From an uncultured beta proteobacterium (GTDB taxonomy: Bacteria; Pseudomonadota; Gammaproteobacteria; Burkholderiales; Burkholderiaceae_C): 48,623 bases of DNA. The notes below the pieces were generated by a model. That model was not told where the DNA came from and did not search any database. It saw only the letters and a list, made by a program, of their open reading frames with translations. Both the position numbers and the translations under genes were made by a program. The first letter of the stretch is position 1. Each line of letters begins with the position of its first letter. The stretch covers positions 1 to 48,623 of the forward strand of contig CAIPGC010000172.1 in the NCBI GenBank assembly GCA_903864505.1, written 5' to 3'. This document shows, piece by piece, positions 1-48,623 of the stretch.

Positions 1-27
1 TACTAATTGCTCGTGCGGCTTGACCCT
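1..27 (+). rRNA. rrl: 23S ribosomal RNA, 3' end only
   Basis: The first bases align with the conserved 3' terminus of bacterial 23S rRNA: E. coli ends TACTAATGAACCGTGAGGCT followed by TAACCTT, and the window opens TACTAATTGCTCGTGCGGCT followed by TGACCCT. The gene therefore continues upstream of the window. A spacer of about 150 bases (28-177) without an obvious gene separates it from 5S rRNA. The exact end is approximate. Confidence 0.8.
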
Positions 28-177
28 ATAACTTTGATGTACGCAAGTACTTCAAGGAAGTTATGCCAAGTTGACGCATTCAAAAATGCCCTCTAGCAAT
101 AGAGAGCGTCGTAAAAGACAAGCTGATTAGCTCTATAAATTGGTTGCCTTGACTATAGTCAAGGTGGCAACAAGTTA

Positions 178-293
178 TGCCTGACGACCATAGCGAGGTG
201 GTACCACTCCTTCCCATCCCGAACAGGACAGTGAAACGCCTCTGCGCCGATGATAGTGCGGGTTCCCGTGTGAAAGTAGGTCATCGTCAGGCT
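178..293 (+). rRNA. rrf: 5S ribosomal RNA
   Basis: About 116 bases match the betaproteobacterial 5S rRNA pattern. The 5' end TGCCTGACG pairs with CGTCAGGC at the 3' end to form helix I. The internal blocks CCCATCCCGAAC and GATGATAGTGCGG are the conserved loop and helix sequences. It is the last gene of an rRNA operon and is followed 15 bases later by a strong intrinsic terminator. The ends are good to a few bases. Confidence 0.96.
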
Positions 294-307
294 ATTACAG
301 CCTAAAA

Positions 308-336
308 CGCCCCCCTCAATCGAGGGGGGCGTTTTT
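308..336 (+). terminator. rRNA operon intrinsic terminator, likely bidirectional
   Basis: A perfect 10-bp stem (CGCCCCCCTC at 308-317 pairing with 322-331) encloses a 4-base loop and is followed by TTTTT at 332-336. The left side is preceded by AAAA at 304-307, so the same hairpin ends in a T-run on the minus strand too. It can therefore also terminate the facing gene whose stop codon is at 335-337. Confidence 0.93.
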
Positions 337-1084
337 ATTTCGGAGTCGCTTCGGACAGATGGGCCGCCAAGGTGCGCACGCCCACGTCAGTGCTGTTGTC
401 AAACAGTATTTCCATGAGTTTTGTTTCGCGTTCTCGAATCGTGGTGAGAAAGTCGGTCACGCTGCCCCCTTCGCCTGCAATGTCCGAAAATGTATCGAAA
501 CCCGATTCAAGAAAGCTCTGCAACTCGGTCAAGCCTCCTGCGCAAGCGGGTCGACGCATCATCCTGAGCATCATGCGCAGTCCCGGTGTCCGGGTTAGTC
601 GGCTTAACTCGGTACCAATTTGTAATACGAGATCCAACTGCTGAGCCCGTTCACTCGTGCGCCCCACAATGTGCCAAGCATTTATATAAGATGTTGCATC
701 TGAATTGATGCCCGTTGCCAGGCTCAACCAGGCTTTGGCCATCGCAAAATCGAGTTCCTCCGTCAGGACATGGAGTTCGGCCAGTGCTACGGCCGTTCCG
801 ACAACCTGTTTTGGAAGCAGCCTCTGTAGCGCACCAGCGATCTTGGCGAACTGCGCATCACGCAGCGAATAGTCCTTTTCGCTGTACAACTCAATGAGAA
901 AAAATCGAGCTGCGTTTCCGTATTCAGGTGACTGAAGCAGATCCCTATAGGTTCCTGAAAAGCGACGGGACTGCAGTGACTTGACTGCTGTGAAAGCCCC
1001 TTGGAGTGGGCCACAGCACTGCGCCTCGTTGCGCAGCGACACCACCCTTGCGACCGCCTCGCGAATTCTTTCAGCCGAGTTCAT
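335..1084 (-). CDS. Conserved hypothetical protein, helical
   Basis: A 249-residue protein I do not recognise. It starts with ATG at 1084-1082 and stops with TAA inside the T-run of the rRNA terminator, which it appears to share. There is no signal peptide or transmembrane segment. The sequence is rich in Leu, Ala, Arg and Glu and reads as mostly alpha-helical. A distinctive stretch near residue 60 reads FFLIELYSEKDYSLRDAQF. The helical pairs resemble TPR-like or orphan helical-bundle proteins, but no catalytic motif is visible. It is divergent from the GNAT gene, about 115 bases away. No function is proposed. Confidence 0.7.
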   Translation of the reverse strand: MNSAERIREAVARVVSLRNEAQCCGPLQGAFTAVKSLQSRRFSGTYRDLLQSPEYGNAARFFLIELYSEKDYSLRDAQFAKIAGALQRLLPKQVVGTAVALAELHVLTEELDFAMAKAWLSLATGINSDATSYINAWHIVGRTSERAQQLDLVLQIGTELSRLTRTPGLRMMLRMMRRPACAGGLTELQSFLESGFDTFSDIAGEGGSVTDFLTTIRERETKLMEILFDNSTDVGVRTLAAHLSEATPK

Positions 1085-1199
1085 ATGGCGGAAAGTCTAC
1101 ACGTCAGATAGCCTCGCTGAAGTGGCATATTTGCCGAAAATATTCGTGTTTCCAGCATATTGGAGTGGTTACACTAGGGTTTACCCTTATATTGTGTGC

Positions 1200-1904
1200 A
1201 TGTATCAAATGAAAGATCTTTTGTCTGCATCAATGCGAATAGCGGTGAATTTTCTTCGTCCGCCCGGATTCGAGGGTACGGACTCCCACTTGGCGGGTGT
1301 GTCCACAATTCAAGTCCCAATCCGCTCTCTCGGGGAAAATCACCGGGCTCGTATCGAGCAACACCTCCTGTCATTGTCGCCTCAAGACCGGCACCTTCGA
1401 TTTGGCTATACGGCGCAGGACGTCCATATTCAACGCTATGTCGCCGGGCTCAACTTTGAGCGAGACGAGATCTTCGGAATTTACAACCGAAAGTTGGTGT
1501 TGCTAGCGGTGGCTCACTTGGCCTACAGCGAGAATGCTCACAACGAGGCTGGCGCTGAATTTGGTGTATCCGTTTTGGCAAGCGCGCGCGGCAGAGGGTA
1601 TGGCGCGCGCCTTTTTGAGAGAGCCGCCCTGCACGCGGGCAATGATGGTGTCGGTGTGATGTTCATTCACGCGCTGAGTGAAAACTCCGCCATGCTGCAA
1701 ATTGCTCGCAACGCGGGTGCACTTGTCCAACGCGATGGTCAGGAATCCGAGGCATTCTTGAAGCTGCCCAAGCCCACTTTGGACAGTCGCGCGACCGAGA
1801 TGGTGGAGGAGCAAGTTGCTCAGACGGACTATCGGATCAAGTGGCAAGCCAAGCAGTTGTGGGAGTTCCTGGCTAATTTGCAGAAAATCCGCCAGAGGGT
1901 CTAA
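1200..1904 (+). CDS. GNAT family N-acetyltransferase
   Basis: The protein is about 234 residues and looks like a Gcn5-related N-acetyltransferase, which would transfer acetyl from acetyl-CoA to an unknown amine. The central part has the GNAT core: AEFGVSVLASARGRGYGARL, with the R/Q-x-x-G-x-G/A acetyl-CoA loop as RGRGYG, followed by a helix and the strand VMFIHALSENSAMLQIARNAG. The N-terminal part (DRHLRFGYT) is typical of the subgroup often annotated only as GNAT. The C-terminal 45 residues are a charged extension. The start is uncertain: ATGs at 1200, 1209 and 1233 are in frame and none has a good Shine-Dalgarno. A longer frame opens at 981 but overlaps the divergent gene. It appears monocistronic. 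Confidence 0.78.
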   Translation: MYQMKDLLSASMRIAVNFLRPPGFEGTDSHLAGVSTIQVPIRSLGENHRARIEQHLLSLSPQDRHLRFGYTAQDVHIQRYVAGLNFERDEIFGIYNRKLVLLAVAHLAYSENAHNEAGAEFGVSVLASARGRGYGARLFERAALHAGNDGVGVMFIHALSENSAMLQIARNAGALVQRDGQESEAFLKLPKPTLDSRATEMVEEQVAQTDYRIKWQAKQLWEFLANLQKIRQRV

Positions 1905-1954
1905 ATCCGCTATCCTCGGGGTTCCAAAATTACGGCACGATTGCCCATACGCCA

Positions 1955-2824
1955 GTGTCAGACCCCCATCCCGCGCGGTTTATTGACAGGGAAGATAAGC
2001 GCACTTTCCTGCAAAAACTCGCTGAGTTCATTCATCCAGGGCCAGATTCGACCGCCGAACTGATTGAAACACTGGCCGAAGCTGAAGATAACAAGATCAT
2101 TGGGGCGGAATCACGCGCCATGCTCGAGGGGGTCATACGGATGGCCGACATGACTGCAGGCGATGTCATGGTTCCAGCGACACGCATGGACATGCTTAAT
2201 TTGCAGGGGCCGCTCGACGATCTGCTGCACACGGTGATTGATACGGGGCACTCACGCTTCCCAATTTATGAAGGGGAGCGGGAAAATGTCATTGGAATCT
2301 TGATGGCCAAGGATCTGCTTAAGTTGCAGCGTGCGCCTGAACTCAACATTCGTGCACTGCTACGCCCGGCAGTGTTTGTTCCTGAGACCAAGGGTCTTAA
2401 CGATCTGTTGCGCGAGTTCAGAGGAAATCGAAACCACTTGGCCATCGTGATTGATGAGTTTGGCCGTGTGGCAGGCTTGATTACGATTGAGGACGTATTG
2501 GAACAAATCGTCGGGGAGATTGAGGACGAGTTCGACATTGCCGAGGACGAAGGGGATATTTTTGGCCTGGCAGACCGTACTTACCGGGTCAGCGGTGATA
2601 CACCATTAGAGCGTGTCAATGATGCTTTTTCAGTCAACTTGGCAGGATCAGATGCAGGTGACCACTTTGACACCATTGGCGGCCTGGTGGCGCATGAAAT
2701 GGGACATGTCCCCAAGCGTGGCGAGCGGTACACCCAGTCAGGGCTGGACTTTGTGGTCATGCATACCAAGGGTGGGGCGGTGCGTTGGTTTCGGGTGTCT
2801 CCGGCAAGCGATAAGACCCCCTAA
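1955..2824 (+). CDS. corC: CorC/HlyC family CBS-domain protein
   Basis: A 289-residue soluble protein with a GTG start at 1955. It has two CBS domains: one around residues 65-125 (MTAGDVMVPATRMDML, then GHSRFPIYEGERENVIGIL) and one around 130-190 (RPAVFVPETKGLNDLLREFR, then AIVIDEFGRVAGLITIEDVLEQIVGEIEDE). A C-terminal CorC/HlyC transporter-associated domain follows. It lacks the DUF21 membrane domain of larger relatives, as E. coli CorC does. CorC/YbeX is linked to Mg/Co homeostasis and, in many proteobacteria, sits directly before lnt as here, with 5 bases between the stop and the lnt start. The biochemical role of CorC is not settled. Confidence 0.93.
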   Translation: MSDPHPARFIDREDKRTFLQKLAEFIHPGPDSTAELIETLAEAEDNKIIGAESRAMLEGVIRMADMTAGDVMVPATRMDMLNLQGPLDDLLHTVIDTGHSRFPIYEGERENVIGILMAKDLLKLQRAPELNIRALLRPAVFVPETKGLNDLLREFRGNRNHLAIVIDEFGRVAGLITIEDVLEQIVGEIEDEFDIAEDEGDIFGLADRTYRVSGDTPLERVNDAFSVNLAGSDAGDHFDTIGGLVAHEMGHVPKRGERYTQSGLDFVVMHTKGGAVRWFRVSPASDKTP

Positions 2825-2829
2825 CGCTG

Positions 2830-4395
2830 ATGCACCTTCAGGTCTCATCGCGCCGTCATCTGAATTCCTGGTTTCTGAGGTTCGCTATTATTTTCGTAGC
2901 GGCATGCGCTCAGTCCGCGGGCGTTGCATGGCCTTTTGACTTCGCACTCGCGCACGGCCAACCGGTCTGGTGGCTCCAGAGCGCGGGTTTGGCCGCGCTG
3001 GTGCGAATGCTATGGGACAGCACCCATTGGAGGCAGGCCTTTGGCTGGGGTCTGCTGTTTGCTACGGTTTGGCAAACAGGCACATTCTGGTGGTTGTATG
3101 TATCTATGCATACTTACGCTGGCCTGCATGCGTTGGTGGCAGCCGGTGCGGTAGCACTCTTGGCTGCTGCCTTGGGTATTTATTACGCCGGGGCATGTGC
3201 CTTGTGGTGGCGCTTGTCCCTAAGCCGACCCCTCATTGCGAGCCTGACATTTGCAGCGGCCTGGACCCTCGCGGAACTGGCACGGGGAACTTGGTTCACA
3301 GGATTCGGTTGGGGTGCCATTGCCTATGCACATGTAGACGGGCCGCTGGCAGGCCTTGCGCCGTGGCTTGGGGGCTATGGTGTCGGTGCGCTGGCTGCCT
3401 GGCTTGCAGCATCCATTGCACTAGTTTCCCAGAGCGGGCTAGGTCAACGACTGATGCTTGTGCTGCTACTGGTGATCGGAACCGCTCTGCCCATCTTCAA
3501 AGCACATTGGTCTACCGACGCAGGGGCACTGTCGGTCACCCTTCTGCAAGGCAACATTCCGCAGGATGAGAAGTTTGAATCGGGTACAGGGGTGCCGCTG
3601 GCGCTGGACTGGTACCGGGAGCAATTGGGAGCAAGCAAAAGTTCCTTGGTGGTGGCTCCGGAGACCGCAATTCCACAACTGCCACAGGAACTCCCGGTTG
3701 GGTATTGGGACGAAATTCGACGCCCCTATATGGAAGGAAAACAGGCGGCATTGGTGGGAGTTCCGTGGGGCAATTACGCACAGGGCTATACCAATGCGGT
3801 GGTGGGGTTTCTACCTGAGCCCGGGGAAGTGTGGCGCTACGACAAACATCATCTCGTACCGTTTGGCGAATTCATTCCGCCCTTGTTCAAGTGGTTTACC
3901 GCTCTTATGCATATTCCGCTCGGTGATTTCAACCGGGGCGCTCTAGGGCAAGCGTCGTTTGTTTGGGCCGGACAGCGTCTGGCCCCGAACATCTGTTACG
4001 AAGACCTGTTCGGCGAAGAGTTGGGCGCACGGTTCATCGATCCGGCATTGGCTCCCACAGTGTTTGTCAACGTCAGCAATATAGGCTGGTTTGGTGACAC
4101 CGTGGCGATTGACCAGCATCTGCAGATTTCGCGGATGCGTGCGCTCGAGTTCGAGCGACCCTTTGTACGGGCGACCAATACCGGCGCCACTGTGATCATG
4201 GACCACCATGCCAACATCACAGCTAGCTTGCCACGTTACACGCGTGGCGTGCTCAGCGGTGAGGTTCATGGGCGCAATGGTATTACGCCCTACGCCTGGT
4301 GGGTGTCTCGGTTTGGCCTTTGGCCGCTGTGGTTGCTCGCGTTGGCGATGGTGGTCGGGGCAGGACGAAAAACGACATGCGCGCGCGAACCGTAA
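2830..4395 (+). CDS. lnt: Apolipoprotein N-acyltransferase
   Basis: Lnt is the inner-membrane enzyme that N-acylates the diacylglyceryl-cysteine of apolipoproteins, the last step of lipoprotein maturation. The 521-residue length matches the family (E. coli 512). The N-terminal ~200 residues contain several hydrophobic segments, followed by a nitrilase-like domain. The catalytic triad is visible: Glu about 277 in APETAIP, Lys about 339 in YDKHHLVPFGEF, and Cys about 389 in NICYEDLFGEE. These positions track E. coli E267/K335/C387. The gene follows corC by 5 bases and is almost certainly co-transcribed with it. A start slightly downstream of 2830 is possible. Confidence 0.97.
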   Translation: MHLQVSSRRHLNSWFLRFAIIFVAACAQSAGVAWPFDFALAHGQPVWWLQSAGLAALVRMLWDSTHWRQAFGWGLLFATVWQTGTFWWLYVSMHTYAGLHALVAAGAVALLAAALGIYYAGACALWWRLSLSRPLIASLTFAAAWTLAELARGTWFTGFGWGAIAYAHVDGPLAGLAPWLGGYGVGALAAWLAASIALVSQSGLGQRLMLVLLLVIGTALPIFKAHWSTDAGALSVTLLQGNIPQDEKFESGTGVPLALDWYREQLGASKSSLVVAPETAIPQLPQELPVGYWDEIRRPYMEGKQAALVGVPWGNYAQGYTNAVVGFLPEPGEVWRYDKHHLVPFGEFIPPLFKWFTALMHIPLGDFNRGALGQASFVWAGQRLAPNICYEDLFGEELGARFIDPALAPTVFVNVSNIGWFGDTVAIDQHLQISRMRALEFERPFVRATNTGATVIMDHHANITASLPRYTRGVLSGEVHGRNGITPYAWWVSRFGLWPLWLLALAMVVGAGRKTTCAREP

Positions 4396-4425
4396 AATGA
4401 ACGCTGTGCAAGAGAGCCAGCCGCG

Positions 4426-4448
4426 CTGACCCGTGGTCAGACTTTTCG
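4426..4448 (+). terminator. Weak hairpin between lnt and glyQ
   Basis: A perfect 6-bp stem (CTGACC at 4426-4431 with GGTCAG at 4435-4440) has a 3-base loop and is followed by ACTTTT. It could be a weak terminator for corC-lnt or a leader hairpin for glyQ. The short stem and short T-run keep confidence low. Confidence 0.35.
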
Positions 4449-4498
4449 CAAAACCAATTTTCTTGCGTGCTCCACAGTGCGCGATTGAAGCCAAAATA

Positions 4499-5419
4499 AT
4501 GCTTACATTTCAGCAAATCATACTTCGGCTGCAGGACTACTGGGATCGGCAGGGCTGCGCCCTATTGCAGCCCTACGACATGGAAGTCGGAGCGGGGACA
4601 TCGCACACCGCTACGTTCTTGAGAGCGCTTGGACCTGAACCCTGGAAAGCCGCTTATGTGCAGCCCAGTCGCCGCCCGAAGGATGGGCGATATGGCGAGA
4701 ACCCCAACCGACTTCAGCACTACTACCAGTACCAGGTGGTACTGAAGCCCGCACCCAGCAACATTCTGGAGCTCTATCTGGGTTCGCTCGAAGCACTGGG
4801 CTTTGATTTGAAGAAGAACGATATCCGCTTTGTTGAGGACGATTGGGAAAATCCGACGCTGGGCGCTTGGGGGTTGGGCTGGGAGGTTTGGCTCAATGGC
4901 ATGGAGGTGACACAGTTCACCTACTTCCAGCAGGTCGGCGGCGTCGATTGCCGTCCGATCACTGGGGAAATAACATACGGCCTGGAGCGTCTGGCGATGT
5001 ACCTTCAGGGCGTGGACAACGTCTACAACCTGACCTGGACGGAGCGGGGCGACGGCTCCAGGCTCACCTATGGCGATGTCTACAAGCAAAACGAAGTGGA
5101 GCAGTCCACCTATAACTTTGAACACAGCGATTCCGAATTCCTGTTTACGGCCTTTGGTGCCCACGAGAAGCAGGCAAAGTATTTGATGGAACAGCAACTG
5201 GCCTTGCCCGCCTACGAGCAGGTTTTGAAGGCGGCCCACAGTTTCAACTTGCTCGATGCACGCGGATCGATCAGTGTCACCGAGCGCGCTGCGTACATCG
5301 GGCGCATCCGCAACCTGGCGCGTAGCGTGGCGCAAAGCTATTTTGAAAGCAGGGAGCGCCTTGGCTTCCCCTTGGCACCGCGGGAGTGGGTGGAACAAAT
5401 GGACAAGAAGGCGGCGTAA
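4499..5419 (+). CDS. glyQ: Glycyl-tRNA synthetase alpha subunit
   Basis: This is the alpha chain of the alpha2beta2 bacterial glycyl-tRNA synthetase, which carries the class II catalytic core that activates glycine and charges tRNA-Gly. It has 306 residues (E. coli 303). The start [20 protein letters not shown] at 4499 matches the family N-terminus; an in-frame ATG at 4433 would add 22 unrelated residues and was rejected. Conserved blocks include [40 protein letters not shown] and the YFQQVGG and [15 protein letters not shown] segments. It lies 4 bases before glyS and is part of the same operon. Confidence 0.98.
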
Positions 5420-5423
5420 CACC

Positions 5424-7556
5424 ATGACCACCCAAAACCTGTTGGTAGAACTGTTTGTGGAAGAGTTGCCCCCCAAGGCATTGCAGAAACTCGGGGATGC
5501 ATTTGCCACACAACTGGCAGAGCAACTCCGAATCATGGGGCTGGCCGATGCCGACTCTGTGGCGACTGCCTACGCCTCTCCGCGTCGCCTGGCGGCCCAT
5601 GTTACCCATGTCTGGATCAAGGCGGCCGACAAGGCAGTGCAGCAAAAGCTCATGCCTGTCTCGGTCGGCCTTGACGGTTCGGGTAAGGCAACGACCGCAT
5701 TGTTGAAAAAGCTGCAGGCTATCGGTGCCGATGTGTCGGATCCGGTTGCCGCCGTAGCGTCGCTCAAGCGCGCACCGGACGGTAAGGCGGAAGCCCTTTT
5801 TTACGATAGTTTGGTCACAGGAGCCACGCTCGATACGGGTTTGCAAAGGGCATTGGAAGAGGCGCTTGCCAAGTTGCCCATCCCAAAAGTGATGAGCTAC
5901 CAGTTGGAATCTGACTGTGCATTGCCGGGTTGGACCAGCGTCAATTTCGTGCGTCCAGCGCACTCCCTGATCGCACTGCATGGCAGCACAGTGGTTCCAG
6001 TGAAGGCGCTGGGGCTGCGTGCCGGAAATACGACGCAAGGCCATCGGTTCGAGGCGGCGGTTTCGCCGGTGGTCATTGACAACGCCGATCGCTACGCCGA
6101 CACCCTGGCCAGAGATGGTGCGGTGATTGCATCTTTCCCCCTGCGCCGGGCCGAGATTGTTCGCCAGCTCGCGGTGGCGGCGCAGAGACTGGGTAACGGC
6201 GTTCTACCCATTGAAGACGATGCGCTACTGGACGAGGTGACGGCCTTGGTGGAGCGCCCGAACGTGCTGGTGTGTGAATTCGAGAAGCAGTTTTTGGACG
6301 TGCCGCAGGAATGCTTGATTCTGACCATGAAGGCCAACCAGAAGTACTTTCCACTGCTGGATGCGCAAGGCCGGTTAACGCATCAGTTTCTGGTGGTGAG
6401 CAACATCCGACCGGACGATGCCAGTGCCGTAGTAGGAGGCAACGAGCGCGTGGTGCGGCCGCGTCTGGCGGACGCGAAGTTTTTCTACGACCAGGACCGC
6501 AAGAAGACCCTGTCTTCCCGTGTCGAGGGACTGTCGAAAGTGGTTTACCACAACAAGTTGGGAACCCAAGGCGAGCGGGTTCTGCGTGTGCGCGCGATTG
6601 CCAGGGCACTGGGCTGGCAACTCGGCGGTGATACCTTGGCCGACGCTGCAGACGTTGCGGCCCAACTGGCAAAGGCCGATCTGCTGACCGATATGGTGGG
6701 CGAGTTCCCGGAACTGCAGGGCATTATGGGCGGTTATTACGCACGCCATGACGGCGAGTCCCAAGATGTCGCATTCGCCATAGAAGACCATTACAAGCCC
6801 CGGTTTGCCGGCGATGTCCTGCCGCGCAACGAAGTCGGTGTGGTAGTCGCACTGGCTGACAAACTCGAAACCCTGGTTGGCATGTTTGGTATTGGCAATC
6901 TGCCCAGTGGCGACAAGGATCCGTTTGCCTTGCGCCGCCATGCGCTGGGGGTGATCCGCATGCTGATCGAAAAGGACTTGGCGCTGGATGTGAACAAGGT
7001 CATTGGGGATGCCGCGTCGGCGTTTGGGGACAAGATTTCCAACGTTAGCGTGGCGCTCTCGGACTTTATTTTTGACCGTCTTGCGGGCTCATTGCGGGAG
7101 CAGGGCTACAGTGCGCAGGAGATCGATGCGGTTTTGGCCTTGCGCCCGCAGCGTCTGGGCGACGTCACCCGTCGACTGGCGGCCGTGCGCGCCTTTGCGG
7201 CCTTGCCCGAGGCTGCTGCGCTGGCCGCCGCCAACAAGCGCATCGGCAACATTCTGAAGAAAGCGGCAGAGGCCGATCCGCATGTGAGCGAGATCCTGCT
7301 GCAGGAACCTGCAGAGATTGCGCTGTATGCGGCCATGAAAGACCTGGCACCGCGGGCGAATGCCCAATTCGAGGCAGGTGACTACACAGCTTCGTTACAA
7401 ACGCTGGCCGCCTTGCGCGCGCCGGTGGATGCATTTTTCGATGGTGTGATGGTGAATGCGCAGGCGCTGGATCTGCGGTTAAACCGGCAAGGCCTGCTCA
7501 AAGCCCTGCATACCACTATGAACCGGGTCGCCGAACTGTCCCGGCTCGTCAGCTAA
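5424..7556 (+). CDS. glyS: Glycyl-tRNA synthetase beta subunit
   Basis: The beta chain of tetrameric GlyRS, needed for tRNA binding. It has 710 residues against 689 in E. coli. The start ATG at 5424 gives the typical N-terminus LLVELFVEELPPKALQKLG; the frame stays open upstream inside glyQ but that extension is spurious. Family blocks are VERPNVLVCEFEKQFLDVP, LTMKANQKYFPLLD, NERVVRPRLADAKFFYDQD and the HD-like segment LLTDMVGEFPELQGIMGGYY. A DALR-type anticodon-binding domain ends the protein. It is translationally close to glyQ (4 bases) and is followed 9 bases later by gmhB. Confidence 0.98.
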   Translation: MTTQNLLVELFVEELPPKALQKLGDAFATQLAEQLRIMGLADADSVATAYASPRRLAAHVTHVWIKAADKAVQQKLMPVSVGLDGSGKATTALLKKLQAIGADVSDPVAAVASLKRAPDGKAEALFYDSLVTGATLDTGLQRALEEALAKLPIPKVMSYQLESDCALPGWTSVNFVRPAHSLIALHGSTVVPVKALGLRAGNTTQGHRFEAAVSPVVIDNADRYADTLARDGAVIASFPLRRAEIVRQLAVAAQRLGNGVLPIEDDALLDEVTALVERPNVLVCEFEKQFLDVPQECLILTMKANQKYFPLLDAQGRLTHQFLVVSNIRPDDASAVVGGNERVVRPRLADAKFFYDQDRKKTLSSRVEGLSKVVYHNKLGTQGERVLRVRAIARALGWQLGGDTLADAADVAAQLAKADLLTDMVGEFPELQGIMGGYYARHDGESQDVAFAIEDHYKPRFAGDVLPRNEVGVVVALADKLETLVGMFGIGNLPSGDKDPFALRRHALGVIRMLIEKDLALDVNKVIGDAASAFGDKISNVSVALSDFIFDRLAGSLREQGYSAQEIDAVLALRPQRLGDVTRRLAAVRAFAALPEAAALAAANKRIGNILKKAAEADPHVSEILLQEPAEIALYAAMKDLAPRANAQFEAGDYTASLQTLAALRAPVDAFFDGVMVNAQALDLRLNRQGLLKALHTTMNRVAELSRLVS

Positions 7557-7565
7557 GGTTCATCC

Positions 7566-8144
7566 ATGAAAATTGTCATTCTCGATCGCGACGGCACCAT
7601 CAACGAGGACAGTGCGGACTACATCAAGTCGCCGGCTGAGTGGCAGCCCTTACCCGGCGCGCTGGAGGCCATCGCCCGTTTAAACCACGCAGGTTGGCAT
7701 GTGGTGGTTGCGAGCAATCAGTCCGGACTTGGCAGGGGTTTGTTTGATGTGGCGACATTGAACGCCATGCATGCCAAGATGCACACCATGCTGGCAGCGG
7801 TCGGCGCTCGGGTAGACGCGGTCTTTTATTGCCCGCATGCCCCCGAAGAGAATTGCCACTGCCGCAAGCCCGAGCCGGGGCTCTTTGAGCAAATTGGGGA
7901 GCGCTATGGGATCGAGCTTGATGGTTTGCCGGCGGTGGGCGACTCGGCTCGCGACGTGACCGCTGCCGTGGCGGCGGGCTGCGAGCCGCATCTGGTGCTG
8001 ACCGGCAAGGGGGCAGCATACCGTGGGATAGCCCTGCCGGAGAGCTTTCCGGCCCACACCAGGGTGCACGAGGACCTGGCCGCGTTCGCCGAGTTCCTGA
8101 CTCTTCGCGACGCGTTGCCCCGTCCAGCGGGTACAAACCCATAA
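7566..8144 (+). CDS. gmhB: D-glycero-D-manno-heptose-1,7-bisphosphate 7-phosphatase
   Basis: A HAD-superfamily phosphatase that removes the 7-phosphate from heptose 1,7-bisphosphate in ADP-heptose synthesis for the LPS inner core. It has 192 residues, the usual size. Motif I is DRDGTIN at residues 6-12 (nucleophile and acid Asp). Motif II lies in VVASNQSGLGRG. The family zinc loop is CPHAPEENCHCRKPEPG (residues about 91-107), and motif III/IV is GDSARDV near residue 125. It sits between glyS and plsC in a closely packed run, an arrangement common in Burkholderiales. The cytoplasmic location is inferred from the absence of a signal peptide. Confidence 0.96.
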   Translation: MKIVILDRDGTINEDSADYIKSPAEWQPLPGALEAIARLNHAGWHVVVASNQSGLGRGLFDVATLNAMHAKMHTMLAAVGARVDAVFYCPHAPEENCHCRKPEPGLFEQIGERYGIELDGLPAVGDSARDVTAAVAAGCEPHLVLTGKGAAYRGIALPESFPAHTRVHEDLAAFAEFLTLRDALPRPAGTNP

Positions 8145-8157
8145 TCGCACCCAAGAG

Positions 8158-8940
8158 ATGGAGAACCACCACAAGGGGGAAAGGACACTGTTGACGATGC
8201 TGGTGTCGGCCGTCCGTTCAGTCACGCACCTGCTCTGGATGGCAGTTACCGTGATTCCCTACACGCTGGCCATTTTGCTGGCATCTGCGCTGGGCCTGCG
8301 GCAGTCCATCGTGTACCGCATTGCCGCTGCCTGGTTGAGCCTGAGTGTCAGTGGGGCGCGCGTTATTCTCGGTATCCACACCCACGTCTCCGGCATGGAC
8401 AACCTCCCGTTGGGTGCAAAGAGTCCAGCAGTGTTGCTGGTCAAACACCAGTCCACCTTCGAAACCTTTTTGATGCCGGCCATCATGCCGCACCCGCTGG
8501 CCTACGTGTTCAAGAAAGAATTACTGTACGTTCCTTTTTTTGGCTGGTCGATCGGTCGACTTGACATGATCCACATCGATCGCAGTCTGCGCACGCAGGC
8601 CTTCAAAAGGGTGGTGGCGCAGGGTAAGGAGCGTTTGGCCCAAGGGGTCTGGATCATCATGTTCCCGGAAGGCACACGCATCGAGCGTGGGCAAAAGGGT
8701 GTCTACGAGACCAGTGGGACTCGCCTGGCCGTGCAGACAGGAGCGCCGGTCATTCCGATTGCGGTCACGTCGGGCAAGTGCTGGCCGCGGCGCGCGTTTC
8801 TCAAGACACCGGGCGTGGTCGAAGTCTCGGTTGGTAAGCCGATTCCAAGCATAGGTCGTCACCACAAGGAACTGATGCAGGAAGTGGAAGACTGGATAGA
8901 GGCAGAAATGCGTCGTCTGGACCCCGAGGCGTATCACTAA
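8158..8940 (+). CDS. plsC: 1-acyl-sn-glycerol-3-phosphate acyltransferase (PlsC family)
   Basis: An acyltransferase expected to convert lysophosphatidic acid to phosphatidic acid at the inner membrane. The N-terminus has a hydrophobic segment (about residues 15-40). Block I is KHQSTFET, an H-x4-E form of the usual H-x4-D catalytic motif; I believe this form is common in the betaproteobacterial subgroup. Block III is FPEGTRIERGQ, and block IV includes GAPVIPIAV. The start is ambiguous. ATG 8158 has almost no Shine-Dalgarno spacing, while TTG 8191 and ATG 8197 follow AAAGG at a better distance and would remove 11-13 polar residues before the membrane segment. It starts 13 bases after gmhB. Confidence 0.93.
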   Translation: MENHHKGERTLLTMLVSAVRSVTHLLWMAVTVIPYTLAILLASALGLRQSIVYRIAAAWLSLSVSGARVILGIHTHVSGMDNLPLGAKSPAVLLVKHQSTFETFLMPAIMPHPLAYVFKKELLYVPFFGWSIGRLDMIHIDRSLRTQAFKRVVAQGKERLAQGVWIIMFPEGTRIERGQKGVYETSGTRLAVQTGAPVIPIAVTSGKCWPRRAFLKTPGVVEVSVGKPIPSIGRHHKELMQEVEDWIEAEMRRLDPEAYH

Positions 8941-8945
8941 ACCCT

Positions 8946-9797
8946 ATGCCTGGCTTGCTGCAGTACACCTTGGATCTTTTTGAGTCTGTAGCCCCCGTAC
9001 AGGCTGCGCAGGACGCTCCTCAAAAGATAGCGGTTCCGGCGTTTTCTCATCCCCGAGGAAACCGGCAGGTGCGCCTGGGCCATGCAATGGTGGAGTACCA
9101 CTTCCAGCGCGCCCGGCGTCGGACCATCGGATTTATGGTGGGTCCCGATGGTCTGCTGGTGCGGGCACCGCGCTGGACGCCCCTTTACGAGGTGGAGGCG
9201 GCGCTGCAGGAGAAGGCGGTCTGGATCATCCGAAAGCTGGATGAGACGCGCGAGCGCCAGGCACGTCAAGACAGTACACGCATCGAATGGCGCGATGGCG
9301 CGGTGCTGCCTTTCCTGGGTGAATCGGCGCAGTTGCTGCTCGACGGGGGCCATGCCTTTTCGGCGGTAGGTGCACAGTTGGATCCGCCTGCCCCGGGTCG
9401 AATTGGTCCTCAGATGTTACGGGTCGCGTTGCCACGGTCTGTCACCCCCGAGCAGATTCGCGATGCCGTGCAGGCGTGGCTAATGTCGCAGGCGCGCATC
9501 AACTTCTCGCAGCGACTCGACCACTTCGCGCCCTTGCTGCAAGTGCAGTGGCGCAAGCTGACTTTGAGCAGCGCTGGAACGCGCTGGGGCAGTGCTCGCC
9601 TGGACGGCTCGATTCGCCTGAACTGGCGCTTGATCCATTTCAAGCAGTCTGTCATTGACTATGTGGTCGCGCACGAACTCAGCCACCTTCGGGTGATGGA
9701 TCACAGCGCCCAATTCTGGGACACCGTGCGCACCGTGGTGCCCGACTATGCGGTTCTGCGCAGGCAACTCAAGGACGATGCCATCCCCAAGTGGTGA
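8946..9797 (+). CDS. YgjP-like (DUF45) zinc metallopeptidase-domain protein
   Basis: A 283-residue protein of the SprT/YgjP-like family (DUF45, M48-related). The signature is VVAHELSHLRVMDHSAQFW near the C-terminus. HELSH supplies two zinc-ligand histidines and the catalytic Glu, with a further His downstream in MDHS. Upstream family features are RRTIGFMVGPDGLLVRAPRW and the SSAGTRWGSARLDGSIRLNW strand region. There is no signal peptide, so it is probably cytoplasmic. The substrate is unknown for the family; proteolysis is assumed from the motif only. It starts 5 bases after plsC, which places it last in the housekeeping run. Confidence 0.9.
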   Translation: MPGLLQYTLDLFESVAPVQAAQDAPQKIAVPAFSHPRGNRQVRLGHAMVEYHFQRARRRTIGFMVGPDGLLVRAPRWTPLYEVEAALQEKAVWIIRKLDETRERQARQDSTRIEWRDGAVLPFLGESAQLLLDGGHAFSAVGAQLDPPAPGRIGPQMLRVALPRSVTPEQIRDAVQAWLMSQARINFSQRLDHFAPLLQVQWRKLTLSSAGTRWGSARLDGSIRLNWRLIHFKQSVIDYVVAHELSHLRVMDHSAQFWDTVRTVVPDYAVLRRQLKDDAIPKW

Positions 9798-9799
9798 AA

Positions 9800-9905
9800 C
9801 GTGGCCCCCTTGCGTCTTTCTCTGTCGCTCAAGCCGGGGCTCCACCGCGACGCGGGTCGCTGCCCCCCGAGGGGGCGCATTTCGTCTTGGGACGGCCCTA
9901 CGGCA
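9800..9905 (+). repeat. Probable dispersed comamonad intergenic repeat with GC hairpin
   Basis: This non-coding stretch between two convergent genes has the look of a dispersed repeat I recall from Comamonadaceae genomes: a CTTGCGTCTTTCTCTGTCGC segment, then GGGCTCCACCGCGACGCGGG, then a GCCCCC-CGA-GGGGGC hairpin at 9862-9876. The hairpin has no T-run, so it is not a classical terminator, but it may help separate the convergent ygjP-like and hydrolase genes. Copy number cannot be checked inside one window. Confidence 0.45.
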
Positions 9906-9931
9906 AAATCAAAGGTCTCCAGGTTTGCACA

Positions 9932-11032
9932 CTATGGGGAGGCGAATCGATAAATCCCATCTGCATCGAGGGTGCGCTGCAGTTTTCCCTCAAACCACAG
10001 GGCGTGCAGGTGGGCGATCGACTCGCCCATGGCAAACGTGGTTTGGTGCAGATCCATGTTGCGCTCGAACAGCACCGGCAGGATGTCAGCGGCACTACAG
10101 GGCTTCGCCATGCAGGCTTGTAGCACATCGGTCAGGCGGTCACGGTGGTGGGCATGCAATTGGTCAATGCGGGTGTGAAGTCCGGTGAAGGGCTTGCCGT
10201 GTGAAGGCAGTACAAGCGTGTCGTCTGGCAGGCTGCGAAACTTGTCGATCGACTCCAGAAACAAGGCCAGAGCGTTGGACTCAGGTTCGGCCTCGTAGAC
10301 GCTCACGTTGGTTGAGATGCGTGGCAGCATCATGTCGCCGCCAAGCAGGACGTTCAGGCTCTCACAGTACAACGCAATGTGCTCCGGTGCGTGGCCGTAG
10401 CCGCTGATGCAGCGCCAAGTGCGCCCGCCAATGGTGAGGGCCATGCCATCCATCAGTCGGCGGTACTGCAACGGGACCGACGGCACCAAAGCCGGAAAGT
10501 AGCCAGTGCGGGCTTGGATTTGTTGCACAGCCTGCGGGCTGTTCAAACCATGCGAAGCAAAAAACTCGGAAGCGCGTTCACCGCCAAATCCGGTCGGGCC
10601 CATGCAGCCCATGCGTGCAACCTGGTAATCGGTGGCGCTGATCCACAGTGGCACATTCCAGCGCTGGCACAACCAGTGCGCCAAACCAATGTGGTCCGGG
10701 TGCATGTGGGTCACAATGACGCGCAGGATCGGCAGGCCTTCAAGGTCGTTGGCGAAGATGCATTCCCAGTGCGCCTTGGGTTTGTCACCAAAGATGCAGC
10801 AGTCCACAACGCTCCAGCCCTGCAGCATTGCACCCGATCCTTGTGGGTCGTCTACCGCATCGCGAAGCAGCCAAAGATTGATGTGGTTCAGGGCAAACGG
10901 AAGCGGCATGCGCACCCACTTGACGGCAGGTGTCAATCCTGTGGCTTCACCGCACACCACTTCCAGCGCACCGCCGGGCGGGGCAAGCGTTTCTCCCAGT
11001 GGGTAGTGCAGTTCGCGTTCGAGGTCGTTCAT
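9932..11032 (-). CDS. Metallo-beta-lactamase-fold hydrolase
   Basis: A 366-residue MBL-fold protein, probably a hydrolase or thioesterase-like enzyme. The zinc motif is VTHMHPDHIGLAHWL (HxHxDH) near residue 110. Further ligands are likely His in GYGHAPEH, Asp in LLGGDMMLPR and His in LPSHGKPF. The C-terminal ~90 residues contain a helical domain (MAKPCSAADILPVLFER) typical of the MBL subgroup with a BLACT winged-helix end. It is transcribed divergently from the LiuR-like regulator. Its promoter has TTGACG, 17 bases, TATGGA, overlapping the 24-bp palindrome, so it is probably under the same control. A role in acyl-CoA or leucine metabolism is inferred from context only. Confidence 0.85.
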   Translation of the reverse strand: MNDLERELHYPLGETLAPPGGALEVVCGEATGLTPAVKWVRMPLPFALNHINLWLLRDAVDDPQGSGAMLQGWSVVDCCIFGDKPKAHWECIFANDLEGLPILRVIVTHMHPDHIGLAHWLCQRWNVPLWISATDYQVARMGCMGPTGFGGERASEFFASHGLNSPQAVQQIQARTGYFPALVPSVPLQYRRLMDGMALTIGGRTWRCISGYGHAPEHIALYCESLNVLLGGDMMLPRISTNVSVYEAEPESNALALFLESIDKFRSLPDDTLVLPSHGKPFTGLHTRIDQLHAHHRDRLTDVLQACMAKPCSAADILPVLFERNMDLHQTTFAMGESIAHLHALWFEGKLQRTLDADGIYRFASP

Positions 11033-11050
11033 GGGGTACTTCTTGTATGC

Positions 11051-11086
11051 TCCATAATTGACGTTTACGTAAACGTCAATGGATAG
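11051..11086. promoter_or_regulatory. Divergent promoters with perfect 24-bp palindromic operator (LiuR-type)
   Basis: A perfect palindrome spans 11057-11080: ATTGACGTTTAC followed by its exact reverse complement. On the minus strand it contains a -35 TTGACG (11079-11074), then a 17-base spacer, then TATGGA (11056-11051), a convincing promoter for the hydrolase gene. On the plus strand TTGACG (11058-11063) is 17 bases from GGATAG (11081-11086), weaker at -10. An operator lying between -35 and -10 is characteristic of MerR-family regulators. The adjacent regulator gene is LiuR-like, so autoregulation is the natural reading. Confidence 0.85.
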
Positions 11087-11101
11087 GGCATTCTAGGGGC
11101 T

Positions 11102-11506
11102 ATGAGCATTACCTACAGCATTGGTGACCTGGCGCGCGAGTTCGACCTGACGACCCGCGCGATCCGTTTTTATGAAGACTTGGGCCTGCTGCAACCAGGA
11201 CGCAGCGGCCCGGGCGGGCGCAACCGGGTCTACAGCGGGCGCGACCGCACGCGGCTGAAGTTGACTTTGCGCGCCAAGCGTCTGGGGCTTTCCCTGACCG
11301 AGGCCAAGGACATCATCGACACGTACGACAGTCCCCGTGATACCGGCGCTCAATTGCAAAAATTCCTGGACGTCCTGGCCGCCCACCGCACGCAGATTGA
11401 AGAACAGATGGCCGACTTGCAAGCCAATCTGGACGAACTCAAGGTGCAACAGCGTGAAGCGCGCGCGCTGCTTGCCAAACAGAAAAAGCAGACGGCACCG
11501 GCCTGA
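11102..11506 (+). CDS. liuR: MerR-family regulator, LiuR-like
   Basis: A 134-residue MerR-family transcription factor. The N-terminal winged helix-turn-helix reads YSIGDLAREFDLTTRAIRFY then EDLGLLQPGR. A long coiled-coil dimerisation helix runs from about residue 75 to 130. The C-terminal Cys residues of metal-sensing MerR proteins are missing, consistent with a metabolite-responsive member. In Proteobacteria LiuR controls branched-chain amino acid and isovalerate degradation, and this gene lies directly before isovaleryl-CoA dehydrogenase. A perfect 24-bp palindrome overlaps its promoter. The assignment to LiuR rests on family, context and operator. The leader is short, with AGGGG three bases before the start. 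Confidence 0.87.
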   Translation: MSITYSIGDLAREFDLTTRAIRFYEDLGLLQPGRSGPGGRNRVYSGRDRTRLKLTLRAKRLGLSLTEAKDIIDTYDSPRDTGAQLQKFLDVLAAHRTQIEEQMADLQANLDELKVQQREARALLAKQKKQTAPA

Positions 11507-11552
11507 GCAGCTGCTTTGAACAACGGCATACAACACTCTCAAGGAGACCTAA

Positions 11553-12731
11553 ATGAACCTGCCCGGACTCAACTTTCAACTCGGCGAAGACATTGACGCG
11601 CTGCGGGACGCAGTGCGCGAATTTGCCCAGGCCGAGATCGCACCGCGTGCCGCCGAGATCGACCGCAGCGACCAGTTTCCGATGGACCTGTGGCGCAAGA
11701 TGGGCGATCTTGGCGTGCTTGGAATTACCGTGGGCGAGGAGTATGGCGGAGCCGACATGGGCTACCTGGCGCACATGATTGCGATGGAAGAAATATCGCG
11801 TGCCAGTGCGTCCGTGGGTCTTTCGTATGGCGCCCACAGCAACCTGTGCGTCAACCAGATCAAGCGCAACGGGACCGATGCGCAGCGCGCCAGGTACCTG
11901 CCAAAACTCATCAGTGGCGAGCATGTGGGCGCGCTGGCCATGAGCGAGACCGGTGCCGGAAGCGACGTGCTGTCCATGAAGCTCAAGGCCGAAGACAAGG
12001 GCGGCTATTACCTGCTCAACGGCAGCAAGATGTGGATCACGAACGGGCCTGATGCCGACACGCTGGTCGTCTACGCCAAGAGCGAGCCTGAATTGGGCGC
12101 ACGCGGTGTCACCGCATTTCTGATCGAAAAAGGAATGAAGGGTTTCAGCATTGCACAAAAGCTCGACAAACTGGGCATGCGCGGCAGCCATACGGGTGAA
12201 CTGGTGTTCAACAACGTTGAAGTGCCATTGGCCAACATCCTTGGCAACCTCAATGGCGGTGCCAAGGTACTCATGAGCGGTCTGGACTATGAGCGTGCCG
12301 TGCTCACCGGGGGGCCGCTTGGGATCATGCAGTCGGTCATGGACAACGTCATTCCGTATATTCACGACCGCAAGCAGTTTGGCCAGAGTATTGGTGAATT
12401 CCAGTTGATCCAGGGCAAGGTTGCCGACATGTACACCGTGCTGCAGGCGGGCCGGTCATTTGCCTATACCGTGGCCAAGAACCTCGACCTGCTGGGTGCA
12501 GAGCACGTGCGCCAGGTGCGCAAGGACTGTGCCTCGGTCATTTTGTGGACCGCTGAAAAGGCGACCTGGATGGCAGGCGAAGGGGTGCAGATTTTTGGTG
12601 GAAACGGCTACATCAACGAATATCCCCTGGGTCGCCTGTGGCGTGATGCCAAGTTGTACGAGATCGGAGCCGGAACCAGCGAGATTCGTCGCATGCTGAT
12701 CGGTCGCGAACTGTTTGGGGAGACGATGTGA
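11553..12731 (+). CDS. liuA: Isovaleryl-CoA dehydrogenase
   Basis: An FAD flavoenzyme that oxidises isovaleryl-CoA to 3-methylcrotonyl-CoA in leucine breakdown, passing electrons to ETF. It has 392 residues. The IVD hallmark is the catalytic Glu in the internal helix, [15 protein letters not shown], rather than the C-terminal YEGTS of other acyl-CoA dehydrogenases; here the end reads [18 protein letters not shown]. The FAD/substrate segments [17 protein letters not shown] and [16 protein letters not shown] are clear. AAGGAG lies 7 bases before the ATG. It is the first catabolic gene after liuR and probably co-transcribed with it (46-base gap). Confidence 0.95.
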
Positions 12732-12776
12732 TCTCTTGGGCAGTTACACCTGGGGTGCACAGAGACACGGACCACG

Positions 12777-13442
12777 ATGACTAGTCCACTCCAATCATTG
12801 ATCGACAACAACCGCGTCTGGGCGCAGCGCATGGAGCAGCAGCGCCCCGGCTTTTTCAGTCTTCTGGCCCAGCAGCAGACACCAAAATACCTCTGGATCG
12901 GCTGTTCCGACAGCCGTGTTCCGGCCAATGAAATTACCGGTCTGGACCCGGGCGAGATATTTGTGCACCGCAACGTGGCCAATGTGGTAGTGCACTCCGA
13001 TCTCAATGCGCTGTCGGTCATACAGTTTGCGGTAGACCATCTCAAGGTAGAGCACATCATGGTGGTGGGCCACTACGGGTGTGGTGGGGTGTTGGCGGCC
13101 TTGCGTGGAACTCGCGTGGGGCTGGCCGACAACTGGTTGCGGCACGTGCACGATGTGAAGTTGCGCCATCGCCGGCGGATCGAGCATTTGTGTACTTCGG
13201 AGCAGGAAGACGTGCTGTGCGAGATGAATGTCATCGAGCAGGTGGGGAACGTCGCTATGTCCAACGTCCTGCAGGACGCCTGGAGCAGGGGCCAGCGTGT
13301 CAGCGTGCACGGATGGTGCTACGGGCTCAAGGATGGTTTGCTCAAGGACCTTGGCGTGACGATGGAGGGTTCCGACGAAGTGGTCAATGTTTTTCGATCC
13401 GCTTTGAAACGTTACCCGCGCGGTCAAAAGACACCGGAATAA
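12777..13442 (+). CDS. can: Beta-class carbonic anhydrase
   Basis: A zinc enzyme interconverting CO2 and bicarbonate. The beta-class signatures are present: WIGCSDSRVPANEITGLDPG (zinc Cys, catalytic Asp-Arg pair), FVHRNVANVV, and VVGHYGCGGVLAAL (zinc His and Cys). It has 221 residues (E. coli Can 220). It sits 45 bases after isovaleryl-CoA dehydrogenase and before a thiolase, all in one direction. Methylcrotonyl-CoA carboxylase, encoded about 8 kb downstream, consumes bicarbonate, so a supply role in leucine catabolism is a reasonable inference; a general housekeeping role is equally possible. Confidence 0.95.
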   Translation: MTSPLQSLIDNNRVWAQRMEQQRPGFFSLLAQQQTPKYLWIGCSDSRVPANEITGLDPGEIFVHRNVANVVVHSDLNALSVIQFAVDHLKVEHIMVVGHYGCGGVLAALRGTRVGLADNWLRHVHDVKLRHRRRIEHLCTSEQEDVLCEMNVIEQVGNVAMSNVLQDAWSRGQRVSVHGWCYGLKDGLLKDLGVTMEGSDEVVNVFRSALKRYPRGQKTPE

Positions 13443-13523
13443 GCCCAAACTGCGCCAGGCGGTTTGGTTACCAGGCCGACGCGCGCTTCACCTACCCAAT
13501 ATTTTTTACCTAAGGAGAAGTTA

Positions 13524-14705
13524 ATGACAGATTCCATCGTTATCGTAGGTGCAGCCCGCACGCCCATGGGCGCATTCCAGGGCGACTTTTCCAGTCTGGC
13601 AGCGCATGACCTCGGAGGCGCTGCCATCAAGGCCGCCGTGCAGCGCGCCGGCATTTCCCCTGAGCTGGTGACCGAAGTCTTGTTTGGCAATTGCCTGATG
13701 GCCGGACAGGGCCAGGCACCCGCGCGTCAGGCCGCGTTCAAGGGGGGCTTGCCCAACAGCGCTGGTGCCGTGACGCTGTCCAAGATGTGCGGTTCGGCCA
13801 TGCGCGCGGCCATGTTCGCCCACGATATGCTGCTGGCCGGAAGCCACGAGGTGCTGGTCGCTGGCGGGATGGAGAGCATGACCAACGCACCGTATCTTCT
13901 CCCCAAGGCACGCGGTGGCTACCGCATCGGGCACGACCGCATCTTTGACCACATGATGCTCGATGGGCTGGAAGACGCGTACGAGCCCGGACGCTCCATG
14001 GGAACCTTTGGTGAAGATTGCGCTGCCAAGTACAGCTTTACCCGCGAACAACAGGACAATTTCGCTACAGCCAGTGTCCAGCGTGCGCAGGCAGCTATTA
14101 AATCAGGAGCGTTTGCAGCGGAAATCACACCCGTCACCGTGAAGGGACGCGGCGGCGAGGTAACCGTTTCCATGGACGAGGGTCCGGGCAAGGTCAAGCT
14201 TGACAAGATTTCCACGCTCAAACCTGCGTTCAAGAAAGACGGCACCATCACGGCGGCCTCGAGTTCTTCCATCAATGATGGTGCTGCGGCACTGGTGCTG
14301 ATGAAGGCCTCCACCGCTGCCAAACTCGGCTGCAAGCCGATGGCCCGGATCGTGGCGCATGCCACGCACGCGCAGGAGCCCGAGTGGTTTGCCACGGCCC
14401 CGGTGGGCGCAACCCAGAAGGCGCTGGCCAAGGCCGGATGGGCAGTCGGTGATGTGGACCTTTGGGAGGTGAACGAAGCCTTTGCCGTGGTGCCGATGGC
14501 GCTGATGAAAGAGCTGGGCGTGCCGCACGACAAGGTCAATGTCAATGGCGGCGCCTGCGCACTGGGCCATCCGATTGGCGCGTCCGGCGCGCGCATCATG
14601 GTGACGCTGATGTACGCATTGCAGGCACGCGGGCTCAGGAAGGGCCTGGCCACACTGTGTATTGGTGGGGGTGAGGCAACTGCTGTAGCGTTGGAAATGC
14701 TATAA
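13524..14705 (+). CDS. Acetyl-CoA C-acetyltransferase (thiolase)
   Basis: A 393-residue type II thiolase, reversibly cleaving acetoacetyl-CoA to two acetyl-CoA. The acyl-accepting Cys is in TLSKMCGSAMRAAMF (about residue 88). The His and second Cys lie in GGACALGHPIGASGARI and GLATLCIGGGEATAVALE near the C-terminus. ATG 13524 is chosen because AAGGAG precedes it by 6 bases and the N-terminus SIVIVGAARTPMG is canonical; an upstream in-frame start at 13464 adds 20 unsupported residues. In this cluster it would handle acetoacetyl-CoA derived from the acetoacetate released by HMG-CoA lyase, although no CoA-transferase for acetoacetate is present. It is equivalent to AtoB/PhaA-type enzymes. Confidence 0.94.
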   Translation: MTDSIVIVGAARTPMGAFQGDFSSLAAHDLGGAAIKAAVQRAGISPELVTEVLFGNCLMAGQGQAPARQAAFKGGLPNSAGAVTLSKMCGSAMRAAMFAHDMLLAGSHEVLVAGGMESMTNAPYLLPKARGGYRIGHDRIFDHMMLDGLEDAYEPGRSMGTFGEDCAAKYSFTREQQDNFATASVQRAQAAIKSGAFAAEITPVTVKGRGGEVTVSMDEGPGKVKLDKISTLKPAFKKDGTITAASSSSINDGAAALVLMKASTAAKLGCKPMARIVAHATHAQEPEWFATAPVGATQKALAKAGWAVGDVDLWEVNEAFAVVPMALMKELGVPHDKVNVNGGACALGHPIGASGARIMVTLMYALQARGLRKGLATLCIGGGEATAVALEML

Positions 14706-14907
14706 GTTTCGTAGCTGTCTACGCAATGAGTACGGGTGATTGAAAGGTGTTTTCATTCCTGCAACCGAGCCTGCCGGAGTGGCGTAGTCCGGGGCGCCTC
14801 ATGGTGCCAAATGCGCACAAATCGGCCCCCGGAACACGCCACCCCAGCGAGTTGAGAGTGGCGCGCATGCGAGATAAAAAAGTCAAGAAATCAAAGGAAA
14901 CAAAACG
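14706..14907. other. Spacer between thiolase and acyl-CoA dehydrogenase genes
   Basis: A 202-base gap in an otherwise tight cluster. It begins with a small hairpin (CGTAG-CTGT-CTACG at 14710-14723) and a segment up to about 14755 that resembles a degenerate comamonad TAGCTGCTTGCGCA-type dispersed repeat. The remainder shows only a short CCGGA/TCCGG inverted repeat. I see no ORF with a ribosome binding site in it. A promoter for the second half of the cluster could lie here, but none is convincing. Confidence 0.4.
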
Positions 14908-16038
14908 ATGATCCTCACCCAAGACCAGGAAATGGTGCGCGATGCGGTGCGCGACTTTGCACAACAGGAGTTGTGGCCCAACGCGGCGAAGTGGGACAAG
15001 GAGCACACCTTTCCCAAAGAAGCGCACCAAGGGCTGGCTGCTCTGGGGGCTTACGGGATTTGTGTGCCGGAGGCCTATGGCGGTGCGAACCTGGACTATT
15101 TGACCCTGGCGCTGGTGCTTGAAGAGATTGCGGCGGGCGATGGTGGTACCAGCACGGTGATCAGCGTCACCAATTGCCCGGTCAATGCCATTTTGATGCG
15201 CTATGCGAGCGAAGCGCAAAAGCAGAAGTGGTTGGTGCCGCTGGCGCAGGGCAAGATGCTGGGCGCGTTTTGCCTGACCGAGCCGCATGTGGGCAGTGAC
15301 GCGTCGTCGCTGCGCACCACGGCAGTCAGGGAGGGCGACAGTTACATCATCAATGGGGTCAAGCAGTTCATCACCAGCGGCAAGTATGGCGATGTAGCGG
15401 TCGTCATCGCCGTGACGGACAAGGGTGCGGGCAAGAAAGGCATGAGCGCATTTCTGGTGCCGACCAATGCGCCTGGCTACGTCGTGGCGCGCCTGGAAGA
15501 CAAGTTGGGTCAGCATTCGAGCGACACGGCGCAGATCAACTTCGACGACTGTCGCATTCCGGCTGAAAACCTGATTGGTCGCGAGGGCGAGGGCTACGGC
15601 ATCGCGCTGGGGGGGCTTGAAGGTGGTCGCATCGGCATTGCGGCGCAAAGTGTCGGCATGGCGCGCAGCGCGCTGGAGTTTGCTATTGCCTACGCAAAAG
15701 ACCGCCAGAGTTTCGGCACTTCGATATTCAACCATCAGGCGGTGGGCTTCCGGCTTGCGGAGTGCGCTACCAATTTGGAAGCGGCTCGACAGCTGATCTG
15801 GCACGCGGCATCCCTGCGCGATGCAGGTCGCCCGTGCCTGAAAGAGGCTGCCATGGCCAAGCTCTTTGCCAGCGAAATGGCCGAAAAGGTGTGCAGCACT
15901 GCGATCCAGACCCTGGGCGGCTACGGCTATGTGAGTGACTTTCCGGTCGAGCGCATTTACCGCGATGTGCGCGTGTGCCAGATCTACGAAGGCACCTCCG
16001 ACGTGCAGAAGATCATCATCCAGCGCGCCTTGGGCTGA
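14908..16038 (+). CDS. Acyl-CoA dehydrogenase (short/branched-chain type)
   Basis: A 376-residue FAD acyl-CoA dehydrogenase. Domain order is the usual N-terminal helical domain, a central beta domain (CLTEPHVGSDASSLRTTA, QFITSGKYGDVAVV) and a C-terminal helical domain ending VCQIYEGTSDVQKIIIQRAL. Unlike the isovaleryl-CoA dehydrogenase at 11553, it has the catalytic Glu in the C-terminal YEGTS position, as in butyryl- and 2-methyl-branched acyl-CoA dehydrogenases. It may act on isobutyryl- or 2-methylbutyryl-CoA, but chain length cannot be fixed from motifs alone. AAAGGA precedes the ATG. It is followed 4 bases later by an MBL hydrolase gene. Confidence 0.92.
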   Translation: MILTQDQEMVRDAVRDFAQQELWPNAAKWDKEHTFPKEAHQGLAALGAYGICVPEAYGGANLDYLTLALVLEEIAAGDGGTSTVISVTNCPVNAILMRYASEAQKQKWLVPLAQGKMLGAFCLTEPHVGSDASSLRTTAVREGDSYIINGVKQFITSGKYGDVAVVIAVTDKGAGKKGMSAFLVPTNAPGYVVARLEDKLGQHSSDTAQINFDDCRIPAENLIGREGEGYGIALGGLEGGRIGIAAQSVGMARSALEFAIAYAKDRQSFGTSIFNHQAVGFRLAECATNLEAARQLIWHAASLRDAGRPCLKEAAMAKLFASEMAEKVCSTAIQTLGGYGYVSDFPVERIYRDVRVCQIYEGTSDVQKIIIQRALG

Positions 16039-16042
16039 TTCC

Positions 16043-16963
16043 ATGGACGCATTGATGCTGCCCGAGGGCGTCCAGGTCTTTGAGCGGGGGTGGCTTTCGA
16101 GCAACAATGTGCTGATTCAGGGGCGTGACGGTTGCGCCCTGATCGACAGTGGCTACTGCACCCACGCAGCGCAAACGCTGGCCCTGGTGGCTTCTGCGCT
16201 CCAGGGGCGACCGCTGGACCTGCTGCTCAATACGCATTTGCACAGCGACCATTGTGGCGGTAACGCAGCACTGCAGGCCACTTACCCTGCGCTGCAGACC
16301 TTGATCCCTCCGGGCCAGGCGCAGTACGTCAAGGCGTGGGACCCGGTTGCACTGACCTATACCCCCACCGGCCAGAGTTGCCCGCAGTTCCGCTTTGATT
16401 TCACGCTGGAGCCCGGCACGGAAGTCCAGTTGGGCGACCGTCAGTGGCAGGTACATGCGGCACCGGGGCACGACACCCATTCGGTGATACTGTTTGAGCC
16501 GGCAAGCAGGGTACTGATGTCGGCCGATGCGCTGTGGGAGCGCGGGTTCGGTGTGGTATTCCCTGAGCTCGACGGGGAAGGCGCATTTGACGAGGTGGCC
16601 AGTACCCTGGACATCATCGAACAACTGCAGCCCGTCACCGTGATTCCGGGTCACGGAGCGGCATTCAATGGTGTGGAGCAGGCGTTGTTGGTGGCACGAC
16701 AGCGGTTGGAGAACTTTGTGGCGCATCCACAAAAGCACCTGCAATACGCTGCCAAGGTGCTGCTCAAATTCAAGTTGCTCGAAGCCCAGCAGCTCGAAAT
16801 GTGCGAACTGCTGGCCTGGACCCAGGGCACGTCCTATTTCGCATCGACTTTTGCGAACGGATTTTCGAACCAGGACCTGACGCAGACGGTCACGCAGCTG
16901 GTAGGTGACCTGGTCCGCTCTGGCGCTGCAACACTGCGCGGCAGCGTGGTCCACAACGCCTGA
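16043..16963 (+). CDS. Metallo-beta-lactamase-fold hydrolase
   Basis: A 306-residue MBL-fold protein. The zinc motif NTHLHSDHCGGN (HxHxDHxGG) is near residue 70. Later ligands are likely His in APGHDTHS, Asp in MSADALWERG and His in PGHGAAF. Start ATG 16043 is chosen because it lies 4 bases after the acyl-CoA dehydrogenase stop; a longer open frame reaching back to 15935 overlaps that gene and is spurious. Close coupling to an acyl-CoA dehydrogenase suggests a thioester or lactone hydrolase, or a glyoxalase II-like role. The substrate is unknown. Confidence 0.88.
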   Translation: MDALMLPEGVQVFERGWLSSNNVLIQGRDGCALIDSGYCTHAAQTLALVASALQGRPLDLLLNTHLHSDHCGGNAALQATYPALQTLIPPGQAQYVKAWDPVALTYTPTGQSCPQFRFDFTLEPGTEVQLGDRQWQVHAAPGHDTHSVILFEPASRVLMSADALWERGFGVVFPELDGEGAFDEVASTLDIIEQLQPVTVIPGHGAAFNGVEQALLVARQRLENFVAHPQKHLQYAAKVLLKFKLLEAQQLEMCELLAWTQGTSYFASTFANGFSNQDLTQTVTQLVGDLVRSGAATLRGSVVHNA

Positions 16964-17033
16964 GTTGCCAGTTGCTCGCACTTTGCGACAATGCGGCTTG
17001 GATTCAACAACGACAACAGATGAGGAGACATTC

Positions 17034-17456
17034 ATGCCCATTACCAAAGGATTTCGCGCCCTCGTAGATGAGGCCATGGCGCAGGTCACCACCTACACCG
17101 TGGTGCAGGTGCAGGCGCGCTTGAGCGACCCCGCTGTGCAGGTGGTCGATATCCGTGACATTCGTGAGTTGAACGAGGGCACGGTGTTGGGTGCTTTCCA
17201 CGCACCACGCGGCATGCTGGAGTTCTGGGTGGATCCGGCGTCGCCCTACCACAAGAAGATCTTTGCCGATGCGTCCAAAGAGTTCATTCTGTTCTGTGGC
17301 GCGGGCTGGCGCAGTGCGCTGGCGGCCAAAGCCTTGCAGGAGATGGGCATGACCAACGTGGCGCATATCGACGGTGGCTGGGCCGAATGGGTCAAGTTGG
17401 GTGCGCCAACGGAAACACTGGAACAGCAAAAGGCTCGGCGTCCGGCCAAGGGTTAA
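17034..17456 (+). CDS. Rhodanese-like domain protein
   Basis: A 140-residue single-domain rhodanese. The active-site loop is FCGAGWRSALAAKAL, with persulfide-forming Cys followed by the RS anion-binding turn. The N-terminal strand VVDIRDIRELNEGTVLGAFH and the closing IDGGWAEWVKLGAP are family features. ATG 17034 has GAGGAG upstream at a good spacing. Rhodaneses move sulfane sulfur. Directly following an MBL hydrolase gene, it recalls persulfide dioxygenase-rhodanese pairs, but the MBL protein here lacks clear persulfide-dioxygenase features, so its role is open. It lies between two acyl-CoA dehydrogenase genes. Confidence 0.9.
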   Translation: MPITKGFRALVDEAMAQVTTYTVVQVQARLSDPAVQVVDIRDIRELNEGTVLGAFHAPRGMLEFWVDPASPYHKKIFADASKEFILFCGAGWRSALAAKALQEMGMTNVAHIDGGWAEWVKLGAPTETLEQQKARRPAKG

Positions 17457-17516
17457 AGGCACCAAGCCGCTGTTGCAGGGCTGAGGTGGACTCACAACAA
17501 AAGGAGACAAGACACC

Positions 17517-19187
17517 ATGGACATGTCTGTCAAACACGACTTCATGGCGGAAACGCACGAAGTACAAAACCAGCCACCGGCGCTGCAGGACTACAACGTC
17601 TACGCGCAGGACGTGGCGCTGGGCGAAGCCGTTGCCCGTGAAGGCGCTGCGTGGGCCGAAGCAGACTTGCAGGCGTTTGGGGCACTGACCGGTTCGCGCG
17701 AAGTGATTGAACTGGGCTTTCAGGCCAACGAAAACAAGCCGGTGCTCTACACGCACGACAACTACGGCCACCGCATCGACGAAGTGCGCTTTCATCCGGC
17801 CTACCACCGGCTGATGCAGATCTCTTTGGAGAACGGCCTGCACTCGTCGCACTGGACGCGTCCGGGGCCGGGAGCGCAGGTGGCGCGCGCTGCCAAGTTC
17901 TACCTGCAAAGCCAGGTCGATGCGGCGCACGGTTGCCCGGTCACGATGACCTCGGCCGTCATCCCGTCCCTGCTGGAGCAGCCCGATGTGGCCGCACGCT
18001 GGACCGAAAAAATCATGGCTTGCGCGTATGACCATCGCAATGTCCCGTTTGAGCAGAAGAAAGCGGTCACCATTGGCATGGCCATGTCCGAGAAGCAGGG
18101 CGGCTCCGATGTGCGTGCCAATACCTTGCGTGCCTATCCGCTGGGCGCTGGCGGACCCGGCCAGGCGTACGAACTCGTCGGCCACAAGTACTTTGTTTCT
18201 GCGCCGATGTGCGATGCGTTTCTGGTGCTGGCGCAGGCGCCCGGCGGCCTGTCGTGCTTTCTGTTGCCGCGCTGGAAGTCTGATGGCAGCAAAAACCCGT
18301 TGCAAATCCAGCGCCTGAAAAACAAGATGGGCAACGTCGCCAACGCCTCCTGCGAAACCGAACTGCGCGGCGCCTATGCCGAGATGGTTGGCGGGGAGGG
18401 GCGTGGCGTGGCCACCATTCTCAAAATGGTCAGCATGACCCGCTTTGACTGCATGATTGGTTCGAGCTCTGGCATGCGCCAGGCCGCAGTGCAGGCGCTG
18501 CACCATTGCAACCACCGTTCTGCGTTTGGCAAGCGATTGGTGGAGCAGCCACTCATGCAAAACGTGCTGGCCGATCTGGTTATTGAAAGTGAAGCGGCGT
18601 TGGCGCTGACCATGCGCATCGGACGCGCGCTGGACCACAGCACGGAGCCCGAAAAACTGCTGGTCCGAATGGGCACAGCCGTGGGCAAGTACTGGATCTG
18701 CAAGCGCAGCCCCGCCCATGCAGTCGAAGCCATGGAATGCATTGGCGGTAGTGGTGTCATGGAAGACTGCATCATGCCGCGCCTGTTCCGTGAATCGCCG
18801 GTGAATTCGATATGGGAAGGGAGTGGCAATGTGCAGTGCCTGGACATGCTGCGCGCAATGCACCGCAACCCTGGTTCCATGGAAACCTATTTGGCTGAGG
18901 TGAAAGCGGGGCTGGGCGCAGACCACCAGCTCGACCACTATGTGACGCAACTCGATCGCGAACTGGCCGACCTCACCGACATCGAATACCGTGCCCGTGG
19001 CGTGGTGGAGCGCATGGCGCTGGCGCTGCAAGGCTCTCTGCTTGTGCGCCACGGCAACCCGGCCGTGGCCGATGCCTTCTGCGCCTCGCGTCTGGTAGGC
19101 AACCACAGTGGACTGACCTTTGGCAACCTGCCACGCGGGGTCGATTGTGCGGGCATCATCGCGCGTGCCATGCCGGTGCTGGCTTGA
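17517..19187 (+). CDS. aidB: AidB-like acyl-CoA dehydrogenase
   Basis: A 556-residue acyl-CoA dehydrogenase of the AidB subfamily, longer than ordinary members (about 380). AidB-type features are the N-terminal NVYAQDVALGEAV region, HSSHWTRPGPGAQVARAAKF, MAMSEKQGGSDVRANT, and the C-terminal region ESPVNSIWEGSGNVQCLDML. E. coli AidB binds FAD, has weak isovaleryl-CoA dehydrogenase activity and binds DNA, and is part of the Ada response. Here the gene sits in a leucine catabolic cluster, which favours a metabolic role. AAAGGAGAC precedes the ATG by about 7 bases. The basic C-terminal DNA-binding patch of E. coli AidB cannot be judged by eye. Confidence 0.92.
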   Translation: MDMSVKHDFMAETHEVQNQPPALQDYNVYAQDVALGEAVAREGAAWAEADLQAFGALTGSREVIELGFQANENKPVLYTHDNYGHRIDEVRFHPAYHRLMQISLENGLHSSHWTRPGPGAQVARAAKFYLQSQVDAAHGCPVTMTSAVIPSLLEQPDVAARWTEKIMACAYDHRNVPFEQKKAVTIGMAMSEKQGGSDVRANTLRAYPLGAGGPGQAYELVGHKYFVSAPMCDAFLVLAQAPGGLSCFLLPRWKSDGSKNPLQIQRLKNKMGNVANASCETELRGAYAEMVGGEGRGVATILKMVSMTRFDCMIGSSSGMRQAAVQALHHCNHRSAFGKRLVEQPLMQNVLADLVIESEAALALTMRIGRALDHSTEPEKLLVRMGTAVGKYWICKRSPAHAVEAMECIGGSGVMEDCIMPRLFRESPVNSIWEGSGNVQCLDMLRAMHRNPGSMETYLAEVKAGLGADHQLDHYVTQLDRELADLTDIEYRARGVVERMALALQGSLLVRHGNPAVADAFCASRLVGNHSGLTFGNLPRGVDCAGIIARAMPVLA

Positions 19188-19600
19188 TTGCCTGCACGCC
19201 TGACAGCGTTTGCCCTTGCGGGCGCGTGAATGCCAAGTCCAAAGCGTTGCACTACGGGCAGTGCTGCGGGCAGTGGCTCGAGGAAGGCTTGCCTGCACCC
19301 GATGCCCACGCCCTCATGCGCTCGCGTTACAGCGCCTATTGCTTGGAGCGAACATCCTATCTGCTGCGTACCTGGCACGCCAGTACGCGCCCGGCGGAAA
19401 TTACGTTTGTTACCAGGGTGAAGTGGTTGGGGCTGCAGGTGCGTCGGCACCGTGTGCTGGACGCAGACCATGCCGATGTGGAGTTTGTCGCCCGCCAGCG
19501 CGAGCCCGGTGGACGTGCCGTTCGACTGCATGAGCACAGCCACTTTGTGCGCGAGGATGGGCGTTGGTACTACGTGGACGGTGATTTACCTCAGCAATGA
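19184..19600 (+). CDS. YchJ family protein (UPF0225)
   Basis: A 138-residue member of the YchJ/UPF0225 family. It has the N-terminal Cys-rich SEC-C-like segment CPCGR with YGQCCGQW, then the NTF2-like part LMRSRYSAYCLERTSYLLRTWH and a C-terminal WYYVDGDL. The Cys cluster probably binds zinc; the function is unknown. The start is not certain. No ATG lies before the CPCG motif, so TTG at 19184, overlapping the aidB stop codon, is the most likely start; TTG 19145 is an alternative. Translational coupling with aidB is plausible. Confidence 0.83.
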   Translation: MIACTPDSVCPCGRVNAKSKALHYGQCCGQWLEEGLPAPDAHALMRSRYSAYCLERTSYLLRTWHASTRPAEITFVTRVKWLGLQVRRHRVLDADHADVEFVARQREPGGRAVRLHEHSHFVREDGRWYYVDGDLPQQ

Positions 19601-19607
19601 GGCTGGT

Positions 19608-19640
19608 GCGGCAATTGTCATTTGCCGCTCCGTTTGATTT
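19608..19640. terminator. Hairpin between convergent ychJ-like and PilZ genes
   Basis: A perfect 7-bp stem, GCGGCAA (19608-19614) with TTGCCGC (19622-19628), has a 7-base loop in the 40-base gap between two convergent stop codons. On the plus strand TCCGTTTGATTTT follows. The T-run is imperfect, but position and symmetry suggest a bidirectional terminator. Confidence 0.5.
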
Positions 19641-19976
19641 TCAATGCTTTTGCAACACGGCAAACAGCATCATGGGCGAAAGCAATTCAACCCCGATCAC
19701 GAAACTTGCGGCGGCATCGGGCCCGGCATCTTGTCGTTGCAAACACCACGCGACACGGCCATAGACCTCAATCTTGAGCTTCGGATCGGCATATTCGATG
19801 GCCACTGACACGGACTCCGCGACAGGGTGCTCGAGGTAAAAACTAATTCCCGAATCCGATATGTCGCGTATCTGGTCGATGCGGTAGCGCACGGTGTCTG
19901 CCCGCAGCGCAACTCGTGCGTTTGGCTGGCGCTCCAGCGGGTACCGGTCCAACTTGCGCTGATTGATTTTTGGCAT
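19641..19976 (-). CDS. PilZ domain protein
   Basis: A 111-residue stand-alone PilZ domain, a fold that usually binds cyclic-di-GMP. The ligand motifs are recognisable: an N-terminal arginine-containing stretch (RKLDRYPLERQPNARVALR) in place of RxxxR, then RDISDSGISFYLE for the (D/N)xSxxG motif. It ends with a strand rich in hydrophobics (ASFVIGVELLSPMMLF). It is convergent with the ychJ-like gene and tandem with the AraC regulator on the minus strand. The output partner is unknown, and the degenerate RxxxR leaves c-di-GMP binding uncertain. Confidence 0.83.
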   Translation of the reverse strand: MPKINQRKLDRYPLERQPNARVALRADTVRYRIDQIRDISDSGISFYLEHPVAESVSVAIEYADPKLKIEVYGRVAWCLQRQDAGPDAAASFVIGVELLSPMMLFAVLQKH

Positions 19977-20019
19977 GGTTCAGAGTCCTCGATGTGCAGC
20001 AAGGCTGGTATTTACAGGA

Positions 20020-21144
20020 TTAACCCGATTTTGCTTCAGATGCCCGCCTGCGAAATTCCGCCGGCGATTGACCGGTCCAGCCCTTGAACGCGCGGATAAA
20101 ACTTTTCTCATTGCGAAAGCCGGCGGCCTCGGCTACCTGTTTGATGGGTCGATTGGTGCGGTGCAGCAGATCGATGGCGCGGCTCTGGCGCACTTCGTCT
20201 TTGAGGCCCTGCAAGGAAGCACCTTCTTCTTTCAGTTGGCGGTGCAGAGTGCGTGGCGATACATGCAGCCATGCGGCCAGCGCCTCGGCACTGTGGGTTT
20301 GTTGCGCATGGGTGGACAGTGCCTGACGCACGCGCTGCACCAGCAAGCGGTCACGCCGGTATTGCAGCACGGTCAACGGCAGCGCGTTTTGCAGCATGTG
20401 CTGCAGCGCTTTTTCGTCGCGGCGCAGGGGCAAGGCCAGGTACTGCGCATCAAAGCGGATGCTGGCGGCTTCGCACGCAAACGTCGTGAGCCCGGAAAAG
20501 AGTACGGCATAGGCGTTTTGGTGCGGTGGTGCTGCAAACGGGAAACTCGCACCCAGCAGCGGTATGCGCGAGTCGACCAGCCAGCAGGCCAGGCCGTGGA
20601 TGTTGCGCAGCACCGAGACCAGGCAAAACTCTCGCATGGGTTCTGGCAGCCTGGGCAGCAGGGGACTCTGCTTCGTGTCCCCCGCCCGCGTTGCGGACTC
20701 CTCCTTTACCCGCGCAGAGCCCCCTGCTGCCCAGGCTGCGACAGTGGTTTGCTCAGTGATGCGGATAGTCGCCACGTCGCCCACTACGTGCAGTTGCAGG
20801 CGGATGTCGCGCGCGATCAGACCGTGGTGGCGACACCAGCGCGCCAGCGCCAGTTGCAAGGTCGGGGCGCTAATGGAAGCGCGTGCCAGCATGCCGTAGC
20901 TACCCCACGGCAGGCGCCGGCTGAACCAGCCCAAGGCTTCGTCGTCCAACTCCTGCATGGCGGTGCCTGACAGCGTCTCCATTTGCCAGGCGGTGATTCG
21001 CGCATCGGGCCTGTCCAATTGCTCTGGCGCAATCTGTGCCTGGCGCAGTGCCTGCCCCGGATCTTTGCCATACCGCTGGTACGCCGCCACAATGGCTGTT
21101 ACAAAGGCCATGGGGGTTGCCGCAATGGGGGAGTAAGACGCCAT
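20020..21144 (-). CDS. AraC-family transcriptional regulator with palindromic insert
   Basis: A 374-residue AraC/XylS regulator of the type with an N-terminal arabinose-binding-like domain (about residues 15-215) and two helix-turn-helix motifs at the C-terminus (TLHRQLKEEGASLQGLKDEV and IKQVAEAAGFRNEKSFIRAF). Residues about 136-167 (AAWAAGGSARVKEES onward) do not resemble the rest of the domain. They are encoded by a 26-bp inverted repeat with a 42-base loop, apparently an in-frame insertion. It is divergent from the methylcrotonyl-CoA carboxylase genes with 120 bases between, so it is a candidate regulator of them. The effector is unknown. Confidence 0.9.
   Translation of the reverse strand: MASYSPIAATPMAFVTAIVAAYQRYGKDPGQALRQAQIAPEQLDRPDARITAWQMETLSGTAMQELDDEALGWFSRRLPWGSYGMLARASISAPTLQLALARWCRHHGLIARDIRLQLHVVGDVATIRITEQTTVAAWAAGGSARVKEESATRAGDTKQSPLLPRLPEPMREFCLVSVLRNIHGLACWLVDSRIPLLGASFPFAAPPHQNAYAVLFSGLTTFACEAASIRFDAQYLALPLRRDEKALQHMLQNALPLTVLQYRRDRLLVQRVRQALSTHAQQTHSAEALAAWLHVSPRTLHRQLKEEGASLQGLKDEVRQSRAIDLLHRTNRPIKQVAEAAGFRNEKSFIRAFKGWTGQSPAEFRRRASEAKSG
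20646..20739. repeat. 26-bp inverted repeat inserted inside the AraC gene
   Basis: Arms 20646-20671 and 20714-20739 are reverse complements over 26 bases with one mismatch (GCAGCCTGGGCAGCAGGGG begins the left arm). They enclose a 42-base loop. The frame stays open through the element, adding about 31 residues rich in Ala, Gly, Arg, Glu and Pro to the regulator. Such palindromic units placed inside genes are known in other bacteria (for example Rickettsia palindromic elements). The link to any named family is inference. Confidence 0.85.
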
Positions 21145-21264
21145 GACCGTGAGGGTACCAAAGTTTTGCTAGTGTGGCGCGATTTGCAACCTTGGTGACG
21201 TCCCGCTGGGGGGCCATTCCGTTCAAAATGCGGTCTGCACTGCAACTTCTACCGGAACCCTGCC
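21145..21264. promoter_or_regulatory. Divergent promoter region, AraC regulator / mccB
   Basis: A 120-base gap between divergent genes must hold both promoters. On the minus strand TTGCAA is followed 17 bases later by AAACTT, a possible weak promoter for the AraC gene. I do not see a copy of the 24-bp LiuR-type palindrome here, so regulation of mccB by LiuR would have to come through read-through or a degenerate site. Confidence 0.35.
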
Positions 21265-22887
21265 ATGCCCATTCTGGAGTCCAAACTCAATCCGCGCTCT
21301 GCCGATTTCACCGCCAACGCCATAGCCATGCGCACGCTGGTGGTGGACCTTAATGTGCAGATCGACAAAGCGGCCCTTGGCGGCGGCGACGCGGCCCGTG
21401 CCAAGCACACGGCCCGTGGCAAATTGCTGCCGCGTGACCGGGTACACATGCTGCTCGACCCCGGCACCCCATTTCTTGAGCTTTCGCCCCTGGCGGCACT
21501 GGGCATGTACCCGGACCGCGATGGCACCGACAGCGCACCCTGTGCCGGTGTAATTGCCGGTATTGGCCGCGTCTGTGGCGTGGACTGCATGATCGTCTGC
21601 AACGATGCCACCGTGAAGGGCGGAACCTACTACCCGCTGACGGTGAAGAAGCATTTGCGTGCGCAGGAAGTGGCCGCGCAAAATCACCTGCCCTGCATTT
21701 ATCTGGTGGACTCGGGCGGGGCCAACTTGCCCAACCAGGACGAGGTGTTTCCCGATCGGGACCACTTTGGCCGCATCTTTTTCAACCAGGCCAACATGAG
21801 CGCCGAAGGCATTGCCCAGATTGCCGTGGTGATGGGTTCGTGCACGGCGGGTGGCGCCTACGTGCCCGCCATGAGCGACGAGACCATCATTGTCAAGAAC
21901 CAGGGCACCATCTTCCTGGGCGGGCCGCCACTGGTAAAGGCCGCTACGGGTGAGGTGGTGAGCGCCGAGGACCTGGGCGGTGGCGACGTGCATACGCGCC
22001 TCTCGGGCGTCGCCGACCATCTGGCGCAAAACGACTTGCATGCGCTCTCGCTGGCTCGTTCGGCGGTCGCCCATTTGAACAGAAAAAAGTCTCTATCCCC
22101 CGCGCTGCTTGCGCCGGCAGCTCCTAAATTTGCAGCGGAAGAGCTCTACGGCGTGATTCCTACCGATACCCGAAAGCCTTTTGATGTGCGCGAGATCATT
22201 GCCCGCATCGTCGACGGCTCGGAGTTGCACGAGTTCAAGCCGCGCTACGGGACCACCCTTGTCTGTGGCTTTGCGCACATCGAGGGCATGCCGGTGGGCA
22301 TCATCGCCAACAACGGGATTCTGTTTTCTGAGTCAGCCTTGAAAGGCGCGCATTTCATCGAACTGTGCTGCCAGCGCAAGATCCCGCTGATCTTCCTGCA
22401 GAACATCACCGGCTTTATGGTCGGGCGCAAGTACGAGAACGAGGGCATTGCACGCAATGGCGCCAAGATGGTGACGGCGGTGGCCACGGCCAATGTGCCC
22501 AAGTTCACCGTCATCATCGGCGGCAGTTTTGGTGCCGGCAACTACGGTATGTGTGGCCGAGCCTACAGCCCGCGCTTCCTGTGGATGTGGCCCAACGCGC
22601 GCATTTCGGTGATGGGTGGCGAGCAGGCCGCCAGTGTGCTGGCGACCGTGCGCCGCGACGGCATCGAAGGCAAAGGAGGGCAGTGGAGCATGGAAGAAGA
22701 GGAAGCCTTCAAAGCCCCGATCCGCAATCAGTACGAAGTACAGGGCCACCCCTACTTCGCCACCGCTCGACTCTGGGATGACGGCATCATCGACCCCGCC
22801 GATACGCGACGCGTGCTGGCGCTGGGACTTTCCGCATCGCTTAACGCGCCCATTGCCGATGTTAAGTTCGGCGTGTTCCGGATGTAA
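21265..22887 (+). CDS. liuB: Methylcrotonyl-CoA carboxylase, carboxyltransferase (beta) subunit
   Basis: The carboxyltransferase subunit moves the carboxyl group from biotin to 3-methylcrotonyl-CoA, giving 3-methylglutaconyl-CoA in leucine catabolism. It has 540 residues, the normal size for MCC beta. The N-terminal half has [24 protein letters not shown] and the C-terminal half [20 protein letters not shown] and [19 protein letters not shown], all MCC-type. About residues 273-291 ([19 protein letters not shown]) form a linker whose DNA at 22081-22137 resembles a comamonad dispersed repeat. The stop codon shares one base with an ATG in the next frame (TAATG); the likely start of the alpha subunit is 15 bases further. 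Confidence 0.96.
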
Positions 22888-22901
22888 TGAGGACTACCAC
22901 C

Positions 22902-24929
22902 ATGTTTACCAAAATTCTCATTGCCAACCGTGGCGAGATCGCCTGCCGAGTCGCGGCCACCGCCGCACGCCTGGCCATCAAATCCGTAGCCGTCTACTCC
23001 GATGCCGATGCCAACGCCAAGCATGTGGCAGCATGCGACGAAGCAGTGCATATCGGTGGCAGTTCTCCCAAGGACAGCTACCTGCGCTGGGAGAAGATCA
23101 TCGCAGCGGCCAAGGTCACCGGCGCGCAGGCGATTCACCCTGGCTACGGTTTCCTGAGTGAGAACGAAGAGTTTGCAACGGCCTGTGCGGATGCCGGACT
23201 CGTGTTTATCGGCCCCCCTGCGTCGGCCATCCAGGCCATGGGCCTGAAGGCTGAGTCCAAGCAGTTAATGGAGAAGGCCGGTGTGCCGCTGGTGCCCGGT
23301 TACCACGGTGCCGACCAGGACGCAGCGCTGTTGCAGCGTGAGGCCGACCGCATCGGCTATCCGGTGCTGATCAAGGCCAGCGCTGGCGGCGGAGGCAAGG
23401 GCATGCGCGCTGTGGACAAGAGCGACGACTTTGCCGCTGCGCTGGCGAGTTGCAAGCGCGAGGCCAGCAACAGCTTTGGTGACGATGCGGTGCTGATTGA
23501 AAAATATGTGCAGCGCCCGCGCCATATCGAGATCCAGGTGTTTGGTGACACGCTGGGCAACTACGTTTATCTGTTCGAGCGCGACTGCTCGGTGCAGCGG
23601 CGCCACCAGAAGGTGCTGGAAGAAGCGCCCGCACCCGGCATGACGCAGGCCATGCGCGAGCAGATGGGTACGGCCGCCGTGGCTGCGGCGCGGGCCGTAA
23701 ATTATGTTGGCGCAGGTACCGTGGAATTTATCGTGGAGCAGAGTGCTGACGGCCACATGAGTTTCTTCTTTATGGAAATGAATACGCGGTTGCAGGTGGA
23801 GCATCCTGTCACGGAGGCAATTACCGGGTTGGACCTGGTGGAGTGGCAGTTGCGCGTGGCATCGGGTGAACCCCTGCCGCTGCGGCAAGACCAACTCAGG
23901 ATTCATGGCCACGCCATTGAGGCGCGCATCTGTTCGGAAAACCCGGACAACAACTTCCTGCCTGCTACCGGTACGCTCAACGTCTACCGGTTGCCGCGCT
24001 GCACCACCTTCGAGCGTGCGGACCGGGGTGTTCGGGTGGACTCGGGTGTGCGCGAGGGCGACACCATCAGCCCGTTCTACGACTCCATGGTGGCCAAGCT
24101 GATCGTGCATGGTGCCACGCGTGAAGAGGCATTGGCGCGCATGGACGCGGCGCTGGCGCAAACGCACATCGTGGGGCTGACCACCAATGTGCAGTTCCTG
24201 CGCCATGTGGTGACCAGTGCGTCATTTTCGCAGGCGCAACTCGACACCGGCTTGATCCCGCGCGAGTCAGCGGTGTTGTTCAAACAGGAGAAAGTGGGAT
24301 TGCCGCTGGCCGCCGCCAGTCTGGTGGCGCATCTGCTCGCGTCAGAGCAGGCATTGGCGCAGCGCTCGGACGCCAGCGGCTGGATCGACCCCTGGGCGCA
24401 GCGCGATGGTTGGCGTTCGCATGGCGGATTTACGCGCGAGTTCAAGCTGGAGTTTCACGGCGAACCGCACACCCTGGAGTTCACCCGATTGCACGATGGT
24501 GGATTGCAACTCAGGGTGGATGGTGACGCAGCAGCGTTGCGTTATGCACCCTTGGCCAACGGGGCGCTGGATGTGCGTTACGGCGATCTGAATGCGAGCG
24601 TGAATTTATACAAGAAAGGCGATCTGGCCCACGTATTCACTGCGCAGGGCGCTACTCAAATCATAGCGATTGATGCGCTGGCACATGCCGGTGAGTCACA
24701 TGCCGAGGTCGGACGATTGACCGCGCCCATGCCGGGCAAGGTAGTGTCTTTTGCGGTCAAGGCTGGCGATGCCGTCAAGAAGGGGCAACCCCTCGCTGTT
24801 ATGGATGCCATGAAGATGGAGCACACCATTGCTGCGCCGGTCGACGGTGTCGTCGCCGAACTGCTTTTTGCTCCTGGAGATCAGGTCACCGAGGGTGCAG
24901 AGTTATTGCGGATGGAATCTGCCGCTTGA
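22902..24929 (+). CDS. liuD: Methylcrotonyl-CoA carboxylase, biotin-carrying (alpha) subunit
   Basis: The biotin carboxylase/biotin carrier subunit carboxylates its own biotin with ATP and bicarbonate. It has 675 residues. Domain order: biotin carboxylase (residues 1-450) with N-terminus KILIANRGEIACRV, ATP-grasp loop KASAGGGGKGMR and catalytic MEMNTRLQVEHPVTE; a linker/BT domain; and the biotinyl domain with MDAMKMEHTIAAP, where Lys about 638 carries biotin. ATG 22902 is chosen because GAGG precedes it by about 9 bases and the N-terminus is canonical; ATG 22887 overlaps the liuB stop and would add 5 residues. It directly follows liuB with no hydratase gene between. Confidence 0.97.
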   Translation: MFTKILIANRGEIACRVAATAARLAIKSVAVYSDADANAKHVAACDEAVHIGGSSPKDSYLRWEKIIAAAKVTGAQAIHPGYGFLSENEEFATACADAGLVFIGPPASAIQAMGLKAESKQLMEKAGVPLVPGYHGADQDAALLQREADRIGYPVLIKASAGGGGKGMRAVDKSDDFAAALASCKREASNSFGDDAVLIEKYVQRPRHIEIQVFGDTLGNYVYLFERDCSVQRRHQKVLEEAPAPGMTQAMREQMGTAAVAAARAVNYVGAGTVEFIVEQSADGHMSFFFMEMNTRLQVEHPVTEAITGLDLVEWQLRVASGEPLPLRQDQLRIHGHAIEARICSENPDNNFLPATGTLNVYRLPRCTTFERADRGVRVDSGVREGDTISPFYDSMVAKLIVHGATREEALARMDAALAQTHIVGLTTNVQFLRHVVTSASFSQAQLDTGLIPRESAVLFKQEKVGLPLAAASLVAHLLASEQALAQRSDASGWIDPWAQRDGWRSHGGFTREFKLEFHGEPHTLEFTRLHDGGLQLRVDGDAAALRYAPLANGALDVRYGDLNASVNLYKKGDLAHVFTAQGATQIIAIDALAHAGESHAEVGRLTAPMPGKVVSFAVKAGDAVKKGQPLAVMDAMKMEHTIAAPVDGVVAELLFAPGDQVTEGAELLRMESAA

Positions 24930-24950
24930 AATTGCGGTAAGAATCGGGGT

Positions 24951-25871
24951 ATGCGCGTCATATATTTCAGTGCTGATCAGGATGGGGCTGCCTGGATTCC
25001 TGGCTTGCAGGCGGCGTTGCCTGGGGCGCAGATCAGCCTTTGGGAGCGCGGTGCACGCGCCGCCGATTACGCGGTAGTCTGGAAGCCGCCGCAGCAACTG
25101 TTCGACGAACAAACCCAACTGAAAGCCCTCTTCAATACCGGCGCCGGGGTCGACGCCCTGCTGAAGTTGCGCCTGCCCGACGGTGTGCCGGTGATCCGTC
25201 TGGACGATGCGGGAATGTCGGTGCAGATGGCGGAGTTTGTGTGCCATGCGGTGGTGCGTCATTTCCGCGAGTTCGCGGACTATGAATCGGACATGGAAAT
25301 GGGCAAGTGGTCATTTCGCAAGCCACGCAGCAGACTCGATTTTCCGGTGGGGGTGCTGGGTCTGGGGGTGCTGGGCGAGCGGGTGGCGAAGGCGGTGGCG
25401 CAGTTTGATTTTCCGGTAAATGGCTGGACCCGCACAAGCAAAGCATTGCCCGGTGTGCAGTGCTTTGTGGGGGACGCGCAGCTCGATGATTTTTTGGCCG
25501 CCAGTCGCATCGTGGTGTGCCTTTTGCCGCTGACACCAGAGACTGAAAATCTGCTTAACGCGCAACGTCTCGCGCGTATCCGCCCTGGCGGCTATGTCAT
25601 CAATGTGGCGCGCGGTGCGCATATCGTCGATGCCGACTTGCTGACTTGTCTTGACAGCGGCCATCTGGCTGGGGCTGCTCTGGATGTGTTTCGGGTCGAG
25701 CCGCTGCCCAAGGGTCATCCGTTCTGGCAACACCCGAAGATCACCCTGACTCCCCACACATCCGCGCGTACGCTGCGCAGCGAAAGCATTGCCCAGATCG
25801 TTGGCAAGATTGCCGCCATCGAGCGTGGAGATGCGGTGGCCGGCACGGTGGACCCGAATCGCGGATACTGA
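24951..25871 (+). CDS. ghrA: Glyoxylate/hydroxypyruvate reductase A-like 2-hydroxyacid dehydrogenase
   Basis: A 306-residue D-2-hydroxyacid dehydrogenase of the GhrA (YcdW) type, expected to reduce glyoxylate or hydroxypyruvate with NAD(P)H. The Rossmann motif is VGVLGLGVLGERVAKAV. The catalytic set is Arg in NVARGAHIVD, Glu in FRVEPLPKGHPFW and His in LTPHTSARTL. The PLPKxHPFW segment is specific to this subgroup. The gene lies 21 bases after liuD and 31 bases before the HMG-CoA lyase gene. Its link to leucine catabolism is unclear and may only reflect co-transcription. Confidence 0.93.
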   Translation: MRVIYFSADQDGAAWIPGLQAALPGAQISLWERGARAADYAVVWKPPQQLFDEQTQLKALFNTGAGVDALLKLRLPDGVPVIRLDDAGMSVQMAEFVCHAVVRHFREFADYESDMEMGKWSFRKPRSRLDFPVGVLGLGVLGERVAKAVAQFDFPVNGWTRTSKALPGVQCFVGDAQLDDFLAASRIVVCLLPLTPETENLLNAQRLARIRPGGYVINVARGAHIVDADLLTCLDSGHLAGAALDVFRVEPLPKGHPFWQHPKITLTPHTSARTLRSESIAQIVGKIAAIERGDAVAGTVDPNRGY

Positions 25872-25902
25872 GCCCCTTTTTCTGAACCCAACATAAGTCC
25901 CT

Positions 25903-26811
25903 ATGCAACTGCCTGCCCGCGTCAAACTGGTGGAAGTCGGCCCCCGCGACGGCTTGCAAAACGAAAAAGCACCGGTACCTGCTGCCGTCAAGGTGGAACT
26001 GGTGCACCGGCTGCAAAGTGCAGGTCTGACGGAAATCGAGGTCACCAGTTTCGTCAGTCCGAAATGGGTGCCGCAAATGGCTGACAACGCCGAGGTGATG
26101 GCCGCCATTCAGCGTAAACCCGGGGTGCGTTATTCAGTGCTGACACCCAACCTGCAAGGGTTCGAGGCTGCACTGCGCGCCCAGCCCGATGAAATTGTGG
26201 TGTTCGGTGCGGCCAGCGAGGCGTTCAGCCAGAAGAACATCAATTGCTCCATCGAAGAAAGTATTGCGCGCTTCCATCCGGTGGTGCAGGCCGCCGTGGC
26301 CGCCGGCAAGGCGGTGCGGGGTGCCATTTCATGCTCCGTCGGTTGCCCCTATGAAGGCGAGATTGCGCCCGAGCGGGTAGAGCAGGTGGCGCGTCTGATG
26401 CATGGCATTGGTGTGCAGCATGTGGGCGTGGCCGACACCATTGGCATAGGCACGCCGCGCAAGGTGCAGCGTGCGCTGGAGGCTGCGCTCAGGGTCTATT
26501 CGCTGGAGCAGGTTTCCGGTCATTTTCATGACACCTACGGCATGGCGCTGGCCAATACGCTGGCCAGCCTGGAGTTGGGCGTCTGGCAGTTTGACACCTC
26601 GGTGGCGGGGCTGGGGGGGTGCCCGTATGCCAAGGGCGCGACCGGCAACGTGGCCACTGAAGACGTGGTCTATCTGCTGCATGGTATGGGCATTGAAACC
26701 GGGATTGACCTGGACCTGCTGATCGATGCCGGCAAGTTCATCAGCGATTTCCTGGGCCGTAAACCCCACTCCCGCGCAGCCAATGCGCTGCTCACCAAGC
26801 GTCTGGGCTAG
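25903..26811 (+). CDS. liuE: Hydroxymethylglutaryl-CoA lyase
   Basis: Cleaves 3-hydroxy-3-methylglutaryl-CoA to acetyl-CoA and acetoacetate, the last step of the leucine pathway. A 302-residue TIM-barrel enzyme. The N-terminal metal/substrate motif is VEVGPRDGLQNEK (Arg and Asp). The HMG-CoA lyase signature is SVAGLGGCPYAKGATGNVAT, with the active-site loop Cys. The barrel segment GHFHDTYGMALAN carries the His metal ligands. It completes the leucine route with liuA, liuB and liuD, apart from the missing hydratase. Confidence 0.97.
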   Translation: MQLPARVKLVEVGPRDGLQNEKAPVPAAVKVELVHRLQSAGLTEIEVTSFVSPKWVPQMADNAEVMAAIQRKPGVRYSVLTPNLQGFEAALRAQPDEIVVFGAASEAFSQKNINCSIEESIARFHPVVQAAVAAGKAVRGAISCSVGCPYEGEIAPERVEQVARLMHGIGVQHVGVADTIGIGTPRKVQRALEAALRVYSLEQVSGHFHDTYGMALANTLASLELGVWQFDTSVAGLGGCPYAKGATGNVATEDVVYLLHGMGIETGIDLDLLIDAGKFISDFLGRKPHSRAANALLTKRLG

Positions 26812-26819
26812 GGTGGTTC

Positions 26820-27086
26820 ATGAATGCTGCAAAATTGATAGTGTCCCGCGCACATTCTGTGCGGGATTTGACTGAAAACGTCCCCTCGCCTTGCGTTTCG
26901 GTGTGCACCATGAACGCTGCCACCGAATACTGCGACGGCTGTCTGCGCACCGTGGAGGAGATTGCGGCATGGTCGGTGTTGCCGGATTCCGCCAAGAAAC
27001 AGATCTGGTCGCTTTTGGAGCAGCGCGCCGCCTCTTTGCATAGCCCGATATCAAGCCAAGCAACGGGCGGGCAGTGTCATCCGTGA
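26820..27086 (+). CDS. DUF1289 small cysteine-rich protein
   Basis: An 88-residue DUF1289 (YdhL-type) protein. The family core is SPCVSVCTMNAATEYCDGCL followed by RTVEEIAAWSVL, with four Cys (C-x3-C, C-x2-C) that probably bind a metal. The function is unknown for the family. It begins 8 bases after liuE and its last 10 bases overlap the end of malQ on the opposite strand, so the two genes are convergent with overlapping stop regions. Confidence 0.88.
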   Translation: MNAAKLIVSRAHSVRDLTENVPSPCVSVCTMNAATEYCDGCLRTVEEIAAWSVLPDSAKKQIWSLLEQRAASLHSPISSQATGGQCHP

Positions 27087-28609
27087 TTTGAAGACATGTG
27101 CCCGAGTGCGCGGGGTCCGCGCCCGCTTGCGGCGGTAATGAGCCCCAGAATGCGCGCCGTTTCACCGTCGACATCCAACCAATCAAAACGCCAGGTCCAG
27201 TTGGTGCCGCCGATCGTGCCAGGAAAATTCATTCGGTGCTTGCCATCGAGTCCCAACACGTCTTGCAATGGAAAAACCGCCATGCTGGCAACCGAGTTGC
27301 AGGCAGCACGAATCATGGCCCAATGTATGTCTGTGGGGCCGGCTGCCAGGTAGTTGCAGGAATACTCCTGTTCGTGCTGTGGCGCACAGTGCCACCAACC
27401 CTGCACCGTGTCGTTGTCGTGGGTTCCCGTATAGACCACGCAGTTTGGCGCGTAATTGTGAGGCAGGAATTCATGTGAGCCGTCACCCCCAAAGGCGAAC
27501 TGAAGAATCTTCATGCCGGGGAAACCGCAGCTATCGCGAAGCTCTATCACGTCGGGTGTGATCAGGCCCAGGTCTTCGGCAATGATGGGCAATTTCCCCA
27601 GCGCGTGTTCGATGGCGTCGAACAAAGCCTTGCCGGGTCCGGGCACCCATCGGCCTACTTCGGCGGTGGGATGCTCCGCCGGAATTTCCCAGTATCCGGC
27701 AAAGCCACGAAAATGGTCGATGCGAATCACATCCGCATGTTCCAGTGCACGCCGAACACGTGCGGTCCACCAGGCATATCCCTCTGTCGCCATGCAGTCC
27801 CAGCGGTACAGCGGATTTCCCCAGCGTTGCCCCAGCGGGCCGAGATCGTCTGGAGGCACACCTGCCACAACGATCGGCTGATAGTTCGAGTCAAGGTCAT
27901 AAAGGTCAGGGCGAGCCCAACAGTCGGCGCTGTGGTGCGCAATGAAAATCGGCAAATCACCCATGATCGAAATTCCCCGTTCATTGGCGTATTGCTTGAG
28001 GGCTTGCGACTGCTGATCAAAACACCACTGCACGAATTGCCAGAAGGTGATTTCCGCGGCATGTTGTTGGCGAGCGCTGGAGACGGCGCCGATATTGCGC
28101 TGCGCCAGTGCGGGAGTCCAATGCCACCAAGGCCGGCCCGGATTCGCATTTTCGAGTGCCATAAAGAGGGCGTATTCTTGGAGCCAGTAAAACTGCTTTT
28201 CCAGCCAATGGGCAAAGTCATCGCGGTCAGAGCGAGTTGCATGGGATGTGAAGCCGGTAAAGGCACGTCGAAGTTGTGACAGTCGCCAGGGGGCGACCCG
28301 TGCAAAATCAACCCGAGAGTCATCGAACTTGTCTTCAGGCAACTCAATCGAGGCCAGCCAGCCCTTTTGTTGCAACGGCTCCAGGGCCACCATCAGGGGG
28401 CTCCCTGCAAATGCTGAGACGCTCTGATAGGGTGAGTCCCCCGGCCCAATGGGGGCAATCGGCAGCAGTTGCCAGACCCTTTGACCCGCGGATGCAAGCC
28501 AGTCAACAAAGCGATAGGCGTCAGGACCAAAGTCGCCGATGCCATGCGGCCCCGGCAGTGAGGTGATATGCGCCAGCACGCCGGCGCTGCGCTGTTGGGG
28601 TGGAGTCAT
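27077..28609 (-). CDS. malQ: 4-alpha-glucanotransferase (amylomaltase)
   Basis: A GH77 enzyme that transfers glucan chains between maltodextrins, releasing glucose, in the cytoplasm. It has 510 residues from ATG 28609, which gives the usual start before GVLAHITSLPGPHGIGDFG; a start at 28669 would add 20 unsupported residues. Landmarks are WQLLPIAPIGPGDSPYQSVS, GDLPIFIAHHSADCW, the nucleophile Asp in RIDHFRGFAGYWEIPA, acid/base Glu in IIAEDLGLITPDV and HD in YTGTHDNDTVQGWW. It is divergent from the malK operon; the 415-base gap carries a HexR-like palindrome. It lacks the extra N-terminal domain of E. coli MalQ, so it is the short type. Confidence 0.96.
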   Translation of the reverse strand: MTPPQQRSAGVLAHITSLPGPHGIGDFGPDAYRFVDWLASAGQRVWQLLPIAPIGPGDSPYQSVSAFAGSPLMVALEPLQQKGWLASIELPEDKFDDSRVDFARVAPWRLSQLRRAFTGFTSHATRSDRDDFAHWLEKQFYWLQEYALFMALENANPGRPWWHWTPALAQRNIGAVSSARQQHAAEITFWQFVQWCFDQQSQALKQYANERGISIMGDLPIFIAHHSADCWARPDLYDLDSNYQPIVVAGVPPDDLGPLGQRWGNPLYRWDCMATEGYAWWTARVRRALEHADVIRIDHFRGFAGYWEIPAEHPTAEVGRWVPGPGKALFDAIEHALGKLPIIAEDLGLITPDVIELRDSCGFPGMKILQFAFGGDGSHEFLPHNYAPNCVVYTGTHDNDTVQGWWHCAPQHEQEYSCNYLAAGPTDIHWAMIRAACNSVASMAVFPLQDVLGLDGKHRMNFPGTIGGTNWTWRFDWLDVDGETARILGLITAASGRGPRALGHMSSNHG

Positions 28610-28696
28610 GAGTTTGTGTGCACTCGGAGGTGGTGCAGGATTCCTGTGGCCATAGTGCCGACTGGGCATATCGAATAGTTAAATTCAGGAGACTTC

Positions 28697-28765
28697 ATGG
28701 GGAAACCTGTTGTGACTCCATCGAGCAAAGCCGCGCCATTGAACTGGCCCACATTTCCGATCTGA
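28697..28765 (+). other. Possible 22-residue leader ORF
   Basis: ATG 28697 has AGGAG at 28687-28691 with a 5-base spacing and runs 22 codons (MGKPVVTPSSKAAPLNWPTF, then 2 more) to TGA. It lies about 260 bases before malK on the same strand. It may be a leader peptide, a remnant of a lost gene, or chance; the peptide matches nothing I know. Confidence 0.25.
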
Positions 28766-28792
28766 GCCGGTTTCCAGCGAGCTGAGGATTTG

Positions 28793-28807
28793 CGTAGTTT
28801 TGCTACA
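28793..28807. promoter_or_regulatory. HexR/RpiR-like palindromic site upstream of malQ/malK
   Basis: CGTAGTTTTGCTACA is a palindrome (GTAG-N5-CTAC) that matches 13 of 15 positions of the HexR consensus TGTARTwwwAYTACA reported for proteobacteria. A near-identical copy lies before the TonB-dependent receptor gene. The locus encodes one RpiR-family regulator, the glucokinase fusion, which is the natural candidate to bind. It overlaps a possible -35 (TTGCTA). Confidence 0.6.
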
Positions 28808-29024
28808 GAGCGGGCCGCTCTAGTGAATATTACCAGTTAATGATTGTGCACATTGGTTCTCGCAAAGCGGATTCGCCATGTCGTATGACTACAGTTTGAA
28901 ACGGTATACTCGGCCGAAATATAGAGGTCAGTCCAGCGGATTGACGTGACGTGGCGACAAGCGTTGCTGCGATTCCCAATGCGAGACAAGTCGGTTCCAA
29001 TCGGGCACGGCGCGGAGGTATGAC

Positions 29025-30140
29025 GTGGCGGATGTAAGTCTGACCGGTGTTTGCAAGTCCTTTGGCGACGCGCAGATCCTGCACGAGATCGATCTCGATA
29101 TAGTCGATGGCGAGTTCATGGTTTTTGTCGGACCGTCAGGGTGCGGCAAATCGACCTTGCTGAGAGTGATAGCAGGTTTGGAAGACATCAGCGCGGGTGA
29201 GTTGACCATTGGCGGCAAGCGAGTGAACGACGTGCCGCCTGCCCAGCGCGGCATTGCCATGGTGTTTCAGTCCTATGCACTGTATCCACACATGAATCTG
29301 TATGACAACATGGCGTTCGGCCTTAAGTTGTCCAAAGTGCCCAAAGATGAAATTGACCGTGCGGTACATCAGGCGGCAAAAATTCTGAATATCGACCATC
29401 TCCTCCTACGCAAACCCAAAGATCTGTCGGGTGGGCAGCGTCAGCGGGTGGCGATTGGCCGGGCTATTGTGCGCAAGCCCGAGGTGTTCCTGTTTGATGA
29501 GCCTCTGTCTAACTTGGATACCGCGCTGCGTGTACGAATGCGTTACGAGTTTGCCAAGTTGCATGAGGAGTTCAAGACCACCATGGTGTATGTCACCCAC
29601 GATCAGGTGGAGGCGATGACACTGGCAGACCGTATTGTTGTGTTGTCTAGCGGTCGTATTGAGCAGGTGGGCTCACCGTTGACTCTCTATGAACACCCAG
29701 ACAACCTGTTCGTTGGCGGATTCATCGGCTCGCCTGGTATGAACCTGCTGGAGGGAGTCATAGTGGAATGCAGCGCGGACAGTGCCACCGTTCGTTTGAG
29801 CGCAGGCGAGTCCATTCTCTGCTGTGTTGATGCCTCGCGCGCCGCGATTGGTGATAGGGTCAAGTTGGGTGTGCGCCCCGAGCATCTTCGCCCGGGTGTG
29901 GCCGAGAACGCGCTGCACACCGAGGTTACTTTCGTTGAGTCGTTGGGCAGTATCACGTACGCCTACTGCCGCAACTCTGGCTGCGCGGAAGTGCTTACCG
30001 CGGCGGTGGACGGGCAGACCAGAGTGCGCAGCGGTGACGCACTCGCGCTTGGTGTGCCACCTGAACGCGCCTATCTTTTTGACGTCAACGGGAAGGCGTT
30101 GCATCGAACCTCTCGTCTGGGACCACGCGGTGCTGACTGA
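29025..30140 (+). CDS. malK: Maltodextrin ABC transporter ATP-binding protein MalK/MsmK type
   Basis: The ATPase of a CUT1-type sugar importer, cytoplasmic face. It has 371 residues. Walker A is GPSGCGKST (about 36-44), the signature is LSGGQRQR, Walker B is VFLFDEPLSNLD, and the H-loop is YVTHDQVEAM. The C-terminal TOBE/regulatory domain (from about 240) is of MalK type. GTG 29025 is the start because GGAGGT precedes it by 5 bases; the ATG 5 bases upstream opens a dead frame. It is first in a malK-malE-malF-malG-amylase operon. Its stop overlaps the malE start. Confidence 0.95.
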   Translation: MADVSLTGVCKSFGDAQILHEIDLDIVDGEFMVFVGPSGCGKSTLLRVIAGLEDISAGELTIGGKRVNDVPPAQRGIAMVFQSYALYPHMNLYDNMAFGLKLSKVPKDEIDRAVHQAAKILNIDHLLLRKPKDLSGGQRQRVAIGRAIVRKPEVFLFDEPLSNLDTALRVRMRYEFAKLHEEFKTTMVYVTHDQVEAMTLADRIVVLSSGRIEQVGSPLTLYEHPDNLFVGGFIGSPGMNLLEGVIVECSADSATVRLSAGESILCCVDASRAAIGDRVKLGVRPEHLRPGVAENALHTEVTFVESLGSITYAYCRNSGCAEVLTAAVDGQTRVRSGDALALGVPPERAYLFDVNGKALHRTSRLGPRGAD

Positions 30141-31332
30141 TCTGCTGCGCGCGTGGGGTGAACTTGCTGCCATAGCTTTGGCCCTCGCGTTTGCTGTGCC
30201 GGTGTCGGCCTACGCCAAGACCCCCCCACGTCTGTTGGTGTGGATAAATGGCGACAAGGGCTATAACGGATTGCAGAAGGTGGGTGATGCCTTTTCCGCG
30301 GTGTCGGGTGTGGGAGTGGTGGTTCAGCATCCTGAAGGAGCTCCCGACAAGTTCCAGGCGGCAGCGGGAGCTGGAAAAGGCCCCGACATCTTTTGCTGGG
30401 CACATGATCGTGCCGGCGAGTGGGCCAAGTCCGGGCTGATCGTCCCGGTCAAACCGTCTGCGCGGATTCGCGACGAGATTGAAGACTCTGCGTGGGAGGC
30501 TTTTTCCTATAAGGGGAAGATCTGGGGTTATCCGTTGGCGATCGAGGCGATCGGACTGATCTACAACACTGCCTTGGTGAAAATTCCACCGAAAAGTTTT
30601 GAGGAACTCATCGTGCTGGACAAGTCCTTGGCGCTTCAGGGGAAGAGGGCTGTTTTGTGGGATTACAACAAGGCCTTCTTTACCTGGCCAATGCTGGCAG
30701 GCCCAGGCGGGTTCATATTTGCCCGGTCGGCACAAGGGGAGCTCGATCCGAAAACGCTCGGTGTGAATGCGTCAGGCGCAGTGAAGGGCGCTGAAATGCT
30801 GCAGCGTTTGATCCGCGATGGGCATATGCCACAGGGTGCGCGCTATGCCGAAATGGAAGGAGGGTTCAGCCGTGGACAAATTGCCATGATGATCAGTGGA
30901 CCCTGGTCGTGGGACAACATACGCAAAAGCAATATTAGTTTTGGTGTGGCTCCCATCCCAAGCGTTGCCGGCTACCCTTCCAAACCCTTTGTTGGTGTGT
31001 TGGGATGCATGGTTGCAGCTCCCAGCAAGGTGAAGGACCTTGCCCGTGAGTTCCTTGAAAACCATCTGCTTCGCGTCGAAGGGCTCAGGACGGTTTCTGC
31101 AGATGTGTCACTTGGGACACCTGCCAACAAGGCGTATTTTCGAGAACTGTCTGCAGACCCGAATATCCGCGCCACGATGACCAATGCGCTGGCGGGTGAG
31201 CCCATACCCAACATACCAGAGACCGGGCGTTTCTTCCCTGCTATGGACGCAGCCTTAGAGGCAATAACCAACGGTCGTCAGTCGCCGAAAGATGCGCTTG
31301 ACGGCGCTGCAGCACGCATGCGGGTGAAATGA
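30130..31332 (+). CDS. malE: Maltodextrin-binding periplasmic protein MalE type
   Basis: The extracytoplasmic solute-binding protein of the maltodextrin ABC importer. It has 400 residues (E. coli MalE 396). The likely start is GTG 30130, overlapping the last codons of malK, which gives a Sec signal peptide of about 30 residues (hydrophobic LAAIALALAFAVPVSAYA with cleavage after AYA); there is no lipobox. MalE-type blocks include LLVWINGDKGYNGL, GKGPDIFCWAHDRAGEWAKS, GKIWGYPLAIEAIGLIYN, GGFSRGQIAMMISGPWSW and SKPFVGVLGCMV. The open frame continues far upstream within malK but that part is spurious. Confidence 0.94.
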   Translation: MLTDLLRAWGELAAIALALAFAVPVSAYAKTPPRLLVWINGDKGYNGLQKVGDAFSAVSGVGVVVQHPEGAPDKFQAAAGAGKGPDIFCWAHDRAGEWAKSGLIVPVKPSARIRDEIEDSAWEAFSYKGKIWGYPLAIEAIGLIYNTALVKIPPKSFEELIVLDKSLALQGKRAVLWDYNKAFFTWPMLAGPGGFIFARSAQGELDPKTLGVNASGAVKGAEMLQRLIRDGHMPQGARYAEMEGGFSRGQIAMMISGPWSWDNIRKSNISFGVAPIPSVAGYPSKPFVGVLGCMVAAPSKVKDLAREFLENHLLRVEGLRTVSADVSLGTPANKAYFRELSADPNIRATMTNALAGEPIPNIPETGRFFPAMDAALEAITNGRQSPKDALDGAAARMRVK

Positions 31333-31333
31333 C

Positions 31334-32866
31334 ATGATCGGAACCTCCTGGGTGAAAATCGTGTTGGGACTGCTGCTTGCACTGGCATTGCTATGGATGG
31401 TGTCTGGGTTCTATGCGGCGGGACAACCGCTTTGGGCCGTGGGCGTACTATTTTTTGGCGCCGCCACGCTCTACATCTACGGATCGGAAAGGGCCATGAC
31501 CTGGCGCTATTTGTTCCCGGGAGTGGCGGGCATGCTGGTGTTCGTAGCGCTGCCGCTTTTGTACACCATCCAAATTGGTTTCACGAATCATTCAGCTAGC
31601 AACTTGTTGAGTCTCGATCGAGCGCGTGCCTATTTGCTGGAGCAGTCAACTGTTGATGCAGATCAGTCCTTGATCTTTACGCTTCATCCTGAAGGCGGGG
31701 ACATTCGACTGGTGTTGACTCCTCCGGTGGACGGGGGGCAGCCGTCCTACGTTTCACCGCCACTGTCTCTGGACATGCCGGGGCAGACCAGTCCTGTGCG
31801 CATGCAGCCGTACACACCGGAAGTGGCCAATCGTGCGCCAGCACTGCCGCTGCGGGATGTGATCGCATTGCGGGACAGTCTGGCCGCATTGAAGTTGGAG
31901 TTGCCAGATAGGAAGGTCTTGAGTTACACCGGGGTGCGCGAGTTCGGCACGGTCGAGCGACTCTGGAAGGACGATGGCAACGGGGCATTGATGCAAGAAG
32001 GCACCGGTACGGTCTATACGCCCAACCATGAAACTGGATTCTTCGAAACTGCCCAGGGGGAACGATTACAACCAGGTTTCAAGGTCGGAATTGGCTGGAC
32101 AAACTACCGTCGCATCATGTTTGACGCTGATATGCGCGGACCTTTCTTTTCCATCTTTCTCTGGACGGTCATTTTTGCCGGGCTGACCGTAGTGTTCTCT
32201 ACCGCCCTAGGAATGACACTGGCCGTGGTGCTGAACTGGGAGGCGCTGCGCTACCGGACGCTGTACCGGACGCTTCTCTTCTTGCCGTACGCGGTGCCCG
32301 GATTTATTTCAATTCTGGTGTTCAAGGGGCTGTTCAACCAGAATTTTGGCGAGATCAATGCTATTTTGAGTGCTCTTTTCGGTGTCCGCCCGGCGTGGTT
32401 TGCCGATCCGACGCTGGCCAAGGTCATGCTGCTGGTGGTCAATACCTGGTTGGGCTACCCGTACATCATGGTGTTGTGCACAGGACTTATCAAGGCAATA
32501 CCGGCTGATCTCTACGAAGCATCGGCCATCGCAGGGGCCAAGCCGTTGACCAATTTCTTCAAGATCACGGTTCCGCTCATCGTTAGGCCTATGACGCCGC
32601 TTCTTATCTCGGCATTTGCCTTTAACTTCAACAATTTTGTTCTGATTTCCCTGCTGACGGATGGTCGTCCCGACTATCTCAACACCAAGCTGCCTGCAGG
32701 CACGACAGATATTCTGGTGTCGTACACCTACCGAATAGCCTTCACCGATGCGGGCGCCAATTTTGGACTGGCAGCTGCAATTTCGACTGTGATATTTTGC
32801 ATGGTAGCGTTGATGTCGCTCGCCAATCTGAGGATGGCGAAAGTAAACGAACAAGACAGGAACTGA
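31334..32866 (+). CDS. malF: Maltodextrin ABC transporter permease MalF
   Basis: An inner-membrane permease subunit. The 510-residue length matches E. coli MalF (514). After the first two membrane helices comes [20 protein letters not shown] then [13 protein letters not shown], a MalF hallmark, then the large periplasmic P2 loop (about residues 90-250) that contacts MalE. The core permease domain follows, with the EAA loop [20 protein letters not shown] that docks on MalK. Start ATG 31334 is 1 base after the malE stop. The long P2 loop separates this transporter from the Gram-positive type MalF. Confidence 0.96.
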
Positions 32867-32870
32867 ACCT

Positions 32871-33761
32871 ATGGCCATCGTGACCGGAAGTAGTCAGCGT
32901 TGGCGCGTTGTTGCTGCGCATGCGGGGCTGTGGGCGTTGATTGCGGTTACTTTGTTTCCGCTGCTCGCAGTAGTTTCAATTTCGCTTCGACCCGGCAATT
33001 TCTCTACCGGATCACTCATCCCTACGCAGATCAGTTTGGAGCATTGGAAACTCGCCCTCGGCATGAGCTATGTCTTGCCGGACGGATCGGTCGTCACGCC
33101 GCCGTTTCCTGTCCTGTTGTGGCTTTGGAACTCCATCAAGATTGCGACTATTTCTGCATTTTTGATCGTGGCAATTTCGACCACGGCAGCCTACGCATTT
33201 GCACGCATGCGCTTTCTATTCAAGAGCGCCATTCTCAACAGCTTGTTGCTGCTCCAGATGTTTCCGGTTGCGGTGGCTCTGGTCGCCATCTATGCCATTT
33301 TCGATGGATTGGGATCCTACATTCCCTGGATCGGGATTGAAACACATGCAGGGCTAATCGTTGCCTATATGGGGGGCGTAGCGATGCACATATGGACTAT
33401 CAAAGGGTACTTTGAAACAATACCAGTGGAGATAGAGGAATGCGCCAGAGTCGACGGGGCCACCCAGTGGCAGGCCTTTCGATTCGTACTGCTGCCGATG
33501 TCGGTGCCGATCTTGATGGTTGTTTTTGTGCTGGCCTTTATCGGCACTGTCATCGAATATCCGGTGGCCTCTGTGCTGCTTCGAGAGGAGCCGAATCTGA
33601 CGCTTGCAGTGGGATCCAAGTATTACCTTTACGAGCAGAAATATCTGTGGGGCGACTTTGCCGCAGCGGCAGTGCTGTCAGGATTGCCAATTACGCTCGT
33701 CTTTCTTGCTGCGCAGCGATGGATTGTGTCGGGCTTGACCGCTGGGGGTGTAAAAGGGTGA
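32871..33761 (+). CDS. malG: Maltodextrin ABC transporter permease MalG
   Basis: The second permease subunit, 296 residues, exactly the E. coli MalG length, with six predicted membrane helices. The N-terminal [20 protein letters not shown] and the region [20 protein letters not shown] are MalG-type. The EAA loop reads [20 protein letters not shown]. The C-terminus ends with the short GGVKG tail that enters the transport pathway region in E. coli MalG. It begins 4 bases after malF, and its TGA overlaps the GTG start of the amylase gene. Confidence 0.96.
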
Positions 33762-36469
33762 TCCGACTGGTTGTGCTCGTCTGGATTTGGCTAGTTTCAA
33801 CACCATTGGTTGCCTCGACAGCACTCCAAATTGACGAAGCATCTTGCAGGAAGGACCCGTTCGACAGGCGCACACTCTACTTGCGCGGTACGTTCAACAG
33901 CTGGAATGCCGTGGAGAGCCAGAAGTTCATCTGGGCCTGCAGTCAGTATCAACTTGTCACTGTTCTGGAGGGAGACCACAGGTTTAAGGTCGGCGATGAG
34001 TCCTGGTCGGCAGATGCAGATTTCGGAGCTCGCGACAAGACGCCAGAGTTGGTCCGCCGGGGCGTCGAAATTCAACACCGTTTTACCGGAACGCACCGCG
34101 TGACCTTTGCCATGGACCCGGATAAGGAGCCACACACATTGCAGATTGAGAATTGTCCTTTGCCTGCTCCCTTCGGAAAGACCACCCTGTACCTTCGCGG
34201 GACGATGAACAACTGGGCGGCGCTTGATCTGTTCGCCTTTCAGTACAGTTGCGACGGCTACTATTTGAACGTCAACTTGTCGACACCGCACGAGTTCAAG
34301 ATTGCCGACGCAGCCATGAACGAACTCACAACTTTCGGGCGTTCACCGGAGGGGACGCTGGTGGTCGGTGGCACGGGTAACCTGTCGCATCCCTTCGGCG
34401 GAGAACAGACCGTAAAGCTGACGTTCGATCATGGGAAGCCCAAGCTTGCCGTCGGCCCCAAGACCTTTGCCGACCCGATTTCGATTGGTGTCGCCGACCC
34501 CGTCGCTTTGAGCATGCATTTCGATTCACGCGCGCGTGACAACAAGTCACCTTTTGGGGCCGTTGTTGCCGGAACAACGGTCCGGTTTGGAATGGCCGCG
34601 CGTAAGGGTATTGACAAAGTGACACTGGTAGTGGAGCGGCGTCGGCTTGAAGGCAATCAGGAGATTCTGGAGTACACCGAAGTGGCGCGTATTCCCATGG
34701 TACGAAGCGAACAGGGAAGGCTTGAGCGCTGGGAGGCTAGTTACCTGTTTGGGGATGTATCCGTCTATGGTTATTGGTTTGATGCAGAGATCGGGGGGCG
34801 CAAGTTCGTTTACCAGAACAACCTTGATCCCATCTTCTGGACGCGTGAAAAAGGTTCTGGCGGGCTCGGCCGGGTCGATGACAGTGCTGCGACAACGAAG
34901 AATATTCGGCGTTTCCGCCAAACTGTCTACACCGCTGATTTCAAGGTACCTGAGTGGGCTCCTGACATTGTTTTCTACTACATCTTTCCGGACCGCTTTC
35001 GTAATGGGGATAGAGGCAACGACCCAGCGCCCGGCCTCAGCAGGTACCACAACAGCACGGTGGAAATGCACAAGAACTGGAATGAATTGCCGTTTCTGCC
35101 TGGCAGCGGTGATGGCTCGGATGACGTGTACAACAACGATTTCTTTGGCGGCGACCTGGCCGGCATCATTGAGAAACTGGACTACATCAAAGAACTGGGT
35201 GCCAACACCATCTACATGACACCTGTATTCCAGGGTGCAAGTAACCACAAGTACGATACCGCCGACTACAGAAATATCGACCCCGCCTTTGGTACGAATG
35301 ATGATTTTGTCCGTCTTGCACGCGAAGCGGCACGGCGCGGTATTCGGATCATTGTGGATACGAGTTTGAATCACACCGGAGCCGATTCAATCTACTTTGA
35401 CCGCTTTGGAAATTACCGGTCAGGTGGTGCGTTCGCGGGAGGAAAGATTCGCGCAGATTCTCCCTTCTCCGATTGGTACACCTTTGACCCGTCCCAGACG
35501 GATCCTGACAAGCAGTACAAGGGGTGGACGGGCGTTACCGATTTGCCTGAACTCAATAAGGCATCGCCGGCATTCCGCAAGTTCGCCTACGGAGCCGACG
35601 ATTCGGTCATGAAGCGGTGGCTGGATCGGGGTGCTGCAGGTTGGCGGATGGACGTAGCGCCGTGGGTTCCGGACGATTTCTGGCGCGAATGGCGCAAAGC
35701 CATCAAACAGCATGCTCCGGATGCATTGACGGTGGCTGAGACTTGGTTTGATGCATCCAAATACTTTCTGGGGGACATGTTCGATTCAACCATGAACTAC
35801 ATCTTCCGCAGCACCGTGCTGGAATATGCGGCCGGCGGCAAAGCCTCCTCTTTATATTCGAACATCGAACAGATGCGTGAGGCTTACCCGCCGCAGGCGT
35901 TTTATGCGTTAATGAATTTGCTTTCCAGTCACGATCAGGCGCGTGCGCTGCACGTACTGGGCTGGAACGCAATTTCTAATGACGCAGAACGGGTTGCGCT
36001 AGCGAAGAGTCGCCTGAAGCTGGCGATGCTTTTTCAAATGACTTTTCCAGGCGCACCAGCTGTGTATTACGGCGACGAGGTGGGAGTTACCGGTGGCGAT
36101 GACCCGTACAACCGTGCGCCGTACCCTTGGGCTGATCAGGGAGGTGCCCCTGACCATGATTTGCATGCTGAAGTCAGGCGCCTGATAAGACTGCGCCACG
36201 ATAACCCCGTATTGCGACGTGGCTCCATGGGCGCGCCGCTGTACATCGATGATCACGTCATCGTGCTGTCTCGCCAGCTCAGTGGTGTGCAGGCGATAAC
36301 CGCATTCAATAACGCCTTAGAGCACCGTCGGGTCTCGATCCAACTGCCAGAATGGACGAGCAACGTGTCGCTTACGGATGCTTGGACCGGTGCTATCACA
36401 GATGCAAGGGACGGGAAACTCACCGTGGACATTCCAGCCCTGAGCGGAATTATTTTGCTTAGTCAATGA
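33758..36469 (+). CDS. Periplasmic GH13 alpha-amylase/neopullulanase with tandem N-terminal modules
   Basis: An exported 903-residue GH13 glucan hydrolase. GTG 33758 overlaps the malG stop (GTGA), giving a signal peptide [19 protein letters not shown]. Two related ~95-residue modules follow, starting [13 protein letters not shown] and [13 protein letters not shown], which look like starch-binding/E-set folds. A further N-domain of neopullulanase type comes next, then the TIM barrel from about residue 405 ([13 protein letters not shown]). Catalytic blocks: DTSLNH (about 531), nucleophile Asp about 631 in GWRMDVAPW, acid/base Glu about 661 in VAETW, and SSHD about 725. In an operon with malKEFG, it probably shortens or linearises dextrins in the periplasm before import. 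Exact specificity is not fixed by motifs. Confidence 0.91.
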
Positions 36470-36494
36470 CTTGTCACGGCCGGTTGCTGCATGG

Positions 36495-36509
36495 TGTAGT
36501 TTGCCTACA
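36495..36509. promoter_or_regulatory. HexR/RpiR-like palindromic site upstream of the TonB receptor gene
   Basis: TGTAGTTTGCCTACA is a palindrome with TGTAG/CTACA arms, matching 13 of 15 positions of the HexR consensus TGTARTwwwAYTACA. It differs from the malQ/malK site at only 3 positions. It lies 254 bases before the receptor start and just after the amylase stop, so it might act on the receptor promoter or be a distal site. Confidence 0.6.
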
Positions 36510-36553
36510 TTCTCTGTTTGGATTGCAGCAAGATCCAGTTATAAGGCGGAGTT

Positions 36554-36575
36554 CTCGTTGAGCTGGGCCAACGAG
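36554..36575. terminator. Hairpin after the mal operon, possible terminator
   Basis: A perfect 7-bp stem CTCGTTG (36554-36560) with CAACGAG (36569-36575) and an 8-base loop, in the gap between the amylase and receptor genes. There is no T-run, so termination is uncertain. Confidence 0.3.
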
Positions 36576-36633
36576 TGTCGCTAAATAGCGCCTTTAACCG
36601 GTGAAAAACAACGAAAACGGTGTTTACCCTAAT

Positions 36634-36683
36634 ACAAGAAAATATCTTGTTTTGGTACAAACGTACTGTTCTGTAGGCAGTAC
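36634..36683. promoter_or_regulatory. Two inverted repeats in the receptor promoter region
   Basis: ACAAGA-AAATA-TCTTGT (36634-36650) and GTACTG-N9-CAGTAC (36663-36683) are perfect 6-bp-arm palindromes in an AT-rich stretch 80-130 bases before the receptor start. They are candidates for operators of a maltose-responsive regulator or for leader structure. No recognisable -35/-10 pair can be assigned with confidence. Confidence 0.4.
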
Positions 36684-36762
36684 CAACTGCCCTTTTCCAC
36701 GTCCTTTGAGCCATCGCTCGAAGAATACTGTACCCGTCACATGCCTTAGGAGACTGATTGTC

Positions 36763-39486
36763 ATGAATTCCCTTGTTCAGCGTCCCGACAAAGCGCTTTC
36801 GCGTCGCTCTGCGTTTAAGTTAGCCCCGGTCGCCGTTGGCTGCGCCGCCCTATTGCTGGTTACCGCGAGCGCCTACGCGCAGCAAGCCGACACCTCACTT
36901 GGCGTCGTTACAGTAACGGGCATTCGCGCGGCGATCGAGAGCGCGATATCTGTGAAGAAAGGTTCAGATGCTATCGTTGAGGCGATTTCTGCCGAAGATT
37001 TGGGCAAACTGCCAGACACCAGCATCGCCGACTCCATTGCTCGACTGCCGGGCGTTGCGGCCCAGCGCAACTGGGAGGGTCGTGCAAGTCAGGTCAGTGT
37101 CCGCGGTATGCCGCCGGATTTCTCGACAACTTTGCTGAACGGTCGCGAGGTCGTTAACCCCAATGATGGGCGAGGGGCAGAGTTTGATGCATATCCGACA
37201 GAGTTGATCAACGGTGTCGTGCTGTTCAAGACACCAGATGCTGCGCTGATGGGGCAGGGGATTTCCGGAACTATCGACTTGCAAACCGTGCGTCCTCTCA
37301 ATGTCAACGGGCAAAAAATCTCGTTTGGGCTGAATGCGCAGCAAAACAGCATTGGTTTGGGACCAACGGGCGCTGGAAACAACTTTAGTTTTTCCTATAT
37401 CGACCAGAACAAGGAAAAGACGCTGGGCTTTGCTATCGGGGTTGCGCGTCAGAAGGGCGACTCAACCGGTCGAGCAGTCAATAGTTTCGATGACTCGGGA
37501 ACTTTTGCTGATGGTACAAAGATTGCTCTGCAAAAGAGCGTTACTGAGGCAACGCAACAGTCCACGTTTACACGTGACGGCGTGATGGCGGTACTTGAAT
37601 TCAAGCCCAGCAAGAATTACTCGTCGACGCTCGACCTGTTCTCATCCAAGACTGACCGCAGATCGTTGGGCCACCAGGTAGCATTCCCCAATTTCAACGG
37701 AGGCACGTTGAGCGGCGCAACCATTGTGGATGGTGTTGCTCTTGCAGGAACGGTGTCTGGTGTTCAAGGAATTGTCCAGACTATCGGACAGCAGCAAAAT
37801 GATGACAATCTCGCAATCGGCTGGAATAACAAGTTCAAGATTGATGCCAACTGGTCTGGTGTTGTCGATTTGTCGCGCTCCACCTCTAAGCGAGCTGAAA
37901 CCGACCTGGACTCGAATGCAGTCACTGGCAACAAGGGAACGTTGACGTTTGACAGTAGAACCAGTATTCCGACGTTCGGGTTTACCGGCGACAATCTTGC
38001 CGATCCTTCAAAACTGCTGCTTGGCGACACGCCTTGGGGCAAGGGTTGGCTGAAGAAGCCAACGATCGACGACACGTTGAATTCACTGCGTGTCGAGTTC
38101 AAGCGCAACCTCGAGAACGCATATTTCTCTGCAGTTGATTTTGGATTGAACTATTCAGACCGTACCAAGGTTCTCGGGATGACGGAAGGGTCTGTCGACT
38201 TTAAGAGCGGAGCAAGCACCGCAGCGCTACCGACTTCTTCCGCCATCAACGCCGGCATTTCCAACATCAGCATCTTGGGCTGGGATCCGATCGCATTGAT
38301 CGACTCAGTTTACAAATATACCGACATGGGTGACCAGTCTTGGGCGCGGATGAAGAACTGGTCTGTTGCCGAGAAGGTGTTGACAACTTTTGCAAAACTG
38401 GACATTGAAACCAGTATCGGTGGTATTCCCGTGCGTGGTAATGCAGGCGTTCAAATTGTCAAGACCGACCAGAGCTCCGTAGGGTTGACCTCCACAACTG
38501 TCGCAACTTGGGGGAACCCAGAGGGGAACCGTTACGTAATTAACGAACAAGGGAACCAGAGTGGTGGGAAGTCCTACACCGACGTGCTGCCGAGTTTGAA
38601 TCTGGTGTTTGACGTCGACAGCAACCAGGCGGTTCGCCTTGGCGTTGGGAAAATGCTGGCCCGTCCGACTATGCGCGACTTGCGAGCCAACGCGGTACTT
38701 GAATGCTGGTCACCTTCTGACGGAAGCTACAGTCCAACCAGCTGTAACGGCAATCACAGCGGTAGTGGTGGAAATCCTCTGCTCGATCCATTCCGCGCAA
38801 CGACATTTGATCTTGCCTATGAGAAGTACTTTGGCAAGCGTGCGTATGTGGCTGCCGCGGGGTTCTATAAGAACCTGGATACTTTCATTTATCAGCAGAG
38901 CTTTAAGTCGAATGTCCTTGCGGACAAGTACGGGCTGACTGGCTACCCCACATTGGACTATACCGGCCCAATGAACGGGGAAGGTGGCCAGATCTGGGGC
39001 TACGAACTCTCTGCCAGTGCGCCGTTTGACATGCTAACACCTGCCCTTTCAGGTTTTGGCGCATACGTCAACTACTCGGATACGCACAGCTCGGTCAATA
39101 TTCCCAACAGCATCGGTGGCTCTGCGACCAAAATGGAACTCCCTGGCCTATCCAAGCAGGTGCTGAACCTCAGCGCTTACTACGAGAAGGATGGATTTTC
39201 GGCGCGCGTGGGTCAGCGCACTCGATCAGACTTCATTGGTGAATTCACGAGTAATGAGTATGAACGCAAGCTAACCTATATCAAGGGTGAAAAGATTGTC
39301 GATGTTCAGATCGGCTATGAATTCAAGAGTGGAACGGCGAAGGGACTGTCCGTGGTATTCCAGGCGAACAACGTCAATGATGCGGTGTTCCAAAAGTATC
39401 GTGTGAATGCAGATGGATCGCAGGAAATCACGTCGTCGTCGCAGTATGGCAAGAACTACATGCTGGGTTTGAATTACAAGTATTGA
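36763..39486 (+). CDS. TonB-dependent receptor, maltodextrin/starch oligosaccharide type
   Basis: An outer-membrane active transporter of 907 residues in the TonB-Xanthomonas/Caulobacter family. The ATG at 36763 yields a signal peptide ending near SAYAQQ; the open frame from 36601 adds 54 unsupported residues. The TonB-box region reads VVTVTGIRAAIESA. The plug domain contains LPDTSIADSIARLPGVAAQR and VSVRGMPPDFSTTLLNGREV. The beta-barrel runs to a C-terminal aromatic (LGLNYKY), as required for barrel assembly. Placement between the malKEFG-amylase operon and the glucokinase gene suggests uptake of maltodextrins, as for Caulobacter MalA; no sequence motif fixes the substrate. No LamB-type porin is present in the window. 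Confidence 0.92.
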   Translation: MNSLVQRPDKALSRRSAFKLAPVAVGCAALLLVTASAYAQQADTSLGVVTVTGIRAAIESAISVKKGSDAIVEAISAEDLGKLPDTSIADSIARLPGVAAQRNWEGRASQVSVRGMPPDFSTTLLNGREVVNPNDGRGAEFDAYPTELINGVVLFKTPDAALMGQGISGTIDLQTVRPLNVNGQKISFGLNAQQNSIGLGPTGAGNNFSFSYIDQNKEKTLGFAIGVARQKGDSTGRAVNSFDDSGTFADGTKIALQKSVTEATQQSTFTRDGVMAVLEFKPSKNYSSTLDLFSSKTDRRSLGHQVAFPNFNGGTLSGATIVDGVALAGTVSGVQGIVQTIGQQQNDDNLAIGWNNKFKIDANWSGVVDLSRSTSKRAETDLDSNAVTGNKGTLTFDSRTSIPTFGFTGDNLADPSKLLLGDTPWGKGWLKKPTIDDTLNSLRVEFKRNLENAYFSAVDFGLNYSDRTKVLGMTEGSVDFKSGASTAALPTSSAINAGISNISILGWDPIALIDSVYKYTDMGDQSWARMKNWSVAEKVLTTFAKLDIETSIGGIPVRGNAGVQIVKTDQSSVGLTSTTVATWGNPEGNRYVINEQGNQSGGKSYTDVLPSLNLVFDVDSNQAVRLGVGKMLARPTMRDLRANAVLECWSPSDGSYSPTSCNGNHSGSGGNPLLDPFRATTFDLAYEKYFGKRAYVAAAGFYKNLDTFIYQQSFKSNVLADKYGLTGYPTLDYTGPMNGEGGQIWGYELSASAPFDMLTPALSGFGAYVNYSDTHSSVNIPNSIGGSATKMELPGLSKQVLNLSAYYEKDGFSARVGQRTRSDFIGEFTSNEYERKLTYIKGEKIVDVQIGYEFKSGTAKGLSVVFQANNVNDAVFQKYRVNADGSQEITSSSQYGKNYMLGLNYKY

Positions 39487-39690
39487 TTGGAGAACCTCAG
39501 GGTTTTCGGACATGAAAGGTGGCAGGGCGGGTGATTTTTTCACAATGCCTTGCCACTCAATCATCCATAGGAGGGCCTCGTTGCGTTGGGCGAGAGCCAT
39601 GGGCTTGGAATGGGTGCGGAAGTGTTCAACTTCTTGCGCAGGCCGCAGGGTCGATTTGGTATTCGCGGATGAGTGAGTGTGGGGTAATTG

Positions 39691-41610
39691 GTGAATTCTT
39701 CGCTTTTCAATAACCCGCGATTGTTGGCAGATATTGGGGGTACCTATGCACGATTCTGTGTGGAGGTTGCCCCAAACAATTTTTCACATGCAGCGTCACT
39801 GACCTGTGCCGATCATGCGGATTTCTACTCTGCCGTAACGTCCTACCTGTCGGGTGTGATGGGAACGCTCAAAGGAGAAATCAAACACGCAGCGGTTGCG
39901 ATTGCGAATCCAGTGGCCGGCGACCTGGTTCGCATGACCAATTACCACTGGACATTCTCAATCGAAGAGCTGCGCCAGCGACTGGCGCTGGACAACTTGG
40001 TGGTGGTCAATGACTTTACCGCGCTGGCAACGGCTGTGCCGAGGCTCCCCGCTGCGCAGCGACGTCAAGTTGGAGGTGGCACGGTGGTTCCCCGAAGCGT
40101 CATCGGACTCATCGGTCCTGGTAGCGGACTTGGTGTGTCCGGTCTGATTCCGGCGCAGGACGGGTGGATTGCTTTGGGGACTGAGGGTGGGCACACCACC
40201 TTCTCGCCCCATGATGAGCGTGAAGTAGCAATTCTTCGCTACGCTTGGCGCTATTTCGACCATGTCTCATTCGAACGCCTGTTGTCGGGGCCCGGTATTG
40301 AACTCATTTTTTGCGCATTGTCAGAGCGCGCAGGGAATGCACCCAGGGAACTCAAAGCCCCGCAAATAACGCGACTGGCATTGGACCGTGGCGATGAAAT
40401 TTGCACCGAAACTCTCGAGGTGTTTTGCGCCATGCTGGGGACTGCTGCCGCCAATCTGGCGGTAACGCAAGGGGCCTTCGGTGGCATTTACATTGGAGGA
40501 GGTATCGTTCCGAGGCTCGGACAGTATTTTGACCAGTCACCTTTTCGCCGTCGATTCGAAGACAAGGGACGCTTCGCAGGCTACATGGAAAGCATTCCGA
40601 CCTTTGTGATCACAGCACCCGATGCGACTTTGATCGGAGCGTCGGCACTACTGGCCGATCAGCTTCACGCATTGGACGCTTCCGACGGCTCAGCGATTCT
40701 GGCGCAGATTCGACGGGGCTTGCCCAGTCTGTCGCGTGCTGAACAAAAGGTCGCCAAGCACATACTGGCACATTCCCGATTGGCATTGAATGCTCCCATT
40801 GGACAGATTGCGGAGGCGGCGGACGTCAGCCAGCCGACCGTTATACGGTTTTGCCGGTCTCTCGGATGTGAGGGTTTGTCCGACTTCAAGCTCCGTCTCG
40901 CATCGGGCTTGACGGGGACCATGCCCATTACGCACACGCGCGTTACTGGGGATGACTCGATGTTGGAGCTAGGTGCCAAGGTGCTGGGGAATACTGCGGC
41001 GGCGATTCTGCAAGCACGCGATCATCTCAATCGGGAGACTATGGATCGCGCCACGCGGCTAATTGCTGACGCGCCGAGGCTGGATATTTACGGTGTTGGG
41101 CACTATGGTTCAGTGGCAACCGACGCCCAGTTCAAATTTCTGCGGGTGGGTGTGCCGGCAGTAGCCTACACGGACACAAGGCTACAGGCGCTGTCGGCGG
41201 ATTTGTTGAATCCACAGACCGTAGTCCTCGTTGTCAGCGGCAGTGGCCGCATTGCAGAACTGCTGGATGTAGCCGAGAAGGCCAAGGAGCGTGGTGCCAC
41301 GCTGGTTGCAATTACACAGAGTCAATCGCCGCTCGCTCGCAAGGCAGATCTGGCGCTCATTGTGGATCACGTTGAAGATATCGCCACGCAGGTTCCCATG
41401 ATCAGTCGCATCCTGCACTTGGCAATGATTGATATCCTGGTGGTTGGCGTGGCGCTTCAAAGGGGCGCTGTTCAGAAGGCGCAATGTAGTGCTGCGACCC
41501 AGACATTGGACGAGGCAAAACCGCATTACTCTGTTCCCAGACCACTATCGGGCGGTCTAGGTGTGAGCGTTGCTGGCACGCTTGCACACCTTACTTCGTA
41601 CAGCAGTTAG
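39691..41610 (+). CDS. glk: Bifunctional glucokinase / RpiR-family transcriptional regulator
   Basis: A fusion of about 639 residues. Residues 8-330 are a proteobacterial glucokinase: LLADIGGTYARFCVEV (phosphate-binding), VVNDFTALATAVPRL (catalytic Asp in NDF), ALGTEGGHTTFSP and a GGIYIGGGIVPRLG segment. Residues about 334-410 are an RpiR/HexR helix-turn-helix (LSRAEQKVAKHILAHSRLAL, IAEAADVSQPTVIRFCRSLG). Residues about 460-600 are a SIS sugar-phosphate-binding domain (DIYGVGHYGSVATDAQFKF, VLVVSGSGRIAELLDVA). The fusion is known in Burkholderiales. GTG 39691 with GGGGT about 6 bases upstream is preferred over TTG 39688. It would phosphorylate glucose released by MalQ and amylases and may sense the product. 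Confidence 0.95.
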   Translation: MNSSLFNNPRLLADIGGTYARFCVEVAPNNFSHAASLTCADHADFYSAVTSYLSGVMGTLKGEIKHAAVAIANPVAGDLVRMTNYHWTFSIEELRQRLALDNLVVVNDFTALATAVPRLPAAQRRQVGGGTVVPRSVIGLIGPGSGLGVSGLIPAQDGWIALGTEGGHTTFSPHDEREVAILRYAWRYFDHVSFERLLSGPGIELIFCALSERAGNAPRELKAPQITRLALDRGDEICTETLEVFCAMLGTAAANLAVTQGAFGGIYIGGGIVPRLGQYFDQSPFRRRFEDKGRFAGYMESIPTFVITAPDATLIGASALLADQLHALDASDGSAILAQIRRGLPSLSRAEQKVAKHILAHSRLALNAPIGQIAEAADVSQPTVIRFCRSLGCEGLSDFKLRLASGLTGTMPITHTRVTGDDSMLELGAKVLGNTAAAILQARDHLNRETMDRATRLIADAPRLDIYGVGHYGSVATDAQFKFLRVGVPAVAYTDTRLQALSADLLNPQTVVLVVSGSGRIAELLDVAEKAKERGATLVAITQSQSPLARKADLALIVDHVEDIATQVPMISRILHLAMIDILVVGVALQRGAVQKAQCSAATQTLDEAKPHYSVPRPLSGGLGVSVAGTLAHLTSYSS

Positions 41611-41611
41611 C

Positions 41612-44416
41612 CTACCTGCTTCCCTTTAACCTGCCCAGGGGTCTCACGTAGACCAGTGCTGTTCGGCCGGGGATGGTGAACTGACCCGTCTGGTTTTCGT
41701 AGTCGGCAGCGCTGATTCGCGCATCTCTAATTGCAGCGGCTTGGAGAGCGGGGTGCAGAACCAGCTTCTTGTTGCGCATTTCATCAAGCACGATCTGTTG
41801 CGCAGTAGGGGCGACGTTGATCAGGTAGATTAACTCGCCGAATACCGCACCCGGGTAGCCCTCCCCATCGACGTGCCCTATGAGGACGACCGGATTCTGG
41901 TTGGCTCCGGTGTTATAGAACTGCAGCCGTTTCTTTATATCGGTTGCCGAACGCAGGCGAAACAGCGTGGTGCTGGATCGAATCTGAATCAGCGTGCGAA
42001 ACATATCCCGTGCGGCCGCGATTTCAAGTGGACGGGGCCTGATAGAAGGATTCGCGAGGCGTGGTTTGATCCAGGCGTAATTCCTGCCATTGTCGCTCTT
42101 GGGTGGCGCGCCGGTACCGAAGTAGTTGTCGGTGTAGGTCCAGTCGATTCGGTTGAACCAATCGCCAGAATCGTAGCTGTTGGCGTCCATTGATTTGGAC
42201 CTCAAGGTATCAATTCCAGCATGAAAATAGGCGATGCCCTGGCTGAACGCATTGATCGCCACCCCCAGCATTTGCACACGCATCCGGTCTTCAGAGGCGG
42301 TGCCCAAAGGCAACTTGTATGCGTTGATGTCAAACAGGGTCTGGTTGTCATGATTCTCCACATAATTGACAACTTCTGAGGGTTCACTGGCGTAACCGGC
42401 GGGCTGGCCGCCATAGTCGATTTCCCGCAGCGCCTTGCGGATATCCTCGTGGGTAATCAACGAAAAGTCGCGTATGGAACCGGCCAAACCGACGCGAACG
42501 TGATCGGCAAGTTGCCTGAGATTTGATGCCGTCGTCCCTTTTGGCGCCACATCGTTGGGGTCGTACACAAATCCATTGATATAGCCCTGGTTTGCTACCA
42601 GCGCGGCCCCATCATCGCCGGCACCGCCGCCGCGAATGGCATCCCGACCGCGGTCGCTGAAGGTGCCGATGCCAGAGTTATTCAGCGAGAGCTGCGAAGC
42701 CTGAACAAAGCGAGCACCGTTCGCTACTTCACCGAAATTCCAACCTTCTCCAATCAGATTGATGTGCTTCCCCGTCGCAGTGTCAACGGCAATTTGCAGA
42801 GATTCCATCACCGATCGGGGTTGGTGTGCCATCAAATCGAACCGGAATGAGTCGACGTGGTACTGTGTGGCCCAGAGCACGGTGGAATCGATCATGAGCT
42901 TTCCCATCATCATGTTCTCGGTTGCCGTGTTGTCACAGCAGGTGGATCGCTCGACTTTTCCGGCAGCATCCAGGCGGTGATAGTAGCCGGGCACGATCCG
43001 GTCCAACACCGATTTCTCGCTCTGCCCTGATGCGGCGGTGTGGTTGTAGACCACGTCCATGCCGACGCGTAGACCCGCTCGGTGCAGCGCTAATACCATT
43101 GCCCGGAACTCGCGGATTCGGGTTGCACCATCGGATGCGTCCGTTGCAAAACTTCCCTCTGGCGCGCTGAAGTGAAAGGGGTCATACCCCCAGTTAAAGC
43201 AGTCTTTTGCAGCAAATTGCATGACTTGCGCCTGTTGTCCCTCACTGTCAGGGGCTTGTCCGTGAATGACTGGAGCGACGCAACCGTCCTCGGGGACGGT
43301 TGCAATGTCGAACACAGGCAAAAGATGGATATCGGTTAGCCCTGCGTTGGCCAAGGCTTGCAAATGCCGCATTCCATAGGATCTCGTGTCGGTGAACGCA
43401 AGGTACTTACCGCGATGCCTGGCATTCACGGATGCATCGTTTGCCGAAAAATCCCGTACGTGCAATTCATATACGACCATCTCAGTTGGGTGTCTGACTT
43501 TGACAGGAACTGGCGTTTTGGACCACCCATAGGGTTTGAGCGACGGTGCGTTCAGATCGGCAATGTAGCTTCGCGCGGAGTCGGTGGTCAGGCTGATCGA
43601 ATAGGGGTCAGTAACGCGGTTGCGCACCATGCCAACCCCGGCTACAAACACATCCACCATATAGGTGTAGTAGTGGCCTGATAGGTCTCGAGGGACCCGT
43701 ACCGACCATGCCCCAGTCGCGTCATCGCGACGCAAGGAGTGCGCTGTAAGAACCGGCCCTGAGCCCTTTCGGTGGAGGCATACCGAAACCTGCTGTGCAG
43801 TAGGAGCCCACAGTTTGAACTGGGTGTGATGGGTCAGGATCCTGACCCCCAGGTCGCTAGTTGCTTCTGCCCTAACGTAGAGATCATCAAGTGCGCCGGC
43901 GACCTGCAAAGCAGTTGAATTGCCTACTTCCCCGCGTTCGTTCTCCTGAACCAGTAGTAGTTGACCGGTGAGCAGCGGTGGCAGTCGAACCAGATCTGAC
44001 GCGCGCAGCGACAACAGGGCGCCATCGGCCACGTACTTGAACCGTGTCGCCGTCGCAGCAGGCAGTTCATGTGTGACGAGGTCCAGTTGAAGTGCGCCAT
44101 CAGCACCTGTCACTGCCGAACCATGGGGGGCATGAAGTTGCCCTTGTGAAGAGTAATACAGCTTGTAGATGCCGACCATCGCGGCGTTTGGCCACTTTAT
44201 TAGTTGCCGGTTTAGCCAATACGCGTTTGCTTCTTGGGCGGTGGAGGGCGAATTTCGCAGGACGGTCTGAAATTCGGGAGCATTGCAATCATCCAGTTGC
44301 AGGGTCGAAGCACCTTCAGCGCTTACCAAAGTGCAGAACGGTGCAAGAAGAAAGATTCCAACACCTGCGCGAAATGCAGTCAATAGAAGCAGGGCTGATT
44401 TGAATCGATAGTGCAT
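41612..44416 (-). CDS. pulA: Exported pullulanase (GH13_13, alpha-1,6-glucosidase)
   Basis: A 934-residue debranching enzyme cutting alpha-1,6 links of starch-type glucans. ATG 44416 gives a signal peptide (SALLLLTAFRAGVGIFLLAP, cleavage near LVSA) without a proper lipobox; the open frame continues upstream 142 codons but that part is implausible. The N-terminal domain has the pullulanase AYWLNRQLIKWP segment, then the CBM48-like FKLWAPTAQQVSVCLH. Catalytic region: YELHVRDFS, FNWGYDPFHF (pullulanase mark), VVYNHTAASG, nucleophile Asp about 525 in FRFDLMAHQP, Glu about 554 in IGEGWNFGEV, and VENHDNQTLFD. It is convergent with glk with stop codons 1 base apart, and divergent from a lipoprotein amylase gene. 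Confidence 0.95.
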   Translation of the reverse strand: MHYRFKSALLLLTAFRAGVGIFLLAPFCTLVSAEGASTLQLDDCNAPEFQTVLRNSPSTAQEANAYWLNRQLIKWPNAAMVGIYKLYYSSQGQLHAPHGSAVTGADGALQLDLVTHELPAATATRFKYVADGALLSLRASDLVRLPPLLTGQLLLVQENERGEVGNSTALQVAGALDDLYVRAEATSDLGVRILTHHTQFKLWAPTAQQVSVCLHRKGSGPVLTAHSLRRDDATGAWSVRVPRDLSGHYYTYMVDVFVAGVGMVRNRVTDPYSISLTTDSARSYIADLNAPSLKPYGWSKTPVPVKVRHPTEMVVYELHVRDFSANDASVNARHRGKYLAFTDTRSYGMRHLQALANAGLTDIHLLPVFDIATVPEDGCVAPVIHGQAPDSEGQQAQVMQFAAKDCFNWGYDPFHFSAPEGSFATDASDGATRIREFRAMVLALHRAGLRVGMDVVYNHTAASGQSEKSVLDRIVPGYYHRLDAAGKVERSTCCDNTATENMMMGKLMIDSTVLWATQYHVDSFRFDLMAHQPRSVMESLQIAVDTATGKHINLIGEGWNFGEVANGARFVQASQLSLNNSGIGTFSDRGRDAIRGGGAGDDGAALVANQGYINGFVYDPNDVAPKGTTASNLRQLADHVRVGLAGSIRDFSLITHEDIRKALREIDYGGQPAGYASEPSEVVNYVENHDNQTLFDINAYKLPLGTASEDRMRVQMLGVAINAFSQGIAYFHAGIDTLRSKSMDANSYDSGDWFNRIDWTYTDNYFGTGAPPKSDNGRNYAWIKPRLANPSIRPRPLEIAAARDMFRTLIQIRSSTTLFRLRSATDIKKRLQFYNTGANQNPVVLIGHVDGEGYPGAVFGELIYLINVAPTAQQIVLDEMRNKKLVLHPALQAAAIRDARISAADYENQTGQFTIPGRTALVYVRPLGRLKGSR

Positions 44417-44467
44417 GGTGCCAGTTCTGGAGTCGGTACGCGTTGCCAGTATATTGGGAGCATGCAT

Positions 44468-46132
44468 GTGCTCAACGCTGAACTTCCCCGCTCCTGGCTG
44501 CGTCCGCTCGTCTTTTACGCAGTAGTTTGTTGTCTTGCGCTTGTTTTCGGTTTGACCGTTGCAGGATGCACTGTGAGCGGTGCTGCTGTCGGCCCGGAGC
44601 AGTCCTGGCAGGCATCCGCAGCGGACACCCGTAAAGTGCCAAAGTCCGATCCTGGGTCGACCTTGAAAATGGGCTGGCAGCAGGGCGCATTTATCGAAAT
44701 TTTCGTGCGGGGCTTCAAGGACAGTGACGGTGATGGTGTGGGTGACTTGCAGGGTCTGACACAGAGTCTGGGTTATCTGAAGGATTTGGGTGTCCGGGGC
44801 ATTTGGCTGATGCCGATCACACGCAGTGCGGACCGGGATCACGGCTATGCCACCACTGACTTTCGCAGCATTGAGCCGGACTATGGAACCCTGTCAGATT
44901 TTGATGAATTCATAGCGCAAGCGCATGCACACGGCATCGGGGTCATCATGGACTATGTCGTCAACCACAGCGCCGCCACGCATCCGCTGTTTGTCTCCTC
45001 GCGCAGCGGAGTCAACGCCCGTTTTCGGGACTGGTATGTCTGGCAAGATCCGGCTCCACTGGATTGGGACATTTGGGGCAAAAATCCATGGCACCACACT
45101 CAGCACGGCAGTTACTTCGCCACCTTTGGCCTGCACATGCCCGACTTCAATCTCAGAAACCAGGAGGTGGTTGCATTCCACGAAGACAATTTGCGCTTTT
45201 GGTTGAACCGTGGACTCGACGGATTTCGGCTTGATGCAATGACACACCTGATAGAAAACGACGCGCAAGCGTGGAACGATCAGCCGGAGAGTCGCCAACT
45301 GACTAACCAACTGCGCGGAATTATCAATGGCTACGCGAACAGGCACGTGGTGTGTGAGGCGACGGCCAATCCACAGGTTTATGCAGATCCCGAGGTTTGC
45401 GGCAGTGCCTTTGCCTTTGGGCATGCGCGCAATATCGTGAACGCCGCGAAGGGCCAACCCGATGCAATAAGAGCGGTCGCAAACTATTTCACGATGGCCC
45501 CATCGACGATGGCCACTATGGTTTCCAACCACGATATTTTTGCAGGCGAAAGATTGTCGGATCAAGTAGTTGGCAACGCAGCAGAGCAGAAGTTGGCTGC
45601 AGCCACCTATTTACTACAACCCGGAACCCCATTTATCTACTACGGTGAGGAGATTGGCATGGGCGGTGTGAGCACGCTTCTGGGGGACGCGCAGTTGCGC
45701 TCACCGATGAGTTGGACTGGCGAAAAAACGACGGGTGGATTTACCAGTGGAAAGCCGTTTCGCCCGGTATCTCCAAACGTTTCAACCAACAGCGTGGCAT
45801 CTCAAAGATCGGATCCCAATTCAATATTGGCGTTTTATACGGACATGCTGAAGTTGCGCAACGCGTTGCCTTCGCTTGCGATGGGCAGCTATGAACATGC
45901 GTTCACACAAGGGCAGTGCATGGGTTATCAGCGCAAGTTGCTAAGCGAGAAAACTCTGGTGTTGATCAATTTCGGGTCGTCCGAAGCAGGGATCTTGGTG
46001 GAGCGTCTGGAGACCGAGGGTGCCTGGGATCAGGTCTTTCCGGCAGACCCATTTCGATTGGCCGTAAGCGATGCTGGCACGGCAGAAATGCGACTACCGC
46101 CGCAGTCTGTGCGGGTTTTCCTCCATCGATAG
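44468..46132 (+). CDS. GH13 alpha-amylase lipoprotein
   Basis: A 554-residue GH13 enzyme with a lipoprotein signal peptide: hydrophobic FYAVVCCLALVFGLTVAGC with lipobox VAGC, so it is probably membrane-anchored. The barrel starts at FIEIFVRGFKDSDGDGVGDL. Catalytic blocks: MDYVVNHSA (about 161), nucleophile Asp about 256 in GFRLDAMTHL, Glu about 296 in VVCEATANP and VSNHD about 355. The pattern is closer to oligo-glucan amylases/alpha-glucosidases than to endo-amylases. Starts GTG 44468 and ATG 44462 are both in frame; GGGAG at 44456-44460 is 7 bases from the GTG and only 1 from the ATG, so GTG is preferred. Only about 50 bases separate it from the divergent pullulanase start. Confidence 0.92.
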   Translation: MLNAELPRSWLRPLVFYAVVCCLALVFGLTVAGCTVSGAAVGPEQSWQASAADTRKVPKSDPGSTLKMGWQQGAFIEIFVRGFKDSDGDGVGDLQGLTQSLGYLKDLGVRGIWLMPITRSADRDHGYATTDFRSIEPDYGTLSDFDEFIAQAHAHGIGVIMDYVVNHSAATHPLFVSSRSGVNARFRDWYVWQDPAPLDWDIWGKNPWHHTQHGSYFATFGLHMPDFNLRNQEVVAFHEDNLRFWLNRGLDGFRLDAMTHLIENDAQAWNDQPESRQLTNQLRGIINGYANRHVVCEATANPQVYADPEVCGSAFAFGHARNIVNAAKGQPDAIRAVANYFTMAPSTMATMVSNHDIFAGERLSDQVVGNAAEQKLAAATYLLQPGTPFIYYGEEIGMGGVSTLLGDAQLRSPMSWTGEKTTGGFTSGKPFRPVSPNVSTNSVASQRSDPNSILAFYTDMLKLRNALPSLAMGSYEHAFTQGQCMGYQRKLLSEKTLVLINFGSSEAGILVERLETEGAWDQVFPADPFRLAVSDAGTAEMRLPPQSVRVFLHR

Positions 46133-46253
46133 CAGTGCTATCGTGTTAAACCTGAGCGGCGGCCCAGCCGAGATCTGTTTGATGTTCATTCAAGTTGGAC
46201 GTAATTGCACATAGGACTCCCCGCGGTGGAAAAATCTTGACAATCAGAATCGC

Positions 46254-46892
46254 ATGAAACAAATCACTTTTTACCTCGATTTCATTTCACCCTATGCCTA
46301 TCTGGCGTTTGAGGAGTTGCCCAGGGCACTGATGGGGTTCAGCTATGGCGTGACCTACAAACCGGTGCTGTTTGCTGCCATGCTTAAGCACCACGGTCAC
46401 CAGGGTCCGGCCGAGATACCCTTCAAGCGGGACTGGACGTATCGCCATGTGCTGTGGGAGGCGCAGCGCCGCGGACTGCCGATGGATATGCCGGCAACCC
46501 ATCCATTCAACCCGCTGGGGTTGTTGCGCCTGGCGGTTGCCACCGATCCGCAGGGCCATCCCAACCGCTTTGTGTGCGAAACCCTGCTGCGGCATGTGTG
46601 GGTGGGTGGGGCCGAAGCCACCGATGCCAGTCGATTGCATTCGCTCACGCAGGAGCTTTCGCCGGCCCGGGGCGTGGGCGATGACAGCGTCAAGGCGCAG
46701 CTCAAGGCACACACGGACGAAGCCATTGCAGCGGGTGTGTTTGGTGTTCCTGCCTTTGCAGTGGATGGTAAAGTGTTCTGGGGACTGGACTCCCTGCCGA
46801 TGCTGCGTCAGTATCTTGAAGGCAATCCATGGTTTGATGGTCCGGCTTGGGACGCGGCCGCCCTGGTACCTTCGGGGCTGGCATCGCGTTAA
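46254..46892 (+). CDS. 2-hydroxychromene-2-carboxylate isomerase-like DsbA-fold protein
   Basis: A 212-residue protein of the kappa-class GST/HCCA isomerase family with a thioredoxin/DsbA fold. The N-terminus ITFYLDFISPYAYLAFEELP has the Ser-Pro-Tyr in place of the CxxC redox motif, as in HCCA isomerases. The C-terminal AIAAGVFGVPAFAVDGKVFW with GLDSLP (cis-Pro and glutathione-contact region) is typical. HCCA isomerase acts in naphthalene degradation, but many homologues in betaproteobacteria have unknown substrates, and no aromatic pathway is nearby. It begins about 120 bases after the amylase gene; that gap shows nothing notable. Confidence 0.9.
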   Translation: MKQITFYLDFISPYAYLAFEELPRALMGFSYGVTYKPVLFAAMLKHHGHQGPAEIPFKRDWTYRHVLWEAQRRGLPMDMPATHPFNPLGLLRLAVATDPQGHPNRFVCETLLRHVWVGGAEATDASRLHSLTQELSPARGVGDDSVKAQLKAHTDEAIAAGVFGVPAFAVDGKVFWGLDSLPMLRQYLEGNPWFDGPAWDAAALVPSGLASR

Positions 46893-46941
46893 CCGTTCTG
46901 GCACGGCTGTTGCCGGACCGTCTCGTTGAAGAAAGTTGTGA

Positions 46942-48623
46942 ATGCCCAGTGGATTTAATTTTTCAGCGTCGCCGTTTGACTGTCTGACGCTCGATGAGCA
47001 GCGCCTGGTGCGCGACAGTGTCGACATTGCCTACTTTCCCAAGGGGGAAACGGTGCTCGCCGTGGGCGACCAACCGACCCATCTGTTTGTCATCATCAAG
47101 GGCTTTGTACAGCAATTCGATGGCAATGAGGTCGTTACCACCTATGGTCCGGACGATTGCTTTGACGGGCGCGGCCTGGTGGCGGGCAAGGTCAGCAGCC
47201 GGTTTGTGGCCGTGGAAGAAGTGGTGGCCTACCAACTCGCCAAGCAGGCGGTGAGTGATTTGATTGCAGCCAATGTGACTTTTGGCGCCCTGCTGTTTTC
47301 GGATCTGTCGAACAAACTCCATGCCCTGTCCGAGCGGGAAAGCCGGCACGAGCTGCAGTCCCTGACGATGGCGCGGGTGGATGCGGCCTATATGCATCCG
47401 CCCCATTTTGTCGATGCAGATACCAGTATTCTGGAAGTGGCCCGACTGTTCCAGTCCTTGCACATCGGAACGGTGCTGGTACGAGACACCAGCGTCAGCC
47501 CGCCTGCGCTGGGCATTTTTACCGCCACCGGTCTGCAGCGCGCCATCCTGCACGGCACTCCTCTGGACCAGTTGTCGGTGTCCACGCTGGCCAACTTTTC
47601 GCTGATCAAAGTGCGCCCCGGGGACCTGATTGGGGACGCGCTGGCAGTCCTGATCAAGCACAAGGTGCACCGGGTCGTGGTGGCCGAGGGTGAGCAGATT
47701 ATTGGCGTGCTCGAAGCGCTGGACCTGTTTGGCTTCCTGTCCAACCAGTCGTACCAGATCAACGAGCAGATTCTTGCGGCGCAGGATGTGGAGACCCTCA
47801 AGGCATCGGCGGCGCAGATCACGCGGCTCATTTCACTGCTCCATCGTAACGGCACCAAGGTCAACATGATTGCGAGGCTGGTGCAGGAACTTAACTTGCG
47901 TCTGTTCGAGCGCGCCTGGCAGCTGATTGCGCCCAAGGATCTGGTGGCCAACAGTTGCCTGTTTGTGATGGGCAGCGAAGGCCGCGGTGAGCAGTTGCTA
48001 AAGACCGATCAGGACAACGGACTGGTGCTGCGCGATGGCTATGTTTGCTCGGTTGACGTCGCCGGGGTGTGTCAGGAGTTTTCCCAGGCCTTGGCGGACT
48101 TTGGCTATCCCGTTTGCCCAGGCAACATCATGGTCAGCAACCCGCATTGGCGTCAATGCGTATCCGACTTCAGCCAGATGGTGAGCATGTGGTCGGTCAC
48201 CGCCAGTCCCGACAGCTTGATGGAACTGGCGATTTTTCTCGATGCGCACGCGGTCTGTGGCGACTCCAGCTTGCTGGAGCAAGTCCGTGTTTCCGTGTTT
48301 GCCTTGACGGCGGACAACGATGCCATGCTGGCCCGCTTTGCTGCTGCCATCAACTTCTTTGGCAGCAGCAACGGCTGGTGGAACCGATTGCTTTCGCGCG
48401 GTGAGAAAGATGGCGATCAACTGGATCTGAAAAAGGTCGGGACATTCCCATTGGTCCATGGAATTCGCAGTCTGGCGCTGGCGAATCACCTGAAGGTAGT
48501 GTCTACCACCGAGCGTATTGAGGCTCTACTTGCCACTGGCAAGTTGCCCGAGAAGCTTGCCGCCGATCTGGTCGACAGCCTGCACTTCTTCATGGGACTC
48601 AAGCTCAAGGTGGGGTTGCAGGA
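46942..48623 (+). CDS. cNMP-binding/CBS/DUF294 nucleotidyltransferase-like protein (3' truncated by window)
   Basis: The gene runs off the window end after 560 codons. Domain order: a cyclic-nucleotide-binding-like domain (residues about 20-130; YFPKGETVLAVGDQPTHLFV), two CBS domains (about 150-275; VLVRDTSVSPPALGIFTATG and HRVVVAEGEQIIGVLEALDL), then the DUF294 putative nucleotidyltransferase with LFVMGSEGRGEQLLKTDQDN (GS and D-x-D, GlnD-like) and the start of the C-terminal DUF294 domain. Such proteins are predicted signalling nucleotidyltransferases, often beside a 3'-5' exonuclease (DnaQ-like) gene, which would be just outside. The substrate is unknown. ATG 46942 has GAAAG about 7 bases upstream. 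Confidence 0.9.
   Translation, partial: MPSGFNFSASPFDCLTLDEQRLVRDSVDIAYFPKGETVLAVGDQPTHLFVIIKGFVQQFDGNEVVTTYGPDDCFDGRGLVAGKVSSRFVAVEEVVAYQLAKQAVSDLIAANVTFGALLFSDLSNKLHALSERESRHELQSLTMARVDAAYMHPPHFVDADTSILEVARLFQSLHIGTVLVRDTSVSPPALGIFTATGLQRAILHGTPLDQLSVSTLANFSLIKVRPGDLIGDALAVLIKHKVHRVVVAEGEQIIGVLEALDLFGFLSNQSYQINEQILAAQDVETLKASAAQITRLISLLHRNGTKVNMIARLVQELNLRLFERAWQLIAPKDLVANSCLFVMGSEGRGEQLLKTDQDNGLVLRDGYVCSVDVAGVCQEFSQALADFGYPVCPGNIMVSNPHWRQCVSDFSQMVSMWSVTASPDSLMELAIFLDAHAVCGDSSLLEQVRVSVFALTADNDAMLARFAAAINFFGSSNGWWNRLLSRGEKDGDQLDLKKVGTFPLVHGIRSLALANHLKVVSTTERIEALLATGKLPEKLAADLVDSLHFFMGLKLKVGLQ

Follow-up and report, generated by a model that had tools for sequence, protein, structure and literature searches.

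Palindromes of the TGTAGT-N3-ACTACA type as probable operators of a glucokinase-RpiR fusion protein in a betaproteobacterial starch locus

The starch locus of this uncultured beta proteobacterium raises the question of which regulator acts on the starch and maltodextrin genes and through which DNA sites. The relevant features of the window, which is the whole analyzed stretch of 48,623 nucleotides, are:

27077..28669, minus strand: malQ, 4-alpha-glucanotransferase, divergent from malK
28793..28807, plus strand: malK box I, CGTAGTTTTGCTACA, 10 of 12 positions of TGTAGT-N3-ACTACA
28879..28893, plus strand: malK box II, TGTCGTATGACTACA, 11 of 12 positions, 86 bp past box I
28905..28910, plus strand: -10-like hexamer TATACT of malK
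29025..30140, plus strand: malK
30139..31332, plus strand: malE (long open reading frame from 29824, homology begins near 30139)
31334..32866, plus strand: malF
32871..33761, plus strand: malG
34640..36469, plus strand: GH13 enzyme (long open reading frame from 33440)
36495..36509, plus strand: TonB-dependent receptor box, TGTAGTTTGCCTACA, 11 of 12 positions, about 260 bp upstream of the likely ATG at 36763
36645..36661, plus strand: a further conserved element in the receptor promoter, TCTTGTTTTGGTACAAA, located 150 bp past the receptor box
36763..39486, plus strand: TonB-dependent receptor (open reading frame listed from GTG 36601, ATG 36763 being the likely start)
39688..41610, plus strand: Glk-RpiR fusion, the proposed regulator (start TTG 39688 or GTG 39691)
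41612..44842, minus strand: pullulanase-type enzyme
44651..46132, plus strand: second GH13 enzyme

A preliminary description of this DNA had pointed to two palindromes, box I in the divergent intergenic region of malQ and malK and the receptor box between the end of the GH13 gene at 36469 and the TonB-dependent receptor gene. Both are present, differ from each other at 3 positions and have 2 mismatches each to TGTARTWWWAYTACA; box II, likewise with 2 mismatches, had been overlooked. The sites had been assigned to HexR on the basis of the consensus TGTARTwwwAYTACA, known from other proteobacteria. This assignment can be refined, as the three boxes do not correspond to TTGT-N7-8-ACAA, which is bound by Pseudomonas HexR with KDPG as ligand, but match with 10, 11 and 11 of 12 positions the 15-bp box TGTAGT-N3-ACTACA of the HexR relative RccR, for which binding in Pseudomonas is described from experiments and two copies are reported 68 bp apart upstream of aceE (PMC5489143).

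Box numbers alone are weak evidence for the sites in the window. Five matches with at most 3 mismatches were found versus 1.62 expected, and at least five occurred in 2 of 100 shuffled sequences. Throughout the genome, 144 places match TGTARTNNNAYTACA with at most 2 mismatches, whereas the reversed pattern is even commoner (323), and we therefore rejected the genome-wide count as evidence. At most one mismatch to TGTAGTNNNACTACA is found at 4 places, of which 2 are intergenic in the starch locus (backwards pattern: 19). Sites at random frequency had been named as an argument against operators, and the genome-wide number is indeed not enriched; it is the position and spacer conserved in orthologous promoters that raise the boxes of the window above chance. 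Within the window, no box was found upstream of the Glk-RpiR fusion gene itself, before the pullulanase-type gene (weak sites only) or before the second GH13 gene.

In genomes with a starch-type Glk-RpiR fusion, all 27 testable malK promoters contain a box with at least 10 of 12 positions (23 of them with at least 11), compared with a mean of 0.24 of 27 and a maximum of 3 for 59 permuted half-sites. This count left out G021, G126 and G151 (upstream region below 300 bp), G127 and G253 (malK start not found), as well as G071, G143, G179, G220, G221 and members of the genus whose stretches had no malK. The same holds for 32 of 32 TonB-receptor promoters (permuted half-sites: mean 0.86, maximum 10), excluding late-starting or weak receptor matches and regions below 300 bp. 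Across 46 starch-fusion stretches, 53 boxes with at least 11 of 12 positions have a spacer of 3, and five other spacers yielded 0-4; at this threshold no box was present in 11 stretches with other fusions. The malK box pair is kept where the mal operon is not linked to the fusion gene (G234, G122), even at a distance of 1.9 Mb. Ten starch-fusion genomes together have 58 sites with at least 11 of 12 positions, 34 of them at starch or glk/fusion promoters and the remainder unassigned. Thus, the proposal that the sites are conserved and accompany Glk-RpiR fusions and starch or maltodextrin genes was borne out across many genera, among them the culturable Roseateles saccharophilus DSM 654 (L262) with both fusion and boxes; gene context was viewed at 13 of the 30 loci of the set with this strain. 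Over one and the same set of stretches, the permuted half-site TGTTGA gave 74 and TGTAGT 126 sites with at least 10 of 12 positions, and TGTTGA outnumbers TGTAGT in solo-hexR and other-fusion stretches. Among genomes with clade-2 fusions, the box was present in only 1 of the 4 malK promoters that could be tested, and in G231 (83% complete) a box was present and a fusion was not detected.

The arrangement of the malK promoter suggests repression, because box II lies over the -35 candidate. In the window this candidate, TCGTAT, is poor (2 of 6 positions) and sits within box II. Box II with at least 10 of 12 positions is found in 19 of 27 malK promoters, overlapping the -35 candidate in 19 of 19, and 8 of 27 are without it at this threshold.

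The fusion belongs to the RpiR family (PF01418, HTH_6, 71.7 bits; PF01418 and the SIS domain PF01380 are also precomputed on the protein). No other PF01418 match was found in the assembly, which is incomplete. With 224.9 bits it stays below the cut-off of 296 of HexR model PRK11302, as does the stand-alone HexR-like protein beside zwf (245.2 bits). The description of the fusion as the only local regulator is correct for the starch genes; the window also encodes an AraC-type protein (20020-21144, minus strand), and two LacI-type regulators are located on other contigs. Among the genomes compared, the fusion was found in 36 of 39 with malF and in 7 of 160 without malF, absence meaning no match at E <= 1e-100 with up to 6 candidates scored per genome. 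A wider search gave 3413 matches at E <= 1e-100 among 8000 candidates scored; the domain order was seen among the 120 listed, of which 49 entered the alignment of homologues. In a tree of the RpiR half, which used 7 of the 20 solo rows, clade 2, solo proteins and far fusions each fall on one side of a branch, whereas 2 changes are required for the starch clade (1 change in 50% of the bootstrap trees), with long branches meeting and the bootstrap unsettled. A designation of the clade-2 fusions as linked to the ED pathway (ED-linked) was rejected, as malEFG lies in the same stretch for 6 of 8.

The kinase half was compared with the E. coli type glucokinase by means of the glucose contacts Asn99, Asp100, His160 and Glu187, as given in PMC13133996, and the GGTNAR loop; here and for the KDPG contacts identical sequences were counted once. 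The contacts are kept in the window fusion and in 39 of 39 starch-type relatives, and the Asn of GGTNAR is replaced in the window (Tyr) and in all 39, whereas separate glucokinases keep it. In a sister clade, 8 of 8 members have Asn in place of Asp100. The fusion usually has a separate glucokinase of the canonical type as its neighbor; no such glucokinase was detected in the incomplete assembly from which the window comes. Most fusion copies keep the other kinase motifs and may be active as kinases.

At the KDPG-contact positions of RccR (S139, H148, R152, H164, S183, S185 and S188 compared, K270 and R277 not aligned), the window fusion has Y, F, R, R, S, S and I, which differs from an RccR/HexR-type KDPG sensor. 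S139, H148 and S188 are kept in 0 of 41 starch-type fusions and H164 in 1 of 41, whereas S139 is present in 20, H148 in 18 and H164 in 19 of 20 solo HexR proteins. Because the pocket is altered, KDPG is less likely as the signal of the fusion. Glucose itself seems as plausible as a glucose phosphate, and control by glucose phosphorylation state, suggested in the preliminary description, would be one candidate mechanism. Zwf and eda matches are lacking in the window's assembly (94% complete), and pgi is also missing; as an assembly gap could account for this, we rejected it as proof against KDPG synthesis. In the relative L116, pgi, zwf and hexR adjoin each other, with eda elsewhere, and therefore one missing contig could explain those three absences. 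As a separate observation, TGTAAC-N3-GTTACA occurs with at least 10 of 12 positions before zwf of the stand-alone HexR in 19 of 19 cases, near variants in 18 and unrelated words in 14-17.

Place, conservation, promoter geometry, co-occurrence and residue changes were computed, and from these we infer DNA binding by the fusion, repression and the type of ligand. We assume that the palindromes are probably operators of the Glk-RpiR fusion (39688-41610), which would act as a dedicated starch/maltodextrin repressor freed by a sugar signal, probably not KDPG. Its RpiR half would bind the TGTAGT-N3-ACTACA boxes, occupying boxes I and II at malK, with box II covering the -35 region, and the single box about 260 bp upstream of the receptor gene. 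The signal releasing it may be glucose bound by the kinase half; alternatively, the remodelled SIS pocket may take up a hexose phosphate, perhaps glucose 6-phosphate, which the kinase half may make. Several observations were counted against this operator model, namely the non-enriched box number, the TGTTGA counts, the clade-2 promoters, G231, the boxless promoter of the window fusion, the poor malK -35 candidate and the malK promoters without box II. Furthermore, S139, H148 and H164, where Ala abolished DNA binding of RccR (PMC10810197), are positions changed in starch-type fusions.

Two other explanations of the boxes themselves have little to recommend them. Two-mismatch matches are common and two LacI-type regulators are encoded elsewhere, but with place and spacer conserved and the boxes co-occurring with the fusion, chance palindromes or sites of such a regulator are extremely improbable. 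Binding mainly by the relatives' stand-alone HexR-like paralogue would be conceivable, since in many genomes of the genus an RpiR protein is encoded that stands alone, shares about 42% identity with the RpiR half of the fusion and keeps the KDPG contacts; nevertheless, 20 solo-hexR stretches contain 0 boxes with at least 11 of 12 positions and 2 with at least 10, six genomes without fusion have 1-3 genome-wide sites with at least 11 versus 3-8 in the ten starch-fusion genomes, and no stand-alone copy was found in this incomplete assembly, which makes this very unlikely.

More weight has to be given to a different mode of action. The fusion could be an activator that works from box I, a site lacking in no malK promoter and lying far upstream, in line with box I in 27 of 27 malK promoters, the rarer box II and the distance of the receptor box from its gene. 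We regard this as unlikely, as 25 of 27 malK promoters have either box II or, on the -10 element, a less well matching box (9 of 12, a weak type of site), and protein bound there would stand in the way of RNA polymerase. It is similarly doubtful that the fusion is a plain HexR with KDPG as inducer and the kinase half merely an enzyme. HexR and RccR, a KDPG sensor, are among the best matches of the RpiR half, R152 and S183 are conserved in 41 of 41 starch-type fusions, clade-2 fusions retain S139 and H148, and 53 of 53 other fusion genomes have a match to the eda family; against this stand the four contacts lost in all or nearly all starch-type fusions, of which S139, H148 and H164 are mostly kept in solo HexR, and the missing eda and zwf matches, which may be an assembly gap as pgi is missing too.

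The repressor model offers a testable scheme for starch-uptake control in starch-using relatives of Rhodoferax and Roseateles, and for the Glk-RpiR fusion, which has many database relatives, it proposes a DNA box, the regulon and sites where a ligand may bind. Tentatively, the glucokinase half could sense glucose and pass the signal to the RpiR half as repressor of starch use, because the contacts are kept, the GGTNAR Asn is replaced, Asp100 is changed in a sister clade, a separate glucokinase is usually nearby and the KDPG pocket is remodelled. Against a sensor speak the other kinase motifs, retained in most copies, which may thus be active, and the separate glucokinase not found in the incomplete assembly of the window. 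A sensor of this type would add to the known sugar kinases that have become regulators.

ROK-family repressors (Mlc, NagC, XylR) combine a DNA-binding part with a sugar-kinase fold able to sense sugar. They belong to another kinase family with another HTH, and a sensor in the fusion would have originated apart from them, at most as a convergent design. HexR shares the RpiR family and a carbohydrate regulon, which in gammaproteobacteria is described to comprise zwf, edd, eda, glk and others (PMC5343134), whereas in the present case it is starch genes that are linked as targets. RccR (PDB 8K3B; PMC5489143, PMC10810197) resembles the fusion in its RpiR-family HTH and SIS domains and the same 15-bp box, and it matches the RpiR half at E 8e-55, but it has no kinase half, the genes known to be under its control are those of pyruvate, the glyoxylate shunt and gluconeogenesis, and most of its KDPG contacts differ in starch-type fusions. 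PRK14101 (NF010701), a bifunctional glucokinase/HexR fusion that is mentioned for Paraburkholderia xenovorans in PMC12568896, has the same domain order and matches the window fusion over nearly its full length (760 bits, residues 7-605), whereas the window fusion stays under the curated cut-off of 920 bits, lies in a starch locus and carries Tyr in the GGTNAR loop.

The starch locus contains a glucokinase joined to an RpiR-family regulator (Glk-RpiR fusion) and several copies of a 15-bp palindrome, TGTAGT-N3-ACTACA, termed here the box and scored over its 12 half-site positions:

malQ (-)
28793-28807, malK box I
28879-28893, malK box II, TGTCGTATGACTACA
28905-28910, candidate -10 of malK, TATACT
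malK (+)
malE (+)
malF (+)
malG (+)
GH13 enzyme (+)
36495-36509, receptor box
36645-36661, second receptor-promoter element, TCTWGTTTTRRTACAAA, about 150 bp past the box
TonB-dependent receptor (+)
39688-41610 (+), Glk-RpiR fusion, predicted regulator of the starch genes
pullulanase-type enzyme (-)
second GH13 enzyme (+)

The preliminary description had placed two palindromes at 28793-28807 and 36495-36509. Both were found there; the intergenic region that holds the first also contains the third, TGTCGTATGACTACA, at a distance of 86 bp. From palindrome counts alone the case is thin: TGTARTNNNAYTACA with up to 2 mismatches occurs at 144 places in the genome vs 323 for the backwards pattern, and TGTAGTNNNACTACA with up to 1 mismatch at 4 places, 2 of them in the window locus, vs 19. 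The genome-wide frequency is therefore not above that of the backwards pattern, whereas the place of the box is conserved in the orthologous promoters of relatives. It was present in 27/27 testable malK promoters, 23 of them with at least 11 of 12 positions (59 permuted half-sites: mean 0.24, maximum 3), and in 32/32 receptor promoters, 26 of them at this level (permuted half-sites: mean 0.86, maximum 10). The promoter of the fusion and/or the neighbouring glk carries a box in 33 of 37 genomes; the genome of the window is among the four misses, with no box ahead of its fusion gene. The region 39487-41610 lacks the separate glucokinase gene that adjoins the fusion in many relatives. One word, GGTAGCAAAACTACA, read on either strand, recurs without any change in glk/fusion promoters of different genera (L106, L107, L109, L111, L112, L163, L257, L260, L262, L264, L267 and others).

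That such sites fall mainly upstream of sugar genes and accompany the fusion was borne out in 46 stretches (772 kb, 36 genomes) with fusions like that of the window (starch-type), compared with 20 stretches around a stand-alone HexR-like paralogue (solo hexR, 344 kb) and 11 around other fusions (166 kb). At 11 or more of 12 positions we counted 53 sites in the starch-type stretches (0-4 with five other spacers) and 0 in both the solo-hexR and the other-fusion stretches. At 10 or more, 126 starch-type sites compare with a mean of 13.0 over 60 half-site letter orders, TGTAGT itself included; the runner-up, TGTTGA, had 74, and also 47 in solo and 22 in other-fusion stretches. When the 57 fusion stretches and the window are pooled, they hold 134 such sites: 113 precede an anchored starch or glk/fusion gene by at most 600 bp, 8 fall within such a gene and 13 elsewhere. 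Across ten whole starch-fusion genomes, 34 of 58 sites with at least 11 positions were at starch or glk/fusion promoters and the other 24 stayed unassigned.

A search of the window assembly (4.04 Mb, 94% complete, 4% contamination) for the RpiR HTH hit the fusion alone, as did a search with the fusion query; a separate glucokinase of this type did not turn up. The zwf, eda and pgi families also gave no match in this assembly, reflecting either loss or assembly gaps. An AraC-type regulator gene at 20020-21144 (-) adjoins acyl-CoA carboxylase-like genes. Within the genus the fusion was found at 67-75% identity in 10 of 60 other genomes sampled, in one case divided between two contigs; a further genome, G029, matched the Glk half only, up to the contig end. 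Within the family, a match at E <= 1e-100 was present in 43 of the 199 other genomes, and among the named records that carry the fusion are both MAGs and strains, assigned to Rhodoferax, Roseateles, Pelomonas, Paucibacter, Undibacterium and Oxalobacteraceae. malF (E <= 1e-70) occurred in 39/199, and the fusion in 36/39 malF genomes vs 7/160 without malF (Fisher p 5e-29, uncorrected for ancestry). Two malK genomes in which the fusion was not detected (G160, G176) have no box at malK, and a third (G231) has one. A box pair 87 bp apart is kept where the mal operon lies 1.9 Mb from the fusion (G234) or on a different contig (G122); L190, a stretch of G081, has such a pair at 6148 and 6235 with no anchored starch gene nearby. 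Genomes with fusions of the sister group, clade 2, have the box in 1/4 malK promoters, and in two of them (G151, G243) boxes stand close to glk or mal genes (L189, L198).

A second malK box (at least 10 of 12) follows 86-90 bp past the first in 19/27 promoters; in 19/19 of these the candidate -35 overlaps it, starting with TTG in 17. In 15/27 the -10 lies under a weaker box (9 of 12), and 25/27 have this weaker box, the second box or both. TTGnnn stands 17-18 bp ahead of a TATAAT-like hexamer in 23/27, a spacing that is partly by construction, since the -10 was looked for only at a set range of distances from box I, and of three spacers the best was retained. The window has a poor -35 candidate, TCGTAT. 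Many relatives show a GG(G)-N4-CCC word a few bases past box I (L182, L186, L188, L220, L223, L229, L230). The receptor element TCTWGTTTTRRTACAAA occurred with at most 1 mismatch in 6/6 starch-fusion genomes and 0/4 others, with one extra copy (1 mismatch) on a different contig of the window's genome. It is near-invariant in receptor promoters (L098, L100, L102, L106, L109, L112, L113, L162 and others), often with GGGTTT about 20 bp upstream, and looks like a degraded box, yet is more constant than the box.

In glucokinases, Asp100 serves as catalytic base, and GGTNAR forms a phosphate loop. The window and 39/39 starch-type relatives keep Asn99, Asp100, His160 and Glu187, the glucose contacts given for E. 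coli Glk in a passage of PMC13133996. At the Asn position of GGTNAR the window and 8/8 clade-2 fusions have Tyr; of the 39 relatives, 38 carry Tyr or Phe there and one carries Glu. Of 38 separate glucokinases, 37 retain the Asn (His in 1). Kept glucose contacts together with the lost Asn are the pattern that a kinase-derived sugar sensor would show. Further nucleotide-site motifs are changed in 6/39 starch-type relatives; against the sensor reading, the kinase may be active in the 33 with these motifs intact. As Asp100 is replaced by Asn in 8/8 clade-2 fusions (L144-L151), their kinase halves may be catalytically dead.

The survey of Leyn et al. 2011 is the main one on HexR, and it or RegPrecise may already hold such a prediction. 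Among papers on HexR, RpiR, glucokinase fusions and maltodextrin, judged by title or passage, no published account of a starch regulon of the fusion was found; a passage of PMC12568896 names a glucokinase-HexR fusion. The KDPG contacts of the Pseudomonas regulator RccR are listed in part of PMC10810197 as S139, H148, R152, H164, S183, S185, S188, K270 and R277; the alignment covers the first seven, S139 to S188. None of the 41 starch-type fusions compared, the window's among them, retains S139, H148 or S188, and one retains H164; R152 and S183 are present in all 41. The 20 solo HexR proteins keep S139 in 20, H148 in 18 and H164 in 19, with Thr at position 188, and the clade-2 fusions (n=8) keep S139 and H148. 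The changed pocket should be read with caution, because replacing S139, H148 or H164 by Ala left RccR unable to bind DNA (PMC10810197). The palindromes had been described as HexR-like; they are real and conserved, but they do not match the Pseudomonas HexR site, TTGT-N7-8-ACAA, as given in a passage of PMC5489143. According to the same paper, RccR binds upstream of aceE at a pair of sites spaced by 68 bp, and its box is the very 15-bp TGTAGT-N3-ACTACA predicted here for the fusion.
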